Shown: positions 1-64,000 of the stretch, piece after piece
Layout of the letters: each line of letters begins with the position of its first letter
Position numbering within the stretch: position 1 is the stretch's first letter
IMG/VR virus record: IMGVR_UViG_3300008448_000067
Location: 1 to 64,000 of that record
Reading direction: 5' to 3' (one strand)
Length of the DNA: 64,000 bases
Source of the DNA: a virus
The notes under the pieces: generated by a model
Seen by the model: the letters and a program-made list of their open reading frames with translations, nothing else
The model's database searches: none
What the model was told of the DNA's origin: nothing
Position numbers and translations under genes: made by a program

Positions 1-1188
1 ATCTTTTTTAAATTGATCTACATCATCGTTACCATTATCAATTGCTCGATTATTATTACGAATTGAATCGATTTCAGCATTCAATGTCTTAATTGAATTT
101 TGCCATGAACGAATATCAGCATTATAACCTGTGATCTGAGAATTTAGTGATGTGATTTGAGCATTGATCGCTATAATTTCGTTGAGACGAGCTTCGAGAT
201 TTTGTATTTGCTGCTCGATCGCAGCCATGGCTTCCGAGATCTCGGAAGTCTTAGATACTCTATTTTCAATCCATTCTTTCTTAAAGTCGTGATTGATACT
301 CTGCCTGCAGGTCGGGCAATTGTCATGATCATGAAAGAAGGATATTTCTTTATTGAACTTGCGGACCTTGGTTTCAAGATCTGTCTCCATCTGCAGTAGC
401 TTATTTTTACGCTTACTTACTTTATCATGATCTTCAATTTCATGCAAGAATGTAGAAATATTAGTTGAAAGAAGTTCAATAGTTTTTTCTGTAGAATGTA
501 CTCGATCTTCAAGCTCAACAATCATATCTTGCTTAGCTTTAATCAAATCTTCATTGTTAGTACGAATAGATATAATATGCTTCTCAGCCAGTTCAATTTT
601 GTTTTCAATTAGATTGATCTTATGATCTACTTCATTAATATCAGACTTGTTTTGGCCAATCTTTTCTTTCAGAAGAGTATTCATAGTACTAAAGATTTGA
701 ATATCCAATAGGTCTTCAATCACTTCTCTGCGTGCGTGTGCAGGAAGTTGCATAAAGGGCAGATAATTTGCAGAACCTAGGACTACAATCTGACCGAAAG
801 ATTTGAAACTTAGTTTCAGGATTTGCTTCTCAAATAGATCTTGATAATCTTTAACAGACGAATTTTGGTTTATTAGTACACTATTTTGGTAAATCTCGAA
901 TAGGTGTGGTTTCATACCCCTTCGAACAAGAAAATCATTTTTACCGACAGAGAACTCACATTCTGCAATAAGTCCCTTATTTGTGATAGAATTCATCAAT
1001 TGTGGCTTATTGATGTTTCGAAATGGCTTACCATAAAGAGCAAAAACCAGCGCGTCCAAGATCGTGGACTTGCCGGCACCATTTTCACCAACGATTAATG
1101 TTGACTTAGTACGATCTAGTTGGATCTCAGTCATCTGATTACCAGTTGACAAGAGATTCTGCCAACGCAGTTTTTTAAAGTGAATCAT
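1..1188 (-). CDS. gp46: gp46 recombination endonuclease subunit, SbcC/Rad50-like (C-terminus outside window)
   Basis: ATPase half of the T4-type gp46/gp47 nuclease, which processes double-strand ends for recombination-dependent replication. The first 396 residues are visible; the frame stays open to the left edge. An N-terminal Walker A, GENGAGKS (residues 34-41), is followed by a long charged, heptad-like region. A zinc-hook motif CPTC (residues 291-294) sits in the middle of the coiled coil, as in Rad50 and SbcC. The C-terminal Walker B and signature motifs must lie beyond the window. ATG 1188 directly abuts the TAA of the upstream small gene (TAAATG), so translation is probably coupled. 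The identification rests on the motifs plus the gp47 neighbour. Confidence 0.95.
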   Translation of the reverse strand, partial: MIHFKKLRWQNLLSTGNQMTEIQLDRTKSTLIVGENGAGKSTILDALVFALYGKPFRNINKPQLMNSITNKGLIAECEFSVGKNDFLVRRGMKPHLFEIYQNSVLINQNSSVKDYQDLFEKQILKLSFKSFGQIVVLGSANYLPFMQLPAHARREVIEDLLDIQIFSTMNTLLKEKIGQNKSDINEVDHKINLIENKIELAEKHIISIRTNNEDLIKAKQDMIVELEDRVHSTEKTIELLSTNISTFLHEIEDHDKVSKRKNKLLQMETDLETKVRKFNKEISFFHDHDNCPTCRQSINHDFKKEWIENRVSKTSEISEAMAAIEQQIQNLEARLNEIIAINAQITSLNSQITGYNADIRSWQNSIKTLNAEIDSIRNNNRAIDNGNDDVDQFKKD

Positions 1189-1368
1189 TTATTTCCCGTC
1201 ATCCATTAATTGGAAGTCACGATGCATGTAACCAGCATCGTAAGCAGCCTTTAACCACTTCAGTAGAATTTCTGGGTTATCGCCCTGATAGTGTGAAGCA
1301 TCTTCCCAGAACCATTCAGCTCTTAAACTGAAGTTCTGTTGTTGATAGAACCAGTCTTCGAATGTCAT
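1189..1368 (-). CDS. small conserved-position protein between gp47 and gp46 (59 aa)
   Basis: An unrecognised 59-residue protein that starts MTFEDWFYQQ and ends MDDGK. It is rich in aromatic residues (six Trp or Tyr in the first half), acidic overall, with no membrane segment. A GGAG Shine-Dalgarno lies inside the last codons of gp47, five bases before ATG 1368. Its stop touches the gp46 start codon. Both tight junctions, the good ribosome site and the absence of any other frame here support a real gene. Its place between the two nuclease subunits suggests an accessory of that complex, or simply a coupling cistron; this is inference from position only. Confidence 0.75.
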   Translation of the reverse strand: MTFEDWFYQQQNFSLRAEWFWEDASHYQGDNPEILLKWLKAAYDAGYMHRDFQLMDDGK

Positions 1369-1370
1369 AA

Positions 1371-2435
1371 CTACTCCACACTTAAAGCTTCACCATACAA
1401 CGTTCTTAGAAAATTGTCAAGTCTTTTTTTGTCTACCGGAGTTTCCCACTGGTCAACTACCTTAGTCAAAATTGTAAGAGTATCTTCTGCTTCATTTATA
1501 ATATCGCTATCATCTTCTAAATGAAGATTTAAATTGTCTTCAACCACCTGAATATCTAGAGCACCAGCTTTTTCCAGTTTATCAATATACGTATCAAACC
1601 AGAAAGGATTGTTCTTGCTCTTAACAATGACTTTAACATATGTGCCTTTGACAGAATCAAAATCAAAGGTGTTAACATGTTCAAAGTCTGCCCAATGAGT
1701 ATCATCATAAAACCACTTCTGAAACATCGTGAATGGATTCTGAATAAATGTTAACTCACGCGTGTCTGTGTCAAATATATGAAAACCGCGTGGATCATCA
1801 TAATCAGACCAAGACATCTCATAGGGTGCGCCAAGGTAATTGATATTACCGCGCGTGGATTTATGATGGAAGTGACCAGAACAAACCATATCAAACTTAT
1901 TAAAAATGCTAGCACTAAATCCGTGGTCATTTACCGCGCCTTTATACATTTCAAATCCAGCTAATTCTAAATGTCCAAATAAAACTTGAGCATCTGTGTC
2001 ATTTATAAACTGCATACTTTCATCATAATTACCAGAGCAAATCCATGGAAGCACAGCTAGCTTTAAGCCATCAATATCTACTTCAGTGGGATCAGAATAA
2101 TAATGAATGTTATATGTCGAGTGATCAAAAAGTTCACGCATCGAATTCACGTCATTTGTGTTCTTAAATGATGTGTCGTGATTACCAATGATAACATCTA
2201 GTCTAATTGCTGAAGCATCACAGTGTTCGACGAATCGGCGTAAATGTCTTGCGGTGACGAAGTTGATATATTTTCTACGATCGACAATATCACCCAAGTG
2301 AAAAATACGGCTAATACCATTAGCAGCAAGATACGGAAAGAAGTGTTCATAATAAAACCTATTGAAATATTCAGCAAAAGCTACAGAGTCACCTCGAGCA
2401 CCCCAGTGAGTATCAGTGATTAAAGCAATTTTCAT
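1371..2435 (-). CDS. gp47: gp47 recombination endonuclease subunit, SbcD/Mre11-like
   Basis: Metallophosphoesterase nuclease subunit that pairs with gp46. The 354 residues match the usual gp47 size. Phosphoesterase metal-site motifs are seen in order: TDTHWG (D8, H10), HLGDIVDRRK (D49), GNHDT (N85, H86), FGHLELAG and SGHFHHKS. The C-terminal third is the acidic, Rad50-contacting type of region. ATG 2435 overlaps the TAA of the upstream small gene as TAATG, indicating coupled translation. It belongs to the gp55-x-gp47-x-gp46 block read leftward from the early promoters near 3.4-6.06 kb. Confidence 0.96.
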   Translation of the reverse strand: MKIALITDTHWGARGDSVAFAEYFNRFYYEHFFPYLAANGISRIFHLGDIVDRRKYINFVTARHLRRFVEHCDASAIRLDVIIGNHDTSFKNTNDVNSMRELFDHSTYNIHYYSDPTEVDIDGLKLAVLPWICSGNYDESMQFINDTDAQVLFGHLELAGFEMYKGAVNDHGFSASIFNKFDMVCSGHFHHKSTRGNINYLGAPYEMSWSDYDDPRGFHIFDTDTRELTFIQNPFTMFQKWFYDDTHWADFEHVNTFDFDSVKGTYVKVIVKSKNNPFWFDTYIDKLEKAGALDIQVVEDNLNLHLEDDSDIINEAEDTLTILTKVVDQWETPVDKKRLDNFLRTLYGEALSVE

Positions 2436-2605
2436 TAAAAAACTTTCTTAGTTTTCTTATCATATTCACGAAGAGATTTATCACAGAAATCACGAATATT
2501 CTGTAGATTTGTCATATAGTTATATCGAATCGACATTGAATTACTAGGGTTTAACATATTTTCTCTGTATTGCTCTAGCAATGGTGGAATATTTAAATTA
2601 CTCAT
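2435..2605 (-). CDS. small protein between gp55 and gp47 (56 aa)
   Basis: Unrecognised 56-residue protein beginning MSNLNIPPLL. A start at TTG 2617 would add four residues, but ATG 2605 is preferred: GAGG lies six bases upstream, within the last codons of gp55, and the gene then overlaps gp55 by only eight bases. It is basic towards the C-terminus (KKTKKVF) with predicted helices and no membrane segment. The TAA overlaps the gp47 ATG. T4-like genomes often carry small uncharacterised genes at this position; no function is assigned. Confidence 0.7.
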   Translation of the reverse strand: MSNLNIPPLLEQYRENMLNPSNSMSIRYNYMTNLQNIRDFCDKSLREYDKKTKKVF

Positions 2606-3170
2606 CTTGATCCTCAATAAATTTTTCTACGCCCTTCTTGGGCTTTTGCTTTACAGGAAGTTTGGCTTCATACTTTTCGGCAAGTTCTGCTAGCTTTTCA
2701 TTTACATTAATATACACCGCATCAAAATGACTTCTATCTTCAGGAGCCATATCAACAAGAGTATTCATAATTATAGAATTTTCGAAACTCTTGTGTTTAA
2801 TATAAAGTTGTTTCTTTTCTTTTTCAATTCTACGTAAGAATGCATTATATGTAATCTGTGTAAAATATGCAAATGGATTATTAGTCTTATCTGGATTAAA
2901 GTTATGAAGATATCTCAAGCAATTCTCAATTGCGTCTCCAACCATTTCCTCACGATAAGAATATCCAGCGAAGTTTGGTCGAGTCGCGAGACGCTGTGCA
3001 ATTAACATAATACACTTACCAACATAATTTGGTACTGGAGGACGATCTTCTCCAAGGCGCTTTGTTTCCTGATACGCAGTATGGTACTTAATCATCTCAG
3101 TATAAAAAAGCTTATTATCAATATAATGAATTGGCTTCTTCTTTTTAGGTAGTGGTGTAGTAATTTTCAT
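2598..3170 (-). CDS. gp55: gp55 late-transcription sigma factor
   Basis: Phage-encoded sigma-family factor that, with the sliding clamp, directs host RNA polymerase to NATAAATA late promoters, which are abundant in this window. The 190 residues are close to T4 gp55 (185). The core region includes NPFAYFTQITYNAFLRRI (about residues 95-112), the gp55 version of sigma region 2, followed by KEKKQ. The N- and C-terminal tails are basic. AAGG lies upstream of ATG 3170. A full-consensus sigma70 promoter at 3375-3403 inside the preceding gene gives it a likely separate early transcript. Confidence 0.95.
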   Translation of the reverse strand: MKITTPLPKKKKPIHYIDNKLFYTEMIKYHTAYQETKRLGEDRPPVPNYVGKCIMLIAQRLATRPNFAGYSYREEMVGDAIENCLRYLHNFNPDKTNNPFAYFTQITYNAFLRRIEKEKKQLYIKHKSFENSIIMNTLVDMAPEDRSHFDAVYINVNEKLAELAEKYEAKLPVKQKPKKGVEKFIEDQDE

Positions 3171-3181
3171 TATTAATAACC

Positions 3182-3553
3182 TTAATTCAACGTTGGTTTT
3201 GACATCATGCTAATTAGTTTTTTATAACGCTCTTCAGACTTATTCATTTGTTCTAGAGCATGTTTTAAATAAGAATCAACGTCGGCTCCAGCTGCACACT
3301 CTACTAATTTTTTATAGTAATTGACCATAGATTCGCTTGGAACAAAGCTAAATACAATCTTGTTGTTATCTATAATTATATAATCAGATGCAGAAAATGT
3401 CAACACTTTTGTTATCTTAGAGCCCAGAATTCCAGATTCATCCATCGCATCTGTAATATAAAATGGGTTTATAATCTTGTAGTAATCAGGTTGAGGTTCT
3501 ATTTCTCCGATGATTTGTTCACCGCTAATAAGATTAAATACTCTGAACTGCAT
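3182..3553 (-). CDS. Sm/LSm-like small protein next to gp55 (123 aa)
   Basis: The N-terminal ~75 residues look like an Sm/LSm-type beta barrel: LISGEQIIGEIE (residues 8-19) resembles the Sm1 signature, followed by alternating hydrophobic strands and KIVFSFVPS. The C-terminal ~45 residues are helical and charged. No other domain is recognised. It lies between uvsW and gp55 and probably shares their early transcript. The coding sequence also contains a perfect sigma70 promoter for gp55. An RNA-binding or transcription-related role is a guess from fold-like sequence and neighbours. No gp33 (late co-activator) is visible in the window, so a gp33-like role is possible but unsupported by sequence. 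Confidence 0.75.
   Translation of the reverse strand: MQFRVFNLISGEQIIGEIEPQPDYYKIINPFYITDAMDESGILGSKITKVLTFSASDYIIIDNNKIVFSFVPSESMVNYYKKLVECAAGADVDSYLKHALEQMNKSEERYKKLISMMSKPTLN
3375..3403 (-). promoter_or_regulatory. sigma70-consensus early promoter inside the Sm-like gene, facing gp55
   Basis: On the minus strand, TTGACA (3403-3398) and TATAAT (3380-3375) are separated by exactly 17 bases: a 12/12 match to the bacterial consensus. The predicted start is near 3368, about 200 bases before gp55 and within the upstream coding frame. It could give gp55, gp47 and gp46 a transcript independent of the gp3/uvsY promoters. Confidence 0.7.
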
Positions 3554-3556
3554 ATT

Positions 3557-5023
3557 CTATACCCTTACGTTATAGATTTGGTACTCAAATTGTTCCGAAT
3601 CGTAGATTTTAGTTCGTTCTATAAAATGTTTAAGAGTATAATTTTGGTGTGACTTATAAGATAAATCATCTACAATATCATACAAAATAGCGCCTTCTTG
3701 TTTTTCTTTATGAAGCCGAAGCATTCTACCGATCGACTGTAAAACTTTAATTTTTGATTTAGACGGAGAAGCAGCAATCATATGATGAAGTCTATTAATT
3801 GAAACACCAGTTGAAGTAGTACCTAATGATGCTAACAGAATTGCATTCTCTTCTTCTTCTATCGCTTTTCGAATACTTTCACGAGTGTCACCACTAACAG
3901 AACCATCAATATAAAATACGTTATGATCTGTGCTTCTTGTGATGAGATCATAGAGTGATTTCCCATGATCCACAATTCTAAAGAAAACAAGCTTATTACC
4001 TTTCAGAGATAAACATAAGTTCTTTATGAACTTGTTACGTTCAGTAGAAGATATCAGATAATCAATTTCTTCAGCATATGTTTTTCCTCGTACACTCTTT
4101 GCAATTTCATCAGAGTATTTAAGTACAATACATTTAATTTTCAGCTTAGAAACATATCCTTGATCCATGAGCTCTTTAGTAGAGACTGCTTTATATTTTG
4201 GACCAAACAATCCTTCAATTGTTGCTTCATTGAGAGGATTACCATCAAGAGTTCCTGTGGTTCCGAATCTATATTTACAGTACTGTAAGCTACTCAGAAT
4301 TTGAATAAGCGAGGTTGCTTTTGCTCCGTGAGCTTCATCTCCAAACACTACACCAAATTGTTGGTACCATGATTTTGGCATTTTATTTTTGCCATTATTT
4401 AATGACTGCCAAGTTGTAATTACAATATCAGTTGGAACGTCGTTTGATCTATTTATTCCTTCTGTACTGCAATGAATTGTACCAGTGTATCCATAATCTC
4501 TAAAATCGCTGGCCATCTGATTCACCAGACCAATGGTAGGAACAATGATCAATCCTTTATGACCGAACTGCTGGTACCATCTCATAAGAACATAGATCAT
4601 GAAAGACTTACCAGAAGATGTTGGACTTACTAAAGTTCTTCTTGTAGATCTTAAACACTTTAAGATAGAATCAAACTGATAGTCTCGTGACTGGTATTTT
4701 TCCGGAATATTAAGAGATTGAATAAACTGCTCGAGTTCGAACTCAGAAATGTTTTCGTAGAATAATTCTTCATCAAACGAGAAACTATAGCCACGACTAT
4801 CACAAAATTTCTTTATACGTTGAGCAAGACCAGCATAACAAGTGCCTGACATCCTATTAATTAATGAAATATTCCCATCCCAAAGTCTGGCTTTGTACTT
4901 AGGATTAAACTTATATCCATCTGCTTTCCATGTAAAAGCATCAGCCAGTTCCATGATTGTCGAAGATTCTGCGCAGACCTTAATATGTACTCTGTCTATG
5001 AATTTTAAATGTACATCACTCAT
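3557..5023 (-). CDS. uvsW: UvsW RNA-DNA/DNA helicase
   Basis: Superfamily 2 helicase that unwinds branched DNA and R-loops, shifting T4-type replication from origin- to recombination-dependent mode. The length is 488 residues (T4: about 500). Walker A SPTSSGKS spans residues 133-140, the DEAH box is D229-H232, motif Ia-like VPTIGLVNQ is near 161 and motif VI-like QSIGRMLRLH lies in the C-terminal half. The N-terminal ~100 residues are the small UvsW-specific domain. ATG 5023 overlaps the uvsY stop codon (TAATG). Confidence 0.96.
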   Translation of the reverse strand: MSDVHLKFIDRVHIKVCAESSTIMELADAFTWKADGYKFNPKYKARLWDGNISLINRMSGTCYAGLAQRIKKFCDSRGYSFSFDEELFYENISEFELEQFIQSLNIPEKYQSRDYQFDSILKCLRSTRRTLVSPTSSGKSFMIYVLMRWYQQFGHKGLIIVPTIGLVNQMASDFRDYGYTGTIHCSTEGINRSNDVPTDIVITTWQSLNNGKNKMPKSWYQQFGVVFGDEAHGAKATSLIQILSSLQYCKYRFGTTGTLDGNPLNEATIEGLFGPKYKAVSTKELMDQGYVSKLKIKCIVLKYSDEIAKSVRGKTYAEEIDYLISSTERNKFIKNLCLSLKGNKLVFFRIVDHGKSLYDLITRSTDHNVFYIDGSVSGDTRESIRKAIEEEENAILLASLGTTSTGVSINRLHHMIAASPSKSKIKVLQSIGRMLRLHKEKQEGAILYDIVDDLSYKSHQNYTLKHFIERTKIYDSEQFEYQIYNVRV

Positions 5024-5457
5024 TAAATACCAACTTTGAACTTCTCAAAATCGATAGCAGCTTTAATATTGAAACCACGATTTGTAAGAGATTTGATGAC
5101 TGACTCAAGAAGATCTAACTTCTCTTGCTGAATGCCAATTTTAAGTGTGAGGTTAATCACTTCTGTATCAGCGTCGATGTAGTTGTTCACGTCCGAACGA
5201 ATGATCTTACCCTGAGGTGGCAACCGCCAACCCTTGGCATGAGTTTCTTCCGTCGGACCCATAGTAAAGAACTCGTGTTTAGCCAACTTCAATTGCTTGA
5301 ATTCGGCTTCATATTTACGAAGAATCAAACGTTCATTCGTAAACATCTTAAAATACTTATGGTGAAGCTTAGGAATACGTAAAACTTCGTCGCTCAACTC
5401 TGTGCGATCGATAGTTGCGTCTTTTTCCCATTCGGAGTATATATCTTCAAGTTTCAT
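5023..5457 (-). CDS. uvsY: UvsY recombination mediator
   Basis: Loads the UvsX recombinase on single-stranded DNA coated with gp32. The 144 residues match T4 UvsY (137) in length and pattern. The start MKLEDIYSEWEKDATID parallels T4 MRLEDLQEELKKDVFID, and the C-terminal helix has the IKSLTNRGFNIK segment like T4 IKSRGFAIK. That N-terminal match fixes ATG 5457. There is no convincing Shine-Dalgarno; the -10 of a sigma70-type promoter ends six bases before the ATG, so the early transcript is predicted to be leaderless. The stop overlaps the uvsW start. Confidence 0.93.
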   Translation of the reverse strand: MKLEDIYSEWEKDATIDRTELSDEVLRIPKLHHKYFKMFTNERLILRKYEAEFKQLKLAKHEFFTMGPTEETHAKGWRLPPQGKIIRSDVNNYIDADTEVINLTLKIGIQQEKLDLLESVIKSLTNRGFNIKAAIDFEKFKVGI

Positions 5458-5463
5458 AATATA

Positions 5464-5492
5464 AGTCTACCACAGATTGCAAAAAATGTCAA
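5464..5492 (-). promoter_or_regulatory. sigma70-type early promoter for uvsY (leaderless start)
   Basis: TTGACA (5492-5487), a 17-base spacer and TAGACT (5469-5464) match 10 of 12 consensus positions. The -35 begins at the base after the gp3 stop codon. The expected transcription start, about seven bases past the -10, falls on the uvsY ATG at 5457. Confidence 0.6.
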
Positions 5493-6008
5493 CTAAATTA
5501 GTTCGATATTATACTTTAAAAATTTAAAATTTGCTGTACACTGAATATAGTTGACATCTGAGTCAGTTGTGTTAAAATCTAAATTGCCCAAACTAATTGG
5601 AAAAGCATCATGAAAAACTACTTTAATGTTTGGCTGCATAGAACTATTCATAATAATCAAAGTAATATCAGAATATTCAGTTTCTGCACTTCCGAGTGGA
5701 GCCTGTCTAAGAGACTTGAATTGATCAAAATTTTCTGATGGTCCTAATTTAACCATCCAGTTGTGAAGCTCGAGATAGTCATTAATATCTTCACTCACTC
5801 TAAATGTAATAGACAAAGGACTATATTTAATATTTCCTGCAAGAGGAATTGATACAAACGGTGTAGGAGAATTAGCATCTCCTAGATCAACACCTGGAAG
5901 ACTCACATTTTGAATGTTAAAGTCTAGATTAGGAGCACGCATAAGAGTGAATTTAAATCCCAGAGGAGATAAGAAATTCTTGTTTGTTGGAATATTTAAA
6001 ACAGACAT
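5493..6008 (-). CDS. gp3: gp3-like tail completion / tube-terminator protein
   Basis: A 171-residue protein (T4 gp3: 176) with a tail-tube-type fold signature: FKFTLMRAPNLDFNIQNVSL, then LPGVDLG, TPFVSIPLAG, PLSITFRVSED and LHNWMVKLG. Many myoviral tube-like proteins show this 'F-x-x-R-x-P-N ... I-P-L-x-G ... F-x-V-x-E-D' pattern. The position directly after gp23 and before uvsY is that of gp3 in cyanophage-type T4 relatives, where it caps the tail tube and stabilises the sheath. A second gp19-like tube protein is the main alternative. AAGGA lies ahead of ATG 6008; both an early and a late promoter lie just upstream. Confidence 0.75.
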   Translation of the reverse strand: MSVLNIPTNKNFLSPLGFKFTLMRAPNLDFNIQNVSLPGVDLGDANSPTPFVSIPLAGNIKYSPLSITFRVSEDINDYLELHNWMVKLGPSENFDQFKSLRQAPLGSAETEYSDITLIIMNSSMQPNIKVVFHDAFPISLGNLDFNTTDSDVNYIQCTANFKFLKYNIELI

Positions 6009-6032
6009 AGTATTCCTTTAAGACTTAATATC

Positions 6033-6060
6033 ATTATACCATAACTATTTATAATGTCAA
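6033..6060 (-). promoter_or_regulatory. sigma70-consensus early promoter upstream of gp3
   Basis: TTGACA (6060-6055), a 16-base spacer and TATAAT (6038-6033): all 12 consensus bases present. The start is predicted near 6026, leaving a short leader with AAAGGA before the gp3 ATG. It can serve gp3, uvsY, uvsW and downstream genes early in infection. The spacer contains a late promoter element. Confidence 0.75.
6046..6053 (-). promoter_or_regulatory. T4-type late promoter (TATAAATA) for gp3, nested in the early promoter spacer
   Basis: A perfect TATAAATA on the minus strand, 38 bases before the gp3 ATG. It lies between the -35 and -10 of the sigma70 promoter, so the same DNA can be used by both holoenzymes at different times. 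Confidence 0.8.
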
Positions 6061-6063
6061 CAG

Positions 6064-6094
6064 ATAAAAAGAGAGGGAGCCGAAGCTCCCTCTC
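6064..6094 (-). terminator. intrinsic terminator after gp23
   Basis: A 10-bp perfect stem (6071-6080 with 6085-6094) closed by a C(TTCG)G tetraloop on the minus strand, followed by a run of five T. This is the strongest hairpin seen in the window and separates gp23 from gp3. Confidence 0.9.
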
Positions 6095-6125
6095 CAGGTT
6101 TGGTTGGTTATCCCAACTCTTATGA

Positions 6126-7484
6126 TTACATAAGGTTAGAAACAAGAACGCGGCGATAGTACTTGTTCGAATCCTGCTCAAGAGTAGCTGATGTATCAGC
6201 AGCAGTTGTACCCTTAGCGAATGGATTTGGAGCCATACCGTAACGAGTCTTGAAGCCGATCTTTGGCTGGAATGAGCCTGGATCAACTGCACGAACCATC
6301 TGTAGTGGAACGTATGGGCAGTAGAAGAGACCAGCATCATAAGGGTTCGAACCCTTATAACCAGTAACAAGATAGTTAGTACCAGCATAAGGATCAATAT
6401 AAACCTTGATGCGGCCATTGATAACACCAGCAAAAGTATTGCCAGTATCGTCAATGTTTAGCGAGTTAGTATTAAGAGCTGGAGCGTAATCAAGAACACC
6501 AGCCATCTGAAGAGCCGAAGCTACGTCCGACGAACAGATGATAACGTTACCCTTACCACGACGGGTTTGCTTAGCAATCTGGTTGCATTCGCGTTCAATC
6601 TGGAATAGAAGACCCTTGAACTTTTCAACAGCCCAACGACCGTTTGAATCGGTATCAAGATCAAAAATACCTGCAGTTGTTGTACCGTCAGCAGCACCAC
6701 GTTCAGCAGTGATGATGATTGAACGAACAACTTCGCGGTTGATTTCTGCAAGAATTTCAGCCGAAAGAATGTTTGAAAGTTCTGATTCAGCATCAAGACC
6801 ATGAATTGCCTTTAGATCCTGTGCAAGTTCTAAAGTATATTCTGCCTTGAGAGCGCGAGTCTTAGCAGACACAGTAACCTTCTCGATTGAGAAGCCCATT
6901 TCTGGGAAAATATATGTGCTATTTGCGCCAAGAAGTTCGCCTGTACCAAGCAGAAGACCCATTGTGTAGTTATAGGTCGAGTTACCTGCGTTGTTTGACG
7001 AACCAGGAGCTGTACCAACAGTGTTAGCACCAACAGCAGTTGCCGAACCGGCACCGGTGTTAGCAGCATCAACACCAGCGCCTAGACGCGAAGAGTGACC
7101 GGTGTTTGCTTCGTTGTAGAATGCTTCTGAAACGCTTGAATCAGTTGTGTTAGCATAATGCGAACGCATTGCAAAGATAAGGCCAGTTGGGCCCGACATT
7201 GGCTGAACGCCGCAGATATCATAAGCAATCAGGTTTGGCATCGAACGACGAACCAGCGAAATAAGTACTGGATCAAAGTTTGCAGCATTACCAGCTGTGT
7301 TGACGTGTGTAGCTTCTCCAAGAAGATGTTGTGATCCACCTTGGCCAGCAGCTTCACGAAGAGCCTGCTCGGTATTTTCTAGAATTTGTGCGGTCACATA
7401 GCGCTTCTGAGCGTTTGTGATCTCTGGTAGATCACCATGCTCAAGCACTGGCTTCCACTTGTTTTGTAGTTCCTCAGCTAACAT
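6126..7484 (-). CDS. gp23: gp23 major capsid protein precursor
   Basis: HK97-fold hexamer-forming capsid protein of T4-like phages; 452 residues. Recognised by VRRSMPNLIAYDICGVQPMS (residues ~79-98), GPTGLIFAMRSHY and the C-terminal KIGFKTRYGMAPNPFA region. The N-terminal ~57 residues are an acidic/helical prodomain. An LGE motif (L55-G56-E57, then A58) fits the L/I-x-E rule for gp21 protease cleavage, so the mature protein probably begins at A58. ATG 7484 is preceded by GGGGAG. A late promoter at 7522-7529 and a terminator at 6064-6094 bound it as its own strong late transcript. Confidence 0.97.
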   Translation of the reverse strand: MLAEELQNKWKPVLEHGDLPEITNAQKRYVTAQILENTEQALREAAGQGGSQHLLGEATHVNTAGNAANFDPVLISLVRRSMPNLIAYDICGVQPMSGPTGLIFAMRSHYANTTDSSVSEAFYNEANTGHSSRLGAGVDAANTGAGSATAVGANTVGTAPGSSNNAGNSTYNYTMGLLLGTGELLGANSTYIFPEMGFSIEKVTVSAKTRALKAEYTLELAQDLKAIHGLDAESELSNILSAEILAEINREVVRSIIITAERGAADGTTTAGIFDLDTDSNGRWAVEKFKGLLFQIERECNQIAKQTRRGKGNVIICSSDVASALQMAGVLDYAPALNTNSLNIDDTGNTFAGVINGRIKVYIDPYAGTNYLVTGYKGSNPYDAGLFYCPYVPLQMVRAVDPGSFQPKIGFKTRYGMAPNPFAKGTTAADTSATLEQDSNKYYRRVLVSNLM

Positions 7485-7521
7485 TTTATTCTCCCCTTAC
7501 CTTTCTGGGTATTTGATGTTT

Positions 7522-7529
7522 TATTTATT
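7522..7529 (-). promoter_or_regulatory. late promoter for gp23 (AATAAATA)
   Basis: AATAAATA on the minus strand, about 38 bases before the gp23 ATG. It shares bases with the gp22 stop codon (TAATAAATA). Confidence 0.8.
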
Positions 7530-8508
7530 ACTTTACGTTTCTTGAAATTGCAGTTACATAGTTAGCCATATGAGCTGGTACTTCTACAATTTGATTGGTA
7601 CCTTCTTCGGCTTCTTCAGTAATTACTCCGGTAGTACCTTCTTTCTTTTCAGAGAAGTACTTATTCTTAAGAATGTGGAGCTTTTTGGCATATGTCTCAG
7701 AATTACCAAATTCAATGCCTTCTGCTAGTGTGCGAAGCTTTTCAATTTGTGTTGCCACTAAGCCCTCACTAACTTCGTCAAAAGTAGCTTCCATGGTTGC
7801 TTCATCAATAACTGATTGAAGCTCAAGCTGCTTATTCACAGATTCGTCAAGCTTACTTTCTAGATCTTCGATTTGAGCTTGAAGCTCACCAAGAATGTCA
7901 AGCTTTTCATCAGGTACATTAATGTAACTTTCAGCAAACAGATTACGCAGACCTTCCATGAAGTCTTCTGCAACGTTTGCGCGGATCGATGATTCGATAG
8001 CAATCTTGTTATCTTCGATCCACTGTTCCACTACGTAGTCAAGATATTGATCGACCTTTTCGGTCATCTCTTCTTGAATAGCAACTACAGCTTCATCAAG
8101 CTTTGTTGCAAATTCTTCTTCTAGGCGAACTGTTTCCAGATTCATACGAGCTGTAACAGCGGCTTCAAAAATAGTCGAAGCGCGCTCCTTGAATTCTTCA
8201 GAAAGATCTTCGCCGCTGAACATTTCAGCTACGTCTTCCTTAACTGCACCAAGAGTTGCAGCTGGCATCTGTCCAAGAGCAGGACCGCCACCAGGGGCAG
8301 TTGCTGAAGGAACACCGTCGGCGCTGTACTTCTTAATAGAATCATTGAAGAGATGCGATAGATCTTCTTTACCAAGCTGAGCTAACAGCGAAGTAAATGT
8401 AGCAAGCATCTCAATACGAGTTGGATTTGGCTTTAGTGTTTCCGAAGCCGCTGATTCGTCAAGATTTTCTTCGTTCTCAACGATATCAGTTAGGTCCTTA
8501 TCTGACAT
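7528..8508 (-). CDS. gp22: gp22 prohead core scaffold protein
   Basis: Internal scaffold around which the T4-type prohead assembles, later degraded by gp21. The 326 residues are highly acidic and mostly helical, with long coiled-coil segments (about residues 120-250), typical of gp22 (T4: 269). Position directly between gp21 and gp23 fixes the call. L-x-E sites are scattered through the chain, as expected of a gp21 substrate. AAGGAG lies ahead of ATG 8508, and a late promoter lies 26-33 bases upstream. A Pro/Gly/Ala-rich linker near residues 68-85 is a local feature. Confidence 0.92.
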   Translation of the reverse strand: MSDKDLTDIVENEENLDESAASETLKPNPTRIEMLATFTSLLAQLGKEDLSHLFNDSIKKYSADGVPSATAPGGGPALGQMPAATLGAVKEDVAEMFSGEDLSEEFKERASTIFEAAVTARMNLETVRLEEEFATKLDEAVVAIQEEMTEKVDQYLDYVVEQWIEDNKIAIESSIRANVAEDFMEGLRNLFAESYINVPDEKLDILGELQAQIEDLESKLDESVNKQLELQSVIDEATMEATFDEVSEGLVATQIEKLRTLAEGIEFGNSETYAKKLHILKNKYFSEKKEGTTGVITEEAEEGTNQIVEVPAHMANYVTAISRNVK

Positions 8509-8533
8509 TTTGCACTCCTTAGTTAATTTAACT

Positions 8534-8541
8534 TATTTATT
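8534..8541 (-). promoter_or_regulatory. late promoter for gp22 (AATAAATA)
   Basis: AATAAATA on the minus strand between the gp21 stop (8546) and the gp22 ATG (8508), at a spacing typical of the other late promoters here. Confidence 0.75.
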
Positions 8542-8545
8542 TGAT

Positions 8546-9217
8546 TCAGGATTTCGAAATATTGTTGAGAAAATTCTCAAAAATCTTAAATTTCTTTGCT
8601 TCTAGTTCTCTAGAAGTTGCGGCTTTTTCAATGATTTGAACTGTTTGTTCTACAACTTGAGCTTTCTTTGCAATAAGTAGATCGTTTTCCCATATCCACT
8701 CTACACCTTCCATGATGCCATTGACAAAAGCATCAGGAGCAGAAGGGTCTGCTACAATATCAGCTGCAGTTGCTAAGTAAAAGTCATTTTGTACTTCATT
8801 GATTCCTTCTTTGTTAAGCTTTAATGAGCCCATACCACGAGAAGAAACACCAAGCTTTACACCCTCAGAAACAAGACCTTTGGCAATGCTACCAAAAGGA
8901 GTATCCATAAGCTTAGCTTTGCCGATGAAGTTATTACCTTCTTGGCGAAGATTTGTAATAAGATGAGAAACTCGATCAAGATTAATCTGTGGACCTTCTG
9001 GGTGACCAAGTTCACCTAGAGCTCTGCCAGACTTTACATATGCTTCGTTGTAGCGTTCAACTTCTTTGGCAAGAGTTTCAACTGGATACATACGTCCGTT
9101 GCGATTCTTGATGCCACCCTGAAGAAACACGCCTTCGATGAATACGTTCTTCTTGCCGTCTTCTCTAGCTTCAGTAACTGTTTTGAGGTCTTCAAAGACT
9201 TCTGTAATAAGTTTCAT
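8546..9217 (-). CDS. gp21: gp21 prohead maturation protease
   Basis: Serine protease of the T4 gp21 / herpesvirus-assemblin type that cleaves gp23, gp22 and the other core proteins during head maturation. The length is 223 residues (T4: 212). The triad region is visible: H72 in GELGHPEG, serine in GVSSRGMGS (S125/S126) and aspartate in ADIVADPSAP (D153/D157). NRNGRMYP near residues 38-45 is also characteristic. The C-terminal tail is lysine-rich and probably removed by self-cleavage. AAGG precedes ATG 9217. Confidence 0.95.
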   Translation of the reverse strand: MKLITEVFEDLKTVTEAREDGKKNVFIEGVFLQGGIKNRNGRMYPVETLAKEVERYNEAYVKSGRALGELGHPEGPQINLDRVSHLITNLRQEGNNFIGKAKLMDTPFGSIAKGLVSEGVKLGVSSRGMGSLKLNKEGINEVQNDFYLATAADIVADPSAPDAFVNGIMEGVEWIWENDLLIAKKAQVVEQTVQIIEKAATSRELEAKKFKIFENFLNNISKS

Positions 9218-9226
9218 TTTCTTACC

Positions 9227-9625
9227 TTAACTGTTATTATATTCAGAAATGAATGTGCCAACCTTTTGAAGTTCAAAAAGAACATAACCATTTGCAGTTC
9301 CGACAAACTCTACACTAAGGTTTGCTGTTTGACTGACAGTAAGAGCCATACCGCATCCGGCATAGTCCTTGTAACCTGTCGAATCATATATTGCAATAGG
9401 AGTTGCACCGCGCTTGATTACGGCATAACCGTTCGGATCAAGGCCCCAGTATATCTGAGTAATATAAGCACCAGAAAGAACTTCATTGCTAACTGCAAGA
9501 CATGTAGCAGATGAATCGACGTTTGTTGTAGTACTATTACCAGATACTTTAATCGTAGTATTAGCAGCAGAAACGTGAATAGTGGCAGCAGTATTTTTCT
9601 TATTTGAAATAATTGTTACGGCCAT
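9227..9625 (-). CDS. putative virion protein between gp68-like and gp21 (132 aa)
   Basis: Not recognised as a named family. The 132 residues are rich in Thr, Ser, Asn, Ala and Val with alternating strand-forming segments, little charge and two cysteines. This composition is typical of small beta-sandwich virion proteins, such as head decorations or fibre tips. AGAGGTG precedes ATG 9625, which overlaps the stop of the gp68-like gene (TAATG). Placement inside the head-assembly block suggests a capsid-associated protein; that is inference from context. Confidence 0.65.
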   Translation of the reverse strand: MAVTIISNKKNTAATIHVSAANTTIKVSGNSTTTNVDSSATCLAVSNEVLSGAYITQIYWGLDPNGYAVIKRGATPIAIYDSTGYKDYAGCGMALTVSQTANLSVEFVGTANGYVLFELQKVGTFISEYNNS

Positions 9626-10881
9626 TATTCACCTCTATGACTAATTGCGAAGTCGAGCATTGAATCAACACCTTCTGGTGTCTGACATGCTTCAAGGAAC
9701 TTCTTTTGGTTGTCTTCATTTAATTTATCAAACACAGAAAGCATGGTACGACGATGTGATTCTGTGAGATCACCAAGAAGCTCAGCTAGCTTTTCTTCCT
9801 TACGAAGTGGCTTACCACCACGTTCTGCAGTAAGTTTAGCAGCAATCGCCATAGCACGACGCTTCTCTTGCGACTTGCCCTTGAACTGTGGAGCATCAGA
9901 CTTCTGGAAATCCTTAATTACAGTTCCCATCGAAGCCTTGTCCATGTTGAGCTTTTCTTCGATTTCGACTTCTTCCTTAGCATTTACTTTAGCTTTACCA
10001 GCTAGTTTTCTAGTTGCTTTTGAAATACCAATTTGGCGAGTAAGGCTCTTCATGATCTTACCTGAATCATACTTACCTTCACCACCTTCTTTCTTACCGG
10101 CACGATAAGCTTGGTTATGAACGTCTTGAGCTGACTTTTCAATGTATGAGTGAAGAGTGTTCTTCGACAGTTCGTCAATATGTTCGGCTTCTTCAGTCTT
10201 CAGGCTTTCACCGCGCTTTACAAGTTGCTTGCCAGAAGCTTGTGCGCCTGCTGCTCTCTTACGAAGAGTCTTGGTATCCTTCTGATCCTTCGACCAGTCG
10301 CCACCGCCCATCTTCATCTTATCGACGATAGCGTTGCCTTGAGCACGAGCCTTCTTGCGATAGCTTTGCAGTGTAGCAGTTGACAGCTCGTCGATTTGCT
10401 CTTCTTCGAGTCTATTGACACCGAGCTTCTTGCGAACAGCGTGTGAAAGAGCAACGTACCCTACACCGAAATCATTAGCAGCTGAACGAACATGGCTCTT
10501 ACGAACATTATCGCCATAGCGCTTGATTAGGTGTGCTGCGATCTTAGCTGATTCATCTAGCTCTTCAGCTTCTTCAGCGACTTTCTTTTTCTTGCGAAGA
10601 AGTTTGAAGTCATGAGCATCGACCTTGCCATTCTTGTTGGCATCGATCTTATGCTGATTGCCCTTGAGTTCCTCGTAGACCTTCTCGTCTTCGCCTGGGT
10701 TATAGCCATGACGCTCTTTACGGCGGTCGATCGGCTTTACCTTTGAACCCTTGAATACTTCATCACCATTGCCATTGCGATCTGGGTGCTTGACAACAAC
10801 GTGCTTATCCACGAACTTCTGTTCGTCAGGATTTTTAACCTTCAGGTAACCTTCTAGGAATTGATTAAGCGTCTTCGCCAT
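9625..10881 (-). CDS. gp68: gp68-like prohead core protein with EF-hand-like loops (418 aa)
   Basis: Assigned by position (portal gp20 - acidic gp67 - this gene - gp21) and by a highly charged Lys/Glu-rich chain. It is about three times the size of T4 gp68 (141 residues). ATG 10881 is preferred over TTG 10890, giving MAKTLNQFLEGY. Two calcium-site-like loops are visible near residues 34-43 (DRNGNGDEVF) and 80-91 (DANKNGKVDAHD). A segment of the type IDELS-x-x-TL-x-SY occurs twice, near residues 165 and 240. The function as scaffold/core protein is inferred; the EF-hand-like loops are unusual for the role. Confidence 0.65.
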   Translation of the reverse strand: MAKTLNQFLEGYLKVKNPDEQKFVDKHVVVKHPDRNGNGDEVFKGSKVKPIDRRKERHGYNPGEDEKVYEELKGNQHKIDANKNGKVDAHDFKLLRKKKKVAEEAEELDESAKIAAHLIKRYGDNVRKSHVRSAANDFGVGYVALSHAVRKKLGVNRLEEEQIDELSTATLQSYRKKARAQGNAIVDKMKMGGGDWSKDQKDTKTLRKRAAGAQASGKQLVKRGESLKTEEAEHIDELSKNTLHSYIEKSAQDVHNQAYRAGKKEGGEGKYDSGKIMKSLTRQIGISKATRKLAGKAKVNAKEEVEIEEKLNMDKASMGTVIKDFQKSDAPQFKGKSQEKRRAMAIAAKLTAERGGKPLRKEEKLAELLGDLTESHRRTMLSVFDKLNEDNQKKFLEACQTPEGVDSMLDFAISHRGE

Positions 10882-11191
10882 CGTCTTCAAACCCTTCTAA
10901 ATCTTCGTCTTCTAAATCTTCGTCTTCGTCGTCCCAGTCGATATCGTCTAAATCATCGTCGTCAAGATCTAGATCGTCATCATCGAGATCTAAATCATCG
11001 TCGTCAAGATCTAGATCATCGTCGTCGTCGACAGAATCTTCTTGCGAAGCAAACATACTTTGTGCTACAGAGATTTTCATATCATCAATAGCTGTGCTTG
11101 CTTTTTGACCCATAATTTCATCGAAAGCAGAAGCAAATTTAGTTGGCTGCTGATTCATAGAGTAATTAAGTAGATCATCAATATCGGCCAT
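10865..11191 (-). CDS. gp67: gp67-like acidic prohead core protein
   Basis: A 108-residue protein starting MADIDDLLNYSM. GGAGG lies five bases before ATG 11191, which is preferred over TTG 11203. The second half is almost only Asp, Leu and Glu, with DLDLDDDD repeated three times, then a DDIDWDDEDED tail. T4 gp67 is likewise a small prohead core protein with an extremely acidic C-terminus, and the position just after portal gp20 is the same. A late promoter sits 22-29 bases upstream. The end overlaps the next gene by 17 bases. Confidence 0.82.
   Translation of the reverse strand: MADIDDLLNYSMNQQPTKFASAFDEIMGQKASTAIDDMKISVAQSMFASQEDSVDDDDDLDLDDDDLDLDDDDLDLDDDDLDDIDWDDEDEDLEDEDLEGFEDDGEDA
10948..11030 (-). 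repeat. tandem repeats encoding the acidic tail of gp67
   Basis: Three near-identical units of about 21 bases rich in ATCGTC and AGATCT encode the repeated DLDLDDDD segments. The high identity suggests expansion by slippage or unequal exchange. Confidence 0.75.
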
Positions 11192-11212
11192 AGTTTCCTC
11201 CAAAATTTTTAT

Positions 11213-11220
11213 TATTTATA
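11213..11220 (-). promoter_or_regulatory. late promoter for gp67 (TATAAATA)
   Basis: A perfect TATAAATA on the minus strand, immediately after the gp20 stop codon and 22 bases before the gp67 ATG. Confidence 0.8.
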
Positions 11221-12864
11221 TCACGCGGGTTTCTTAACTAGATCTGGAACTTTAGGTAGAGAAGGAACTTTAGAAGTCTTTCCTGTGTCTGGTCCTAATG
11301 CTCCACTGGTATCTTCCGGTCCTTGATCTTCTACAGGCTGGCCATCAGATCCCATTTCAACCGGTGGATTATATTGTGGGTTGTCTTGTTCTTCTACAAT
11401 TTGTTCATCAATTTCTTTTATATCTCTTTCAGTCTGATACAGAACATTACGGCGTATCCATTCGTGTGAATAATACTTGCCGGTGTAATCATCAATATCA
11501 CGAAGCATTGATACACGATCACGAAGAATTTCAGTGTTTCTTAATTCGGAAAAATGATTGTCTTCTGAATATTCGTATTTGAAATTAGATTTAAATTCTT
11601 GCCAATCTTCACTAGTAATAACACCCTTTAGAATCAATTGTTTCTCAAGAATTTTATTAAAGAGTTCTGAAAACTTACCACGAAGGCGAGTAACAAACTT
11701 AGCAAATTTAACTTCATCGCGTGATATTTCAGTAGCACGACCAAAATTATAACTTTGTTCTGGATCAAGACGAGTAACTGGAACATTTAATGATTTATAA
11801 AGCTTGCGTTGGAAGTAAACCACATCATCCATTTGACCGAGGTTTTGACCACCGGGAAGAGTTGTAATTTCTGTTCCTTTACCACCCTCACGTCGTGGCA
11901 GCCAGAAATCTTCAAGCATTGTCATGTGCTTACGATCATCGCGAATTTCACCGGTCTGAGCGTCATAAACTACACGATTCTTAAAGCGAGTCATAATATC
12001 ACGAAGATATTGCTCAGCTTTCATCTTTGGTAAATTACCAACATCAATGTAGAAGACTCGGCGTTCAGGAGCTCGTGAAATACGGTAGATAACCAGAGAG
12101 TCTTCCATTGACTTTAACTGATTGAGAGGTTTGATTGCTTTCTGTAAATGACCAATTACCATATCACCACCGACATTTACAAGTCCAGATGATACACTAA
12201 CAACAGCATCTACTGCAATCCGGATTCCTTGTGAGCCGGGATCATTATAAGTAGAGCCTTGAGTAGGAGCTTTAGCAAATCCTTTATCATTATAGATAAA
12301 GAATTCTTCTACAGTTTTATTAACCATGGCACTAGAAGTTTTATTTACTCGAGCTCGTCTTTGAGTTTTGATCTTACGAATTTTACGAGGATCAACATAT
12401 CTTAATTCTTTAATTCCATCCCGCGGAGTTTTTTCATCAATAATAGCATGATAGTATAGTCTACCATCAACATACCATTTACGGAAAATTTCATAAGCGT
12501 GTTGATTAAATTCAAGCAACTCAAGAGTATTGTCAAACTCTTCTAGAATCATCTTCTTGATATTTTCAGGTTGTTTTAAATCGTCAAGGTTAAGACTTAC
12601 GATCTCTTTCTTTGGATCCATAACAATAGCTTCATTGATAATATCATCAACAGCCATTTCAATGTCTGGGTGCATAGAAATTTCACGATACTTGCTAACA
12701 AGTTCCGCTTCGTTTCTTACTGAACCTTCAAGATCGACATATTGGCCATAAGCACCACCTTCAGAAACAACAAGAGCTCCATCTTCTTCCACTTTTGGTG
12801 CAAATGAAGGAAGTTCTTGTTCTGGTTTCTTTCTTACAATCTGAAAACCAAATAATTCGGCCAT
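11221..12864 (-). CDS. gp20: gp20 portal vertex protein
   Basis: Dodecameric portal at the unique head vertex, used for prohead initiation, DNA entry and neck attachment. The 547 residues are near T4 gp20 (524). Typical segments include GSVRNEAELVSKYREISMHP, DDIINEAIV, the YFQRKLYKSLNVPVTRLDPE region and the C-terminal Pro/Gly/Gln-rich tail. AGGAGTCCTC precedes ATG 12864. No late promoter is seen between the terminator after gp19 and this start, so its transcript may come from readthrough or an unrecognised promoter. Confidence 0.96.
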   Translation of the reverse strand: MAELFGFQIVRKKPEQELPSFAPKVEEDGALVVSEGGAYGQYVDLEGSVRNEAELVSKYREISMHPDIEMAVDDIINEAIVMDPKKEIVSLNLDDLKQPENIKKMILEEFDNTLELLEFNQHAYEIFRKWYVDGRLYYHAIIDEKTPRDGIKELRYVDPRKIRKIKTQRRARVNKTSSAMVNKTVEEFFIYNDKGFAKAPTQGSTYNDPGSQGIRIAVDAVVSVSSGLVNVGGDMVIGHLQKAIKPLNQLKSMEDSLVIYRISRAPERRVFYIDVGNLPKMKAEQYLRDIMTRFKNRVVYDAQTGEIRDDRKHMTMLEDFWLPRREGGKGTEITTLPGGQNLGQMDDVVYFQRKLYKSLNVPVTRLDPEQSYNFGRATEISRDEVKFAKFVTRLRGKFSELFNKILEKQLILKGVITSEDWQEFKSNFKYEYSEDNHFSELRNTEILRDRVSMLRDIDDYTGKYYSHEWIRRNVLYQTERDIKEIDEQIVEEQDNPQYNPPVEMGSDGQPVEDQGPEDTSGALGPDTGKTSKVPSLPKVPDLVKKPA

Positions 12865-12881
12865 GAGGACTCCTAATTAAC

Positions 12882-12915
12882 AAAAAAAAGTAAGGGGAGT
12901 GATTACCCCTTACTT
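12882..12915 (-). terminator. intrinsic terminator between gp19 and gp20
   Basis: A stem of about 10 bp (12888-12897 with 12906-12915; GGGG/CCCC core), an 8-base loop, and an eight-T run on the minus strand. It begins one base after the gp19 stop codon. Confidence 0.88.
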
Positions 12916-12916
12916 A

Positions 12917-13453
12917 TTATTCACCACCGGCGTTGTCGGTAGCGCCACCACTTACAGTCCAATAATCATATGAGAATGTAACCTGGAATGATTCAATTTG
13001 ATCAGTTGTTCCCCAATCTAATTCTATTGGAGAAATAACACTTGGAAAAATTCCATTGAACTTGTATTCACGTAATGCGGTTCCATCTTTTGCATACTGA
13101 ATTACAGTAGCATTAGACTTGTAACGATTAATTTCGCGAACGTTGCGTTCAAATCTATTAATCTGATTTGACCATTCTTCCATTGCATTACGGATTAAAA
13201 AGTCTTCATCATTAATAATTGTAACTGTCCAATCGCCAAAAGTTCTATCTCCTGCCAACTTCATTTGTCGGCCAAAGTAAAACACTGGAATTACTCCCAA
13301 TTGAGCTTCTGGAATCTGAGCAGCTTGCACCAAGAATGGTGATTTGAGATCACCAGAACTATTTGCAGGATTGTTAATACGCACCTGGAAAAGATTCTGA
13401 CGAGCGCCGCCATAGACCAGTTGGCTTCTCATTTCATTGATATTAAAAGCCAT
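12917..13453 (-). CDS. gp19: gp19 tail tube protein
   Basis: Forms the inner tube of the contractile tail. The 178 residues are near T4 gp19 (163). Recognised by the N-terminal GGARQNLFQVRI, PFLVQAAQIPEAQLG, RTFGDWTVTIINDEDF and the C-terminal FQVTFSYDYW. AGGAGG precedes ATG 13453, a strong ribosome site for an abundant protein. It is bounded by its own late promoter and a terminator, so it can be transcribed as a short, high-copy unit. Confidence 0.96.
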   Translation of the reverse strand: MAFNINEMRSQLVYGGARQNLFQVRINNPANSSGDLKSPFLVQAAQIPEAQLGVIPVFYFGRQMKLAGDRTFGDWTVTIINDEDFLIRNAMEEWSNQINRFERNVREINRYKSNATVIQYAKDGTALREYKFNGIFPSVISPIELDWGTTDQIESFQVTFSYDYWTVSGGATDNAGGE

Positions 13454-13476
13454 TCTTATTTCCTCCTAGTTTCTTT

Positions 13477-13484
13477 TATTTATT
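13477..13484 (-). promoter_or_regulatory. late promoter for gp19 (AATAAATA)
   Basis: AATAAATA on the minus strand, sharing two bases with the gp18 stop codon (TAATAAATA), 24 bases before the gp19 ATG. Confidence 0.8.
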
Positions 13485-15810
13485 AAAACTGGCCGACAAT
13501 TTCATTGAACTCTACACCAGATCTTACAGCAACAAAGTTCAATTGAATGAAGTTGATGCTCTTAGCTGGTTTAATGTAGATATCACCAACAAAGCGATTA
13601 GTATCAATAACTTCTGCTGTATTGTTTGTTTCATCGCAAACAACACGGAAGTCTGTAATACCACGGCGACCTTGAACATCACGGAGGAATGGTTCAATTA
13701 GATTTAGGAATTGTGCTCTAGTAAACTCATCATTGAATTCAAAGAGCATTTGATTTGCGGCAGTTGCAATTGTCTTTTCTAGAATAATGAACAAACGACG
13801 TACGTTGATACGATCGAAAGCGCTCGGACGTCCAAGAGCAGTCTTATCGCCGAATAGAATAGTTCCCTGTCCTGGTTGTGTAATTACTGGGTTAACATCA
13901 TTCTTATAAAGAAGATCACGATCTGTCTTGCTTGGGCTATAAGCTAGCTTTACAAGATTCTTGATCTGGCCACGAGTATAACCAGCAGGCGAGAACCAAG
14001 GATCACGTAGATCATCAGAACGAGCTGTCAGACCAGCAATATCACCATTCAGTGGAACATATCGATATACGTCATTGTATTTGTCGTACTGATACTTGTA
14101 ACCCGAGTCGATGAATGCATACGAGCTATTGCGTACGCTCTGACGGAAGGTTACAATGTTTGAAGCTTGTGAACCTTCTACTCCGCTTCCGACAACATCA
14201 GCTCTTTCAGGAGAAACGAATACTACACAGTCTTTACGACTTTCAGCAATATTATCAATTAGATAGTTAGCTAATTGTGCTCCGTTAGATAAACCAACAG
14301 ACTTTCCAGTTATGAGTAGAGATACATCGACAGAAGTTGGATCTGAGAATAAATCATATGCTGAGGCGAGTGCTGTTACAGGAGCATTAGTTTCTGTAAT
14401 ACCATCACGGCCAGCAATAAACGACTTAGAGTATGGAACAGATGTAGTCGAATTAGCAAGACTTCCTGCTAATCCAGTAGCATCTTCAGAGCGATCGCCG
14501 GTTGCCCACACATAGCGCGAGTTGTCATTAATAACTGTTTTATAGAAAGCTGTTGTACCATCTTCACCAATAGCATCTGAAGCACGAGATAGATTCTCAT
14601 AAACTTCTAGAACAGTTCCTGGCGTACCTGAGAACTTACCATCTTCGTCGACAACTACAACACTTACTTCATCAACAACAGTTAAACCACGGTCTGATAA
14701 GTAACGCGATGTGCCTGGAGCCGCCGGAATAGTATTATAGAATTCCCAATTACGAGTGATTGTATTTGCTGTGTAATTTGCTGCACGATTCCAAGTATCT
14801 TCAAATGTGATCGAGAAGTAAGCTTGAGTAGCAGCATCATCAGATGTAATTGTTGGTAGAGATTTAATCTTCAGTGCTTGTGTACCTACACTGCTATTAC
14901 CAAGTTGAATATAATCACCAACAGATAGAGATTGTAAAATATTATTAGCAGTTGTTTTTACTTCAGCATAAGATAAAGTACCTGAACCAGCATAAGTTAA
15001 GAATACATTTGCTGTTGATGAGTTAACATTAATGCTAATACCACCAGCCGCAAGTAAACCAAGTTCATATGTAGCTGATGTTCCACCAACACTAGTGTTG
15101 CTAAATGGATCAATTGTACGTACATATTGAGCAGCTGAAGAACACTGTGAAACACGTAGAGAATTTCCAAGGTCGCCAGGATAACGAGCTACAAACTGTG
15201 TATTTACAAATGCTGAATTTGCTGGACCCTTGTCTTCAAAGTCATCAGCATTCTTTACAATATTGCTAGCAAGAGCAACAACTCCACTATTAGCAACAGC
15301 ATTCAGAGCAAGAGTATTTGCAAAGAAGTTAAGTTGAGCATCTGTAGAAGAGGTAGCATTTGCACTTAGAACGACTGTAGTATTTGCAGAACCAGCTGAT
15401 GTAGCAGAAACAACAACAGTTCCATCTGGAATTCCTGCACCAAATACAGCATAACCTGCAGCAATACCATAAGTATTACCAGTTAAAATAACTGTTGAGT
15501 TGCTATTTAGATTTGCAGAAGCGGCAGCAACTGTATTAGAAAAACCGGTTGTTACTGCAGCACGACTTACATATAAAGCATTACCATATGCGAGAAAGTT
15601 TGCTGCTGTAAAGAATGTTTCATAATCGTCGGTTGTTGGCTTGCCGTAGCGCGCCGCTAACATATTTTCTGAATCTACTAGAATAAATTTCCCGATTGGA
15701 CCCCATCCAAATACACCAGCAAATCCACCAACAGTGGTGGCTAAAGCTGGTACAGTAGTTGAAAGATCAATCTCGGAAATATTAATTCCAGGGCTGACTT
15801 GAAACGCCAT
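13483..15810 (-). CDS. gp18: gp18 tail sheath protein
   Basis: Contractile sheath subunit of 775 residues (T4: 659). Recognised by the N-terminal SPGINISEIDLSTTVP segment and the C-terminal region with FDRINVRRLFIILEKTI, ALFEF-type helix, NLIEPFLRDVQGRRGITDF and YIKPAKSINFIQLNFVA, which are conserved in contractile sheaths. The extra length lies in a Ser/Thr/Ala-rich surface domain around residues 110-330. AGGGAG precedes ATG 15810. A late promoter overlaps the gp17 stop just upstream. Confidence 0.96.
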   Translation of the reverse strand: MAFQVSPGINISEIDLSTTVPALATTVGGFAGVFGWGPIGKFILVDSENMLAARYGKPTTDDYETFFTAANFLAYGNALYVSRAAVTTGFSNTVAAASANLNSNSTVILTGNTYGIAAGYAVFGAGIPDGTVVVSATSAGSANTTVVLSANATSSTDAQLNFFANTLALNAVANSGVVALASNIVKNADDFEDKGPANSAFVNTQFVARYPGDLGNSLRVSQCSSAAQYVRTIDPFSNTSVGGTSATYELGLLAAGGISINVNSSTANVFLTYAGSGTLSYAEVKTTANNILQSLSVGDYIQLGNSSVGTQALKIKSLPTITSDDAATQAYFSITFEDTWNRAANYTANTITRNWEFYNTIPAAPGTSRYLSDRGLTVVDEVSVVVVDEDGKFSGTPGTVLEVYENLSRASDAIGEDGTTAFYKTVINDNSRYVWATGDRSEDATGLAGSLANSTTSVPYSKSFIAGRDGITETNAPVTALASAYDLFSDPTSVDVSLLITGKSVGLSNGAQLANYLIDNIAESRKDCVVFVSPERADVVGSGVEGSQASNIVTFRQSVRNSSYAFIDSGYKYQYDKYNDVYRYVPLNGDIAGLTARSDDLRDPWFSPAGYTRGQIKNLVKLAYSPSKTDRDLLYKNDVNPVITQPGQGTILFGDKTALGRPSAFDRINVRRLFIILEKTIATAANQMLFEFNDEFTRAQFLNLIEPFLRDVQGRRGITDFRVVCDETNNTAEVIDTNRFVGDIYIKPAKSINFIQLNFVAVRSGVEFNEIVGQF

Positions 15811-15851
15811 TGTTATCTCCCTTAGTCGAAGGTTATATACGAGTTTTGTTT

Positions 15852-15859
15852 TATTTATA
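15852..15859 (-). promoter_or_regulatory. late promoter for gp18 (TATAAATA)
   Basis: A perfect TATAAATA on the minus strand whose internal TAA is the stop codon of gp17, about 42 bases before the gp18 ATG. Confidence 0.82.
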
Positions 15860-17531
15860 AGTTAAGGAAATTGCGTTTCTGCTCTGCCCAAAACTCGTCT
15901 CGGTAAGTATTATCATCATTAGCTATTACTGATTCATTACTCTGATTGTCGTAATCATCATCGCCAGTGCTCATAAGTCCAAATGGAAGCATTTCTTCCT
16001 GAAACATTTTTTCATTTTGATCATAAATTTGTTTACGAATATCAACATCTGTAAGTTCTTTTAGATATGGCTGCGTAGTTAACCAAGCAAAAAGAACACA
16101 ACACATGGCCATATCATCATGACCATCTTCTGCTTCGTACGATTGATTACCTTTAAGACTATTTTTGAGAGAGAATCGAGTTAATTCATAAATTGTATCA
16201 TAATCTACAATAATAAGTTTATCAGATTCTACTAAAGTTTTAAGAGTAGCACAACCGATTCTCTTTACTTGTTTAGTAGTTCTAACACCGCGTGTTGTCG
16301 AAACAGAAAAACCACCAGAAAGACTTTGACCAGATCTGCCATTATTAGCAGTAACAAACACACCCTCATATTCTAAATCATAATGCAGAATATCAGCAAC
16401 TTGCTGTCCAATATCATTAGTTTCTACTAGAACAACAGCATCATTATAGTGTTTTGCAACTTCATGAATAATATTAGGATATATCAACGGACTAATTAAA
16501 TTATTTCTAAATGTGGCGACCTGCTTATATGGTAGATTGTTCACATTCACAACCATAAATGCTGAATAGTCAGCACCGGCTCCACGAGCAGTATCTACAA
16601 TGATTGCATAGATACTATCTTTTATTGGCTCTTCATACATTTTAAGCCCAGCTGGCGTTATATGAATCGGTTGTTTATAAACCATGTTACGCAGTTTATT
16701 TGGATTAATCAGTGTGTTTGAAGATCCGAGGAACTCACATTCATATTCCTGACGAAATTGATCTTCGCTCGTGTTAGCAATTGTTTCTTCTCTCCATGCC
16801 TGATCACGGCCTGGAATTTGCGACCAATGAACATCCACTCGAGTATAAGCATTACGAGCTTCTTCAGACTCTGTCCAAATGCGATAGAACATGTTCATAC
16901 CATTTGGAGTCGAAGTGATTAAAACTTTAGAACTTTGACCAGATGAAATAGTAGGATAAACCGAAGCAAAGAACTCGTCCTGAATATTAGTCGGAACGAA
17001 CGCAAACTCGTCAAGATAAATTAAGTTCTGTGATGTACCACGAATAGCGGAAGAAGACGTAGCAGACGCAAGGATTTCAGATCCATTTTCGAGTTTAATG
17101 TTACCTTTGTTCCATTCTGTGACACCCATTTGAAGCCACTTTGGAAGGTGTTCGAACATGAGTTGAATACGGCCAAGAATTTCACGAGCTTGTCTATCCT
17201 TATTAGCCAAAATAGCTATTGAATATTCTTCATTAAACAATATCTTCCAGAGAAGATATGCGGCCACTGTAGTAGTTTTACCAACCTGCCGAGGCATTTT
17301 ACAAATAACGAAACGATTCTCTTCAAAAGAAAGAACCATTTCTTTCTGAAAATCCCATAAAGGAAATGTAATAAGTCCTTTATCGATGTTGACAATTTTG
17401 CAATACTGTGTTATAAAGTATATAACATCTTCAGAACATTTAATATACTCAGATACTTGATCCGGAGAATATTCTACTTTAGTATCTGCTCTTTTTAATC
17501 TAGGATTGCCTAGATAGTTTTCACTACTCAT
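15855..17531 (-). CDS. gp17: gp17 terminase large subunit
   Basis: DNA-packaging motor ATPase and headful nuclease. The 558 residues match the family (T4: 610). The Walker A-type MPRQVGKTT spans residues 79-87, Walker B LIYLDEF has D174/E175, and the coupling motif SSTPN-like ITSTPNGMN lies near 205-213. The RNase H-like nuclease shows IIVDTARGAGAD (D313, D321) and a C-terminal GHDDMAM. It overlaps the gp16 stop by eight bases. The internal TTGACA...TATAAA on the opposite strand is listed separately. Confidence 0.97.
   Translation of the reverse strand: MSSENYLGNPRLKRADTKVEYSPDQVSEYIKCSEDVIYFITQYCKIVNIDKGLITFPLWDFQKEMVLSFEENRFVICKMPRQVGKTTTVAAYLLWKILFNEEYSIAILANKDRQAREILGRIQLMFEHLPKWLQMGVTEWNKGNIKLENGSEILASATSSSAIRGTSQNLIYLDEFAFVPTNIQDEFFASVYPTISSGQSSKVLITSTPNGMNMFYRIWTESEEARNAYTRVDVHWSQIPGRDQAWREETIANTSEDQFRQEYECEFLGSSNTLINPNKLRNMVYKQPIHITPAGLKMYEEPIKDSIYAIIVDTARGAGADYSAFMVVNVNNLPYKQVATFRNNLISPLIYPNIIHEVAKHYNDAVVLVETNDIGQQVADILHYDLEYEGVFVTANNGRSGQSLSGGFSVSTTRGVRTTKQVKRIGCATLKTLVESDKLIIVDYDTIYELTRFSLKNSLKGNQSYEAEDGHDDMAMCCVLFAWLTTQPYLKELTDVDIRKQIYDQNEKMFQEEMLPFGLMSTGDDDYDNQSNESVIANDDNTYRDEFWAEQKRNFLNL
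17389..17417 (+). promoter_or_regulatory. possible antisense sigma70-like promoter in gp17
   Basis: TTGACA (17389-17394), 17 bases and TATAAA (17412-17417) match 11 of 12 consensus positions, pointing rightward against gp17, gp16 and gp15. No plus-strand gene follows. It may be a chance match in coding DNA. Confidence 0.3.
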
Positions 17532-17898
17532 CTTTGTTTTGCTTTAAATATTTTTGTAATTCTGCCGTTGAGCCGACAAAAAGATTGTTTGTAACTTGAT
17601 TTGGAGTTGCTAACGGATCGTCCTCTAATAGTTTTTTCTTTTTAGCCTGAAGATCAAGTAAGTCTTTGCTTGCTCCAACCATGGTGTTCATCATCGTAGC
17701 AAGAACTTCATATGCTCTTGGATGCTGACTCTGACGAGCTACGTCCATAAGATCAAAAAGAGCTTCTTGGCCTTTATTGATTACTTCCATCATATTTTCA
17801 CGAGCATATTCAAAATCAGCATTTACCTGAGTAGTAGCTTTCTTTTGAATTACTGCCGGCAAATTATTACCACCATTAAATTTATCTATGTTGCTCAT
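17524..17898 (-). CDS. gp16: gp16 terminase small subunit
   Basis: DNA-recognition and regulatory partner of gp17. The 124 residues are near the usual size (T4: 164). It is mainly helical, with a central coiled coil from about residue 30 to 95 (ENMMEVINKGQEALFDLMDV, then ALVATMMNT-like and LLDLQAKKKKLLEDD). The LFVGSTAELQKYLKQ tail is common in cyanophage-type gp16. The start overlaps the gp15 stop as TAATG and the end overlaps gp17. The call rests on position and coiled-coil pattern. Confidence 0.9.
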   Translation of the reverse strand: MSNIDKFNGGNNLPAVIQKKATTQVNADFEYARENMMEVINKGQEALFDLMDVARQSQHPRAYEVLATMMNTMVGASKDLLDLQAKKKKLLEDDPLATPNQVTNNLFVGSTAELQKYLKQNKDE

Positions 17899-18704
17899 TA
17901 GATATTCTCTTCAAAATCATTAATGAATCCATAATTATCAGTTGCTTTAATTTCTGTATAGTCAATAGATAATGATGCATTGCTTGTTGGTTCGCCGGCT
18001 ACAGTGAGTCCGGGCCGAGCGGTTACTTTTACAGTATTAGTTATAGAATCTCCGAGGTGAATATTCGCTTCAACAAATTTAATAAGGCCAGACTTCTTAG
18101 TTGGACCAAATACATAAGCTTTCATAGTAAAACTTAAATTCCAAATGATAGCACGTCTTTGTTCAAAACTTCCTTCATACGTATCTGTAACATTAATATC
18201 ATTCAGAATAATTGGAATATCCATTGTAACATCAATTTCTGGAATTAAATTCACAGAAGCAGTCCACTCTGGAGTGAAGTATGGAAGAATCTGTTCTATA
18301 ATACGAGTGCCATCTTCTGCATTCTTTACCATGATGGACATTTCAAATGTAATATTATACGGCACTGGCATATACTGATAAGAAATTCTATCGTCGGTTC
18401 CGTTATTGGTAGGTTGTTTATAGAATCTATTTAAAGTATTAAGCTTTCTCTCTGTATCATATACAAAAGAAGTCATTTCAAAAGAAATGCGTGGAAGTAC
18501 AACTCCGACTTTATTAGCTAGATCTGGATTTCCATCGAGTCTTGCTAAGAATTTTTCTTTTGGACCATATGAAAGAGGAACTTTTAGTGTTTGAATTGAT
18601 TCACCAGTAGAACTATCACGTGTGATCCAGATATTGTTAAAAACAGTTCCAAATATAATAACATATTTTCTGAGTGTATCATGATTCCAAGTACTTCCAA
18701 ACAT
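17898..18704 (-). CDS. gp15: gp15 proximal tail sheath stabilizer / tail terminator
   Basis: Caps the top of the tail and connects it to the neck. The 268 residues match T4 gp15 (272). ATG 18704 is chosen: it gives MFGSTWNHDTLRKYVIIFGT, the usual gp15 beginning, and lies one base after the gp14 stop (TAAAATG) with AGGT upstream. Later family segments include PRISFEMTSF, PYNITFEMSIM, ILPYFTPEW and IPIILNDINVTDTYEG. No membrane or signal segment is present. Confidence 0.95.
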   Translation of the reverse strand: MFGSTWNHDTLRKYVIIFGTVFNNIWITRDSSTGESIQTLKVPLSYGPKEKFLARLDGNPDLANKVGVVLPRISFEMTSFVYDTERKLNTLNRFYKQPTNNGTDDRISYQYMPVPYNITFEMSIMVKNAEDGTRIIEQILPYFTPEWTASVNLIPEIDVTMDIPIILNDINVTDTYEGSFEQRRAIIWNLSFTMKAYVFGPTKKSGLIKFVEANIHLGDSITNTVKVTARPGLTVAGEPTSNASLSIDYTEIKATDNYGFINDFEENI

Positions 18705-18705
18705 T

Positions 18706-19437
18706 TTACACCTGACCTTCGCTGAATGGATCAACTTGTGACCAGTCTAGAATGCTACTGCCTTCAAGTTGAAATTCCGTATTGTCTTCATACGGATCTC
18801 TTGCTTGTTCTTCAAAGTTATAATCAGATTGAACAATTTGATACCCATCTTGATCTGTAATGATAAATCCATCTTGAGTAAGAATATCGTAATCTGTAAT
18901 AGCAAGTGAAAGATCTTTTTCAATACTATCAATTGCTTCAATTCCAGTGTTAAATCTTTCAGAACTATACTCAAACATTTCACAAACAAGATCATACATT
19001 TGAATAGATCCCATTTGATAGAACACAGCATTTTTATTTACATACTTAATAGTTAATAAACGATCGAGCATAGGAATGTATACAACATCGCCTTCTCTTG
19101 GTCTTTGAATTTCATTTTGTAAAAGTGTAATTTCGTTTTGAAAATTACGAACAGAAATTGTAAGAGTCATTTGATCTCTTATTTCTAAGTTAAATTTAGA
19201 TAGGAAGTTACCATCGCCTTCGTAACTATCAACATTCTTAATGTACATATCAATGTAATAAGCTATGTTATATTCTGAGAGAGTATCTTCTCCGTAAATA
19301 TCATCTTTGGCTACTAAAGCTCTAGGACAATAATACATGTCGTGACCATACACTTTGATAGACTCCATTACGAGATCTTCTATCAAAAGCTGTTCTTGAC
19401 TATTACTGAAATTATTAAAATAGAAATTCGTAGTCAA
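18706..19437 (-). CDS. gp14: gp14 neck protein (TTG start)
   Basis: Neck/head-completion protein linking the portal to the tail. The 243 residues match T4 gp14 (256). The protein begins TNFYFNNFSNSQEQLLIEDL, followed by ESIKVYGHDMYYCPR, the conserved gp14 opening. That region has no ATG, and an in-frame TGA lies a few codons upstream, so TTG 19437 must be the start. GGA from the end of gp13 provides a weak ribosome site. LDRLLTIKYVNKNAVFYQMG (about residues 125-144) is also typical. The stop sits one base before gp15. Confidence 0.93.
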   Translation of the reverse strand: MTTNFYFNNFSNSQEQLLIEDLVMESIKVYGHDMYYCPRALVAKDDIYGEDTLSEYNIAYYIDMYIKNVDSYEGDGNFLSKFNLEIRDQMTLTISVRNFQNEITLLQNEIQRPREGDVVYIPMLDRLLTIKYVNKNAVFYQMGSIQMYDLVCEMFEYSSERFNTGIEAIDSIEKDLSLAITDYDILTQDGFIITDQDGYQIVQSDYNFEEQARDPYEDNTEFQLEGSSILDWSQVDPFSEGQV

Positions 19438-19441
19438 GATA

Positions 19442-20185
19442 TCATCCGATCATATCCAATACAGGTAAACTGTAGCTCGAGATCATCTCGTCTTCCATTC
19501 TTCGAATTTCTTCAGTGGCATCGTCATAAATCTTTTCGCCATTAAACTGTACACCACCAGGAAGTTGCATACCAGTGAACTTGGTGAGATTTGATCCCCA
19601 CTGTCTTTTAATGAGAGCAGTAGCGTAGTTCTGGAGCCAACGATCGTTCCATGCATCTGTCCATGTATTCGGATCAACTACTTCATATGCATCAACAAGA
19701 AGATACGAGCCAATAGGAACTGTATTCCAGTCCATATCAACATGAAGTCTATCTTTATGTCGAGCATAACGAATCGGCTGTTGACCAACAAGAAGTTCTG
19801 TCACAAGTGCAAGATGTTCCATAACCATATAGTAAGGAACTAAAGAAACGTTTGTTAATGTATAAAGATCATTGAGCGCAATTTGATAACGAATATTAAA
19901 CATATCATCAGATCGAATTGATGGATCACCAATCTGAAAGACTCGTACTGCTCCAATGATATTTTCTGGTAGAGTAATGTACTTATTTGTTACATCAGTT
20001 TCTGTTACTTGATGCTTATAATATACTCTATCTGATCCATCAAAATGATAGTCATACCAGTAACGAATTGCTTCGTCGATGCGATCATCTATTTGATCAT
20101 CATCAACGTTGATTTCAATCACCGGCTTACCTAACTTACGTAAGCAATATTCTTTGAATTCAGCTTTTGTGATTGGAGTAGCCAT
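19442..20185 (-). CDS. gp13: gp13 neck protein
   Basis: Neck/head-completion protein; 247 residues (T4: 309). ATG 20185 is preferred over ATG 20194 because AGGA then lies eight bases upstream and the protein starts MATPITKAEFKEYCLRKLG, a common beginning in marine T4-like gp13. Further typical pieces are PVIEINVDDDQIDDRIDEAI, FDGSDRVYYKH and the RWLQNYATALIKRQWGSNL segment. A double late promoter lies 24-35 bases upstream. It leads the gp13-14-15-16-17 cluster. Confidence 0.94.
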   Translation of the reverse strand: MATPITKAEFKEYCLRKLGKPVIEINVDDDQIDDRIDEAIRYWYDYHFDGSDRVYYKHQVTETDVTNKYITLPENIIGAVRVFQIGDPSIRSDDMFNIRYQIALNDLYTLTNVSLVPYYMVMEHLALVTELLVGQQPIRYARHKDRLHVDMDWNTVPIGSYLLVDAYEVVDPNTWTDAWNDRWLQNYATALIKRQWGSNLTKFTGMQLPGGVQFNGEKIYDDATEEIRRMEDEMISSYSLPVLDMIG

Positions 20186-20208
20186 GATAATCATCCTAGT
20201 TTTGATTC

Positions 20209-20220
20209 TATTTATTTATC
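20209..20220 (-). promoter_or_regulatory. overlapping late promoters for gp13
   Basis: Two overlapping NATAAATA elements on the minus strand: AATAAATA at 20209-20216 and GATAAATA at 20213-20220. They lie 24-35 bases before the preferred gp13 start and probably drive gp13 to gp17. Confidence 0.75.
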
Positions 20221-20260
20221 TAAACTTAGGACCTTAGAATAGAGATGCTAGAGATCTTCT

Positions 20261-20830
20261 TTATATTACTGTTGCAGCAATAGTTATTGTAGCGCTATCA
20301 ACAATTGTATTACCTGTTTTAGTACGTATATCTAATGTAAATTCACAAGTTGTAGTCTGTAAATAAACAGTTTCTTGTACAGTCCAGTCCACCACGTTTG
20401 ATGGTGCTAAATCAAACCATGTTCCTGCCGTACCACTGAAAAATGAACCAGTTATAATAGTAGCTCTTGCTTCGTAACCACTAGAAGCTGATGTGGGTGT
20501 ACACCATTGTTCTAAACTAGTAGGTGTACCATTAATTAATTCGTAGACATACCCAGTGTGACTTATTCTATAGCCAGCAGTTGCAGTACCGGGAAATGCT
20601 TCTCCAGCATTTACTGTTTGATTAGTAACAGATATTACTACATCCGAGGTACCATAAAAATTAGAAATACTAATTGTACCTGAAGTTGGAACTGCACCAT
20701 TTACACCAGAAGTGCCAGCAGGAACATAGGTTCCATTGGCATAATATTCACTCAATGATATAGGATCTGAACCACCAAACTCAGTTTGTATGGTCGATAG
20801 CGCTAGCGCGCCAGTGTTTGCAATAGCCAT
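20261..20830 (-). CDS. virion/fibre-associated protein (189 aa)
   Basis: The first ~60 residues carry a pattern frequent in marine phage fibre-region proteins: STIQTEFGGSDPISLSEYY, then YVPAGTSGVNGAVPTSGTIS and ISNFYGT. The remainder is a beta-rich Thr/Ser-rich domain with two cysteines (near residues 108 and 162). No enzyme motif is seen. It is the last gene of the host-recognition cassette. The role as an accessory structural or adhesion protein is inferred from the shared N-terminal pattern and place. There is no strong Shine-Dalgarno at ATG 20830. Confidence 0.7.
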   Translation of the reverse strand: MAIANTGALALSTIQTEFGGSDPISLSEYYANGTYVPAGTSGVNGAVPTSGTISISNFYGTSDVVISVTNQTVNAGEAFPGTATAGYRISHTGYVYELINGTPTSLEQWCTPTSASSGYEARATIITGSFFSGTAGTWFDLAPSNVVDWTVQETVYLQTTTCEFTLDIRTKTGNTIVDSATITIAATVI

Positions 20831-20838
20831 TAATTAAT

Positions 20839-21015
20839 TTAACTGGCTGCTAATGGCTGATCAACCTGATATTTTGGACCATCATTGACATCACCGCCAC
20901 CTGTTTGATCACCACCGGGGGCTGGTGGTGGAGTAGGTCCGGTAGGAACTTCTGATTCACAACCAGAAAGAATAGTACCAGATAAAGCTAAAAATAACAG
21001 TGTTGTTTTTTTCAT
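20839..21015 (-). CDS. small putative lipoprotein (58 aa)
   Basis: ATG 21015, with AAGG upstream, gives MKKTTLLFLALSGTILSGCE: a basic n-region, a hydrophobic core and a lipobox LSGC with the acylated Cys at residue 19. The mature ~40 residues are Pro/Gly-rich and acidic (PTGPTPPPAPGGD, then GGGDVNDGP). It should be exported and lipid-anchored in the host envelope. Two known phage roles fit: outer-membrane spanin (Rz1-like, Pro-rich) or a receptor-masking/superinfection-exclusion lipoprotein such as T5 Llp, which also sits beside a receptor-binding gene. No inner-membrane spanin is seen nearby. Confidence 0.75.
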   Translation of the reverse strand: MKKTTLLFLALSGTILSGCESEVPTGPTPPPAPGGDQTGGGDVNDGPKYQVDQPLAAS

Positions 21016-21019
21016 TTTA

Positions 21020-21208
21020 TTATACCTTAATTTGCTCTTGAGCGTGTTGCATAATTTTACGTAAAATAGGATCTGCAACTCTGTGTGGCAGTTCTTGTAA
21101 AGCTGCTAAAATTACATTCACTTCATTTATATCTAAGTCAAATTTTACAGTTGTAACTTGTGGTGTTGTTTCAACGAGTTTTGAATCAAGTTCTAAATTA
21201 GTAGTCAT
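21020..21208 (-). CDS. small conserved-type phage protein (62 aa)
   Basis: ATG 21208 is preferred over 21220 because GGAG lies six bases upstream. The sequence begins MTTNLELDSKLVE; a helix-rich second half has DINEVNVILAALQELPHRVA and HAQEQIKV. Short proteins with an 'EVNxILxALxELP' helix are common beside fibre genes in cyanophage-type genomes, but their function is not known to me. No membrane segment is present. It is part of the short 129-62-58-189 residue gene run. Confidence 0.65.
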   Translation of the reverse strand: MTTNLELDSKLVETTPQVTTVKFDLDINEVNVILAALQELPHRVADPILRKIMQHAQEQIKV

Positions 21209-21223
21209 TATATACTCCATTCA

Positions 21224-21613
21224 TTATTCAATTGGCTGTGATTCTTCTATAACAGGTTCATCTGGTGTGTTAAACCAAGGAAGATCATTTAAACTATCTT
21301 CAGTTGGCGGATTTTTTTGTACATAAATTAATTTGTTAATTTGCTCATCAATATGATTTTTATATTCATCTACTACTAAAGCCTGAATCCAACTAAGAAC
21401 ATCCGCTTCAGTGAGATTTTCATAGGGAATAAAATTGTCAGGATCTATTTGATCGAGTGAAAATGGAGTAGCACCATGGAAAGTACCTGCGTATCCATCT
21501 TCGTCTGTACCTTGACATTCCCAATAGGTCTGAAAAATAATATTATTAAGATCTAAAGAAGAATTATCTTGCTTTTTCAGACTTTTGATTTTCCACGTAT
21601 ACGTAAGCGCCAT
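21224..21613 (-). CDS. conserved phage protein beside the S74 fibre (129 aa)
   Basis: Begins MALTYTWKIKSLKKQDNSSL; a central IIFQTYWECQGTDEDGYAGT and a C-terminal helical part with TEADVLSWIQALVVDEYKNH follow, then a Pro/Glu-rich tail. This architecture recurs in fibre regions of marine T4-like phages. I do not know its function; fibre assembly or attachment is a guess from position. A TATAAATA late element 41 bases upstream, inside the end of the fibre gene, probably drives it. Confidence 0.7.
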   Translation of the reverse strand: MALTYTWKIKSLKKQDNSSLDLNNIIFQTYWECQGTDEDGYAGTFHGATPFSLDQIDPDNFIPYENLTEADVLSWIQALVVDEYKNHIDEQINKLIYVQKNPPTEDSLNDLPWFNTPDEPVIEESQPIE

Positions 21614-21615
21614 CG

Positions 21616-24234
21616 CTATCTATTCTCCAGATTAGTAATTTTTTCTTCTAAACTATTTATATGTGTCTGTTGTTCTTTGATTGCTTCAATCAGAAGAGCA
21701 ACCATATTACCATAAGCAACAGATAAAGTATCATCATCTCCGACTCCGCGTTGAACTACTTCTGGTATCACTTCAAGAACCTCCTGAGCAATTACACCAA
21801 TTTGTTTTTGTCCGGTGTCTTTTCGAGTATATGAATATCCATTTAATTTTAGAACTTTATCAAGCGCACATGTAATTTTTACAATGTCATCTTTCAGTTT
21901 GATATCAGAATATGCTGTTACATTGCCGAGCATAGTCAGATCGCCTGTACCAGTCATCTGGAAACAATTGTTTGATGCTGACCATCCACCTATTCTGAAA
22001 ACGTTATCAGTACCAAGTCCCATATTTATGGCGTATGTACTAGTTCTATGGAAGGACATCGCGGCAACGGTAGTTGAGTTGCCTCGAGCAGAAAATGAAC
22101 CTGTATCATTTGTAGTATTTACATTATTAGATCCGGATGTTGCTCCTGTGATTAATCCGGCCATTGTAACAGTATTTAAAGACGATGTACCATTAGGATT
22201 TGCATAATAATTAGTATCATCATTATCGTAATATATTGGTGATCGATGCTGAACGTATGAATACACAATCCCAGTAGCATCAATTAAGAAACGCGCCGCG
22301 TTTACTGTACTATCATAGACATAAAAATCTCTAGTATTGTCATTAGGAAGATCCACTCCGACTTCAAATTGTGTTGTGCCATTTTGAGCTAATCTAATAC
22401 CAGTGCGTTTATTAGCAGTGTTTGCTGTATTCAGACGAAGATATGTTTGATTAGAGCTATATAGCTCTAATAATTCTCCAGGATTGTTTGTTCCGATCCC
22501 GACGTTGCCTCCTGCGGCAATGCGCATCTTTTCAGTAGGTGTAGCACCCGATCCCGTCCAGAATTGCAGCGTCGGTGCTGAGCCACCTGCAGAAGAGATC
22601 ATCGCATAGCGATTATCAGATAGGTCAAACGCGCCAGAGATAAATTGCACAGCTCCGGTTGGAGAGCCAGAAGCATTGCGATTGTGGATAAGAACACCAG
22701 TTGTCCCGTCCTGATCTTTCCGAATATGCAAGGGTTGATCTGGTGCTTGCGTACCAATTCCGACCTTGTCAGTTAAAGCTATAATTGTTGAATTACTTAC
22801 AGTGCTAATACGAATTCCACCATTACCACCAGACCATGGAACAATGGAAAGGTTAGCATTACCAACAGTAGCACCAATAGTTAATATTACAGCATCACCC
22901 GAACTGGTTAAATTATTCCAAGAACCCGCGGGAGCACGAGGAACTAATCCTAAAGTCTGTGTTCCATTAATAGCACTAATAATATGATTAGCATTCGCTA
23001 CACCACTAGTATCAGTTGCAGCTATTTGGCCAGAAGATTTATTAAATGTTAATTGTGATACAGCATTCGCTACACCAGAATCATTAAAAATTACTTGAGT
23101 GTTTGATCCAGCGACTGGTCCAGTAGATCCTGTAAAACCAATATCACCTTTTGATCCAGCAAATCCTACTGATCCAGAGAATCCGATCGATCCTGCAAAT
23201 CCAACCGAGCCAACAAAACCTACAGATCCTGTAAAACCTGTAGACCCTACAGATCCTGTAAAGCCAATATCACCTTTTGATCCAGCAAATCCTACAGATC
23301 CGGTAAAGCCCGTAGATCCCGTAGAACCAGTAAATCCAATATCACCTTTTGATCCAACAAAACCTACAGATCCAGAGAATCCGATCGATCCAGTAAATCC
23401 TATAGAACCAGTAAATCCAACTGACCCAACGAATCCAACTGACCCAGTGAATCCTCTAGATCCTGTAAATCCTATAGATCCTGTAAATCCAACTGAGCCA
23501 ACAAAACCTACAGATCCAGTGAATCCGATCGATCCAGTAAATCCTATGGATCCAGTGAATCCTGCTGAACCTACAAATCCAGCACCAGTAGATCCTGTGA
23601 ATCCAATATCACCTTTTGATCCAACAAATCCTACAGATCCAGTAAAGCCAATATCACCTTTTGATCCTGTGAATCCAATATCACCTTTTGATCCAACAAA
23701 TCCTACAGATCCTGTGAATCCGATCGAGCCAGTAAATCCTATGGATCCAACGAATCCTACAGATCCTACAAATCCTACTGATCCAGTGAATCCTCTAGAT
23801 CCGACAAATCCAACTGAACCAGTAAATCCAGCACCAACAGAGCCTGTAAATCCAACACCTTGTGAACCTGTAAATCCTACTGATCCAGTAAATCCAGCTC
23901 CAGTTGACCCAGTAAATCCTGTGCCACCAGATCCGACAAATCCTACTGATCCAGTGAAGCCACCGCCAGTTGACCCAGTAAATCCTATGGATCCTGTGAA
24001 TCCAATTGATCCTACAAATCCAACTGAACCAGTAAAGCCTCCACCGGTTGAACCAGTAAAGCCAGTTCCACCAGATCCGACAAACCCTACTGATCCAGTA
24101 AAGCCAGCTCCTGCGCCCCAGTATGTTGATGTGCCATTACTAAGCAATGCCTGTCCGGATCCACCTATAGATCCATTCGCAAGAACGCCTTTTACAGATA
24201 AATTATTAAATAAATGAAGTGTATCTTTAGACAT
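21616..24234 (-). CDS. collagen-like tail fibre with C-terminal S74 intramolecular chaperone (872 aa)
   Basis: Residues 1-40 are an attachment region ending in GQALLSNGTSTYW. Residues ~40-373 are Gly-X-Y repeats of the GFTGS/GFVGS type with GDI interruptions and essentially no proline. A beta-rich shaft/receptor region follows from ~375 to 770. The last ~98 residues are an S74 peptidase/chaperone: YSDIKLKDDIVKI with the cleavage Ser at about 776, a GVIAQEVLEVIPEVV helix and a coiled-coil end. The chaperone trimerises the fibre and then cuts itself off. The start overlaps the end of the 410-residue gene by eight bases. Confidence 0.88.
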   Translation of the reverse strand: MSKDTLHLFNNLSVKGVLANGSIGGSGQALLSNGTSTYWGAGAGFTGSVGFVGSGGTGFTGSTGGGFTGSVGFVGSIGFTGSIGFTGSTGGGFTGSVGFVGSGGTGFTGSTGAGFTGSVGFTGSQGVGFTGSVGAGFTGSVGFVGSRGFTGSVGFVGSVGFVGSIGFTGSIGFTGSVGFVGSKGDIGFTGSKGDIGFTGSVGFVGSKGDIGFTGSTGAGFVGSAGFTGSIGFTGSIGFTGSVGFVGSVGFTGSIGFTGSRGFTGSVGFVGSVGFTGSIGFTGSIGFSGSVGFVGSKGDIGFTGSTGSTGFTGSVGFAGSKGDIGFTGSVGSTGFTGSVGFVGSVGFAGSIGFSGSVGFAGSKGDIGFTGSTGPVAGSNTQVIFNDSGVANAVSQLTFNKSSGQIAATDTSGVANANHIISAINGTQTLGLVPRAPAGSWNNLTSSGDAVILTIGATVGNANLSIVPWSGGNGGIRISTVSNSTIIALTDKVGIGTQAPDQPLHIRKDQDGTTGVLIHNRNASGSPTGAVQFISGAFDLSDNRYAMISSAGGSAPTLQFWTGSGATPTEKMRIAAGGNVGIGTNNPGELLELYSSNQTYLRLNTANTANKRTGIRLAQNGTTQFEVGVDLPNDNTRDFYVYDSTVNAARFLIDATGIVYSYVQHRSPIYYDNDDTNYYANPNGTSSLNTVTMAGLITGATSGSNNVNTTNDTGSFSARGNSTTVAAMSFHRTSTYAINMGLGTDNVFRIGGWSASNNCFQMTGTGDLTMLGNVTAYSDIKLKDDIVKITCALDKVLKLNGYSYTRKDTGQKQIGVIAQEVLEVIPEVVQRGVGDDDTLSVAYGNMVALLIEAIKEQQTHINSLEEKITNLENR
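21654..21661 (-). promoter_or_regulatory. late promoter inside the fibre C-terminus (TATAAATA)
   Basis: A perfect TATAAATA on the minus strand, within the codons for the final coiled coil of the S74 fibre, 41 bases before the 129-residue gene. Plausible driver of the 129-62-58-189 residue gene run. Confidence 0.55.
23113..24115 (-). repeat. Gly-X-Y (GFTGS-type) coding repeat block in the S74 fibre
   Basis: About 1 kb of 12-18 base near-repeats coding GFTGSxGFVGS units. The antisense reading gives long Pro/Asp/Asn-rich open frames that are not genes. Highly similar DNA occurs in two other fibre genes (33.5-36.5 kb and 43.3-43.8 kb). Confidence 0.9.
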
Positions 24235-25459
24235 TCGACATTGCTACCATTAAAGTATTTGCAATATTGTCTGACATATATCCAAATTCATTTGGATTTG
24301 AAACAAATACTGCGCTAGTAATATATTTATCGAACGCTACAGAAGATGTTATTATAGAATTTCCATTTCTGCTTACACTGATTCCATTGGCATTATAGTT
24401 AAATACTAGTTTATTTGTTGCTTGTTGAGATCCACAGTTAACTGTATTAATAAAAACATTGTTTGAAGAATCTATATAGATTTTATTATTAGAATTACTA
24501 GAATTTAAACTCAAGATAGTATTTCCCGCGGCGACTGCACTCCAATTAATATACATCGCGCCTTCATCTTGATCATACGTATGAAATGGTACATATTCTT
24601 TTAATTCAAAATCTTTAACATACAGTCTATTATTAATATCACCGAATCCGAATGATACATGAGCAGTATCTGAAGTAGCAGAAAATATGATAGAGAAAGA
24701 TGTATCAGTTGCAGTGGCAAAATATACACCATAGTTATCAATATTAAACTCAGTACCAATTTGTATTTTTGAAGGACCGGTGTCTCTGTCTTCTGGTGCA
24801 TATGAAATATTAGAGTCTGTAGTATAGTATGCATTTCCAGATAAGATATAATTTTTACCTGGTGACAGATTAAGTATTTGTGTTTGGCAATTATTCTTTT
24901 GTCCAGAAGAAACAATAACTTGATAGTCGTCATCTGCTACTAACAGACTTCCATTTGTAGCAGACCAGTCTGTTAGTATGTTGTTCTTTGTTTTTATAGG
25001 TCCCATCACACCGGAAGTAACATAAGCATTTGCATACGTAAATATGTTATTATTTGATTGGCGAATGGTGATATTATTAGCGCCGCTGAAATAAATCCCA
25101 AGTCCTTCTTCAGTGAGAATGTTTCTTCCGGAAAGAGTATTCTCAGAATATAAGTTGCATGCTATAGAATTTCTTTCAATACTAAATGTAGTTGGTATAG
25201 CAGTAGGAGTGACACTCACAGTGCCAACATTATTAGAAATAGACGTTACAAATTCGAGTGGAGTAATTCCAGATTTAGCCAAAGCAATTTGCTCTTCAGA
25301 AGTCTGAATTCCATCATGACTAATATCAAGTGTAGAATACCAACTAGTATTTCCAGATATTACATTGATTTTATAATAAATTATTTTTTCAGTTGGCAAA
25401 TCAAATGTATCTAGTATCTGTGCACTAAGAGTAGTAGAAGTGTAATTAATAGTTTCCAT
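24227..25459 (-). CDS. fibre-associated virion protein with lectin-like C-terminus (410 aa)
   Basis: ATG 25459 overlaps the TAA of the upstream 1611-residue gene (TAATG), so a longer frame to 25492 is not needed. The chain is beta-rich and Asn/Ser/Thr-rich. The last ~110 residues (NWSAVAAGNTILSLNSS, then KIYIDSSNNVFIN and NKLVFNYNANGISVSRNG) follow the strand pattern of concanavalin/LamG-like carbohydrate-binding domains. The middle has a second jelly-roll-like segment. No catalytic motif is evident. Likely a fibre or baseplate-attached adhesion protein, judged from fold pattern and neighbours. Confidence 0.7.
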   Translation of the reverse strand: METINYTSTTLSAQILDTFDLPTEKIIYYKINVISGNTSWYSTLDISHDGIQTSEEQIALAKSGITPLEFVTSISNNVGTVSVTPTAIPTTFSIERNSIACNLYSENTLSGRNILTEEGLGIYFSGANNITIRQSNNNIFTYANAYVTSGVMGPIKTKNNILTDWSATNGSLLVADDDYQVIVSSGQKNNCQTQILNLSPGKNYILSGNAYYTTDSNISYAPEDRDTGPSKIQIGTEFNIDNYGVYFATATDTSFSIIFSATSDTAHVSFGFGDINNRLYVKDFELKEYVPFHTYDQDEGAMYINWSAVAAGNTILSLNSSNSNNKIYIDSSNNVFINTVNCGSQQATNKLVFNYNANGISVSRNGNSIITSSVAFDKYITSAVFVSNPNEFGYMSDNIANTLMVAMSNV

Positions 25460-28400
25460 TATACATCCGTTATTGTACCGGTCAGTACCCATTTCTGAGC
25501 AGACGAACCAAGGTTAATTCCTCCACCGACACTCAAAGCAGCCGCATTACCCTTCACATAACCTCTTGGTTGAGTTCCGGTGAATGATGAACCACTAGCT
25601 CCCCAGTCTGCAGGAGTTCCATCTGTGGCTACAATGCTGTTATGATTAGCCGCTGTGTTAAGGTTCACGAACTCATCTGTCATATAGAACAGGCCGAGTT
25701 GGCCATTCAATAAGCCAGATCCAGTAGGCGGCGAGGTGTCATTTTGGCCCATGATCGCCATTGATGTTCTAAGGTTGCCAATATCATCATTCTTTAATTG
25801 CGCGACTGCTGGGAATGGGTCTAACTCTTTCCCTTGCATAATAAAGTATCTGCCTGTGGTCATATTTATAGAGAACACCCACAACATCTTAGTAACATCA
25901 GAGGAATTTGCTGCGAGTTGAGTGAATATGCCACTGCTATTAATATCACAAATGGCTGTAGAGCCGGCATTCTTGTAACGATAGCCAATTCTTCCGCTGG
26001 TCCCGTATTTGCGAATAGTAAAGTCGACGCCGTTACTCTCAGCATAATAACAATCAGTCGAATCAGTACCAGTGAAGTTAGCATAGAATGCCATTGTGAG
26101 AGCGCGTCTATTGGTCATTCCAAGCAGAGGAGCAGATCCTGATAGTTGCAACCAATCATTTGTACCGTCAAACTGTGTTAGAGCTGGATTTGTTCCAGCT
26201 GCATTGGTTGTTTTAGGCTTAGTAAATGTTGGATAAGAGCCATGGCTGCGTGTTGACCAGTTATAGCCCGTGCCTATCGCGCCGATTCCATCAGATGTAT
26301 AATATGAGCCGGCTTTAGGAGTCAGTCGAGCGACAACATTTTGAAGAGTAAGATCGTTGAACGTAGGCCCATCAAAGTGGAAGTCGTAGCAATTTAGATC
26401 GCTTGAAACCACACTGCCCAACCCAGCAGGTTGAGCATTTACATTATCCCAACTATTTGCAATAAAGTCTGAATGTATACCATTAACATTAGATGCTCCA
26501 AGAGAGTATCCTGGGAAAATGTTCTTACACGCATATGATCCAGCACCAAGATCATGATAATTAAGACCAGGAGTAAGAGAACTTCCGCTAAGATTGTCTT
26601 TAACTACTGTATTATAGAATGTAGCAAAATTACCATATGAAATTTCGAGTCCAATACCATCTTGAGCCGAACATATGTTCCATGCAAATATTGCATTTAC
26701 ATAATTCATAGATGTGCCTGATGGATCATTAAACTTAGGTCCAGAAGCTGCAGCATAAGAACCCTTTGCGGTGAATCTGCGATCAACAGCTGATAGCATC
26801 TTATTACCCACAACAATAGGAGTCCAAGCCGAGCTCGCCGAGAACCCTAATGTAGAAGAGTGAGGAGAACCCGGATCACTACTAATTGCCCAAGTTCCCA
26901 TAGTATCATTATGACGATAGTAAATGGTTCCTCCGGCCTCACAGGCCATTTCACACGGATTCTGATAGCTATCAATAACTGTATTATTTTCAATATAATT
27001 GACAGAAGAAGCAGCACCAACTACTGAATGTCCACGGTAAGTGTCGTGAATATAATTATTATGGAAATTAAAGTTGGTCATCGCTGTTGAACCATTAATA
27101 CCACGATAGCCTTGGAAATACAGCGAGCCGCTCGATCCATCTTGCATTGTGATACCAGCAAGAGGATTTGAACTAATTTCGCAATACGCAACTTCAAGAT
27201 TAGTAGAACTGGAAGTCTCTAATACTCCTCCTGTACTATAAGCTGAGGTGCTGTTAGGTGCTAATCGAGTAATCTTTAAACCAAGTATTTTACAATCTGT
27301 GGTAGTAGTAGCAATCAATCCAGCCTGGAGATGTGGTACACCATATGTTTGTCCACGTAATGTTATTCCAGTTTTGCCAGCAATGCTTGCTTGAGCCGAA
27401 AATGTGCCGGTGTCAGACAGTACAATTATTTGACCTGTTGTGGCTGCTGTTACGGCGCTCGACAACTCGGCATCAGTAGTTACAAAGTAATCTGGCCATC
27501 TGCTTCCAGATACATCCGTAACAGCGGCTGAACCTACAGGAGCAAACTTACCAGAATTCGTACCGGCGGTACAAGATCCCCAGTTATGACCTGCAGCGGC
27601 ATTCCACTGTGAAGCGGTGCCAGTAAGGAACACAAGTGGTTGAGAACCGGTTGGCCCTTTACCAGTTGGTCCAATGTTAGCCGGATCAAACTTAGAACGA
27701 TTAAGTGCAGAAGTAATATCAACTGCCGCGGCAATGTTAAGATATAATGCACCAAGTTGTATAGGAACTGTTGATACACTTGATACTATCCCCATAGGAT
27801 AAAGAGTAACTGCATGACTATACCCTACAGTTACACCAGATCCGCCGCTCCAGGTACTAGATCCACCTTTGGCAGAGGCGCCATCTAGATATACATATGA
27901 TCCCGTAGCAGAAACAGGATCATCTAAATTCCACGAAAATATGATATCATGATAATTATCATCGCATACTGAACCAGCAGTATCTATGTTAGCTATTACT
28001 GTTCCGGCCGCATTACGCAATCTTATCCGCATTCGACCTGTGGTTGATAGTATGGAACACTGAACTCTAGCACTTCCCGAATTGGAAGCAAATATGTGTT
28101 GTTCTGCCGCCGGAATGCTGGGCACTTTAAATCGCATAAGTGCTAAAGTGCCTGTAGCACCATCAGAACCTAATGCAACTCCCGAAGAAGAAAGCCGGAA
28201 AGTATCAGGCGTTGTTTCATCAAATTGAACAATAGGATAAGTTGCTGTTGAAACTGTCACAGAAGTAAACGTTGCAACTGTAGATGTTCCCCCAGAAGGA
28301 GTTAGTGTTACTGTAGCAGTTGTCACGGTAGAACCCGTACTCGCGTTTGTTACATTAACACGCACGTATTTCCCACGAGTATATGTTCCAGGCGCAGATG

Positions 28401-30294
28401 TTGCACTCGTTGCTCCAGTACCAGCTGAATCATCAGCAAATTGGTATGTTCCATTTGTAATTGATATACTACCAGTAGTAGAAGATCCTACAATTAATCT
28501 CCAAGCTGAAGACGAAGATCCACTTAAAGTTTGATCTAATAGATCAGCAAAATCGACAAATACTGGCTCTTTAGTAATATCTGTAGTTTCATTTACATAA
28601 TCTAAATACCCATCAGTTCCACCCGCGCCTTTGCCGGCATAAGCTATCAGCGGCGCAAAAGCGGCAAGAATAGCGGCTTTGGTAGTAGGCCAAGAACCAG
28701 GCGCGCCAGCATCCGATGGAGGACTAGTAAACACAGAAGTATAAGGAATTGTAGCACCGAGTAATCCAACTTGAATATTTCCCGTGCTTGCTACTGCAGG
28801 ATCATTACTAATACTTTCACTAATATTACTTCCAAAGAAGCACTGTTCTGCGCCACTCTCAGAAAATGAAGATAAAATTGGTGAAATATTTCGTGCAGTA
28901 TCTTCACGATTAAATCTTACAATAGTATTACGATAAATGTAACCATTTTCAACATGAGGACATGTTAAACCATTAACCATTGCGGTTGATGCTACTATAT
29001 TACCAACAATTCTTAAATTACGATATTTGTATCCATCATCTGATTCCATAAAAATACCTTGAGTACTTCCACGAGTATCACCAGAATAGTAAATATTACG
29101 TTCAATTATAAGAGGAGCAGTCCAATCTGCTGTAGCTCCTACAGGAATCCAAGTTTGAATAAAGTCTGAGTGTGGATCACCAGCATCTCCTCCACTCGCG
29201 AACGAGCGTGAACTAATAGTGTCTTTAATAGTAATAGATTTATTGCCACCTTGTGAACCTGGTATTACCCAATGGTCTCTATAGATACGATCTGACATAC
29301 AATTCGTAATACTTAAATCTGATGATTGACTGAAAGAAACAGCACTATCAAGATCACGAAATTCACATTGATCCCACGATTGAAGAGCATTAAATGTTAA
29401 TCCGCCAGCACACGAAACACCAGGAACTGTATATAGAGTCATCTTGGCCTGGCCAGTCCAAGTTATAACTTTAGAAAGAGCTCCAGTTGATCCATTTACC
29501 GCTGTAGTCGCTGTAGAAGTACCACCAGACGTGATTGTAGTGCCAGTAATAATACCACCAGACACAGTCATAGTGCAAACCGGAGCAACAGAAAATGTTG
29601 CTACGCCAGAAACATTATTAAATGTCAGACTATGCGTACCATCAGATACTAAACCGGCAACATTATTACGACTGATAATAAGTGATGTAACAACTCCTGA
29701 ATCATTAAATTGAGGTAGTATGCATGCATATTCTGGATAATTGGTATTACAATTGTAATCATTATCGTAAAGAAGTCCTGTACTACCCGGTCCGCCGTAT
29801 CCACCTTTAAATTGACAATTTTGCCAATGATGTGCTCCATATGTTCCAGATGAATAGCGTATCGGTCCCGAAGAGGAATCAGACCATACCGTTGATACAA
29901 ATTTAATATTTTCAAATCGTATATTACCAGTTGATGCTAGTGATAAACGATCCCAGACTGGTGGAACTGCGCTGTTAAGAGCTACAAATTTTACTGTAGT
30001 TGTAGGAAATAATGAAGTTATAGTTCTTGTTCCAAAAGAACCGCTCATAGCAATTGTTTTACCAGAAAGTGTTGCTGATCCTAGCGCTAGTACAGCAGTA
30101 AGTTCTGTATCATCTGTAACATAGTAATCAGGTGCAGCTCCACCACTACCACTAGTATAAGTAGGAATCCAGTCGCTGTCACTGGTATACATGTACAGAG
30201 GTCTATCTTCCCACGCAGAGCCATTCCAGCGCTGAGCTATCTTCCATTCCCAAGAAGATCCATTCCATTTTTGTACAAACCCACCAAGTGTCAT
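25459..30294 (-). CDS. giant fibre/spike protein with two beta-helix + LamG-like units (1611 aa)
   Basis: Residues 1-42 hold two WNGSxW-type modules after MTLGGFVQ. The rest reads as a duplicated unit: a right-handed beta-helix (about 55-660, starting PDYYVTDDTELT), a LamG-like domain (about 690-900), a second beta-helix (about 930-1340, starting PDYFVTTDAELS) and a second LamG-like domain (about 1376-1570). Helix turns show Asn ladders such as NFNFHNNYIHDT and NYIENNTVIDS, as in pectate-lyase-like tailspikes. Such proteins bind or degrade capsular or O-antigen polysaccharide, but no catalytic residues can be assigned by eye. It ends overlapping the 410-residue gene. Confidence 0.8.
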   Translation of the reverse strand: MTLGGFVQKWNGSSWEWKIAQRWNGSAWEDRPLYMYTSDSDWIPTYTSGSGGAAPDYYVTDDTELTAVLALGSATLSGKTIAMSGSFGTRTITSLFPTTTVKFVALNSAVPPVWDRLSLASTGNIRFENIKFVSTVWSDSSSGPIRYSSGTYGAHHWQNCQFKGGYGGPGSTGLLYDNDYNCNTNYPEYACILPQFNDSGVVTSLIISRNNVAGLVSDGTHSLTFNNVSGVATFSVAPVCTMTVSGGIITGTTITSGGTSTATTAVNGSTGALSKVITWTGQAKMTLYTVPGVSCAGGLTFNALQSWDQCEFRDLDSAVSFSQSSDLSITNCMSDRIYRDHWVIPGSQGGNKSITIKDTISSRSFASGGDAGDPHSDFIQTWIPVGATADWTAPLIIERNIYYSGDTRGSTQGIFMESDDGYKYRNLRIVGNIVASTAMVNGLTCPHVENGYIYRNTIVRFNREDTARNISPILSSFSESGAEQCFFGSNISESISNDPAVASTGNIQVGLLGATIPYTSVFTSPPSDAGAPGSWPTTKAAILAAFAPLIAYAGKGAGGTDGYLDYVNETTDITKEPVFVDFADLLDQTLSGSSSSAWRLIVGSSTTGSISITNGTYQFADDSAGTGATSATSAPGTYTRGKYVRVNVTNASTGSTVTTATVTLTPSGGTSTVATFTSVTVSTATYPIVQFDETTPDTFRLSSSGVALGSDGATGTLALMRFKVPSIPAAEQHIFASNSGSARVQCSILSTTGRMRIRLRNAAGTVIANIDTAGSVCDDNYHDIIFSWNLDDPVSATGSYVYLDGASAKGGSSTWSGGSGVTVGYSHAVTLYPMGIVSSVSTVPIQLGALYLNIAAAVDITSALNRSKFDPANIGPTGKGPTGSQPLVFLTGTASQWNAAAGHNWGSCTAGTNSGKFAPVGSAAVTDVSGSRWPDYFVTTDAELSSAVTAATTGQIIVLSDTGTFSAQASIAGKTGITLRGQTYGVPHLQAGLIATTTTDCKILGLKITRLAPNSTSAYSTGGVLETSSSTNLEVAYCEISSNPLAGITMQDGSSGSLYFQGYRGINGSTAMTNFNFHNNYIHDTYRGHSVVGAASSVNYIENNTVIDSYQNPCEMACEAGGTIYYRHNDTMGTWAISSDPGSPHSSTLGFSASSAWTPIVVGNKMLSAVDRRFTAKGSYAAASGPKFNDPSGTSMNYVNAIFAWNICSAQDGIGLEISYGNFATFYNTVVKDNLSGSSLTPGLNYHDLGAGSYACKNIFPGYSLGASNVNGIHSDFIANSWDNVNAQPAGLGSVVSSDLNCYDFHFDGPTFNDLTLQNVVARLTPKAGSYYTSDGIGAIGTGYNWSTRSHGSYPTFTKPKTTNAAGTNPALTQFDGTNDWLQLSGSAPLLGMTNRRALTMAFYANFTGTDSTDCYYAESNGVDFTIRKYGTSGRIGYRYKNAGSTAICDINSSGIFTQLAANSSDVTKMLWVFSINMTTGRYFIMQGKELDPFPAVAQLKNDDIGNLRTSMAIMGQNDTSPPTGSGLLNGQLGLFYMTDEFVNLNTAANHNSIVATDGTPADWGASGSSFTGTQPRGYVKGNAAALSVGGGINLGSSAQKWVLTGTITDV

Positions 30295-30296
30295 AT

Positions 30297-31139
30297 TTAA
30301 CCGATTCCTATTACAGTTGCATTATATCCAGTATCTGGAGTTGCTGACTGCAGCCCTCTTACCCACAATTCTGTCCCAGCAGGCAGAGGAGAGTACGCTT
30401 GCCACGTATTACTCGAAAAGAAATCTGAATGTGATTCACCTGTTCCGATACTGGAAATATGAGTATTTATTATATTTTTGGTAGTAACATCGCCGTGCGC
30501 TAGTTGTATAAGAAGTGTACCACCAGTAACTACGGTGTTGTTATCATAATTTACTCCAAGTTGCCACCACCAAAGAGGATTTGTTGTAGTTCCTAGACTT
30601 GTCCAACTACCATACGTTGCATTACCGAGTGTAAAAGAAGTGCCGGTAGTGCCTGATGTATATCCAATAGTTTCTGAAAAGGTTCCTATTGGTGAATTCA
30701 TAGTGGTTGGCTGGCCCCAGAACTCAATTATATATCGAGCTCTATGCTCGTTTAAAGAACCTGTCGTAGGAGAAGCTGCTCTTATAGCCACTGATGATCC
30801 AGCCGGAACTGTTATTGGAAACACATAGTCTTTCCCTCTATTTGATACACTTCCGGCACCGCCGGCAGTAGCATTTGATATTATAGCTGTGTAACTAGTA
30901 CCTCCAGCAGTATCAATACCAATATCAAATGTAAGTTGAGGCGTAATGCCGTTACCACCCGCATTAACAATTATCAAATTAATTAAATAACAAGTTTGAG
31001 CTATATTAGCAGCAGAAGCAACTTGTGTCCACGAACCCTTGGTATTATTGTATCCAGGAACAACCTGAGTTCCGAGGGTGCTGTTCGGCACAGCAGCTAG
31101 ATTAGTATAATAAAAATTATATTTTGTTGGAAAAAGCAT
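30297..31139 (-). CDS. fibre-tip-like protein, paralogue of the next gene (280 aa)
   Basis: Beta-rich protein sharing a core with the adjacent 331-residue protein: ANIAQ versus ANITQ, FDIGIDTAGGTSYTAIISN versus LDIGIDTAGGTNYTAIVTN, a P(A/S)GSS(V/I)A segment, a WQLGV/FQLGV segment, and a C-terminal GTELWVRG...GYNATVIGIG versus GSKLWVRG...GFNAVAIGTG. It lacks the N-terminal WNG modules of its neighbour, so it probably attaches differently. The ATG directly follows the neighbour's TAA (TAAATG) with GGTGG upstream. Function inferred: exchangeable adhesion domain on the fibre apparatus. Confidence 0.75.
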   Translation of the reverse strand: MLFPTKYNFYYTNLAAVPNSTLGTQVVPGYNNTKGSWTQVASAANIAQTCYLINLIIVNAGGNGITPQLTFDIGIDTAGGTSYTAIISNATAGGAGSVSNRGKDYVFPITVPAGSSVAIRAASPTTGSLNEHRARYIIEFWGQPTTMNSPIGTFSETIGYTSGTTGTSFTLGNATYGSWTSLGTTTNPLWWWQLGVNYDNNTVVTGGTLLIQLAHGDVTTKNIINTHISSIGTGESHSDFFSSNTWQAYSPLPAGTELWVRGLQSATPDTGYNATVIGIG

Positions 31140-32135
31140 TTATCCACCCGTTCCTATTGCTACAGCATTAAATCCAGTAGTGGTAGCCCCCGAGGAGGCC
31201 ACACCTCTTACCCATAATTTACTACCAGCTACTACAGGATAATATGGTGCTTCTGAATTAGTATCTGTACTATCTTGCCAAGCTTCATTTGAAGTCATAA
31301 ATGAGTACATCGTCCCGTTAATAATTTGCTTATTATTATCATCACCTGCTGGTGACCAAGCCAGTTGAAAATAGTAATGTCCGCCAGTAACAGCAGTCTC
31401 GCTGGTCTGAACTCCTAATTGAAAGTGCCATAGGTCACTTGCTGTCGTGCCCAACTCAACATATGATCCCCAAGCACCGTCTCCAGGAGTAAAAGAAACA
31501 CCAGCAGAATTAGTTATAGTTCCAACAGTTTCAGTAAACGTTCCATATGGTACGCCAGCCGCGGGATTTGCTCCGCCAATGGCATCAAATACTATTCGAG
31601 GCCCGGTTCCAAGCGCAGAATCAGCACACTGAACTCTAGCGGCAATAGATGAACCCGATGGTATATATCTGGGAAATCTAAAGCGTCTACCAGAGTTCGA
31701 ACTGCCATTCGTGCCGCCCATTGCTAAATTGGTTACAATGGCGGTATAGTTAGTGCCGCCGGCTGTATCAATACCAATATCTAATAACATATTTCTATTT
31801 GTGGCGGCGGTGGATCCGGAGTGAGTCCAAAAACGCCAATCATATATATTCTGAGTTATATTTGCTGCTGCAGAAATTTGTTGCCACGATCCTTCATTAT
31901 TATTGATACCCACAACCACGGCGAGGCCAACGTTAGATCCAGTAGTACCCCAGTTATTATATCTAAACGTATAAGCAGGCACTAGTCCAACAGTATCACT
32001 CCAAGCCGCTTTCCATGCGCCGGTATCTTTCCAATAAACTGGTCTATCATCCCATGTGGCACCATTCCACACTTTAGCAGTTCTCCACTGCCAATCAGAA
32101 CCATCCCATACTTTTACAAATCCACCGTATGTCAT
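31140..32135 (-). CDS. fibre-tip-like protein with N-terminal WNG modules (331 aa)
   Basis: Residues 1-45 start MTYGGFVKVWDGSDWQW and contain WNGATWDDRPVYW, closely matching the N-terminus of the 1611-residue protein and pointing to the same docking site. Residues ~50-331 are the beta-rich domain shared with the neighbouring 280-residue paralogue (LDIGIDTAGGTNYTAI, IPSGSSIAARV, KLWVRG). There is no catalytic motif and no signal peptide. Tandem duplication with loss of the WNG module in one copy is the simplest history. Confidence 0.75.
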   Translation of the reverse strand: MTYGGFVKVWDGSDWQWRTAKVWNGATWDDRPVYWKDTGAWKAAWSDTVGLVPAYTFRYNNWGTTGSNVGLAVVVGINNNEGSWQQISAAANITQNIYDWRFWTHSGSTAATNRNMLLDIGIDTAGGTNYTAIVTNLAMGGTNGSSNSGRRFRFPRYIPSGSSIAARVQCADSALGTGPRIVFDAIGGANPAAGVPYGTFTETVGTITNSAGVSFTPGDGAWGSYVELGTTASDLWHFQLGVQTSETAVTGGHYYFQLAWSPAGDDNNKQIINGTMYSFMTSNEAWQDSTDTNSEAPYYPVVAGSKLWVRGVASSGATTTGFNAVAIGTGG

Positions 32136-32147
32136 TTATTACCTATT

Positions 32148-33167
32148 TTATGAATTAATAGCTACTCGCGATCGAGATTTATATTGAACAATAATCAAAC
32201 CATTGCCGCCACGGCCTCCATTACCACTCGCCGCTACAGCAGAGCCACCGGATCCACCGCCGCCGCCGGGCGATCCTAGTGCTCCGCCACCTACACCTCC
32301 GGTCGTGCCACTGTTATTTGTGCCACCTCCGCCACCACCACCGCCACCGGCACCGGTGGTGCCACTTGCTGGAGCTCCGTTTAAGAAGTTTTCAGTAAAC
32401 TGTGTTCCTTCACCACCGGCCGATCCTGCATATGCAGTTGCATTGTTAGTGTTGCGGCCATTTCCGCCGCCGCCGCCGCCTCCGTTTGTTCCAGCAGTTG
32501 ATGTTACACCACCGGTGCCGCCGGCCGCTCCTGCATAAGTTAAACCACCATTACCGCCAGTTGAGCCAGATCCATTACTACCAATTCCTCCGGTACCACC
32601 ACCGCCACCGCCTCCACCGTCAGCAGCGTTTGTTCCATTGCCACCCACACGACCAACACCTAATCCAGATCCAGCAGATCCTCCTCCGCCTCCTCCAGAT
32701 CCGGTAGTAGCTCCGCCAGATCCACCTGCACCACCCGCAACAGTTGTTGTACCAATTGCACCGGTAGTTGAACCACCAGCGCCGCCCGTTCCGCTCGATG
32801 CACCTGTCCCGCCATTCGCCAGAGCACCCTGAGCCGTTGTCGTTGGTGCAGTGTTTGCGCCTGAAGCATTCAACCATGTAACTCCACCGGCACCACCAGT
32901 ACCAGATGCTGTTGTTGCACCAGTTCCGCCTAATCCGATGTTAAAGTAAACCAGCTGGCCAGGAGTTAATTGTACAGCAGTAGATACAGAATATCCACCT
33001 CCGCCACCACCGCCCCAAGATGCACCATTGTTAGGACCTCTTGAACCGCCAGCTCCAGCACCAATAACTGTTATAGTAGCATTTGAAGTAACTTCTATAC
33101 CAGTCGGAACAGTCCAACTACTAAATCCAGTTGTTGTAAAAACTTCTACTATTACTATATCAGTCAT
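32148..33167 (-). CDS. glycine-rich adhesin-like tip protein (339 aa)
   Basis: An N-terminal beta segment (EVFTTTGFSSWTVPTGIEV, then ATITVIGAGAGG) leads into ~250 residues dominated by Gly runs (up to seven or more) alternating with Ser/Thr/Ala/Asn stretches, ending LIIVQYKSRSR. The pattern matches polyglycine-sandwich receptor-binding domains, of which T-even gp38 adhesins (glycine-rich motifs with hypervariable loops between) are the known model. The gene is much richer in G+C than its surroundings because of the glycine codons. The ATG overlaps the stop of the large collagen fibre gene (TAATG), suggesting it is the fibre's tip or adhesin. Confidence 0.72.
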   Translation of the reverse strand: MTDIVIVEVFTTTGFSSWTVPTGIEVTSNATITVIGAGAGGSRGPNNGASWGGGGGGGYSVSTAVQLTPGQLVYFNIGLGGTGATTASGTGGAGGVTWLNASGANTAPTTTAQGALANGGTGASSGTGGAGGSTTGAIGTTTVAGGAGGSGGATTGSGGGGGGSAGSGLGVGRVGGNGTNAADGGGGGGGGTGGIGSNGSGSTGGNGGLTYAGAAGGTGGVTSTAGTNGGGGGGGNGRNTNNATAYAGSAGGEGTQFTENFLNGAPASGTTGAGGGGGGGGGTNNSGTTGGVGGGALGSPGGGGGSGGSAVAASGNGGRGGNGLIIVQYKSRSRVAINS

Positions 33168-36100
33168 TACGTAAACCTCAACGTACCGTGTAGTTCATTA
33201 ACTGTGCCTGTAACTGCATTAACAGTGACCCATATAAACGAAGCAGCAGTTGGTGTACTGTTAGTAAATGATGTTAACGTATTACCATTTGTAGTATTAG
33301 AAATTGCCATATTACTTTGAATTACTGTTGCTGAAGCTCTACTATTACCCCACGAGAAAGTAACATTTGCATTCGGTGTGGTACCTCTGACTACAGTTCT
33401 TATTTCAGCTAATGTAAGTGCAGTATTAGACCAAAGAATTGTAACTTCATCGCCAGCACCCGGAGAAAGAATTGTAAACGATTTAGGCCCTAGCAACCCC
33501 TGAGATCCGACAAATCCTACAGATCCAGTAAAGCCAATAGATCCAGTAAACCCTACTGAGCCAGTAAATCCAATATCACCTTTTGATCCAACAAATCCTA
33601 CAGATCCTGTGAATCCAATAGACCCTACTGAGCCAGTAAATCCAATATCACCTTTTGATCCAACAAATCCTACAGATCCTGTGAATCCAATATCACCAAC
33701 TGATCCTGTAAATCCAGTACCGCCGGATCCGACAAATCCTACTGATCCAGTAAATCCAACTGAGCCGGTAAATCCTACAGATCCAGTAAATCCTATCGAA
33801 CCCGTGAATCCCACAGAGCCTGTAAATCCTGCTCCAGCTGAACCCGTAAATCCAGTTCCTCCAGATCCAACAAATCCTACTGAACCGGTGAAGCCAGCGC
33901 CGACAGATCCTGTAAATCCATTAGATCCTGGAGATCCGGTATAACCAATAGGAGCTAGACCGTCTGAATCAATCCATACATCATTAACTGCTGGAGATTC
34001 TGGTGCAGTTGTTTGTACAGTAATGCCTGTTGCACCTTTAGATCCAGTAAATCCAATCGATCCTGTAAATCCTGTACCACCAGAGCCAACAAATCCTACT
34101 GAACCAGTAAATCCAGCTCCAGCGGAACCAGTAAATCCGATCGATCCTGTAAATCCTTCAGATCCAACAAATCCTACTGAACCGGTAAATCCAGCACCAG
34201 CTGAACCCGTAAATCCAGTACCACCGGATCCTACAAATCCAACTGAACCAGTAAATCCAGCACCAGCTGAACCCGTAAATCCAGTACCGCCGGATCCGAC
34301 AAACCCAACTGATCCTGTAAATCCTGCTCCTACAGAGCCTGTAAATCCAGTTCCTCCAGAACCAACGAATCCTACTGATCCAGTAAATCCTGCGCCGGTT
34401 GATCCAGTAAATCCTATCGAACCCGTGAATCCATTCGATCCGGAAAATCCATTCGATCCAGCAGATCCAGTATAACCAACTGGCGTTGTTGCATCAGAAT
34501 CAACCCACAAATCATCTACAGCTGGAGCCACAGGAGCTGTAGATGATACTGTAATTCCTTTAGAACCAACAAACCCTACTGAACCAACAAATCCTACAGA
34601 CCCTGTAAATCCTATAGACCCTGTAAACCCTATGGATCCAGTAAATCCAGATGATCCTGTAAATCCTATAGACCCTGTAAATCCTATAGACCCTGTAAAC
34701 CCTACAGATCCTGTGAATCCAGATGATCCTGTGAATCCAGATGATCCAGTGAATCCTACAGATCCTGTGAATCCAGATGATCCTGTGAATCCAGATGATC
34801 CTGTGAATCCAGTAGAACCGGTAAACCCTACTGATCCAGTAAATCCAGACGATCCAGTGAATCCAGATGATCCAGAGAATCCTACAGATCCTGTGAATCC
34901 AGATGATCCTGTGAATCCAAGATTACCAACTCTTGAAAAATTGACTGCTAAAGTTGCTAAGTTTGTAGGTAATGATCCTGAAACATATGCCACTGGAATT
35001 TTATAATATCCAGCGCCAACAGTAACACCACCAGTCACATTGAATATATTGACTGTAGTACTTCCAGCAAGATTACCAATAATGGTTACTTGACCTCTCA
35101 CTGTATTGGTACTATCATCCCATGTATCATACCATGCAGTTTGAGTAACGCCCGCCGCGTCGATATTATCAATAAAGAGTTGTGTTACAGATGCTATATT
35201 AGTGTTACTATATGCAACAATACCATTGCCAGGATCAGCATCAGTAGTAGTGGTGGTGAATGCGTATCGAACACCACCTTTGTCACCCACAGATCCGACA
35301 AACCCTACTGATCCAGCGAATCCAACAGAACCAACGAATCCTACAGATCCAGAGAATCCTACTGATCCAGTGAATCCTGTAGATCCCGCAAATCCAACAG
35401 ATCCTGTAAATCCGATTGATCCCGCAAACCCAACAGACCCGACAAATCCAGTAGAACCAACAAATCCTACTGAGCCTGTAAATCCAACAGAGCCAGCGAA
35501 CCCTACTGATCCAGTAAATCCGATTGAACCGGTGAAGCCAGTTCCTGTAGATCCTGTAAAGCCTACAGATCCAACGAATCCAGCTCCTGTTGATCCGACA
35601 AAACCAACAGATCCAGTGAAGCCGGCTCCTGTTGATCCAGTGAATCCAACACCCTGTGAACCTGTAAATCCAACAGATCCAGTAAAGCCGGCTCCAGCAG
35701 ATCCTGTATATCCTAATGCACCAGTAGCACCAGATAAGTTAACAGTCCATGAAGAAAATGTACCAGAACCACTAGTTAGTGTAACGTTAACAATAAGCTG
35801 TCCAGTACCACTATTATAACTGGTAACAGTACCTTCCATGTAGTTATTGACATCGGCAACAATTTTAACTGGCTGAGTTGGTGTGTATGCTAAGTTTAAA
35901 CCAACAGTAAATGTTTTTGAGCCAGTTCCAATTGTGTTATTGGTAGAACTGGTAGTAAGATACGTATCACCCTTGGAGCCAGTGAAACCTGATGAGCCAG
36001 TGAAGCCAGTTCCTGTAGAACCAACAAATCCTACTGATCCAGTAAATCCTGTTCCAGTTGATCCTACAAATCCAACAGAGCCAGTAAAGCCTACACCCTG

Positions 36101-36754
36101 AGATCCTACGAATCCAACTGATCCAGTAAATCCTGTTCCAGTTGATCCTACAAATCCAACAGAGCCAGTAAAGCCTACACCCTGAGATCCTACAAATCCA
36201 ACTGATCCAGTAAAGCCAGCTCCAGCAGATCCTACAAACCCTACTGATCCAGAAAATCCTACTGACCCTGTGAATCCAGATGATCCAGTAAATCCTACAG
36301 ATCCTGTAAAGCCTATGGATCCAGTAAATCCAGCTGATCCATTAAACCCTACTGAACCAGTGAATCCTCTCGAACCGTCAAACCCTTTTGATCCAACAAA
36401 TCCAGTTCCAGTAGATCCTGTAAATCCAGCTGATCCATTAAACCCTACTGAACCAGTGAATCCATCTCCGCTTCCACCACCAGTACGCCAATATACTGTA
36501 GTTCCATTAGAACTAAGTACTTGGCCATTTGATCCAACAGCACCATTGGCTACAATAGATTGTACAGAAAGAGTTGAAAGATTACTACCAACTTCAAAAA
36601 CAACACTGCCATTCGACACGTGAATTTTTTGATCAGTCAAGTTAATGGCTAACTCGCCGGGATAAATATATTGGGTATTTGCGGTATTAGCCGCTTCTGG
36701 CAATCGCCCTGAAACTGAAGTTCTTTTATGAACAATAGGTATCGTATTTGCCAT
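33167..36754 (-). CDS. large collagen-like tail fibre (1195 aa)
   Basis: ATG 36754 gives MANTIPIVHKRTSVSGRLPE; a longer frame to 36790 would run through the leader. Residues 1-95 are an attachment domain ending GQVLSSNGTTVYW, like the S74 fibre. Residues ~96-1088 are proline-poor Gly-X-Y blocks (GFTGS, GFVGS), broken by two larger beta inserts (about residues 265-340 and 490-610) and two short, mutually similar ones (VDDLWVDSD, VNDVWIDSD). A ~105-residue beta domain ends the chain. There is no S74 chaperone, so the glycine-rich protein encoded next may act as tip. A late promoter lies at 36817-36824. Confidence 0.85.
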   Translation of the reverse strand: MANTIPIVHKRTSVSGRLPEAANTANTQYIYPGELAINLTDQKIHVSNGSVVFEVGSNLSTLSVQSIVANGAVGSNGQVLSSNGTTVYWRTGGGSGDGFTGSVGFNGSAGFTGSTGTGFVGSKGFDGSRGFTGSVGFNGSAGFTGSIGFTGSVGFTGSSGFTGSVGFSGSVGFVGSAGAGFTGSVGFVGSQGVGFTGSVGFVGSTGTGFTGSVGFVGSQGVGFTGSVGFVGSTGTGFTGSVGFVGSTGTGFTGSSGFTGSKGDTYLTTSSTNNTIGTGSKTFTVGLNLAYTPTQPVKIVADVNNYMEGTVTSYNSGTGQLIVNVTLTSGSGTFSSWTVNLSGATGALGYTGSAGAGFTGSVGFTGSQGVGFTGSTGAGFTGSVGFVGSTGAGFVGSVGFTGSTGTGFTGSIGFTGSVGFAGSVGFTGSVGFVGSTGFVGSVGFAGSIGFTGSVGFAGSTGFTGSVGFSGSVGFVGSVGFAGSVGFVGSVGDKGGVRYAFTTTTTDADPGNGIVAYSNTNIASVTQLFIDNIDAAGVTQTAWYDTWDDSTNTVRGQVTIIGNLAGSTTVNIFNVTGGVTVGAGYYKIPVAYVSGSLPTNLATLAVNFSRVGNLGFTGSSGFTGSVGFSGSSGFTGSSGFTGSVGFTGSTGFTGSSGFTGSSGFTGSVGFTGSSGFTGSSGFTGSVGFTGSIGFTGSIGFTGSSGFTGSIGFTGSIGFTGSVGFVGSVGFVGSKGITVSSTAPVAPAVDDLWVDSDATTPVGYTGSAGSNGFSGSNGFTGSIGFTGSTGAGFTGSVGFVGSGGTGFTGSVGAGFTGSVGFVGSGGTGFTGSAGAGFTGSVGFVGSGGTGFTGSAGAGFTGSVGFVGSEGFTGSIGFTGSAGAGFTGSVGFVGSGGTGFTGSIGFTGSKGATGITVQTTAPESPAVNDVWIDSDGLAPIGYTGSPGSNGFTGSVGAGFTGSVGFVGSGGTGFTGSAGAGFTGSVGFTGSIGFTGSVGFTGSVGFTGSVGFVGSGGTGFTGSVGDIGFTGSVGFVGSKGDIGFTGSVGSIGFTGSVGFVGSKGDIGFTGSVGFTGSIGFTGSVGFVGSQGLLGPKSFTILSPGAGDEVTILWSNTALTLAEIRTVVRGTTPNANVTFSWGNSRASATVIQSNMAISNTTNGNTLTSFTNSTPTAASFIWVTVNAVTGTVNELHGTLRFT
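33496..36465 (-). repeat. Gly-X-Y (GFTGS-type) coding repeat blocks in the large fibre
   Basis: About 3 kb of short near-identical units in several blocks between globular inserts. Runs such as 34.6-34.9 kb are almost exact 15-18 base repeats, a substrate for slippage and recombination with the similar blocks at 23.1-24.1 and 43.3-43.8 kb. Confidence 0.9.
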
Positions 36755-36798
36755 ATGGTCTCTTCTGCAGATATATATCTTGTGCATCAACTATTTAG

Positions 36799-36826
36799 TT
36801 GACATTTATTTAAAACTATTTATAAT
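36799..36826 (+). promoter_or_regulatory. sigma70-consensus early promoter for the glycosyltransferase gene
   Basis: TTGACA (36799-36804), 16 bases, TATAAT (36821-36826): 12 of 12 consensus positions. The start is predicted at about 36833, only a few bases before ATG 36836, so the message would be essentially leaderless. The -10 overlaps the opposite-facing late promoter. Confidence 0.75.
36817..36824 (-). promoter_or_regulatory. late promoter for the large collagen fibre (TATAAATA)
   Basis: A perfect TATAAATA on the minus strand, 63 bases before the fibre ATG. It shares four bases with the -10 of the divergent sigma70 promoter, so the two polymerase forms should compete for the site. Confidence 0.8.
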
Positions 36827-36835
36827 GGATCTAAT

Positions 36836-39800
36836 ATGAAGATTGCTTTTATTGATACACTTGGCTTGACGTATGATGGATCTACTCTTTCAAAGAGAGG
36901 TCTAGGTGGATCCGAATCTGCTGTAATTCGTATGGCTCATGAGTTAGCTCAAATTGGATTTGATGTTACAGTATTTAATGATTGCACGTCTGATGAATCA
37001 CAATCTGGTATATATCATGGAGTTACGTACACTCCGCTTGAAGCTGCTACAATAGCTCAAACTCCATTTGATGTTTGTATAGTTTCTAGATCCATTCGGC
37101 CATATTTCGAAAGCTGGTATGTTTGTGCAACAGCACGACATAAAGTTCTCTGGATGCATGATACCTTCTGTGAAGGTGATAATGAAATTGAAAATCTTAT
37201 TGTCCAGGGAAAAATTGATGAAATCTTTACTCTTTCTGATTGGCACACTGGTTACGTAACGCACGCAGATCATGGTCGGCGACGTAACTTTGATATTCTA
37301 AAAAATCATATCTTTATGACTCGCAACGGAATCGGGAATATGAATCCCGGTTGGATTGATGTTCGTGAAAAAGATCCAGATCTATTTGTATTCAATGCTT
37401 CAGTCACAAAGGGCATGGTTCCACTTGTCAAGCAAATCTGGCCAAAAGTAAAAGAACGTATTCCACAGGCAAAACTTAAGATTGTTGGTGGATACTATAA
37501 GTTTCGTGAAGCTTCTGGTCCAGATCAACAACAAAAAGACTGGACAGAAATGTCCTTACAGCATGGTAAAAATATAGATTTTACTGGAGTAATTACTCAA
37601 CAAGAGATTTCCGATATTTTGCGTGAAGCAAGTTATATGATTTATCCGGTTGGGTTTCCAGAAACATTTGGTATCTCAACACTCGAAGCACTAGCTCACA
37701 ACGTTCCACTTATTACATGCCGGTTCGGCGCTCTCGAAGAGACTGCTATTGATCTTGCTTCATGGAAGATTAACTATCCAGTCGAGCCAAATTGGGCTTT
37801 ACCATGGCTTGATCAAAATTCACAGGTAGATATTTTTGTTGACGCAGTAGTGAATGCGTATAATAACAAGTATCTGCATCAACAAAAAATGTATGCTTGT
37901 AATCAAGTCAAAGATATTTGCACCTGGGATACTGTTGCTCTACAGTGGAAGCAGCATCTCTATCATAAGCTCGGTGAATACCTGCCTGTTGATGAATATC
38001 GTAAGGTAACAAAGATCAACGACAAGGTTCGTAGAGTATTCAACCGGCGATTCTTGAATAAAGAAGAGATGCGTGAATCATGCCAAAGTCCTTTTTGGCC
38101 AATCTCGATTATTACACCGGTCTATAATGCAGAGAATTATATTGTAAAATGTATTGCTTCTGTTGCACAACAGGACTATCATAACTACGTGATGCATATC
38201 ATCGATGATTGCTCTACTGACAATACGGCGCAAGTAGCACAAGAGTATATTGACTCTTTACCAGAGGATATTCGATATAACTTTGTTCTTCATAGAAACG
38301 GTGAAAACCTTGGAGCCGTCTGCAATCAGGTGAACACCATCGAAAAAGAGTGTGGCCATGATATAGTCATGCTACTTGATGGAGATGATTGGCTGATCAA
38401 CGATCCGAATCTATTCCATAAGTACAATAACCTCTACAATGAAGGCGCAGAGTTTACTTACGGATCTTGTTGGTCTGTAGTAGATAGTATTCCTCTCATT
38501 GCTCAGGAGTATCCACCTGAAGTAAAGAAATCAAAGACATATCGAGATTATAAATTTAATTGGAATATGCCATACACTCACCTGCGTACATTTAAAGCTC
38601 ATTTGATGCATGACTTTTTGCGGGCAAATGGTAACTATGCGTTCAGAGATGAAGATGGCAATTGGTTGAAGGCGGGTGGAGACACTGCAGTATTCTATTC
38701 AATGATTGAGGCTGCTGATCCGGATAACGTCGTATGTGTTTCTGATATTGTGTATAATTATAATGATGCTAATCCACTTAATGATTATAAAGTCAATTCT
38801 ACTGAACAAACAAAAACTGCTACTAAAGTATTGAATAAAATTCCAAAGATTAAATCTAAAGACTATAGTGCAATATTACAAAGATTAAGAGAGCTTCATG
38901 ATCAACGATTGCTCCCACAACAACACGTAGATTATTTGTGGAAAATGAAGAACACGGGTGTTGAGCCAAAAGTAATTTACGATATTGGTGCCTGTGTTCT
39001 TCATTGGACAAACAGAGCTAAACAAGTATGGCCGAACTCCAAATTTATTCCTATTGAAGCAATGGAGGAAGTTGGTGAATTATATGCTGAAAGTGGATTT
39101 GATCAATACGTAGCCGGCTGCATACTCAGTGATAAGCAAGAAGAAGTATACTTCTATGAAAATCTAGAGCACCCAGGCGGCAATTCTTTATTTAAAGAAA
39201 ATGCTCAATTATCGCCTCGGGCAGAAGAACTTTTTCCGGAAACTAGCAAAGTAAAAAGAACTACACAAACACTCGATAACATCGTTAATATTATGAATTT
39301 GCCAAAGCCTGATCTGATTAAAATGGATATACAAGGCGCAGAATTAAGTGTATTAAAAGGTGCGCACAATACTCTTACACACTGTAATCATTTAATACTA
39401 GAATTACAGCATGTTGACTATAACTTCGGAGCGCCGAAAGCTCAAGAAGTAATTGAATATCTAAAAACTATTGGATTCAATCTTGTGAACGATGGAATGT
39501 TTTGTGAAGGTGATCTTAAAGTAGACGGTGATTATCACTTTGTCAAGGAAAATAAAAATACTTTAAAAGATGATGAACAAAAGTTTTCTGTAGTAGTTCC
39601 TACTATGTGGAAGTGTGATCAATTTAAAGACACTCTTCAAAAATTAATTGACTGTGATGTTGTTGATGAAATCATGATATATGATAACAATCCAACGGCC
39701 GCATTTGATCTGCCTGAAAGTAAAAAGATTGTATTACTGGGCACTGGAAAAAATGATTATGTAAATCCAGTTTGGAATGAGTGTACTAAGCGAGCTAAGA

Positions 39801-41551
39801 ATGATTACGTCTTACTCTTGAATGATGATATCGATTTTGAAATGGATATTTTTGAGAAAGTAAGACCATTTGTTGCTAATACAAATAATGGAGTTATAGG
39901 ACTGTGCGCTGGATTAGAGCAATTTAATCAGCCAGTAGTTACGGATGGTTCTATCGATATCATCGTACCTCCTCAGGGATATCACCATTTTGGTTTTGGT
40001 TGTTTGATGTTTGTCAACAAGAAAAACTGGAAAGATATTCCGAAAGAACTAAAGGTTTACTTCGGGGATTACTATATCTGGGATTACTGCATAACTCAAA
40101 ATAAACAGCCATACATTATTACTAACTTTGCTTACACTACAAAATGGGCCCAAACCACCGGTGCTATTTACAACGAAATATCTGAAATGCATGAATTTGA
40201 AAAGAAAGCATACGAGAATATTTTACACGATCTACATTCAGGCGAAACAAGAGAGGAAGTTAACATTACTAAAAATATTTTGATCGCTATTCCATGTAAG
40301 AATGATATCGAAGCTGATACCTTTAAATCAATCTATGATCTCATTATTCCAGAAGGATACAAAGCTCATTTCCAGTACTTTTATGGCTATGCTGTAGATC
40401 AGGTACGTAACCTTATTGCTGAATGGACTATAAAGGGATATGATTATCTATTTGCAGTAGATCACGATATTGTCTTTGCTCCGGATACTCTACAGAAGTT
40501 GTTAGATGCAAAGAAGCCTATTGTATCTGGAATCTATCGTCAAAGACTCGAAAAGCAAACAATTGAAGTTTATGATCGTGATTATCGTCATCTTCAATAT
40601 GAAGATCTTCATGGCAAGGGATTGATAGAAATTGGTGGGTGTGGATTTGGATGCGTACTTGTTCAAAAAGAAGTTTTCGCTAACTTAAAATATCCACACT
40701 TTGTATATCATCAGGCCTTAAATCACGCTAATACTTTTAGTGAAGATCTTGATTTTTGCAAAAAAGCAAGAGAAAAAGGTTATACCATTTGGTGTGATAC
40801 GTCAATAGTATGTGGACATGTTGGCCAAAAAATCTGGTTGCCAGAATTACCAAAGACAGAACCAGAAGTATCACCACAACTTGCTCGCTTGCGTGAATTG
40901 CGTAACATGGATCTGTTTCCACAAGACCATGTTGACTATTTAAAGAGTTTGAAAAAGAGTGGATTTAATCCAAAAGTAATTTACGATATCGGAGCGTGTG
41001 TTCTTCATTGGACAGATAAAGCTCGTACGATTTGGCCAGATGCTAAGTACGTTGCATTTGATGCTATGGACGCCGCGCAGTTAATTTATCAAGAAGACGG
41101 CCTCGCATACGCATGCGGTGTTCTTGGAAGTGAAGATAATAAAGAAGTAGACTTCTGGGAAAATACAGATAACCCTGGTGGCAATTCAGTTTATAAAGAA
41201 AATATTGAATTAAGTCCGCTCGCAGATCAATTATATAGTAAGCCAGTTAAAAAGTTAACTGGAAAACTAGATACTGTTATTAAGATGTTTGATTTCCCTA
41301 CACCAGATCTTATTAAGATGGATGTTCAGGGTTCTGAATTAAATGTTCTGAAAGGAGCAACTAATACTCTTAAAAATTGTGATCACATCATTTTAGAAAT
41401 GCAAAGCGTGGATTATAATAAAGGTGCACCAAAAGTGCAAGAAGTTATCAAGTATCTGAATTCTATCGGGTTTGAAAACAAGTCAGGCATGTTCTCTGGT
41501 AATGATATCGATGGCGATTATCACTTTGTTAGAAAGTTCCGCCGTCAATAG
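36836..41551 (+). CDS. six-module glycosyltransferase / FkbM methyltransferase protein (1571 aa)
   Basis: The only plus-strand gene. Modules in order: GT4-type GT-B glycosyltransferase (1-385; GLGGSES near 22-28, FPETFGISTLEAL 274-286); GT2 family GT-A (422-650; ITPVYN, DDCS, LLDGDDW 513-519); FkbM-type SAM methyltransferase (682-903; VIYDIGACVLHW 713-724, DLIKMDIQGAEL 826-837); second GT-A-like (916-1110; VVVPT, LLNDDID 994-1000); third GT-A-like (1146-1335; IAIPCKN, AVDHDI 1207-1212); second FkbM module (1349-1569). There is no signal peptide or membrane segment, so it should act in the cytoplasm. The start is fixed by MKIAFIDTLG, the usual opening of phage GT4 proteins. Probable substrates are fibre proteins or host glycans (inference). 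Confidence 0.88.
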   Translation: MKIAFIDTLGLTYDGSTLSKRGLGGSESAVIRMAHELAQIGFDVTVFNDCTSDESQSGIYHGVTYTPLEAATIAQTPFDVCIVSRSIRPYFESWYVCATARHKVLWMHDTFCEGDNEIENLIVQGKIDEIFTLSDWHTGYVTHADHGRRRNFDILKNHIFMTRNGIGNMNPGWIDVREKDPDLFVFNASVTKGMVPLVKQIWPKVKERIPQAKLKIVGGYYKFREASGPDQQQKDWTEMSLQHGKNIDFTGVITQQEISDILREASYMIYPVGFPETFGISTLEALAHNVPLITCRFGALEETAIDLASWKINYPVEPNWALPWLDQNSQVDIFVDAVVNAYNNKYLHQQKMYACNQVKDICTWDTVALQWKQHLYHKLGEYLPVDEYRKVTKINDKVRRVFNRRFLNKEEMRESCQSPFWPISIITPVYNAENYIVKCIASVAQQDYHNYVMHIIDDCSTDNTAQVAQEYIDSLPEDIRYNFVLHRNGENLGAVCNQVNTIEKECGHDIVMLLDGDDWLINDPNLFHKYNNLYNEGAEFTYGSCWSVVDSIPLIAQEYPPEVKKSKTYRDYKFNWNMPYTHLRTFKAHLMHDFLRANGNYAFRDEDGNWLKAGGDTAVFYSMIEAADPDNVVCVSDIVYNYNDANPLNDYKVNSTEQTKTATKVLNKIPKIKSKDYSAILQRLRELHDQRLLPQQHVDYLWKMKNTGVEPKVIYDIGACVLHWTNRAKQVWPNSKFIPIEAMEEVGELYAESGFDQYVAGCILSDKQEEVYFYENLEHPGGNSLFKENAQLSPRAEELFPETSKVKRTTQTLDNIVNIMNLPKPDLIKMDIQGAELSVLKGAHNTLTHCNHLILELQHVDYNFGAPKAQEVIEYLKTIGFNLVNDGMFCEGDLKVDGDYHFVKENKNTLKDDEQKFSVVVPTMWKCDQFKDTLQKLIDCDVVDEIMIYDNNPTAAFDLPESKKIVLLGTGKNDYVNPVWNECTKRAKNDYVLLLNDDIDFEMDIFEKVRPFVANTNNGVIGLCAGLEQFNQPVVTDGSIDIIVPPQGYHHFGFGCLMFVNKKNWKDIPKELKVYFGDYYIWDYCITQNKQPYIITNFAYTTKWAQTTGAIYNEISEMHEFEKKAYENILHDLHSGETREEVNITKNILIAIPCKNDIEADTFKSIYDLIIPEGYKAHFQYFYGYAVDQVRNLIAEWTIKGYDYLFAVDHDIVFAPDTLQKLLDAKKPIVSGIYRQRLEKQTIEVYDRDYRHLQYEDLHGKGLIEIGGCGFGCVLVQKEVFANLKYPHFVYHQALNHANTFSEDLDFCKKAREKGYTIWCDTSIVCGHVGQKIWLPELPKTEPEVSPQLARLRELRNMDLFPQDHVDYLKSLKKSGFNPKVIYDIGACVLHWTDKARTIWPDAKYVAFDAMDAAQLIYQEDGLAYACGVLGSEDNKEVDFWENTDNPGGNSVYKENIELSPLADQLYSKPVKKLTGKLDTVIKMFDFPTPDLIKMDVQGSELNVLKGATNTLKNCDHIILEMQSVDYNKGAPKVQEVIKYLNSIGFENKSGMFSGNDIDGDYHFVRKFRRQ
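38879..39544 (+). repeat. first copy of the duplicated FkbM methyltransferase module
   Basis: Encodes residues 682-903 of the glycosyltransferase protein. Shares with the second copy the series VIYDIGACVLHWT, PGGNS, DLIKMD-x-QG-x-EL, LKGA-x-NTL, VDYN-x-GAPK-x-QEVI and DGDYHFV. It includes the preceding LRELHDQ...HVDYL helix as part of the repeat. Confidence 0.85.
40880..41542 (+). repeat. second copy of the duplicated FkbM methyltransferase module
   Basis: Encodes residues 1349-1569. It has the same order of conserved segments as the copy at 38879-39544, starting LARLRELRNMDLFPQDHVDY. Both copies retain the SAM-site glycine region and the DLIKMD motif, so both may be active. Confidence 0.85.
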
Positions 41552-41741
41552 TACCAATTATGTAAGTAGCATCTAATGGTGTTACATCATATTTGTTAGT
41601 ATTGGAATTATATACAAGAGTAGCACCATTTACTCCGTTTGCTACATTCACATCTGGTATGTCTTCAATAGTAGTAATAGTAGTTAAACCAGTTCTAGCA
41701 AATATTTTTGTGTCCTGCGTCAACTTTGCTCTATAGTTCAT
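41529..41741 (-). CDS. small structural-cluster protein overlapping the glycosyltransferase end (70 aa)
   Basis: Unrecognised 70-residue protein (MNYRAKLTQDTKIFARTGLT, then a Gly/Asn/Asp-rich beta-like half: NGATLVYNSNTNKYDVTPLD). The second half resembles the short beta motif in which many phage fibre proteins describe a 'data' strand. Its ATG overlaps the stop of the 109-residue gene by four bases (ATGA). Its last 23 bases are shared, tail to tail, with the plus-strand glycosyltransferase gene. It is the last gene of the leftward run that starts at 48.5 kb. Confidence 0.65.
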   Translation of the reverse strand: MNYRAKLTQDTKIFARTGLTTITTIEDIPDVNVANGVNGATLVYNSNTNKYDVTPLDATYIIGTIDGGTF

Positions 41742-42067
41742 CGTGTGACCCCTGGAGTTACTGTAACAATACCCTCAATTATTCTAATAATAGTACCAAC
41801 ATCGCTCGTTAGTTCACAATCATACATATATCGCCCTGGTGAAATAGTATTTGTGGTATTAGCACTCATAGATAGAGTAACAACTCCGGTTGTTGGAGAA
41901 ATAGAAGTTGAAAATGAGTATGCTGTTAACGAAGTGTAATGCTTACGCATTTGAGCATTGGCAGTATAGCCAGTAAGATTAATAACGTCATCATTATCGT
42001 CAGTCACTTCAACGGTTGCGCTAAAGCTAGCACCTTGATCAATTACCATGTTTGCTTTAAGTGACAT
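41738..42067 (-). CDS. conserved-type small virion protein (109 aa)
   Basis: Ig-like beta protein: MVIDQGASFSATVEVTDDND, then VINLTGYTANAQMRKHYTS, GVVTLSMSANTTNTISPGRY and YDCEL. Proteins with 'DQGxxFxxxVxVxDDxxxxxxLxGYTxxAQxRKxY' occur as small structural proteins in marine T4-like phages; the precise role is unknown to me. It is flanked by coupled junctions on both sides (TAAATG and ATGA). Confidence 0.72.
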   Translation of the reverse strand: MSLKANMVIDQGASFSATVEVTDDNDDVINLTGYTANAQMRKHYTSLTAYSFSTSISPTTGVVTLSMSANTTNTISPGRYMYDCELTSDVGTIIRIIEGIVTVTPGVTR

Positions 42068-42598
42068 TTATTCTTCCATTAAGTTGATTACGTATGCTTT
42101 TAAACCGCTCGCATCAGCCTTGAGTTTAAAACCAATACTATTAGGATCGTTTATAACTACAGGTGTATCATAGTATTTATTAAAAGATCCGAAGTGAGTT
42201 CCAACTGCAATTGCGGCAGGAGATTCAGGATTGAATAATGTTATCAATCCTGCGAATCCTTCACTTCTTACATACTCTGAATTTTTTTGTTGGAACTCTT
42301 CTGAATACCACCAGGCTCGAGAACCAGATTCTGATTGACCATAAATTGGATGCCTATGGAACATATATAACTTTCTATCATATTTAAAATCATTATAACT
42401 TGCAATCCCAACAGTATAATCATTTACATCATAGCGAATGATAGGATAATCTTTGAGATCATCTATTAAAGCCGCTTTCAGAGCAACATCTCCCATGCGC
42501 TGTCGCTCTTTTGAAATATATGCATATGCTTCATTATATAGTCTATTTAAAAGCTCGTCAGATAGATCTTCAGCATAAACTTTGGTAAGAGTTAACAT
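42068..42598 (-). CDS. unrecognised protein in fibre/baseplate cluster (176 aa)
   Basis: Mixed alpha/beta protein; N-terminal LSDELLNRLYNEAYAYISKE helix, then DYPIIRYDVNDYTVGIASY, KLYMFHRHPIYGQSESGSR, AWWYSEEF and a C-terminal PAAIAVGTHFGSF segment. The alternation of strands and helices and the 'R-x-M-x-x-R-H-P-x-Y-G' patch hint at an acyltransferase-like (GNAT-type) fold, but no acetyl-CoA motif can be shown, so no function is assigned. It could be a modifying enzyme placed among structural genes. The stop abuts the next gene (TAAATG). Confidence 0.7.
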   Translation of the reverse strand: MLTLTKVYAEDLSDELLNRLYNEAYAYISKERQRMGDVALKAALIDDLKDYPIIRYDVNDYTVGIASYNDFKYDRKLYMFHRHPIYGQSESGSRAWWYSEEFQQKNSEYVRSEGFAGLITLFNPESPAAIAVGTHFGSFNKYYDTPVVINDPNSIGFKLKADASGLKAYVINLMEE

Positions 42599-42607
42599 TA
42601 TATATCC

Positions 42608-43144
42608 TTATACAAGCTGAACATTATGTATTTCGTTATCAGCACCAAATGGATTTGTAGTTGGAACCGTGTCTCCATTATCATTGAACCATAGAAATGT
42701 AGTAGAATTGCTTCCACCATCATATGTCCCAGGTACTGCATTTGTAATGACTGATCCATCAAATAAAATTGATTTAGATCCGGCTACATTTCCTGGTAAT
42801 CGTACATTAAACTTATAATCAGGTTGGCTAACATCATAAAAAGTACTTTGCCAGTAACACGAATATGGAGCAAGATCTATGATCGAGCCATCATAACTTC
42901 CATATGGTCCATATGAATCACCGCTGTCATAGCCATGTTCTGATATAATATAACCTTCAGTTCCTTTACCGCCGGGCTGAAGGAAACCATCATTCCCAGT
43001 AGTAATACTACAGTTTAAGAATTCTTTCCAAGCAGAACCATTCCAAACTTTAGCACCTTTTGCTTCTAGCCAAGAAGATCCGTTCCAAGCTTTTTTTTGA
43101 GGAGCTAAAACCCAAGAAGATCCATTCCATGCATATAATGCCAT
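42608..43144 (-). CDS. WNGSxW-module virion protein (178 aa)
   Basis: Three WNGSxW modules in the first 45 residues (AWNGSSWVLA, AWNGSSWLEA, VWNGSAWKEF), related to the N-termini of the 1611- and 331-residue fibre proteins. The remaining ~130 residues are Gly/Ser/Tyr/Asp-rich and beta-like (YGPYGSYDGS, LFDGSVITNAVPG, FLWFNDNGDTVP). There is no enzyme motif. The ATG overlaps the stop of the collagen-like 399-residue protein. Likely a fibre or baseplate accessory that uses the WNG modules for docking (inference). Confidence 0.7.
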   Translation of the reverse strand: MALYAWNGSSWVLAPQKKAWNGSSWLEAKGAKVWNGSAWKEFLNCSITTGNDGFLQPGGKGTEGYIISEHGYDSGDSYGPYGSYDGSIIDLAPYSCYWQSTFYDVSQPDYKFNVRLPGNVAGSKSILFDGSVITNAVPGTYDGGSNSTTFLWFNDNGDTVPTTNPFGADNEIHNVQLV

Positions 43145-44343
43145 TAGATCTTAATCCAAATATCGCCTTGGTTAGAAGCGGTTGGTGTGCCAGATTGAAC
43201 AAATACTTGTCCACCACTAGTATATCCACTGGTTACATGTCTAAGAATAGGAGCAGCTGCTGTTGCTGCATCTCCCTTAGATCCAGTAAATCCAGTTCCA
43301 CCAGCAGTACCTTGTGATCCAACGAATCCTGTAGCACCCTGTGATCCAGTGAATCCAGTAGCACCAGTATTTCCTACTGAACCAGTGAAGCCAGTAGCAC
43401 CGGTTCCACCAGTTCCACCAGCAGTACCCTGTGAACCAGTAAATCCAGTAGTACCAGGATCACCAATGGTTCCTCGTGAACCGGTAAAGCCAGTCCCACC
43501 GTTTGTTCCAGCAGTACCCTGTGATCCAGTAAATCCGGTAGCACCAGTAGAACCAGGATCACCAATGGTTCCTCGCGATCCAGTAAATCCAGTTCCACCA
43601 GTTCCACCAGCAGTACCTTGTGATCCAGTAAATCCAGCGCCTACTGATCCAGTAAATCCGGTTCCACCAGTTCCACCAGCAGTACCTTGTGATCCAACAA
43701 ATCCTGTAGATCCAATAGAACCAGTAAATCCAGTTCCACCAGTAGAACCAGCAGAACCAGTCCAACCAATATTACCCTGTGATCCAGTAAATCCTATAGA
43801 TCCAGCCGATCCTGTAAAGCCTATTGAACCTGTAAAACCAGCGCCTTGTACCCAAGAAACGTTGAATCCATCAGTTTTTAAATAATAACCTGGTAAACCT
43901 GTTTGAGTTGGCAAAAGATTATTAATTGCAGTAACTGCTGTATTTCCACCGGTGCCACCACGAAGAACTGGTAAAATACCATCACCAACTGATGATGCAT
44001 TTACATAAAGCCCGGTAGAATTTGCTATAATACCAGATTGCGCTCTGATATTAATTAAAACACCGTTTGCAGTAACAATAGAATTAGCGAAATAGAGATT
44101 TCCAGCATAAACATCAAATGTTCTACTAGTGTTACCCAGAGCTTTACCGTTAGCAGTAGGAATTAAGTCGCCTGCAATAGATGTGTTACTATAGGTAAGA
44201 TTCCCAGTAACGTTTAAGTCACCTTCTACACTGAGCGTTTGCTTAACAATGGCGTGAGCATTGATCGTGGCGTTTGCTTGAAACAGCGAAACACCATCTG
44301 TTACTAACAATCCATTATCGATTTTAAAATTAGTATTCGCCAT
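43144..44343 (-). CDS. short collagen-like fibre (399 aa)
   Basis: Residues 1-165 form a beta-rich N-terminal part with the phage 'node' pattern NFKIDNGLLVTDGVSLFQ, SVEGDLNVTGNLTYSN and GNLYFANSIVTANG, common in marine phage fibres. Residues ~168-360 are Gly-X-Y repeats with GFTGSQGTAGGTGGT variants. The C-terminal ~35 residues (FVQSGTPTASNQGDIWIKI) match the short inserts of the large collagen fibre (DDLWVDSD type). It differs from the other two collagen-like fibres in using more Thr-Gly-Gly units. Coupled on both sides. Confidence 0.8.
   Translation of the reverse strand: MANTNFKIDNGLLVTDGVSLFQANATINAHAIVKQTLSVEGDLNVTGNLTYSNTSIAGDLIPTANGKALGNTSRTFDVYAGNLYFANSIVTANGVLINIRAQSGIIANSTGLYVNASSVGDGILPVLRGGTGGNTAVTAINNLLPTQTGLPGYYLKTDGFNVSWVQGAGFTGSIGFTGSAGSIGFTGSQGNIGWTGSAGSTGGTGFTGSIGSTGFVGSQGTAGGTGGTGFTGSVGAGFTGSQGTAGGTGGTGFTGSRGTIGDPGSTGATGFTGSQGTAGTNGGTGFTGSRGTIGDPGTTGFTGSQGTAGGTGGTGATGFTGSVGNTGATGFTGSQGATGFVGSQGTAGGTGFTGSKGDAATAAAPILRHVTSGYTSGGQVFVQSGTPTASNQGDIWIKI
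43268..43840 (-). repeat. Gly-X-Y coding repeat block in the short fibre
   Basis: Tandem units coding GFTGSQGTAGGTGGT- and GFTGSRGTIGDPGTT-type segments, with long stretches repeated nearly exactly (for example around 43440-43480 and 43550-43600). Confidence 0.85.
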
Positions 44344-44350
44344 GTTGACC

Positions 44351-46192
44351 TTACTTGATTAGATGTGCTACAACTTTTACTGCTGAGTTTGCTACAGATT
44401 GTACAAGATATAGATTAACATTGGCAGTATCTGTGTTTGCCGTAAATGTTCCGAGTGGAGATGAACCACCATTTGATGATACAGTACCGTATACAGTTAT
44501 AAATGCACTGGAAGAATTATCATGAGCAAGAACTAGTTCAGAAAGTTGTGTGTTTCCATTTTTGACTTGTACTTCAAATTTACCAGAAGAATATGTTGCT
44601 TTCGGGAATCTATAAACTAATACTGATCCAATTGTAGATCCGACATCAGCGTTTGCAGCTACATCAACAACATAATCTGTTTGGAATGTTGTTGTGTTTG
44701 CAATACTTAATGTATTTGATAGAGTCGTAGTACCAAGAACCGTAAGAGTTCCGTCAGTCTCAATAGCAGTTGAAGTAATAAACGTATTAACTGTTGTGTT
44801 GCCAACATTAATTCTAGCGGTTGTTAAGTTGACATTCGCGCCGACGTTGATTGTCGATGAAGCGTTAGCTGTAGGAGTATTAATATTACCTGACGCTGTA
44901 GTGAGACCGGTAATGCCGAGTGTGCTCAGAGCATTCGCTGCGCCTGAAACTCCAAATGTACTTAATGCATTGGCTGCACCAGAAACTCCAAACGTACTTA
45001 ATGTATTAGCTGCACCGGTCACTGAAAGAGTATTTGATAAGACGGTTGCACCAACAACAGTAAGTGTGCCATCGGTTTCAATAGCAGTTGAGGTGAGGAA
45101 TGTATTAACTGTAGTATTACCAACGGTAATTCTAGCAGTTGTCAGATTTACGTTTGCGCCGACGTTGATTGTCGATGAAGCGTTAGCTGTAGGAGTATTA
45201 ATATTACCTGAAGCTGTAGTGAGACCGGTAATATTTAATGTATTTGATAATGTAGCAGCTCCGAGCACAGTGAGTGTGCCATCGGTTTCAATAGCAGTTG
45301 AAGTAATAAACGTATTAACTGTTGTGTTGCCAACATTAATTCTTGCAGCTGTCAGATTTACGTTTGCGCCGACATTTACCGCGGATGACGCGTTAGCCGT
45401 CGGAGTATTAAGATTACCAGAAGCGGTAGTAAGTCCAGTAACAGTTAATGTATTTGATAACGTAGCCGCACCAGTCACTGCAATTGTGTTTGCAAAGTTG
45501 GCATTCGAAACTACATTTGCAGCACCACTAATAGTTAGATAGCTGGTTGGTGTAATTGTAAGATTTGCTGTGCCAGTCCAAGATCCATTGCCAACTACAC
45601 TGCTGAATGTTGAATTGCCGACATAAAGAGATGTAGCATTTCCATAAACATTAGCACCAATGGCTACAACTGTAGTATTACCAACAAAGAGACCTGTGTT
45701 AAAAGCAGTCGGTGTGATGTTTGCTGTAGATGTAGTATTTGCAATTTGAATGCGGCTAGGTGAAATATTTGTGTTGACAGTACTGCTAGATTGTGTTATA
45801 ATCAGACTACTGTTTACAATAGAATTAGCTGTTCCTAAGCCGAGATAGATACCAACAGGACCTAAGAAGCTATTGGAAGTGGTGTTACCAACTAGTACTC
45901 GTATACCAGCATCAGCAGCAACGTAAGCAGTAGCATTTGTAGTTATAACTAGATTTGCTGAAAGACCGTTAACATTGCCGCCACGCAGTGCATTAGTAAC
46001 AACTAAGGTGTTTGCTCCAAATGTACCCCACAGCTGACCAGTTCTACTGATTGTAGAATTGCCAGTGCTGCCAACAGTGGTATTTGCTGTAACAATTTCA
46101 GTCGACAGAGAGTTTAGTAACTCATTTGTTTTGAGTAACCATATTTCAAAGCTGTCAGTAATGATATCAACATTAGCTACTTGTCTAGACAT
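44351..46192 (-). CDS. repeat-rich virion (fibre/baseplate) protein (613 aa)
   Basis: N-terminal docking region with VDIITDSFEIWLLKTNELLN (residues 7-26), an opening seen in marine phage fibre proteins, then Asn/Thr/Ser/Ala-rich beta repeats. Three copies of a 70-residue unit (TTASGNINTPTANAS, INVGANVNLTTARI, GNTTVNTFLTSTAIETDG, TLSNTL) lie in the second half, with a 3 x 12-residue sub-repeat (GAANALSTFGVS) between two of them. The C-terminal ~110 residues form a separate beta domain. The start overlaps the stop of the coiled-coil gene. Confidence 0.8.
   Translation of the reverse strand: MSRQVANVDIITDSFEIWLLKTNELLNSLSTEIVTANTTVGSTGNSTISRTGQLWGTFGANTLVVTNALRGGNVNGLSANLVITTNATAYVAADAGIRVLVGNTTSNSFLGPVGIYLGLGTANSIVNSSLIITQSSSTVNTNISPSRIQIANTTSTANITPTAFNTGLFVGNTTVVAIGANVYGNATSLYVGNSTFSSVVGNGSWTGTANLTITPTSYLTISGAANVVSNANFANTIAVTGAATLSNTLTVTGLTTASGNLNTPTANASSAVNVGANVNLTAARINVGNTTVNTFITSTAIETDGTLTVLGAATLSNTLNITGLTTASGNINTPTANASSTINVGANVNLTTARITVGNTTVNTFLTSTAIETDGTLTVVGATVLSNTLSVTGAANTLSTFGVSGAANALSTFGVSGAANALSTLGITGLTTASGNINTPTANASSTINVGANVNLTTARINVGNTTVNTFITSTAIETDGTLTVLGTTTLSNTLSIANTTTFQTDYVVDVAANADVGSTIGSVLVYRFPKATYSSGKFEVQVKNGNTQLSELVLAHDNSSSAFITVYGTVSSNGGSSPLGTFTANTDTANVNLYLVQSVANSAVKVVAHLIK
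44713..45450 (-). repeat. three 210-base direct repeats within the 613-residue protein gene
   Basis: Units at about 44713-44922, 45031-45240 and 45241-45450, with long identical runs; a 108-base insertion made of three 36-base sub-repeats separates the first two. All lengths are multiples of three, so copy-number change would keep the frame. Confidence 0.85.
45774..45802 (+). promoter_or_regulatory. antisense sigma70-consensus promoter in the 613-residue protein gene
   Basis: TTGACA (45774-45779), 17 bases, TATAAT (45797-45802): all 12 consensus positions at the optimal spacing, pointing rightward against the minus-strand structural genes. No plus-strand gene follows, so any product would be an antisense RNA. 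Confidence 0.5.
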
Positions 46193-46401
46193 TAATTTCT
46201 TCCGTTAACTAACTGTAATAATAGACTTTTGATATCACGAAGATCGTTTTCAACTTCATCTATTCTTTTACATAAACTGTTATTCTTTTTATTCGCCTCA
46301 CGAGCAGCTACGAACTTTTTATATTCTTCTTCATTGGTGTTTATAATAACACCACTGTTAGTGTCTTTAACATAACCATGGTGATCTGTTTTCGCTAGCA
46401 T
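46192..46401 (-). CDS. small coiled-coil protein of the baseplate cluster (69 aa)
   Basis: Begins MLAKTDHHGYVKDTNSGVII, then NTNEEEYKKFVAAREANKK, and ends in a short coiled coil (RIDEVENDLRDIKSLLLQLV). Proteins with the 'GYxKDxxxGxxINTNxxEYxxFxxxR' opening plus coiled coil are common beside baseplate genes in T4-like and other large myoviruses; the role is unknown to me. Both ends overlap neighbours as TAATG, implying obligatory co-translation with the 691- and 613-residue proteins. Confidence 0.78.
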   Translation of the reverse strand: MLAKTDHHGYVKDTNSGVIINTNEEEYKKFVAAREANKKNNSLCKRIDEVENDLRDIKSLLLQLVNGRN

Positions 46402-48476
46402 TATGCGGACACTCCAATTACCTGAAGCTGTTCTACTCTTGGTATAACATGTGTTGTTTCAGAAAGTAGAACAACTTTAAGTTGCATTGTATTATACGTA
46501 TCAAATTCAGTATAAGACGAAGTTACATATCTAGCAACATTATCATTAGCAATGTTATTCCATGCTGTATTCTTATATTTTAATTGATCAACATTAACAT
46601 CACCAATAATGTTCACATTAGTGATTGGTTTAAACGTTGTAATAGCTGTGGTGTTAACACTAGCAACTGGAAATACTTGATGATTTTCTGTAGTAAGAAC
46701 ACTGTATACTCGAATAAGATCTCCAACAGCAATATTACCAACCTGAGAGAGAGTAGTAGTAATTGTATTGCTACTCAGAGTAGTCTGGAAGTTTCCAGCT
46801 AAACTTGAACTGACTTCAGGGTATTGTGGAAGTGAATAAGTATATTCCCAAATATCTCTAGGATCTTCAGTACTATATCGAGCAGTGTTATTCTTTAACT
46901 CTAATGGCGACCATGACTTATCATCAAATGCTTCTTTGTCAGCCGAGTTATGAAGCTTGGCGTAAACTTTAATCTGAGTTCCTGCAGGGCGATACGCTGC
47001 AAGATATACAACGACGTCTTCAGCATATCTACCTTCACCAAACTGAATCTTCTTAGAAACATATTTAGATTTAGCAAGTCCATTGCGATCTACTTCAGTA
47101 TCATAATTAGCAATTCCACCACGCGTGGTTGTAGTTACATTATTAATATCATTCTGATAGAAGAAGAAATCTAATTCGCCGGTATCAATATATGGCACAG
47201 AGAATCGATTAACATCAGATGTAGTTACATTGAATGTTATATTAGCAACAGCAGATTTTCTGTTTGCACCATATAGATTAGAGTTATCTACTTCTAAAGA
47301 TCTTGAAAGAATATATGATGCTCGAGGAGCACTATTGAATTTTAATAGTTCTAAATTAGTAGAAGTTGCTGGCATTTGATTAGACGAATTAGCAATATTG
47401 TAGTTCATAGTATATGTAGAACTAATAGGATTTCCAACTAAGAAGCTCGGTTTGAAGTTATCTACTTGGAATCTATCAATTGTTGCAACATTAGCAGAAG
47501 CGCCGGATCGAATTCCAGTAATTCTTGTTCCGACTGCAAATTTAGAAGTAGTATTAGCTGAAGAATCGACTAAATACACTTTATATTTACTATAATCTGT
47601 AAAATACACAGTGGCCACCGGTGGAACTTTAAATCCAATACCAGTTGCATTAAAACTAGGATATCTGTCAACGGTGATTGACGTGTCACTATTAATATTA
47701 GTGATAGTGACAATATCTCTATTACTACCATCAATTAATACAACCTTATTATCAATAGCATAATTGGTAAAAGTTGTTGTAGTTCCAGTGATTATATTAT
47801 TTGAGTTTGTGAATGTTACTGTGCCTGTAGCATTAGCAACATTCGAATATACCCACTCACCACCAATAAGAGAACCAGAAGAAGTATTGTCAATTGTAAA
47901 GAATTCATATTCTTTATTCACTAGTGGAATTGTTATATTATTAGCAACAAATTGTGCTACTTTAACTCTAAATTTAAGATCTTTATCACTTAACTTATCA
48001 TAACTATCAAAGTTTGTTGATTTATAAAGATACCCATCAAATCTAGATTGTGAACCAGGAGAAGCAATATTAGTTGCTCCTCCTGCACTAATTATTCTAT
48101 CACCCTGAACGTTAGTCCAAATATCATACGCTGGATCGTTATACTTTATAGCAATTCCATAAAAGCTACCAGTCTTAACTCTGACCGGATTAGAAAATCC
48201 AACTACTGTAGGAGTCTGAGCATCATTACTAATATTAACAGAATCGTATTCAATAAACTTTACGGAATTTAATAGTGTAGAATTTGGAAGTGGCGCATCA
48301 TTTTCTACAGTACAAATCCAGACGTTCAGTCCTGGTTTTGCAGTACCACTAATATTAGCATTTTCTACTGGCTTTGCTTTAAAAAATAAATCAATAGACG
48401 TTAACATGATTTCAGTCGCGTTAGCAACTGTTTCAGGATTTACGTAAAACGTTTGGATGTAGTCAAAATTAGACAT
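46401..48476 (-). CDS. virion structural (baseplate/fibre-connecting) protein (691 aa)
   Basis: Long beta-rich protein starting SNFDYIQTFYVNPETVANAT, followed by a conserved-looking SIDLFFKAKP and a domain with LNVWICTVENDAPLP and FYGIAIKYND. No catalytic motif. It lies where T4 carries the gp9-gp10-gp11 baseplate-periphery genes and follows the DUF4815-type gene, so a baseplate or fibre-connector role is likely. A good AGAGGAATTA ribosome site precedes ATG 48476, and a perfect late promoter sits 23-30 bases upstream: the leader of the run down to 41.5 kb. Confidence 0.78.
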   Translation of the reverse strand: MSNFDYIQTFYVNPETVANATEIMLTSIDLFFKAKPVENANISGTAKPGLNVWICTVENDAPLPNSTLLNSVKFIEYDSVNISNDAQTPTVVGFSNPVRVKTGSFYGIAIKYNDPAYDIWTNVQGDRIISAGGATNIASPGSQSRFDGYLYKSTNFDSYDKLSDKDLKFRVKVAQFVANNITIPLVNKEYEFFTIDNTSSGSLIGGEWVYSNVANATGTVTFTNSNNIITGTTTTFTNYAIDNKVVLIDGSNRDIVTITNINSDTSITVDRYPSFNATGIGFKVPPVATVYFTDYSKYKVYLVDSSANTTSKFAVGTRITGIRSGASANVATIDRFQVDNFKPSFLVGNPISSTYTMNYNIANSSNQMPATSTNLELLKFNSAPRASYILSRSLEVDNSNLYGANRKSAVANITFNVTTSDVNRFSVPYIDTGELDFFFYQNDINNVTTTTRGGIANYDTEVDRNGLAKSKYVSKKIQFGEGRYAEDVVVYLAAYRPAGTQIKVYAKLHNSADKEAFDDKSWSPLELKNNTARYSTEDPRDIWEYTYSLPQYPEVSSSLAGNFQTTLSSNTITTTLSQVGNIAVGDLIRVYSVLTTENHQVFPVASVNTTAITTFKPITNVNIIGDVNVDQLKYKNTAWNNIANDNVARYVTSSYTEFDTYNTMQLKVVLLSETTHVIPRVEQLQVIGVSA

Positions 48477-48498
48477 TAATTCCTCTTAATCTTTTGTT

Positions 48499-48506
48499 TA
48501 TTTATA
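48499..48506 (-). promoter_or_regulatory. late promoter for the 691-residue gene run (TATAAATA)
   Basis: A perfect TATAAATA on the minus strand, between the stop of the 1776-residue gene and ATG 48476. It probably drives all seven or eight genes down to 41529. Confidence 0.8.
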
Positions 48507-48510
48507 TTAA

Positions 48511-51500
48511 TCAAACTAACTGCTCGTAGTTATCAGATAAAGATTTAAACCCACCTGAGTAAGTAACGTTTTTAGTATCAATAGCATCATTGATAGCTTG
48601 TGAAGTATACGTATCAGTTGTTTGAGTAGTTATGGTATAATCAGTTGTGGTTGAGGACATCGTGGCAGTTTGTGTTGAATTCAAGCCAGTTGTAGTTCCA
48701 TAGTCATATGGAATATAGCTGTAATATTTAATGCCAATTGAACCTGATGCATCTGAGTTGCCATCATATGATTGTACAGAAAATACTTTAGTTCCTGCAG
48801 CAGCAGCAGCGAGCTTGTTTCTTTGCTGTAAATCAGATGTAGCTTCATCGATTCCAGCATCATAGTAGAAGTCGAAATTAAGAATACCATTGACATCTGA
48901 TAGTAGACCAGATGTATTAGTTGTAGATGTTCTTGTCTGTGAACATTTACTTGTCTTATCTTCATTGTCAAATATAAATTTGTGATATGTATTCGGTTTT
49001 AGTCCAGTAATCGAAATACTAAATCTTTGTGCATCAGCTATATAATCACCAAGGTTTATCGAACCATAATAATCAAAGTATGCAAATTGATTAGAAAGCA
49101 TAATCGTAAAATCTGCTGGACTGACTTGATAAACTAGACCATTGTAGTCAAAGTTAGCTGCATTTGGCACAATCTTTGTAACAGTTGTTACTACATCTGA
49201 TGGATAGTATAGTTTAAATCCAAATGTACCGGCTTTGGCATCCTGGAATAGACCACTATCAAACTTACCTTTATAAATGCGTAACTTATAGTAAATACCA
49301 TCATTTGGACTATGAGTCCAAAGAAGTTTGAAGTGATCCTGAATCCATCCACCAACTGGACCAGTTGATTTGCGCTCCATAGAACCAGGGTGTTCGATCT
49401 TTCTTCCATCATTTAGAACAGACAGATTCTTTGCAGTAATATCTGTTGTAGTGATAGGAAGAGCTGATGCTGAGTTGTATGTTGAAATATACTCTCCACC
49501 AGCAGTTGAAGATTGGAATACTTCAAGAGCAAGATCATTATCGCGCCCGTTAATATAAAATTCTACTGGACCTGATAGTGCACTAAACGTATAGAAGAAC
49601 TCTTCATAAACTGAACCAGTGCTACTCAGAGAAGTACTGCGCTGAGACTGAAGTGCAATAGATGTCTGTTGAGTCACAGTGGTTACTGTAATTGGACCTT
49701 CTACAGTACCATCAGTTGCATCATTTTGAGAAATAAGAGTAAATTCATTGTATGGAAGAGTCACAACTCCGGATGATCCATCATCCGGACGGAAAGAAAG
49801 ATTCAATTCTGACAGCCGCGGCCAAAGTTGATCGTCTTTAATTGTAGCATAAAACTCAGGATTACCAAGATCTGCATAGTTATAATCTGTGAATGGATCA
49901 ACAAAGAAACCAAAGCGGAAGCGATCTATCAATGAATCAGCTGAAGAAGGAATAAATCTAGACTTGGCTAGAGCTTCTGCTAATGTGAATGATACGTAAT
50001 ATTCAAGATCTTTGATTCTCTTTTCAAGAGAAGCGATGTCAGCCATTTTGTACCCCTTGACCTGAATACGCGATCGGTCAGTGGTACCAATATTAGAAGT
50101 TACAGTGTAAAGCCCTATTCTACGCCCATAAGATTCTGTTGCTATCTTTGTATCAATGATTTTTGCCATATCATTTGAAAGAGATTGCGGCAATGAAGGG
50201 TACGGAGGAATAGTTAGAATTTGTAGTGTTAAACTATTCTTTGGCTCCGGTGGAATATCACTAATAAATCCACTTTTACCAGTACGAACAATAAATTGTC
50301 CTGTGCTGCTTAGAACAACACGATCTGATCTACCAAGATAATATTCTATGCTTGCAGTTAGATCTGTATCCGGCGTTGGGAAATACTTTTCAGATGCTGT
50401 AAAGCGATCCGCTGAAGCCGGTTCACCGGGGTTAATAATACTAGCAGCGTTTGCTCCAGCAGCAACTGTTGAAATTTCTTTAATTAAATTAATTGTATTT
50501 GCTGAGCGCGGCCGGAAATCATATTGATCACGAAGATCATAATAAACTCCACTTGTTCCAAGCATTTCTGGAATTTCTAGTGTGTGAATGCTCGATGATA
50601 CAGAAAGAGCATCAAAATTTAAAGTATCATCGATAGTATAAGAACTAACAGTTTTTACACCAATATCACCGCCACTAAATACATCATATTTTATAAGTAG
50701 TACAACATCAGTTCCAAGTTCAACGGCCCGTGGCTTTCTATATAGATAAGAAGTATCTAGATAGTCTTCTTTCTGATTGGTGTCAATGTAGAAATCATTT
50801 GTAATATCTGTTACACCATATGTATTAGCAGTAAAGAAGATTGGTTGACCTGTGAACGTATGATTTTCTGAGGTGGCAGAAGCAGTAATAGTTAAATTGG
50901 CTCCACCACGAGTAGAAGCAAGAGCCATACCAGTACTATTTGCGTATACAGCATAATATGTTGCTGCTCCAGAAAGTCCTCCAAGCGTTGTAGTAGAGTT
51001 TGCATAAACAAAAGAATCTCCATTAGCAAAAGGATTGTTGCTGACTTGAATAAACGCGTTTGCTGTAGCTGAATTTATAACACCAGTATTTGCATTGAAA
51101 GTCTTAGCTACTGAAGCGCCATTGGCCGAATATACTTTTGTTAAGCGGAACGCATCAGATACTCCAAGAGCCCATGGTCCACGAACTGAACCAGAATTAT
51201 TAGAGCAAACTACACGAGTATAAACTCCACGTTCACTAGTTTTACCAGTTGAGCTTACATTTACTCGAGTAGCGTTATATGTAATCATTAGATTTGCAGA
51301 TGATGATGCATTACTCGTATTAGCAATATTACTTCCCAGATAAATTGTCATCTGTTGGCTATTAGACACATTTACGTTTGCCCATCGCGTAGATTTTGTC
51401 GACAATGATATAGGAACATTCTTAGGGAAGTACATTGTAGCACTACCACCAGTGAACGTTTGTCCTGGCCCAGCTGTAAGAATCATTGATGACGTATTGG

Positions 51501-53841
51501 TAACTTGTGCAATTTGTTTGATTGTGACACTGCCATTTGTGGAATTAGCAAATCTAACAAAGTCGCCCGCGCTAAATGTAGCAAGAAGATTAGCACCACC
51601 AGTTCCAGTGACAATAGTATTTGATGTACTGCCTGTACCAACAGAAACAGTTCCCGTTATTGGCGTTGATGATTGATAATCAGCAGTTGGAACAATAAGA
51701 AGATCTTTTTCTGCTGCTTGGCTTAATGCGCCAGTATATGGGAAATTGATATCGGTAGCAGTTGTTAAACTAACATATCCAGTAGTATTAGATGTAGCAC
51801 TTTCATTTGTTGTTCTGTATGTATATGAAATATTTGAAACAGATTTAAGAGCAGGCACTGAACTGTATAGCAGCGAATTACCAGAAGAATCTTCAAGTAC
51901 TGCAAATCCTCCATCACCAATTACTATATCAGCAACACCATCATTAGTGCCATTGTAATAAACAGAGCGAGTTGCACCAAAGTTTTGCCCGCTGTTCATT
52001 ACTATATCAAATAGATATAATCTATAGACAGCGTTAGCTGTGCCGGGTTCTCCAGATTCTAATATCATAGAGCGAATACGAGCTTCGCCAATCTTATTTG
52101 CTGGTGAAGAAATTGCACTTCCGGCCGACGACGTAATATACGTAACGGCTGCAGAATGAAGTTCTATTAAACCACCAATGTTAAATCCAAAATATCCACC
52201 GAGTTCTTTTACACGAACAAAGCTACCGATACCAAGACGAATCTTAGCACTGGTGTTTGTAGTAGTAGAAGTTCCTTTGTTGATATTAGATCTATACTCG
52301 TATGTTTCTACTCGATGCCCATTAATATATGCTTTACCCGGATCAATATTAATCTTAAATAGTGAAGACGTTTCAGAAAATACTGACGAATCTCTTGTAG
52401 AAACAATAAACTGATCGAGTACGTAATTGCCAGACTCTTCATATGTTCTCTTGGCCATTTCATCGCCAATTACATTATAAACAGTACTCTGACTTTGTCT
52501 GTATGGTCTACCACCAGCAAATTCCAAAATTGGAAGAAAGTCAGTATTAGCATCTGCAATATCTTTATCAAGAACAGTAAGTTCTGGAGTTAACTTAAGT
52601 CTATCAGCGCCCGGCGCAGCATAGTTATATGTTCCAGTTGCATTATCAAGAAGAGAAGTATCTTCGTTGCTGTCGATCAGATCTTCAGCAGTATAAAAAC
52701 CAACAGATTTATCAAAATCAGTATTTGAATATTTACTTACAACTACGAGTTGAGAAGATACTCGCGAGAAGAATCCCTTCTGGTAAATAGTACCCTCGTC
52801 AACAGTTACACCATATCCAGCACCAATTGGTTGAAGTGATGCATTAGCAACAGAAATAGTAGCAGCATAGTTAAGAGCTGTTACATTTAGTGTATCAATT
52901 TGAGTACTAGTTAAGCCTGATGTTGTTAACTTCATAACAGTGGTATGTGGTTCTACATAATAACCAGAGCCCTGACTAGTAACAGAAATAGATGTAATCT
53001 TACCAAGACTGTCTGTTAATAGTGAACCACCAGCACCAGTACCAATAACAGCTACAACTTTCGCACTGTTTGCAGTAGTTGCATTTAAAATTGATTCTCC
53101 AGCAGAAACTCTCCATTTTATTGTATTTGCTGTGATAAGATCAGCAGAAAGAGGTTTTACTTTTAGAACAAGTGCACTAGTATTTGCTGTTGTATTAGCT
53201 TCAATAATAGTTAAATTAGCAACACCATTTTGAATTACTTGACCGGCAACAAACGCGTTTGTTGGAAACGTTTTACCACCAGTAGTATTTTGCACAGCAA
53301 GAGCAGAAACAAAAACGACTCCATCATTATTACTAAATGTTGAAGAACCATTAATAACAAGAGTTTCAAATAAAGGATACTGTGGACTATATACAGTAAG
53401 CGTCTCGCCGGCTGAGAATGTTGCAGTGTTAGAATTGTCACCAGATGAATTATATTTTACATACAGTGTATTTAGATCTGGAACTCGAGTTTCAAATCCA
53501 GCAACCGTTTTTACAATATAACCTGTTACATTAGAACTATTACGAACTGATAACCCTTCAAATGCAGTTACATTAACTTGAGTACCATCTGTTTCAACGT
53601 CTTTAATTTTTACATAAGGAAGAACGGGATGGCGAACAATATTACAGCCTTCAATAATCGTGCCGCGCTTGAAAATATTATCACCAAATTTTTCAATTTG
53701 ATTTTGTAAAATTGACTGTAACTGATTCAGTTCTCTGGCCTGCACCGCGACACCCGGCTTAAAAAGAACGCGATAGTACTTATTAGTCGGATCGTAGTCG
53801 TCGTAATATGGAAAGGTGTTTAGGTCTGTCTGCAGAGCCAT
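48511..53841 (-). CDS. giant DUF4815-type baseplate/fibre protein (1776 aa)
   Basis: The N-terminal ~200 residues contain YYDDYDPTNKYYRVLFKPG, VQARELNQLQSILQNQIEKF and FGDNIFKRGTIIEG, the hallmark of the DUF4815 family found in large tail proteins of cyanophage-type myoviruses. The middle is a long series of beta domains; one segment (GDSFVYANSTT, YYAVYANSTGMALAS) matches the repeated module of the gp7-like protein. A helical stretch near residues 1260-1310 (KMADIASLEKRIKDLEYYVS) may trimerise. GGAG precedes ATG 53841. Role: baseplate periphery or fibre attachment, inferred from position after gp8. Confidence 0.85.
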   Translation of the reverse strand: MALQTDLNTFPYYDDYDPTNKYYRVLFKPGVAVQARELNQLQSILQNQIEKFGDNIFKRGTIIEGCNIVRHPVLPYVKIKDVETDGTQVNVTAFEGLSVRNSSNVTGYIVKTVAGFETRVPDLNTLYVKYNSSGDNSNTATFSAGETLTVYSPQYPLFETLVINGSSTFSNNDGVVFVSALAVQNTTGGKTFPTNAFVAGQVIQNGVANLTIIEANTTANTSALVLKVKPLSADLITANTIKWRVSAGESILNATTANSAKVVAVIGTGAGGSLLTDSLGKITSISVTSQGSGYYVEPHTTVMKLTTSGLTSTQIDTLNVTALNYAATISVANASLQPIGAGYGVTVDEGTIYQKGFFSRVSSQLVVVSKYSNTDFDKSVGFYTAEDLIDSNEDTSLLDNATGTYNYAAPGADRLKLTPELTVLDKDIADANTDFLPILEFAGGRPYRQSQSTVYNVIGDEMAKRTYEESGNYVLDQFIVSTRDSSVFSETSSLFKINIDPGKAYINGHRVETYEYRSNINKGTSTTTNTSAKIRLGIGSFVRVKELGGYFGFNIGGLIELHSAAVTYITSSAGSAISSPANKIGEARIRSMILESGEPGTANAVYRLYLFDIVMNSGQNFGATRSVYYNGTNDGVADIVIGDGGFAVLEDSSGNSLLYSSVPALKSVSNISYTYRTTNESATSNTTGYVSLTTATDINFPYTGALSQAAEKDLLIVPTADYQSSTPITGTVSVGTGSTSNTIVTGTGGANLLATFSAGDFVRFANSTNGSVTIKQIAQVTNTSSMILTAGPGQTFTGGSATMYFPKNVPISLSTKSTRWANVNVSNSQQMTIYLGSNIANTSNASSSANLMITYNATRVNVSSTGKTSERGVYTRVVCSNNSGSVRGPWALGVSDAFRLTKVYSANGASVAKTFNANTGVINSATANAFIQVSNNPFANGDSFVYANSTTTLGGLSGAATYYAVYANSTGMALASTRGGANLTITASATSENHTFTGQPIFFTANTYGVTDITNDFYIDTNQKEDYLDTSYLYRKPRAVELGTDVVLLIKYDVFSGGDIGVKTVSSYTIDDTLNFDALSVSSSIHTLEIPEMLGTSGVYYDLRDQYDFRPRSANTINLIKEISTVAAGANAASIINPGEPASADRFTASEKYFPTPDTDLTASIEYYLGRSDRVVLSSTGQFIVRTGKSGFISDIPPEPKNSLTLQILTIPPYPSLPQSLSNDMAKIIDTKIATESYGRRIGLYTVTSNIGTTDRSRIQVKGYKMADIASLEKRIKDLEYYVSFTLAEALAKSRFIPSSADSLIDRFRFGFFVDPFTDYNYADLGNPEFYATIKDDQLWPRLSELNLSFRPDDGSSGVVTLPYNEFTLISQNDATDGTVEGPITVTTVTQQTSIALQSQRSTSLSSTGSVYEEFFYTFSALSGPVEFYINGRDNDLALEVFQSSTAGGEYISTYNSASALPITTTDITAKNLSVLNDGRKIEHPGSMERKSTGPVGGWIQDHFKLLWTHSPNDGIYYKLRIYKGKFDSGLFQDAKAGTFGFKLYYPSDVVTTVTKIVPNAANFDYNGLVYQVSPADFTIMLSNQFAYFDYYGSINLGDYIADAQRFSISITGLKPNTYHKFIFDNEDKTSKCSQTRTSTTNTSGLLSDVNGILNFDFYYDAGIDEATSDLQQRNKLAAAAAGTKVFSVQSYDGNSDASGSIGIKYYSYIPYDYGTTTGLNSTQTATMSSTTTDYTITTQTTDTYTSQAINDAIDTKNVTYSGGFKSLSDNYEQLV

Positions 53842-53857
53842 TTAATTAAAACTCCAA

Positions 53858-56224
53858 TTAAAATTCTAAGATTATTTTTATAATTTCTGATTTGTTGCCA
53901 GCTCTAGTAATAGCATCTAAGTTTTCAATGTATAGAACTTGCCCACTGCCAACAACAAAGTCTCCAGGATATTTATTAGTTAGATTTGTTAACGATGCTA
54001 GAGATGTTGTGCCAGAAATATTTCTATTCAAATTGAATGTGCTAAATTTATTACTGATATACATAATATCATCATCAACACCGCCATTAATTTGAATACT
54101 GTGAAAAGCCCCTCGCGGCTTTGCATATTCAATAAGGCTGTCCTGTTCAATAACTTCATCATTCAAGAATGGTGTACCACCGGGATAATTTCCTACAAGT
54201 CTAGTAAGCTGCACAGCTGTAGTAAAAGCACCGGCTGTTTTACCATTTACTTGAATGGGAGTCGTTTCAATAATACTAGTAGCACCTGAAGATACACCAA
54301 CAATTTTTGACTCAGCAGCAAACACTCCAGTAACGTTTGACAAAGTAAGTAGCCCAGCACTAACTGAAGTTACTTCACCAAAAGCCTGCAACTTTAAAGC
54401 TGAAATTTCGCAGTTATTAGCTGTAAAGTGAGAATTAGTAGTAGCAGTAATTTGATAGTCTTGTGGAACATTACTCACAACAGAAAGATAGTTATTACTT
54501 CCTGATGTAACTAAAACATAATCATTAACAGAAAAACTGTCTTTAAAAGTAGGAGTCTGCGGATTAGCTAATGAAGCTAAAAGTTGACCACCAGATCCAG
54601 AAGTGGCAGTAACTAGTAAAGTAGGAACACTAGTATAATTGTTTCCCTGATTCGTAACAGTGACCGATGTAATTACATTTGCTGTTAAACTAACAGTTGC
54701 TGCAAACCCTGACCCACCGGTTCCGGTATTATTTGCGGTTACAGCCACGTCACTCGAATAAACACTTCCTCCATTTGCTATAGCAACTGTTGAAGAAATG
54801 CGGCCTTGATCTGTTTTAACAATATTAGTGCTATCAGTAACAACACTTACATTTCCATTCAGCTTAAGTTGCTTAAACTGATATACGTACTCACCGATTT
54901 GGAAGTTACCAATAGTATTAGCTGATCTAAGAGTAAGATCAACATTCGTATAAAGCGGATTTTTAATTAACCCGACCTGTCTAAAATCATTTTCGGTCGG
55001 TATTGCTCCGCCTTCACTATCTGTAAAAGCAGTACTAATACAAATTCTTTTAGCGCCGAATTCTGTTACTGGATCAGATCCATGTCCACCAATTGGCGAA
55101 ATAATTGGCTGTAATACAGCTGCCTCGAAAGTGCTTGCTCCAGAAATAGACGCTGGTAAATTAATAAAGACGCTATCAATAGTTATTGGAAGTGTATTAG
55201 GAGTCTTACCGACATATGATTCACCATAGCGATATCCAGCTCCAACTTTAAGCATTTCAACTTGCATAATACTGTTTGAAGAACTACTATCGATAATAGC
55301 CATTCCTTCAGCCGCTGTTGTTTCACTTCCGTCACCCCATACGTATATGTATGGATATATTTCATACGTATCACCAGCAGCTGGAGCTGTTGTAAATGCA
55401 GAATCTAGTATAAAGATCTTTTGTCCACCTACTCCACGATAATCTACAATTCGACGATGTTGTCCAGCAGCACCCGCACTCGATGTTTTGATATTGATTA
55501 CGCATCCAGCATAATAATCATCTTCTGCTACAGCGTCGTCCGGAGCTCCATATATGTTATTCACACCTCCAACGGCAAGATCTGTTGTTCTAAATGTAGC
55601 ATCTTCAATATAATTGTCATATCCCTTTCCAGCACTAACAATATCTATAACTTCAATTGTGCCCGGAACTGCCGCTGCTTGTATCGTAGTATTAGCAATA
55701 ATTGGAATATAACTCTTTGTAGCAAAATTTTCATACTGTGTTTTTGTAATGCTATACATGTACTTCCAAATATAACCATCTCCAGTTGGATACGGAGTTG
55801 TTATTTTTAGTGAAGGAGCACTAGTAGAATTTGTTTGAATTGTTGCATTACTAGAATTAAATATACACTTAAAAACGTTATACTCTGTACCCTCATCGAT
55901 TAAAGTATAAAATTTCTTACTGTAGAGATCTCCATCTGTATGATCATACTTATTATAAAATGTATTTGCTGTCCAAAGATATTTAGGAATACAGTGCACA
56001 ACATCACTTGAAGAAATTCTTTTAGCAAAAATCATGTTATCATAAACATCTAAGTTTGTAGACTTAAGACTGTCTGTAGGAGTTGTCAGAGTTGTATCAC
56101 TTCCAGGATAAGGAGTGTGCTTGCCTGCGAAGACAAAGTAGTCGTTATTAGCAAAAGAATCGACAAACGACGCTGCGCTTTCAACATTAAAATTAGTTGT
56201 TACAAGTTTCTGAGTAACTGACAT
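53858..56224 (-). CDS. gp8: gp8-like baseplate wedge protein (788 aa)
   Basis: Called from position (gp6-gp7-gp8 order as in T4) and an N-terminal domain with FANNDYFVFAGKHTPYPGSD, IFAKRISSSDVVHCIPKYLW and GYIWKYMYSI, the pattern of the gp8-type wedge proteins in marine T4 relatives. At 788 residues it is more than twice T4 gp8 (334); the extra C-terminal part is a run of beta domains (TGGSGFAATVSLTANVITSV, TNQGNNYTSVPTLLVTA) typical of tail-associated repeats. The ATG follows the gp7-like stop directly (TAAATG). An alternative is a gp8 domain fused to a fibre-like tail. Confidence 0.72.
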   Translation of the reverse strand: MSVTQKLVTTNFNVESAASFVDSFANNDYFVFAGKHTPYPGSDTTLTTPTDSLKSTNLDVYDNMIFAKRISSSDVVHCIPKYLWTANTFYNKYDHTDGDLYSKKFYTLIDEGTEYNVFKCIFNSSNATIQTNSTSAPSLKITTPYPTGDGYIWKYMYSITKTQYENFATKSYIPIIANTTIQAAAVPGTIEVIDIVSAGKGYDNYIEDATFRTTDLAVGGVNNIYGAPDDAVAEDDYYAGCVINIKTSSAGAAGQHRRIVDYRGVGGQKIFILDSAFTTAPAAGDTYEIYPYIYVWGDGSETTAAEGMAIIDSSSSNSIMQVEMLKVGAGYRYGESYVGKTPNTLPITIDSVFINLPASISGASTFEAAVLQPIISPIGGHGSDPVTEFGAKRICISTAFTDSEGGAIPTENDFRQVGLIKNPLYTNVDLTLRSANTIGNFQIGEYVYQFKQLKLNGNVSVVTDSTNIVKTDQGRISSTVAIANGGSVYSSDVAVTANNTGTGGSGFAATVSLTANVITSVTVTNQGNNYTSVPTLLVTATSGSGGQLLASLANPQTPTFKDSFSVNDYVLVTSGSNNYLSVVSNVPQDYQITATTNSHFTANNCEISALKLQAFGEVTSVSAGLLTLSNVTGVFAAESKIVGVSSGATSIIETTPIQVNGKTAGAFTTAVQLTRLVGNYPGGTPFLNDEVIEQDSLIEYAKPRGAFHSIQINGGVDDDIMYISNKFSTFNLNRNISGTTSLASLTNLTNKYPGDFVVGSGQVLYIENLDAITRAGNKSEIIKIILEF

Positions 56225-59200
56225 TTATTCCTCGACCGTCTTTGTTAAATAGTGGCCAGATGATGGAGCTCCACTATCTGTAGTATTAGCTGTTATATTT
56301 ATAGGAGTTCCATTGGCAGTTAATGATAGTTTAACTGTTGTACCAGAAGTCTGAACAATATAATAACTAGTATTATTAGCAAGGCCAGACAATACAGTAT
56401 TTGATGTAGCAGTTGTGTATTTTACTTGATCGCCGTTGGCAAATGGATTAATTGTACCAGTACTAATAGTTTCATTTCCTGAATTTACATCACTGTATGA
56501 GTTAAATTTAATTTGCTGACCAGTAGAGATCTCAGATAATGTAACTGGTAAACTGTCTTCTTCTATAATCACGGCCGATCCAAAGAACTTAGTACCAGCA
56601 GTATGCATAACTTTCTTAAACATATCAGCATAGTAATCAACCGATATCTTAGATAGAATTTCGTATGAATATTCTTGATAGTAATCACCATCATGTACGT
56701 ACATATCTTCTGAAAGGAAGCCTTTAGTACTCTTATAATATCCCTTGCTTATTCCATTTCCATCATTCACTACTTTAATAGTACCAGATCGCAGTCCATC
56801 TGCAGAGGTGTATTGCACAACATCTCCATTAGAATAACCAATTCCAGAATCGATTACTTGTAATGAAGTAACTTGTCCACTAGCTGTAATTACGTTTGCT
56901 TCAATTATGGCATTTAATCCAATTGGATATACAAGACTAAGATCTTCCTCTACTCCAACAACATTAGCAGTAACACCAGAAACAGAACCGACTAAAAGAG
57001 TATTTGCTTGAAATGTGTTTTCAAAGGTGAGTCTTTTTACGTGTACTGTAGTTGTATTTGCAGCTTTAACAATTCCCTTTGCTGTAGAAGTAATTTGATA
57101 TAAAGCAAAGCTTTGTACATTTCCAGTGACATATGGATTTGTGTAAGAATATAATGCGTTAGCAGTAATAGTTCCTGTATTACCAGAAATTCTTACATAA
57201 TTATTTGATCCAATTGTATAAACTGATTGAACTAAAGCATTTACAACTGGAGCACTGTTAACATACACGGAATCGCCTGGTAAGAATCCAGGAATAGTAG
57301 AGAAGTTATGTGATTCTGCAACACCAGCTGTAGCATTGATTGCTAAAGCAGATCCACCCACTGTAAGAGAAAGCTTAAATCCTACACTATTAGCACCGAC
57401 AATATAATATGCCGTGTTATTAGCAAGACCGGCGATGACAGTATTAGATGTTGGAACTCGGTATATGATTCTTTGATTATCAACAAATTCACTCGCATAC
57501 TTTGCTAAATTATGACCATTTGAGGCTGCATTATAATATCTTAGATAGTGTCCTGCATCTCCTGGATTTAAAGCAGTAATATCAACATTCGCTCCACCAG
57601 CACTCGCTGATAAAGCTAAACCAGAACTATTTGCATAACGAACATAATACAACTCATTATTTGACAAGCCAATAACAGCGGTACTTCCATTAGCAGTAAA
57701 GTATCTTACTTGATCACCATTTGCAAAGAGTGTATTTGCAGTAGCAATTGTAATAAAATCTGTTGTTCCATTTACTGCAGTATTGGAATTGAATATAACT
57801 ACATTTGATGCTTGTGTAATATTAATATTTGCTGCACCCGCCGTACTAGAAAGTGTAATGCCGGATGAGTTTGAATGAGCTATATAATAGAACGAATTAT
57901 TTGATAGTCCAGTTAAAGCCGTGTTTCCAGCAGCTGTATAATAGCGAACATAAGTATTTGATGGATAAGATGTATCAGCGCCAGCGATCGCAATGAAATC
58001 AGTATTGGAATTTACATCATCTGTAGTATTAAATACTACTGTGTTTGATATATAAAGAACAAAATCATTAGAACTTTGAATTTCATCTTTTGTGTTGACA
58101 TTGAAGTTCTTTTCACTGTACGTATTTCCATAAACACCATTATCTACTTTAAGGTCATAATATATTAGATTTGCAAATGTCTGTTGAACTCTTTCGCCGA
58201 CAGCATATACGCCAGTAGTGTTTGCAATACTAATAATAAAATCTTTACGACCAAATGCAGAAATGTATGGTTGGTATGCTAGAACATAAGGATCAACATT
58301 ATAACCAGATCCAGGGTCGACACCACTCAATGATCCAATTGTACCAATGTTGAATTGACCAAATGTTAAACATGAATATATTGTATTCTTAGCATCACCC
58401 TGTGGATTCTTTGGAAATCCATATGCTGCGGCTGTAACTGGAAGAGGAGTGTATGCTTGATTTGCAATTGCTAGTGTAGTATAAGCCGTGACTGCACTGA
58501 TTGCAGTATTAGTGGTGGCGCCATACTTGATAATGTTGCTGTTAGCGTATACAGTATTGCTTACTGCGCCGCCCGTAATACTTAAAGTATTATGATTATC
58601 TTTAGTGCGAAGTACGCCAGTGCCAACTTCAAATACTGTAGCATGAGCTAACTTATAAAAATAATGGCCTTCTTGAGTTATTTTATTATTAGCAAAAGTA
58701 GAGTAGTTTGTTGTATTAATATGAGTAGTTTTATTTGCTGGATATGATAAAATAAGACCGGTTGTATTAGTTGATACAACATAGTAATAGTCATCGCTGA
58801 CTAGGCCATTTAATGCGGTATTACCAGTAGCTACTTCGTACTTAACAATATCACCAATTGTAAATTTAGAATTGGCTGTTGGTATTGTAAAGAATCCAGA
58901 CGTTGCGTTTACTGCAGTATTACCATTGAATGCAATTTTATTGATAGTTTGATATACTCTATCGCCGATGGCAAATCCGGTGTTTGATGCAACAGTAAGA
59001 ATTTTTCGATCATAATCAAGTGTGGCAACACCATTAGAATTAAGAAGATCGGTACCAATGAATATCGATTCTTGATCACCAAGAGTACCAACATTAAACC
59101 CAGCGCCAGATCCAAAACTTGTAGATACTGGAATTCCAGATGTATTTGTTGTCTGTGTGAATATTCTACTATACTCTGAAGCTACATAATCGCCACCAGA

Positions 59201-60901
59201 AACATTAGATGTATATGTTTCTATAGTTGCAATAGAAGTATTTGCGTCCGTGTATAGTTTTTCTGTTTCTGTAAAGTATCCAGTAATAGGAACAAATGTA
59301 AGATTACCAGTGTTAGTACCAGCGTCGTGCGATACTGTTAATAGAAGGCCTTCAGCAACCTTCTGCCCACTAGAATTATAACGATAAATTCTTTTACTAT
59401 CAGGCAGCTGATTATTATTAGCCGATGAATATTTTATAGTGCTAATTGATTTTCTGATTTCGTAAACACCGAGTGTTAAATCTACTTGATCGACGTTTGC
59501 AGAAATAGATGAATCACTTGTTACTTCTAATCTTTGGCCGGGCGCAAATGATCCAGCTGCACTATTAACAACAAGAGTATTGCCGGCGTCGATCTGTACA
59601 ATACTCTGAATTGTTGCAGTAGCAATAACATCAGAAGTATTCTTATAAAGAATTGATTGACCGACTTGTAGTGTACCAATTTGATCTTTAACAAATACAG
59701 AATATGTTTGTGGAATTCCCATTACTTTACCAGTAATGGTTGCATCCAATGTAGAGTTTGCGTATAATGATTTAGTATTTGCTGAAGTATAATACGTTAC
59801 AGAATTGGTGAATACGCCATTTACATGTGAAATTACTGCTGTGCCATTTGCGTTATTCTGAACTATACTCAGAATATTGCCGGCTCCAGATAGTGCTCCA
59901 TTAGCAGCATATCTATAAACAGTTTCGCCTACGGCAAGATTTGCAGTAGCACTAGTAAATGTCATATTAATAAGAGGCTGTACAGCCTGATCAAACAGCT
60001 TAAAGTAAGAACCACCGCTAGTAGTAGTGGTGTTTTGTAGAGATATTACTTTTTCAGAAATAATAGAATCGGCATCTACCGTGTATCCATAACCACCATC
60101 AATAAAGATAAAGTCAATAATTCCAGAAGCTTCGCTCACAGCTTCGACTCGAGCTAAGCCACCTTCTCCAGAAACAGATCCGCTAAATGATACAATATCA
60201 CCAACACTAAAATCGCGACCACGATCTTGAATAATAACTCTTTTGATAGAACCAAGAAGTTGAGCTCTTTTAGTTCTATCAAATACAGGTGTGTTGTTAA
60301 TATTTAAACCGAGAAGTTCACCATTTATGAATTGGCTCTGTATATTACTAATGTATAAAATATCTATATAGCCAACTGCAGTACGACGACGAATATACTT
60401 TTCAACAAAAGCTTTAGCACCAGAGATAGCACCAATAATTTGCTTTCCGACGTAATCGATATTATAACGATTATGAGTAACTTCTAAATACTGTGGTCTT
60501 TCCCATACACCATCTGAAGTGCGCAGAATATTATCAGCAGGATAGCGAATTTCGGCTGATGTACCATATACTAATTTAAAGAACAAGTCAATTGATCGTT
60601 CTGTGCCTTTTGACCGATATAGATCTAAAGCATTTTTGACAAGCAGTTGTTTATTTGTAGCAGTATCAAATTGAATGTTGTTTAGATATTTTTCTTTGAA
60701 CTGTAAAATAAACTCATCAATAGTAGTATCAATATCTCTGTATTCTGGTAGTTTACGGGCTTGATAGATAACATTATTTGAAGTTTCTAACCACTCGTAA
60801 TATGCTTTGACAAAAGCAATAAACTGTGGGCCCTCTTCTTTATAAAAAGAAGGAAACTGGTTCTCTACAAGAGGAGAAATAAGTGATTCTATTTTCTTCA
60901 T
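56225..60901 (-). CDS. gp7: gp7-like baseplate wedge protein with repeated beta modules (1558 aa)
   Basis: Residues 5-210 (VENQFPSFYKEEGPQFIAFV, KAYYEWLE, NALDLYRSKGTERSIDLFFK, LVYGTSAEIRYPA, YVGKQIIG) parallel the C-terminal conserved part of T4 gp7 (NFEAFCEAYIQYL, SKGIEASYKFLFKVLYNEEV, LVGQTIY). Gene order gp6-this-gp8 agrees. The rest is a long chain of beta domains, including five copies of a ~65-residue module with GLxNNxxYYIVxxNSxGxxLS and NIT. T4 gp7 (1032 residues) has its extra domains before, not after, this region, so the architecture is rearranged. Coupled with gp6 by TAATG. Confidence 0.78.
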   Translation of the reverse strand: MKKIESLISPLVENQFPSFYKEEGPQFIAFVKAYYEWLETSNNVIYQARKLPEYRDIDTTIDEFILQFKEKYLNNIQFDTATNKQLLVKNALDLYRSKGTERSIDLFFKLVYGTSAEIRYPADNILRTSDGVWERPQYLEVTHNRYNIDYVGKQIIGAISGAKAFVEKYIRRRTAVGYIDILYISNIQSQFINGELLGLNINNTPVFDRTKRAQLLGSIKRVIIQDRGRDFSVGDIVSFSGSVSGEGGLARVEAVSEASGIIDFIFIDGGYGYTVDADSIISEKVISLQNTTTTSGGSYFKLFDQAVQPLINMTFTSATANLAVGETVYRYAANGALSGAGNILSIVQNNANGTAVISHVNGVFTNSVTYYTSANTKSLYANSTLDATITGKVMGIPQTYSVFVKDQIGTLQVGQSILYKNTSDVIATATIQSIVQIDAGNTLVVNSAAGSFAPGQRLEVTSDSSISANVDQVDLTLGVYEIRKSISTIKYSSANNNQLPDSKRIYRYNSSGQKVAEGLLLTVSHDAGTNTGNLTFVPITGYFTETEKLYTDANTSIATIETYTSNVSGGDYVASEYSRIFTQTTNTSGIPVSTSFGSGAGFNVGTLGDQESIFIGTDLLNSNGVATLDYDRKILTVASNTGFAIGDRVYQTINKIAFNGNTAVNATSGFFTIPTANSKFTIGDIVKYEVATGNTALNGLVSDDYYYVVSTNTTGLILSYPANKTTHINTTNYSTFANNKITQEGHYFYKLAHATVFEVGTGVLRTKDNHNTLSITGGAVSNTVYANSNIIKYGATTNTAISAVTAYTTLAIANQAYTPLPVTAAAYGFPKNPQGDAKNTIYSCLTFGQFNIGTIGSLSGVDPGSGYNVDPYVLAYQPYISAFGRKDFIISIANTTGVYAVGERVQQTFANLIYYDLKVDNGVYGNTYSEKNFNVNTKDEIQSSNDFVLYISNTVVFNTTDDVNSNTDFIAIAGADTSYPSNTYVRYYTAAGNTALTGLSNNSFYYIAHSNSSGITLSSTAGAANINITQASNVVIFNSNTAVNGTTDFITIATANTLFANGDQVRYFTANGSTAVIGLSNNELYYVRYANSSGLALSASAGGANVDITALNPGDAGHYLRYYNAASNGHNLAKYASEFVDNQRIIYRVPTSNTVIAGLANNTAYYIVGANSVGFKLSLTVGGSALAINATAGVAESHNFSTIPGFLPGDSVYVNSAPVVNALVQSVYTIGSNNYVRISGNTGTITANALYSYTNPYVTGNVQSFALYQITSTAKGIVKAANTTTVHVKRLTFENTFQANTLLVGSVSGVTANVVGVEEDLSLVYPIGLNAIIEANVITASGQVTSLQVIDSGIGYSNGDVVQYTSADGLRSGTIKVVNDGNGISKGYYKSTKGFLSEDMYVHDGDYYQEYSYEILSKISVDYYADMFKKVMHTAGTKFFGSAVIIEEDSLPVTLSEISTGQQIKFNSYSDVNSGNETISTGTINPFANGDQVKYTTATSNTVLSGLANNTSYYIVQTSGTTVKLSLTANGTPINITANTTDSGAPSSGHYLTKTVEE
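56228..58880 (-). repeat. five dispersed copies of a ~65-residue module in the gp7-like protein
   Basis: Copies near 58660-58880, 57790-57990, 57540-57760, 57290-57490 and 56228-56480. The shared pattern is GD-x-V-x-Y, NT-x-(I/L)-x-GL-x-NN, YY(I/V), NS-x-G-x-x-LS, N(I/V)TA and a terminal HY/HNF. A sixth relative lies in the 1776-residue protein near 50.9-51.05 kb. Confidence 0.75.
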
Positions 60902-62697
60902 TATTCTCTGATCTGCTCAATTGTAATATTTAAATCTGGTTCAATAATATTTAATATTACATTTTGAATAGCAGTAATATCGCGTGAGCGCGGTTCAGCA
61001 TATATTTTAAATGATGTGCCAAAATAATTTTGAATAGTTAGATTGTTTAATCTTACTATGCCAGCATCATAGTCAACAGTACCAATATCGATAATTTTTT
61101 TATGATTACTTCCAACCTGAGTAACAATTCTTAATAGCCCGTCACCATTATCTTCAATAACACAGTTTTCAATTCCATTATATGTAAATGGTGTAGAAGT
61201 AATAGCATGAACATCAATAACAGGATGCTCATCTGCAAGAAGTGGAATTTCTTGAGTTAAAGCATTTTTAAAGTCTACTGTAAGATTTAACGGTATATTT
61301 AAATCTGGAGTAAGATACTTTACTAGCAATACATCTGTTTCATTACTAATAATACTAGAATCTGTAGAGTCTATTGCTTGTACTAGTTTAGAATATCTGA
61401 AAGTTCTAGAAAAACTATTTAAACTAGTCGAAGCATAGTTTAAAATAGTATCGATAACATACGTACGAATATCTTCTGGGTTTAAGCCAGTGCGGTTAAT
61501 ATTGTATCTTATGATACTATCAATTTTAAGATATGTATAATCTGGATTAATAAAGATTGGTTCCATTGCCACAGATGATCTAGATCTTAAAAATCTTTTA
61601 TATTCATCTTCTTTGATTTTTGGCAACCCATCAATCTCTGTAAGATCAACAGACACAAAGATGCGGCCATACTGAGGAGGTGTAGCATCTTCTCCACCGT
61701 ATGCTGTGACTGTATTAATTTCAGGATAATTAGCTTTTAATAGATTTTCATAATCATCAGCAGTGATCGCTCGCTCTTGAGCAGTGAACGCTCTTGGCGC
61801 ATTGAATTTAATAGAATTTAGATCTTCAGCAACTGCACCATCAGCAGCGCTACTAATTGTAGTAACAACTACATCTGCTTCATTATCAATTCTACCGGCG
61901 TTGATGAATCTAAAGCAACCATTCGGTAATTCACCATTTGATATTCTATATTCAATAACAACGATTGCATTGTTTTTTGGCTTCCGGCCTACAACACCAT
62001 CGCCAAAAACAACCTCGTATAAATCACCAACGCCCGGTTGAACAAAAAATACAGTAGAAGTTTCATCGTAACCAAACAATGAAGTTGCTCTAGAATATTC
62101 TATATTTACAGATCCATTGTCTTCAAGTACTGTAACAGATAAACTTGATACATCTACATTTTTATTATTGATTTTATATATCAGAGGATTGCTATAGTTA
62201 ATAGCATAAGTATCGCTTAAGTAGTTACCTTCGTAAATAGTAATAGTATCACTAACAAAAGCTCCATTTACTTTATTTGAAAGTATGATATTTTCTGTTG
62301 TATTAAATGAAAATGAATAATCATCTATTCTTGTTATAAAAGAAGTACCCTTTGGTATTACAATAGAGTTTTTATTCTGATCTGTTGGTGTAATTGATAA
62401 TTGAATATCTGCTTTAGCGGATGTAAATGATCTTGGAAGATAATTAAGCTCTTTGGCGTGTGAAATAACGCTGTCGCGCAACTTCGCCGAGTCCAGAAAC
62501 ATTTCATTTCCGACCATATTTAAATAAAATGCATTTTGATATGTGTTATATGCAAGAACGTCTAATAGAACTGACAGGTTACTACCATCAAAATCGTAAT
62601 CTTTAAATTCTTCTTGTTCAGTCAAATAAGTTTTGAGCGAAGTTTTGATTGAATCAAAGTCTAATTGAGTTAAAGCTATACTTGAGTTTGCAGCCAT
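60901..62697 (-). CDS. gp6: gp6 baseplate wedge protein
   Basis: J-type wedge protein forming the inner baseplate ring that contacts gp25 and gp7. The 598 residues are near T4 gp6 (660). The N-terminal LDFDSIKTSLKTYLTEQEEF, VLLDVLAYNTYQNAFYLNMV, NEMFLDSAKLRDSVISHAKE and LNYLPRS segments are the classic gp6/J signature; the AFTAQERAITADDYENLLKA stretch (near residue 300) is also typical. The ATG overlaps the gp25 stop (TAATG). A late element inside gp25 may provide extra transcription. Confidence 0.95.
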   Translation of the reverse strand: MAANSSIALTQLDFDSIKTSLKTYLTEQEEFKDYDFDGSNLSVLLDVLAYNTYQNAFYLNMVGNEMFLDSAKLRDSVISHAKELNYLPRSFTSAKADIQLSITPTDQNKNSIVIPKGTSFITRIDDYSFSFNTTENIILSNKVNGAFVSDTITIYEGNYLSDTYAINYSNPLIYKINNKNVDVSSLSVTVLEDNGSVNIEYSRATSLFGYDETSTVFFVQPGVGDLYEVVFGDGVVGRKPKNNAIVVIEYRISNGELPNGCFRFINAGRIDNEADVVVTTISSAADGAVAEDLNSIKFNAPRAFTAQERAITADDYENLLKANYPEINTVTAYGGEDATPPQYGRIFVSVDLTEIDGLPKIKEDEYKRFLRSRSSVAMEPIFINPDYTYLKIDSIIRYNINRTGLNPEDIRTYVIDTILNYASTSLNSFSRTFRYSKLVQAIDSTDSSIISNETDVLLVKYLTPDLNIPLNLTVDFKNALTQEIPLLADEHPVIDVHAITSTPFTYNGIENCVIEDNGDGLLRIVTQVGSNHKKIIDIGTVDYDAGIVRLNNLTIQNYFGTSFKIYAEPRSRDITAIQNVILNIIEPDLNITIEQIRE

Positions 62698-63134
62698 TAT
62701 CTTGCTCTATAAAGTGTTAAATTAAGTGCGACAGGATTTACACTATTTATTATCTCAAAATAGATGTATATATCATAGGCGTGTCTAGATTCATTTGCCT
62801 GAACGATAATATCGACTATTCTAGCTCTTGGTTCATATTGGCGAATAGTTTCATCTATAGTCTTTTTTATTTCTTCTGAAATAGCATTAGATATGTTTTC
62901 AAACAAAAGACTTTTGATTCTGCACCCAATTTCTGGCTGAAACATTCTATCATATTTTTCAGTAAGAATTAAATTACGAATAGAACGCTTTACAGATTCT
63001 TCATTAACATATTTTGCTAAGCGCTTGTTTTGAGGATGAGCATTAAAATTAGTATAAAAGTCACTGTAATACGGCTTCTTAGCAGAAGCTACTTCTGTTC
63101 TAGTAATTTTATTTATTCTGGTGACATCGACCAT
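62697..63134 (-). CDS. gp25: gp25 baseplate wedge protein (lysozyme-like fold family)
   Basis: Smallest conserved wedge component; seeds sheath attachment together with gp6. The 145 residues match T4 gp25 (132). Typical segments are KRSIRNLILTEKYDRMFQPE, IGCRIKSLLFENIS and the EPR motif QYEPRARIVDI near residues 102-112. A late promoter lies just upstream, sharing the gp5 stop codon. The stop overlaps gp6. Confidence 0.95.
   Translation of the reverse strand: MVDVTRINKITRTEVASAKKPYYSDFYTNFNAHPQNKRLAKYVNEESVKRSIRNLILTEKYDRMFQPEIGCRIKSLLFENISNAISEEIKKTIDETIRQYEPRARIVDIIVQANESRHAYDIYIYFEIINSVNPVALNLTLYRAR
62744..62751 (-). promoter_or_regulatory. possible late promoter for gp6 inside gp25 (AATAAATA)
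   Basis: AATAAATA on the minus strand within the last codons of gp25, 47 bases before the gp6 ATG, a spacing like that of the other late promoters. Seven to eight fixed bases can occur by chance in AT-rich coding DNA. Confidence 0.5.
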
Positions 63135-63151
63135 TTAAATCTCTTTTCTTT

Positions 63152-63159
63152 TATTTATT
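63152..63159 (-). promoter_or_regulatory. late promoter for gp25 (AATAAATA)
   Basis: AATAAATA on the minus strand, 18 bases before the gp25 ATG; its internal TAA is the stop codon of gp5. Confidence 0.78.
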
Positions 63160-63970
63160 TGACCGGAGGCGATCCAGAACGGCTATGCTTATGTTTTTGT
63201 AAAGAAATACCATCTGATATAATGTCACCATCAGACTTTAATTCTCCTGTTAATTCAACATCTCCATCAATGTATATCTTACCGGTCATACCAATATCTG
63301 TTCCACTAATATTCACAACACCAGACTTAGATACTAAATCAATGTCACCATCAGAAGTAATTTGGATCTTACCTTCATTTGATAAAATTTGAAGATCACC
63401 CTTGATAACACTAATAGAATGATCATTAATAGTCACACTAGTAGAATCTTTTACTGACTTCGTAATAATGGTACCATCAGGAAAGATCTCAATATATGAT
63501 CCAGACTTATGATAAACATGAACTCGCTCAGCTGTTGGAGTATCATCAAGTTCTAGAACATGCCCGCTTTCAGTTGTAATAGTTTTATTATATGGATATT
63601 TAGCAGCGTATTTGGTTTTCTTTTCTCCGAGTTCTTCTACATAATCTTTTTCAACTGGGCCGTTACCTCTAGCATAACTTGAAACCGAATGATTCGAATC
63701 ATCTACCGCATAAGGAAAACTACCAATAATGTAAGAAAGCTTAGAGTCGACTCTAAAACCAAATACCTTTGAGTCTTTACTCAACCCAACGGCCGACACG
63801 CCTATTCCTTTTGCATTTGCTCCAGTGGTTGGCATAACAATATGGCACCAAAATAGATTATTATTAGATTCTAAAGAATGACCAATAAGTTCTTTTACTT
63901 TGATCCGGCCCATCTTTTGTGGGTCATCGATGTCGACAACTTCACCCTGGAACCAGCGTTCAATATTCAT
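63155..63970 (-). CDS. gp5: gp5-like baseplate hub spike without lysozyme domain (271 aa)
   Basis: Central membrane-piercing spike. The N-terminal OB-fold domain has RWFQGEVVDIDDPQKMGRIK and LFWCHIVMPTTGA (about residues 5-60); a linker and a beta-helical needle follow (ITTESGHVLELDDT, YIEIFPDGTIITKSVKDS, GDLQILSN, GKIYIDGDVELTG). It is half the size of T4 gp5 (575), lacking the lysozyme domain. The chain ends HKHSRSGSPPVK: an HxH pair (H260, H262) like the metal-binding tips of P2 gpV-type spikes. AAGGA precedes ATG 63970. Confidence 0.92.
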   Translation of the reverse strand: MNIERWFQGEVVDIDDPQKMGRIKVKELIGHSLESNNNLFWCHIVMPTTGANAKGIGVSAVGLSKDSKVFGFRVDSKLSYIIGSFPYAVDDSNHSVSSYARGNGPVEKDYVEELGEKKTKYAAKYPYNKTITTESGHVLELDDTPTAERVHVYHKSGSYIEIFPDGTIITKSVKDSTSVTINDHSISVIKGDLQILSNEGKIQITSDGDIDLVSKSGVVNISGTDIGMTGKIYIDGDVELTGELKSDGDIISDGISLQKHKHSRSGSPPVK

Positions 63971-64000
63971 TCTATAATTCCTTTACGCATAAGCTCTTGG
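63967..64000 (-). CDS. probable 3' end of the next upstream gene (partial)
   Basis: One minus-strand frame entering from the right edge reads QELMRKGIIE and stops at TGA 63969-63967, overlapping the gp5 ATG as ATGA, the same coupling style seen elsewhere in the window. Another frame ends at a TAA nearer the edge, so the choice is uncertain. Too short to identify; gp53 or another baseplate gene would be expected here. Confidence 0.4.
   Translation of the reverse strand, partial: QELMRKGIIE

What the first reader, a model, noticed from the sequence alone, without database searches (positions are those of the whole stretch)
6033..6060. Late promoter nested in the spacer of a perfect early promoter upstream of gp3
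Minus strand: TTGACA (6060-6055), TATAAT (6038-6033), 16-base spacer, with TATAAATA at 6053-6046 inside the spacer. This gives dual-phase control of an operon that starts with a late structural gene (gp3) and continues into early recombination genes (uvsY, uvsW, gp55). It resolves how a late gene and early genes share one unit.
Basis: partly seen in the sequence, partly recalled or inferred. Interest (0 to 1): 0.66.

Follow-up and report, generated by a model that had tools for sequence, protein, structure and literature searches.

The report
Late promoter nested inside early promoter
In a group of uncultured T4-like viruses, a short stretch of DNA in front of a tail gene carries two start signals, one inside the other, so the same genes can probably be switched on both early and late in infection; this is a compact, conserved version of a double control already known in related viruses.

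Summary
It is not chance. In uncultured relatives fetched through uvsY, blind to the promoter, every locus whose uvsY is at least 81% identical and whose gp3 leader is held keeps it (11 distinct versions). All 20 hexamer and octamer bases are invariant; the other spacer bases vary, and gp3 fourfold sites differ by 44% on average. Relatives show the order of events: a late box behind the gp23 terminator is old and widespread, and an early promoter was added later, nested in this clade and in tandem in others. So dual early/late initiation is well supported, though no RNA data exist. The gp55 gene has its own early promoter (3403-3375), conserved at synonymous sites. uvsY keeps a perfect -35 with a poor -10 (5492-5464) that would start RNA at the ATG. 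Overlapping early and late promoters are already described for RB49 and S-PM2, so this is a new variant of a known kind.

The parts
6070..6095 (-). intrinsic terminator after gp23 (11-bp stem, UUCG loop, T run), which insulates gp3 from gp23 transcription
   Evidence: a stem and T run precede the late box in the relatives
6055..6060 (-). -35 element TTGACA of the early (sigma70-type) promoter
   Evidence: invariant in 11/11 distinct clade members, 4/6 in L021/L024/L026, absent in most other relatives
6046..6053 (-). TATAAATA late-promoter box (gp55 type), nested in the early spacer
   Evidence: invariant in the clade; late-type boxes stand at the same place in most relatives that lack the early promoter
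6033..6038 (-). -10 element TATAAT, with extended TGn at 6041-6039
   Evidence: invariant 11/11
6009..6032 (-). shared leader with Shine-Dalgarno AAAGGA (6019-6014); predicted early +1 near 6026, predicted late +1 near 6040
   Evidence: sequence; start sites inferred from standard spacing, not measured
5493..6008 (-). gp3 homologue (tail completion protein; PHROG tail-tube family phrog_45)
5464..5492 (-). weak promoter of uvsY: TTGACA-N17-TAGACT with TGn; its -10 ends 7 nt before the uvsY ATG, so RNA would start about at the ATG
   Evidence: the -35 is kept in 8 of 10 distinct clade loci, the -10 is poor
5023..5457 (-). uvsY
   Evidence: phrog_231
3557..5023 (-). uvsW helicase
   Evidence: phrog_16; position after uvsY matches annotated cyanophages
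3375..3403 (-). early promoter for gp55, TTGACA-N17-TATAAT, inside the 123-aa gene before gp55
   Evidence: conserved at synonymous sites in the clade
2598..3170 (-). gp55 late sigma factor
   Evidence: phrog_234

Best explanation
The 28 bp are two real promoters sharing the same DNA. Early in infection, unmodified host RNA polymerase with its main sigma factor uses TTGACA/TATAAT and starts near 6026. Later, polymerase carrying phage gp55 uses TATAAATA and starts near 6040. Both RNAs carry the same Shine-Dalgarno site and read gp3 and onward through uvsY and uvsW, probably to gp55. The two polymerases cannot sit there at once, so the site should switch from early to late use rather than add both. 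The late box is ancestral at this gene and the early promoter was laid over it in this clade. Shown here: the sequence, its conservation, the order of gain, and the lack of a strong terminator down to gp55. Inferred: that both starts are used, the timing, the mutual exclusion and how far the RNAs run.
For: Exact motifs with correct spacing, after a terminator and before a Shine-Dalgarno site and ATG. All motif bases invariant in 11 distinct loci although gp3 fourfold sites differ by 0.44 on average; the spacer outside the octamer varies. The loci were fetched by uvsY similarity, so the promoter did not select them. A late-type box stands at this gene in most uncultured relatives and in Melnitz, phiM12 and S-CREM1, without an early promoter. 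Early promoters arose at this gene in other lineages too, in tandem (L071-L073, L003, L043, L037); the early state needs at least 6 changes on the uvsY tree. The nested clade has 99% SH-aLRT support. gp55 is encoded nearby. MotA and AsiA were not found in this record or six relatives, while both were found in a T4-type control, which fits a phage without T4's middle mode.
Against: No transcript data exist for this phage or its host, which is unknown. The record is a 68.5-kb fragment, so missing MotA/AsiA there is weak evidence. L021, inside the clade, has lost the good -35 (TGTACA), so the early promoter is not essential everywhere. Mutual exclusion is argued from geometry only.
Confidence: 0.72

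Rival explanations
1. Both promoters work, but the nesting has no regulatory meaning: the intergenic gap is short, an early promoter arose where space allowed, and the two act independently like an ordinary tandem pair.
For: Other lineages solve the same need with a tandem early-then-late order (L071-L073, L003, L043, L037). Nested matches also occur elsewhere in the viral collection near background rates.
Against: The exact register (one base between TTGACA and TATAAATA, 16-base spacer) is invariant across 11 diverged loci, though common descent could explain that.
Confidence: 0.35
2. Only the late promoter is used; the sigma70 match is incidental or decaying.
For: The late box is the widely conserved element at this gene; most relatives have no early promoter here.
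Against: A perfect 12/12 match is held invariant in 11 loci whose gp3 synonymous sites have diverged widely.
Confidence: 0.07
3. Only the early promoter is used; TATAAATA is a chance AT-rich spacer.
For: TATAAATA is no more frequent in the window than chance.
Against: The octamer is invariant while the rest of the spacer varies, and late-type boxes persist at this place in relatives without the early promoter.
Confidence: 0.06

Closest known systems
Overlapping early and late promoters of phage RB49 and cyanophage S-PM2 (reviewed in PMC2984593)
   Same: T4-like phages without MotA; genes given both an early sigma70-like and a late promoter, proposed to stand in for the middle mode
   Different: Here the late box lies exactly inside the -35/-10 spacer, is conserved in register across a clade, and serves a tail gene followed by recombination genes. 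I could not read the original RB49, S-PM2 or Syn9 mapping papers, so an equally tight nesting may already be on record.
T4 late promoter (gp55/gp33/gp45 dependent, TATAAATA at -13 to -6; PMC1524935)
   Same: identical octamer, correct distance to the gene, gp55 encoded in the same record
   Different: shares its DNA with an early promoter; dependence on gp55 not measured
T4 homing-endonuclease genes with early/middle and late transcripts (I-TevI and others; PMC2988022)
   Same: one gene served by RNAs of different phases, the late start close to the gene
   Different: there the early RNA hides the ribosome site; here the early start lies downstream of the late start and folding shows no difference at the ribosome site

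Membership tests
T4-type late promoter | TATAAATA octamer at the right distance upstream of a late gene | tested here: met
T4-type late promoter | transcription depends on gp55 and the sliding clamp | not testable with these tools
   gp55 is encoded in the record; dependence needs an experiment
sigma70-type early promoter | -35 and -10 hexamers with 16-18 nt spacing, intergenic, before a gene | tested here: met
   12/12 with TGn
sigma70-type early promoter | active before phage protein synthesis | not testable with these tools
   no RNA data
RB49/S-PM2-style overlapping early/late promoter pair | early and late promoter in front of the same gene, in a phage without MotA | tested here: inconclusive
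   both motifs present and conserved; MotA/AsiA not found in 7 records while found in a T4-type control, but the window record is partial
MotA-dependent middle promoter | MotA box (TGCTTtA) centred at -30 with TATAAT | tested here: not met
   the -30 region reads TTGACATTATAAATAG, with no TGCTT

The most novel reading that the evidence does not exclude
The nested site is a self-switching control point for the late sigma factor itself. The early RNA runs through to gp55; gp55 then captures the box inside the same promoter, shuts off the early start and keeps its own operon running in the late phase, a positive feedback loop built into 28 bp.
Probability: 0.15. Interest if true: 0.62.

Novelty: new variant of a known kind. 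Interest (0 to 1): 0.42.

Why it matters
T4-like phages without MotA lack the classical middle mode, and how they time recombination and late-sigma genes is still debated. This locus offers a natural series (late only, late plus tandem early, late nested in early, early -35 lost again) at one gene. It lets that question be tested by reporter constructs in laboratory strains, and it shows which element came first.

Tried and rejected
RNA hairpin control as in I-TevI: early and late leaders fold alike around the ribosome site, z-scores -0.9 and 0.2, so rejected. General enrichment of nested promoters in viral DNA: other instances are near the background set by a neighbouring offset and a permuted octamer, so not claimed. 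Nested-looking hits in L031/L033/L034 were dropped because their -10 abuts the ATG. A trade-off between early strength at gp3 and at uvsY gives Spearman -0.44, p 0.001, over 51 non-independent loci, with those three doubtful loci included: suggestive only. The Syn9 transcriptome paper (Doron et al. 2016) is not held, so mapped starts at gp3 of a relative could not be checked.

Full report
What is there. On the minus strand, between the gp23 terminator (6095-6070) and the gp3 start codon (6008), the sequence reads TTGACA T TATAAATA GTTATGG TATAAT (6060-6033). The -10 also has an extended TGn (6041-6039). A Shine-Dalgarno AAAGGA (6019-6014) and ATG follow. The gene is the gp3-like tail completion protein of cyanophage annotation, in the PHROG tail-tube family. 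Downstream are uvsY, uvsW, a 123-aa gene and gp55. The record is an IMG/VR virus contig of 68.5 kb. Its nearest named relatives are Kyanoviridae, but only at 42-44% protein identity for gp3, and the host is unknown.

Is it more than chance? Perfect early promoters are rare in the window (4 against 0.15 expected), but one of them is antisense inside a gene, so this alone is weak. TATAAATA is as frequent as expected, though all eight copies are on the strand of the structural genes, and the intergenic NATAAATA sites all sit 10-38 nt before a gene, including gp22 and gp23. A collection scan found 75 nested matches at this offset, against 51 at the neighbouring offset and 27 for a permuted octamer. 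Nineteen of the 75 are this gp3 site in other contigs, and neither control has any at gp3. So nesting arises by chance in large collections; what is special is conservation at one locus.

Conservation test. I fetched relatives by uvsY, so the promoter played no part in the choice. Every fetched locus with uvsY identity of at least 81% and a gp3 leader in hand keeps the nested pattern. Among 11 distinct versions, all hexamer and octamer bases are invariant (20 of 20, plus the single T between TTGACA and the octamer). All 7 bases between octamer and -10 vary. Fourfold sites of gp3 differ by 0.44 on average. Both elements are therefore under selection.

Order of events. In most other uncultured relatives, and in S-CREM1, Melnitz and phiM12, a terminator or short leader is followed by a late-type box in front of gp3 and no early promoter. 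L024/L026 have a degraded early -35, and L021, inside the clade, has TGTACA in place of TTGACA. L071-L073, L003, L043 and L037 carry an early promoter upstream of the late box, in tandem. On a uvsY tree the nested clade has 99% SH-aLRT support and the early state needs at least 6 changes. The late box is old and the early promoter was added more than once, which is good evidence that early expression of this region is useful.

The operon claim. uvsY in this clade keeps TTGACA in 8 of 10 distinct loci, but with a poor -10 ending 7 nt before its ATG; more distant uncultured relatives mostly have a good early promoter there. gp55 has a perfect early promoter inside the preceding gene (3403-3375). 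Across clade loci its -35 codons show 0 of 112 synonymous differences, against 583 of 1783 in the rest of the gene (two of the eight rows are second copies of the same contigs). So gp55 does not depend on the nested promoter for early expression, while uvsY may. There is no strong terminator between gp3 and gp55.

Mechanism. Most likely host sigma70 polymerase starts near 6026 early and gp55 polymerase starts near 6040 late, on the same DNA, with mutual exclusion as a geometric consequence. RNA folding gives no sign of translational difference between the two RNAs. MotA and AsiA were not found in this record or six relatives, whereas the same search found both in a T4-type Dhakavirus; with partial records this is supportive only. 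All timing is inferred.

Known context. A review of T4-like cyanophages states that RB49's middle mode is thought to rest on overlapping early and late promoters, and that S-PM2 homologues of MotA-controlled genes have both (PMC2984593). T4-like late boxes with a variable first base, and CTAAATA in Aeh1, are described in PMC1524935. The principle is therefore known; the exact in-spacer nesting, its fixed register over a diverged clade and the inferred order of gain are what is added here. The Syn9 mapping paper was not available.

Noticed in passing
window 3375-3403 (-): Perfect early promoter TTGACA-N17-TATAAT inside the 123-aa gene upstream of gp55; its -35 codons have 0/112 synonymous differences among clade loci against 33% elsewhere in the gene.
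   Followed up: yes
window 36799-36826: A perfect plus-strand early promoter (before a 1571-aa glycosyltransferase/methyltransferase-like ORF) overlaps a minus-strand TATAAATA (36817-36824, before a tail-fibre gene): its -10 is read on the opposite strand of the late box, a divergent early/late pair.
   Followed up: partly
L107 10370-10398, L128, L129, L156, L119: Another nested pair, TTGACAATATAAATAAAATTGTCTATAAT and variants, 17-18 nt before a 94-97 aa ORF near T4-like neck and packaging genes, recurring in several contigs.
   Followed up: no
L181, L187, L189, L193: Nested pair at offset 2 (TTGACAAATATAAATAAAATCTGTATAAT) 22 nt before a 291-aa ORF in contigs that also encode gp55 and gp47-like proteins.
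   Followed up: no
window 5464-5492 (-): The uvsY promoter of this clade would start RNA about at the uvsY ATG, implying a leaderless message or a decaying promoter.
   Followed up: partly

What the first reader, a model, noticed from the sequence alone, without database searches (positions are those of the whole stretch)
36836..41551. Single-chain glycan assembly line: four glycosyltransferase-like and two methyltransferase-like modules in one phage protein
Seen: one 1571-residue plus-strand frame with, in order, GT4, GT2, FkbM methyltransferase, GT-A-like, GT-A-like and FkbM methyltransferase signatures, each with recognisable nucleotide-sugar or SAM motifs. Known: phage glycosyltransferases and FkbM enzymes are normally separate proteins acting on DNA bases, host O-antigen or virion proteins. 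Inferred: fused modules could act in sequence to build a short, twice-methylated glycan. The gene is on the opposite strand to all others, embedded between fibre blocks.
Basis: partly seen in the sequence, partly recalled or inferred. Interest (0 to 1): 0.9.

Follow-up and report, generated by a model that had tools for sequence, protein, structure and literature searches.

The report
Phage glycan-building modular enzyme beside fibres
A T4-like water phage carries one giant protein of four sugar-transferring and two methyl-transferring units, one of a large family whose units are swapped, split and re-fused between viruses, and which sits next to collagen-like tail-fibre genes whose products it most likely coats with short methylated sugar chains.

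Summary
Window 36836-41551 (+) is one intact 1571-aa ORF with the order GT4, GT2, FkbM, GT-A, GT-A, FkbM. Signature residues are invariant across relatives, and pN is far below pS in every module. It is not an isolated curiosity: at least 192 IMG/VR stretches encode relatives. A GT4-GT2 core, always fused, is followed by GTy, with optional GTx, FkbM, extra GT4 or GT25 units, as one chain or as two genes overlapping by ATGA; fused/split changes at least 8 times on the core tree. The window protein is a recombinant: residues 1-902 resemble L004, 915-1571 resemble L010. Its exact six-module order is seen only in this virus.

New lead on function: the cassette sits beside collagen-like (Gly-Phe-Thr-Gly-Ser) tail fibres on the opposite strand. 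In 47 T4-like records found by an unrelated gene, cassette and motif co-occur: 14 both, 0 cassette only, 4 motif only (all at contig ends), 29 neither. Foldseek's best PDB hits for the two GT-A units are collagen glycosyltransferases (LH3, mimivirus R699), though this is not specific. I propose O-glycosylation of Thr/Ser in the fibre repeats. Host-surface modification, the published view for such phage GTs, is the main rival. No biochemistry exists.

The parts
36836..38020 (+). module 1, GT4 (GT-B fold) glycosyltransferase, aa 1-395
   Evidence: Pfam; AlphaFold + VIA-align Z 30.2 to MshA; E276-x7-E284 invariant 84/84
38069..38905 (+). module 2, GT2 (GT-A) glycosyltransferase, aa 412-690
   Evidence: Pfam; PDB sequence matches GalT1, chondroitin synthase; D515xD517D518 invariant 76/76
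38906..39610 (+). module 3, FkbM methyltransferase FkA, aa 691-925; L004-like
   Evidence: 53% identical to FkB
39611..40270 (+). module 4, GTx, GT-A-like glycosyltransferase, aa 926-1145
   Evidence: AlphaFold GT-A fold; N996-D997-D998 and D1078 invariant 15/15; no Pfam hit
40271..40870 (+). module 5, GTy, GT-A glycosyltransferase, aa 1146-1345; found in every relative whose contig is not cut off
   Evidence: phrog_1574/34859; STIV A197 Z 19.8, Mnn9 16.9, COLGALT1 16.6; DxD, ED, H invariant 72/72
40889..41548 (+). module 6, FkbM methyltransferase FkB, aa 1352-1571; L010-like
36799..36826 (+). perfect sigma-70-type promoter match TTGACA-N16-TATAAT, ending just before the cassette ATG (candidate early promoter; very short or no leader)
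   Evidence: only 12/12 match in the region scanned; function inferred
36817..36824 (-). T4-type late promoter TATAAATA for the divergent fibre gene, overlapping the cassette promoter
   Evidence: TATTTATA present in 37 of 41 relatives' upstream regions; 8 on - strand, none on + strand of window
33167..36790 (-). collagen-like tail fibre, at least 204 Gly-X-Y triplets, mostly GFT/GSV; likely start ATG near 36754; proposed acceptor
43144..44343 (-). second collagen-like fibre (63 triplets, GFT/GGT)
21616..24234 (-). collagen-like fibre (98 triplets) ending in a Peptidase_S74 chaperone; Pfam Collagen 5.5e-32
41738..42067 (-). LtfC-like / L-shaped fibre assembly gene just downstream of the cassette, conserved there in several relatives

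Best explanation
A virion-modification enzyme. The protein is the single-chain form of a modular phage cassette that builds short, methylated O-linked glycans on Thr and Ser residues of the phage's own collagen-like GFTGS tail fibres. GT4-GT2 and GTy lay down the conserved core sugars; GTx adds another; the two FkbM units O-methylate sugars, probably capping them. Shown: GT and FkbM assignments of all six modules, intact signature residues, purifying selection, module trading, genomic pairing with GFTGS fibres. Inferred: acceptor, linkage, order of reactions, sugars, and early expression from the TTGACA/TATAAT site so that the enzyme is present when late fibres are made. Likely benefits (inferred): stabilising proline-poor triple helices, altering adsorption, or shielding fibres; swapping units changes the glycan quickly.
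For: Cassettes found by their own sequence: 25 of 30 with >=1.5 kb upstream have a collagen-like GFTGS-type fibre ORF there, all 25 on the opposite strand, 22 within 1 kb; downstream 16 of 17, all opposite. T4-like records found by a VrlC-like gene (phrog_358): 14 cassette+motif, 0 cassette only, 4 motif only (all at contig ends; one, L208, is this same virus cut off), 29 neither; Fisher 9e-9, uncorrected for relatedness. Fibre-anchor or neighbour-gene relatives without GFTGS have no cassette in the stretches read, even where other Gly-X-Y repeats occur. In reverse, 33 of 67 records with GFTGSxGFTGSxGFTGS carry the core. Foldseek's top PDB hits of GTx-GTy are collagen glycosyltransferases LH3 and mimivirus R699; COLGALT1 matches GTy at Z 16.6; relative L057 adds a GT25-family module. 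Y-position Thr 33-49% and nearly no Pro in the window repeats. Precedent: C. difficile SgtA, encoded immediately upstream of collagen-like BclA3, O-GlcNAcylates Thr/Ser of its repeats (PMC7157674).
Against: No acceptor, sugar or methylation was measured. Both cassette and fibres lie in the hypervariable host-recognition region, so linkage could be positional. GFTGS/GYTGS fibres exist without the cassette, e.g. G035 (115.8 kb record, 39 motifs in one ORF, no cassette and no GT2). LH3/R699 matches have low TM-scores (<=0.36) and rmsd ~20 A because domain placement differs; GTy alone matches STIV A197 best. Association counts are not phylogenetically independent. A sigma-70-like (early-type) promoter fits host modification at least as well.
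Confidence: 0.58

Rival explanations
1. The cassette modifies the host cell surface (O-antigen/LPS or capsule) early in infection, blocking superinfection or receptor competition; its place among fibres reflects co-selection of host-recognition genes.
For: Published reading for GTs in the host-recognition cluster of T4-like pelagimyophages (PMC7029224). Sigma-70-type promoter. GT4, GT2 and FkbM are common in surface-glycan pathways (established knowledge).
Against: No membrane GT, flippase or polymerase was found in the cassette; pairing is with GFTGS fibres rather than with fibres in general; tandem GT-A units rank nearest to collagen glycosyltransferases.
Confidence: 0.22
2. The cassette glycosylates another virion protein (capsid, tail tube or a non-collagen fibre domain), as in mycobacteriophages.
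For: Phage virion glycosylation on capsid and tail-tube subunits is established (Freeman et al. 2023, as cited in PMC12619734; the paper itself is not held).
Against: Conserved neighbours are fibres, not capsid genes; T4-like records with the VrlC-like gene but no GFTGS fibre lack the cassette.
Confidence: 0.12
3. The enzyme hypermodifies phage DNA.
For: Some phage GTs do so (literature cited in PMC12619734).
Against: The GT4+GT2+two GT-A+FkbM architecture and the linkage to fibres do not fit; base-modifying partners outside the window were not looked for.
Confidence: 0.03
4. The six-module fusion is a recombinational accident in which some modules no longer matter.
For: Mosaic origin; this exact order is seen in one virus only.
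Against: All signature residues kept in all six modules; pN 0.08-0.17 against pS 0.51-0.86 for each module versus its closest relative.
Confidence: 0.05

Closest known systems
Chlorovirus PBCV-1 A064R and A111/114R (PMC7826918)
   Same: Virus-encoded single chains with several GT domains; A064R is GT-GT-methyltransferase and methylates the terminal sugar of a virion glycan
   Different: Three domains, eukaryotic virus, N-glycan on the capsid; here four GT and two FkbM, phage, split/fused variants, collagen-like fibres as proposed acceptor; sequence kinship was not tested
C. difficile SgtA/BclA3 (PMC7157674)
   Same: GT gene beside a collagen-like protein gene; O-glycosylation of Thr/Ser in Gly-X-Y repeats
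   Different: One GT-A domain in a bacterium; glycan extension by other, unidentified enzymes
Collagen glycosyltransferases LH3/PLOD3, COLGALT1, mimivirus R699 (PMC9546862, PMC11838735)
   Same: Tandem Rossmann/GT-A folds (LH3, R699) acting on collagen; top Foldseek PDB hits for GTx-GTy
   Different: Act on hydroxylysine or galactosylhydroxylysine; the phage repeats have few Lys; domain arrangement differs (rmsd ~20 A)
Glycosyltransferases in the host-recognition cluster of pelagimyophages (PMC7029224)
   Same: T4-like aquatic phages, GT genes among tail fibres
   Different: Reported as LPS-type GTs (GT8 most common), interpreted as host O-chain modification; no collagen link and no multi-module chain in the passages read
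Uncultured Caudovirales proteins A0A6J5T3W3 and A0A6J5M7M7
   Same: Large GT/FkbM chains, 44-48% identical over GTx-GTy
   Different: Database entries without functional study; full module order not examined here

Membership tests
FkbM methyltransferase (PF05050) | Domain score over Pfam cut-off and conserved acidic/SAM motifs | tested here: met
   Two separate matches over cut-off; D716, G718, K829, D831, E836 invariant 50/50. The usual GANxGxxT is GACVLHWT here; activity untested
GT4 glycosyltransferase | GT-B fold with E-x7-E | tested here: met
GT2 glycosyltransferase | PF00535 over cut-off, DxD | tested here: met
GT-A fold glycosyltransferase (GTx, GTy) | GT-A fold and metal-binding DxD-type motif | tested here: met
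   AlphaFold, Foldseek and VIA-align; GTy DxD/ED/H and GTx NDD invariant; CAZy family unassigned
Collagen glycosyltransferase (LH3/R699/COLGALT type) | Tandem GT-A domains in the LH3 arrangement | tested here: inconclusive
   Both domains match and these are the top Foldseek hits, but TM <=0.36 and rmsd ~20 A
Collagen glycosyltransferase (LH3/R699/COLGALT type) | Transfer of sugar to collagen hydroxylysine or its galactose | not testable with these tools
   Needs an enzyme assay; Lys is rare in the repeats, so Thr/Ser would have to be the acceptor
SgtA-BclA3-like collagen O-glycosylation system | GT gene adjacent to a Thr-rich Gly-X-Y repeat protein gene | tested here: met
SgtA-BclA3-like collagen O-glycosylation system | O-glycan on repeat Thr/Ser | not testable with these tools
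   Needs glycopeptide MS
Phage O-antigen conversion (Gtr) system | gtrA flippase and membrane gtrB/gtrC partners | not tested
   Scanned neighbours are fibre/baseplate genes or unknowns and none was called gtrA, but the rest of the genome is not held and small ORFs were not scanned; the GT2 module does match phrog_841 'GtrB-like' weakly (5e-7)

The most novel reading that the evidence does not exclude
Aquatic T4-like phages carry a dedicated collagen-glycosylation system: a recombining, collinear GT/methyltransferase assembly line that decorates Thr/Ser in proline-poor triple-helical tail fibres with methylated oligosaccharides, its module set acting as a quickly exchangeable glycan code on the virion.
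Probability: 0.42. Interest if true: 0.82.

Novelty: new variant of a known kind. Interest (0 to 1): 0.64.

Why it matters
Phage glycosyltransferases near fibres are commonly read as host O-antigen modifiers. A predictable pairing with GFTGS collagen-like fibres gives a testable alternative that would extend protein O-glycosylation of collagen repeats to phages, could explain how proline-poor phage collagens stay stable or evade recognition, and offers a natural series of swapped, fused and split GT modules for studying how glycan assembly lines evolve.

Tried and rejected
Chance ORF or assembly artefact: rejected (second contig at 100% nt covering nearly all of the ORF, relatives, pN<<pS). 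FkA/FkB as a local duplication in this phage: rejected; they belong to two FkbM lineages found C-terminally in other phages. Cyanophage host: no psbA in 14 related records, but all are fragments, so not decisive. S-TIM5 GT next to a fibre: that fibre has no GFTGS. DNA similarity of the fibre to isolate phages: only short matches to a few Listeria, Microvirus and Staphylococcus records. The strict double-motif DNA pattern was too narrow for the co-occurrence table; it was replaced by the single motif, whose reversed-pattern control gave zero. FkA folded poorly (pLDDT mostly under 65), so its fold rests on Pfam. L063's extra methyltransferase-like module is below Pfam's cut-off and is not counted as identified. 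The gp15-anchored set was mostly short fragments and was not used for the co-occurrence test. The original papers on PBCV-1 A064R (PMC7682578) and mycobacteriophage virion glycosylation (PMC10527164) are not held.

Full report
What is there. ORF 36836-41551 (+) is intact, 1571 aa. Pfam assigns GT4, GT2 and two FkbM domains. The two modules without a Pfam hit over cut-off, GTx and GTy, fold as GT-A domains (AlphaFold on an alignment of 35 sequences, pLDDT 82.7, pTM 0.52). The GT4 part matches GT-B enzymes (MshA Z 30.2). Metal- and sugar-binding signature residues are invariant in the relatives read for every module, and the window keeps all of them. pN against pS per module is strongly purifying.

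The virus. PHROGs gives a T4-like structural block: major head, scaffold, portal, sheath, terminase, baseplate wedges. The major head protein is 61-63% identical to those of Stenotrophomonas phage DLP_6, Pelagibacter phage Mosig and Methylophilales phage Melnitz. The host is unknown. The record is a 68.5 kb virus record. Stretches at 100% nucleotide identity occur in IMG/VR records of three sample numbers. The cassette lies in what has been called the host-recognition cluster of T4-like aquatic phages, a fibre-bearing variable island within the structural genes in which glycosyltransferases are common (PMC7029224).

A family of architectures. 192 IMG/VR stretches encode relatives; the best 80 were read, plus 22 more. 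Module HMMs give 20 architecture strings, some of them due to cut-off contigs or unassigned stretches. The order GT4-GT2-(FkbM)-(GTx)-GTy-(FkbM) is kept whether the parts are one chain or two genes. GT4 and GT2 are always in one chain where both are present, and GTy follows. The commonest form is GT4-GT2 | GTy-FkbM, with an ATGA overlap at the gene boundary in most split loci read. L057 adds a GT25 domain and L063 a weak Methyltransf_24-like domain, so other six-module chains may exist with different parts. On a tree of the GT4-GT2 core, fused versus split changes at least eight times. L011 and L023 have nearly identical cores but different downstream sets.

Origin of the window protein. Nucleotide matches run to L004 up to residue 654 (79%), then to L004's C-terminal FkbM for residues 684-902 (71%), then to L010 from residue 915 to the end (74%). 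The FkbM tree agrees: FkA groups with L004/L028, FkB with L010/L026/L047. So the six-module order arose by recombination, and FkA's place after GT2 need not reflect reaction order. A scan with the FkA-GTx stretch returned only this virus (L003) and two loci without FkA in that place (L010 and L083). L022 independently has FkbM after GT2 but splits afterwards.

The acceptor. Three neighbouring fibres on the - strand are collagen-like, with G-F-T-G-S-(V/I/S/T) repeats, Thr in 33-49% of Y positions and almost no proline. Relatives show the same neighbourhood: an upstream collagen-type fibre in 25 of 30 distinct cassettes, all on the opposite strand, and 16 of 17 downstream. Those figures come only from loci found by the cassette itself. 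As a control I took 47 T4-like records found by the VrlC-like gene 48511-53841: cassette and GFTGS go together in 14, neither in 29 (one of these has a single motif), motif alone in 4, cassette alone in none. The four motif-only records have the motif at a contig end, and one (L208) is this same virus broken off before the cassette. Many of the 'neither' records are fragments or more distant, so the Fisher value (9e-9), which also ignores relatedness, overstates the case. Relatives of the window's fibre N-terminus or of neighbour 42068-42598 divide the same way. The association is not absolute: G035 has 39 motifs in one fibre ORF and no cassette on 115.8 kb.

Structure hint. For GTx-GTy the highest Foldseek PDB hits are human LH3, the LH3/ColGalT1 complex and mimivirus R699, all collagen glycosyltransferases with two GT-A-like domains; STIV A197 is tenth. 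Re-aligned, GTy alone is closest to A197 (Z 19.8), then Mnn9 and COLGALT1. TM-scores are low because the two domains are arranged differently. I treat this as suggestive only.

Expression. The cassette's ATG is preceded by the only 12/12 sigma-70 match in the region, overlapping on the other strand a T4-type late promoter for the fibre. TATTTATA is kept in 37 of 41 relatives; a relaxed -35/-10 match is found in 17 of 41. This suggests early enzyme and late fibre (inference).

Mechanism proposed. Core sugars by GT4, GT2 and GTy on Thr/Ser of GFTGS triplets, optional extension by GTx or other GTs, O-methylation by FkbM. The bacterial precedent is SgtA on BclA3 repeats; the viral precedent for GT-GT-methyltransferase chains is PBCV-1 A064R. 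What each module transfers is unknown.

Novelty. The parts are known, multi-domain viral GT/methyltransferases are known, and fused relatives are already deposited without comment. What I did not find in the papers searched is the collinear, recombining cassette and its pairing with collagen-like phage fibres. I file it as a new variant of a known kind, with the collagen-glycosylation reading as the exciting but unproven case.

Noticed in passing
window 36787-36802: Short inverted repeat (TCAACTA-TT-TAGTTGA) between the divergent promoters; in relatives the arms change together (e.g. ACACTATTTAGTGT), so a hairpin at the 5' end of the fibre mRNA or an operator is possible.
   Followed up: partly
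window 36817-36836: The sigma-70-like -10 box ends just before the cassette ATG, so the mRNA may be nearly leaderless, whereas L010, L011, L047 and L054 have a Shine-Dalgarno-like spacer there.
   Followed up: partly
window 25459-30294: 1611-aa protein with no PHROG match and no Pfam match (E <= 0.01) in the fibre block; its sequence suggests two repeated beta-rich halves.
   Followed up: no
window 44351-46192: 613-aa Asn/Thr-rich fibre-like protein with internal ~200-nt repeats and no PHROG or Pfam match.
   Followed up: no
window 42068-42598: 176-aa protein without a Pfam or PHROG match, kept beside fibres in other phage contigs with and without the cassette.
   Followed up: partly
L276, L278: Relatives with a second GT4 module, as GT4-GT4-GT2-GTy in one chain (L276) or as a separate GT4 ORF on the same strand (L278).
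   Followed up: partly
L200 (S-TIM5) 12419-15438: Cultured cyanophage S-TIM5 has a GTy-like gene near a fibre on the opposite strand, but that fibre has no GFTGS repeats.
   Followed up: yes
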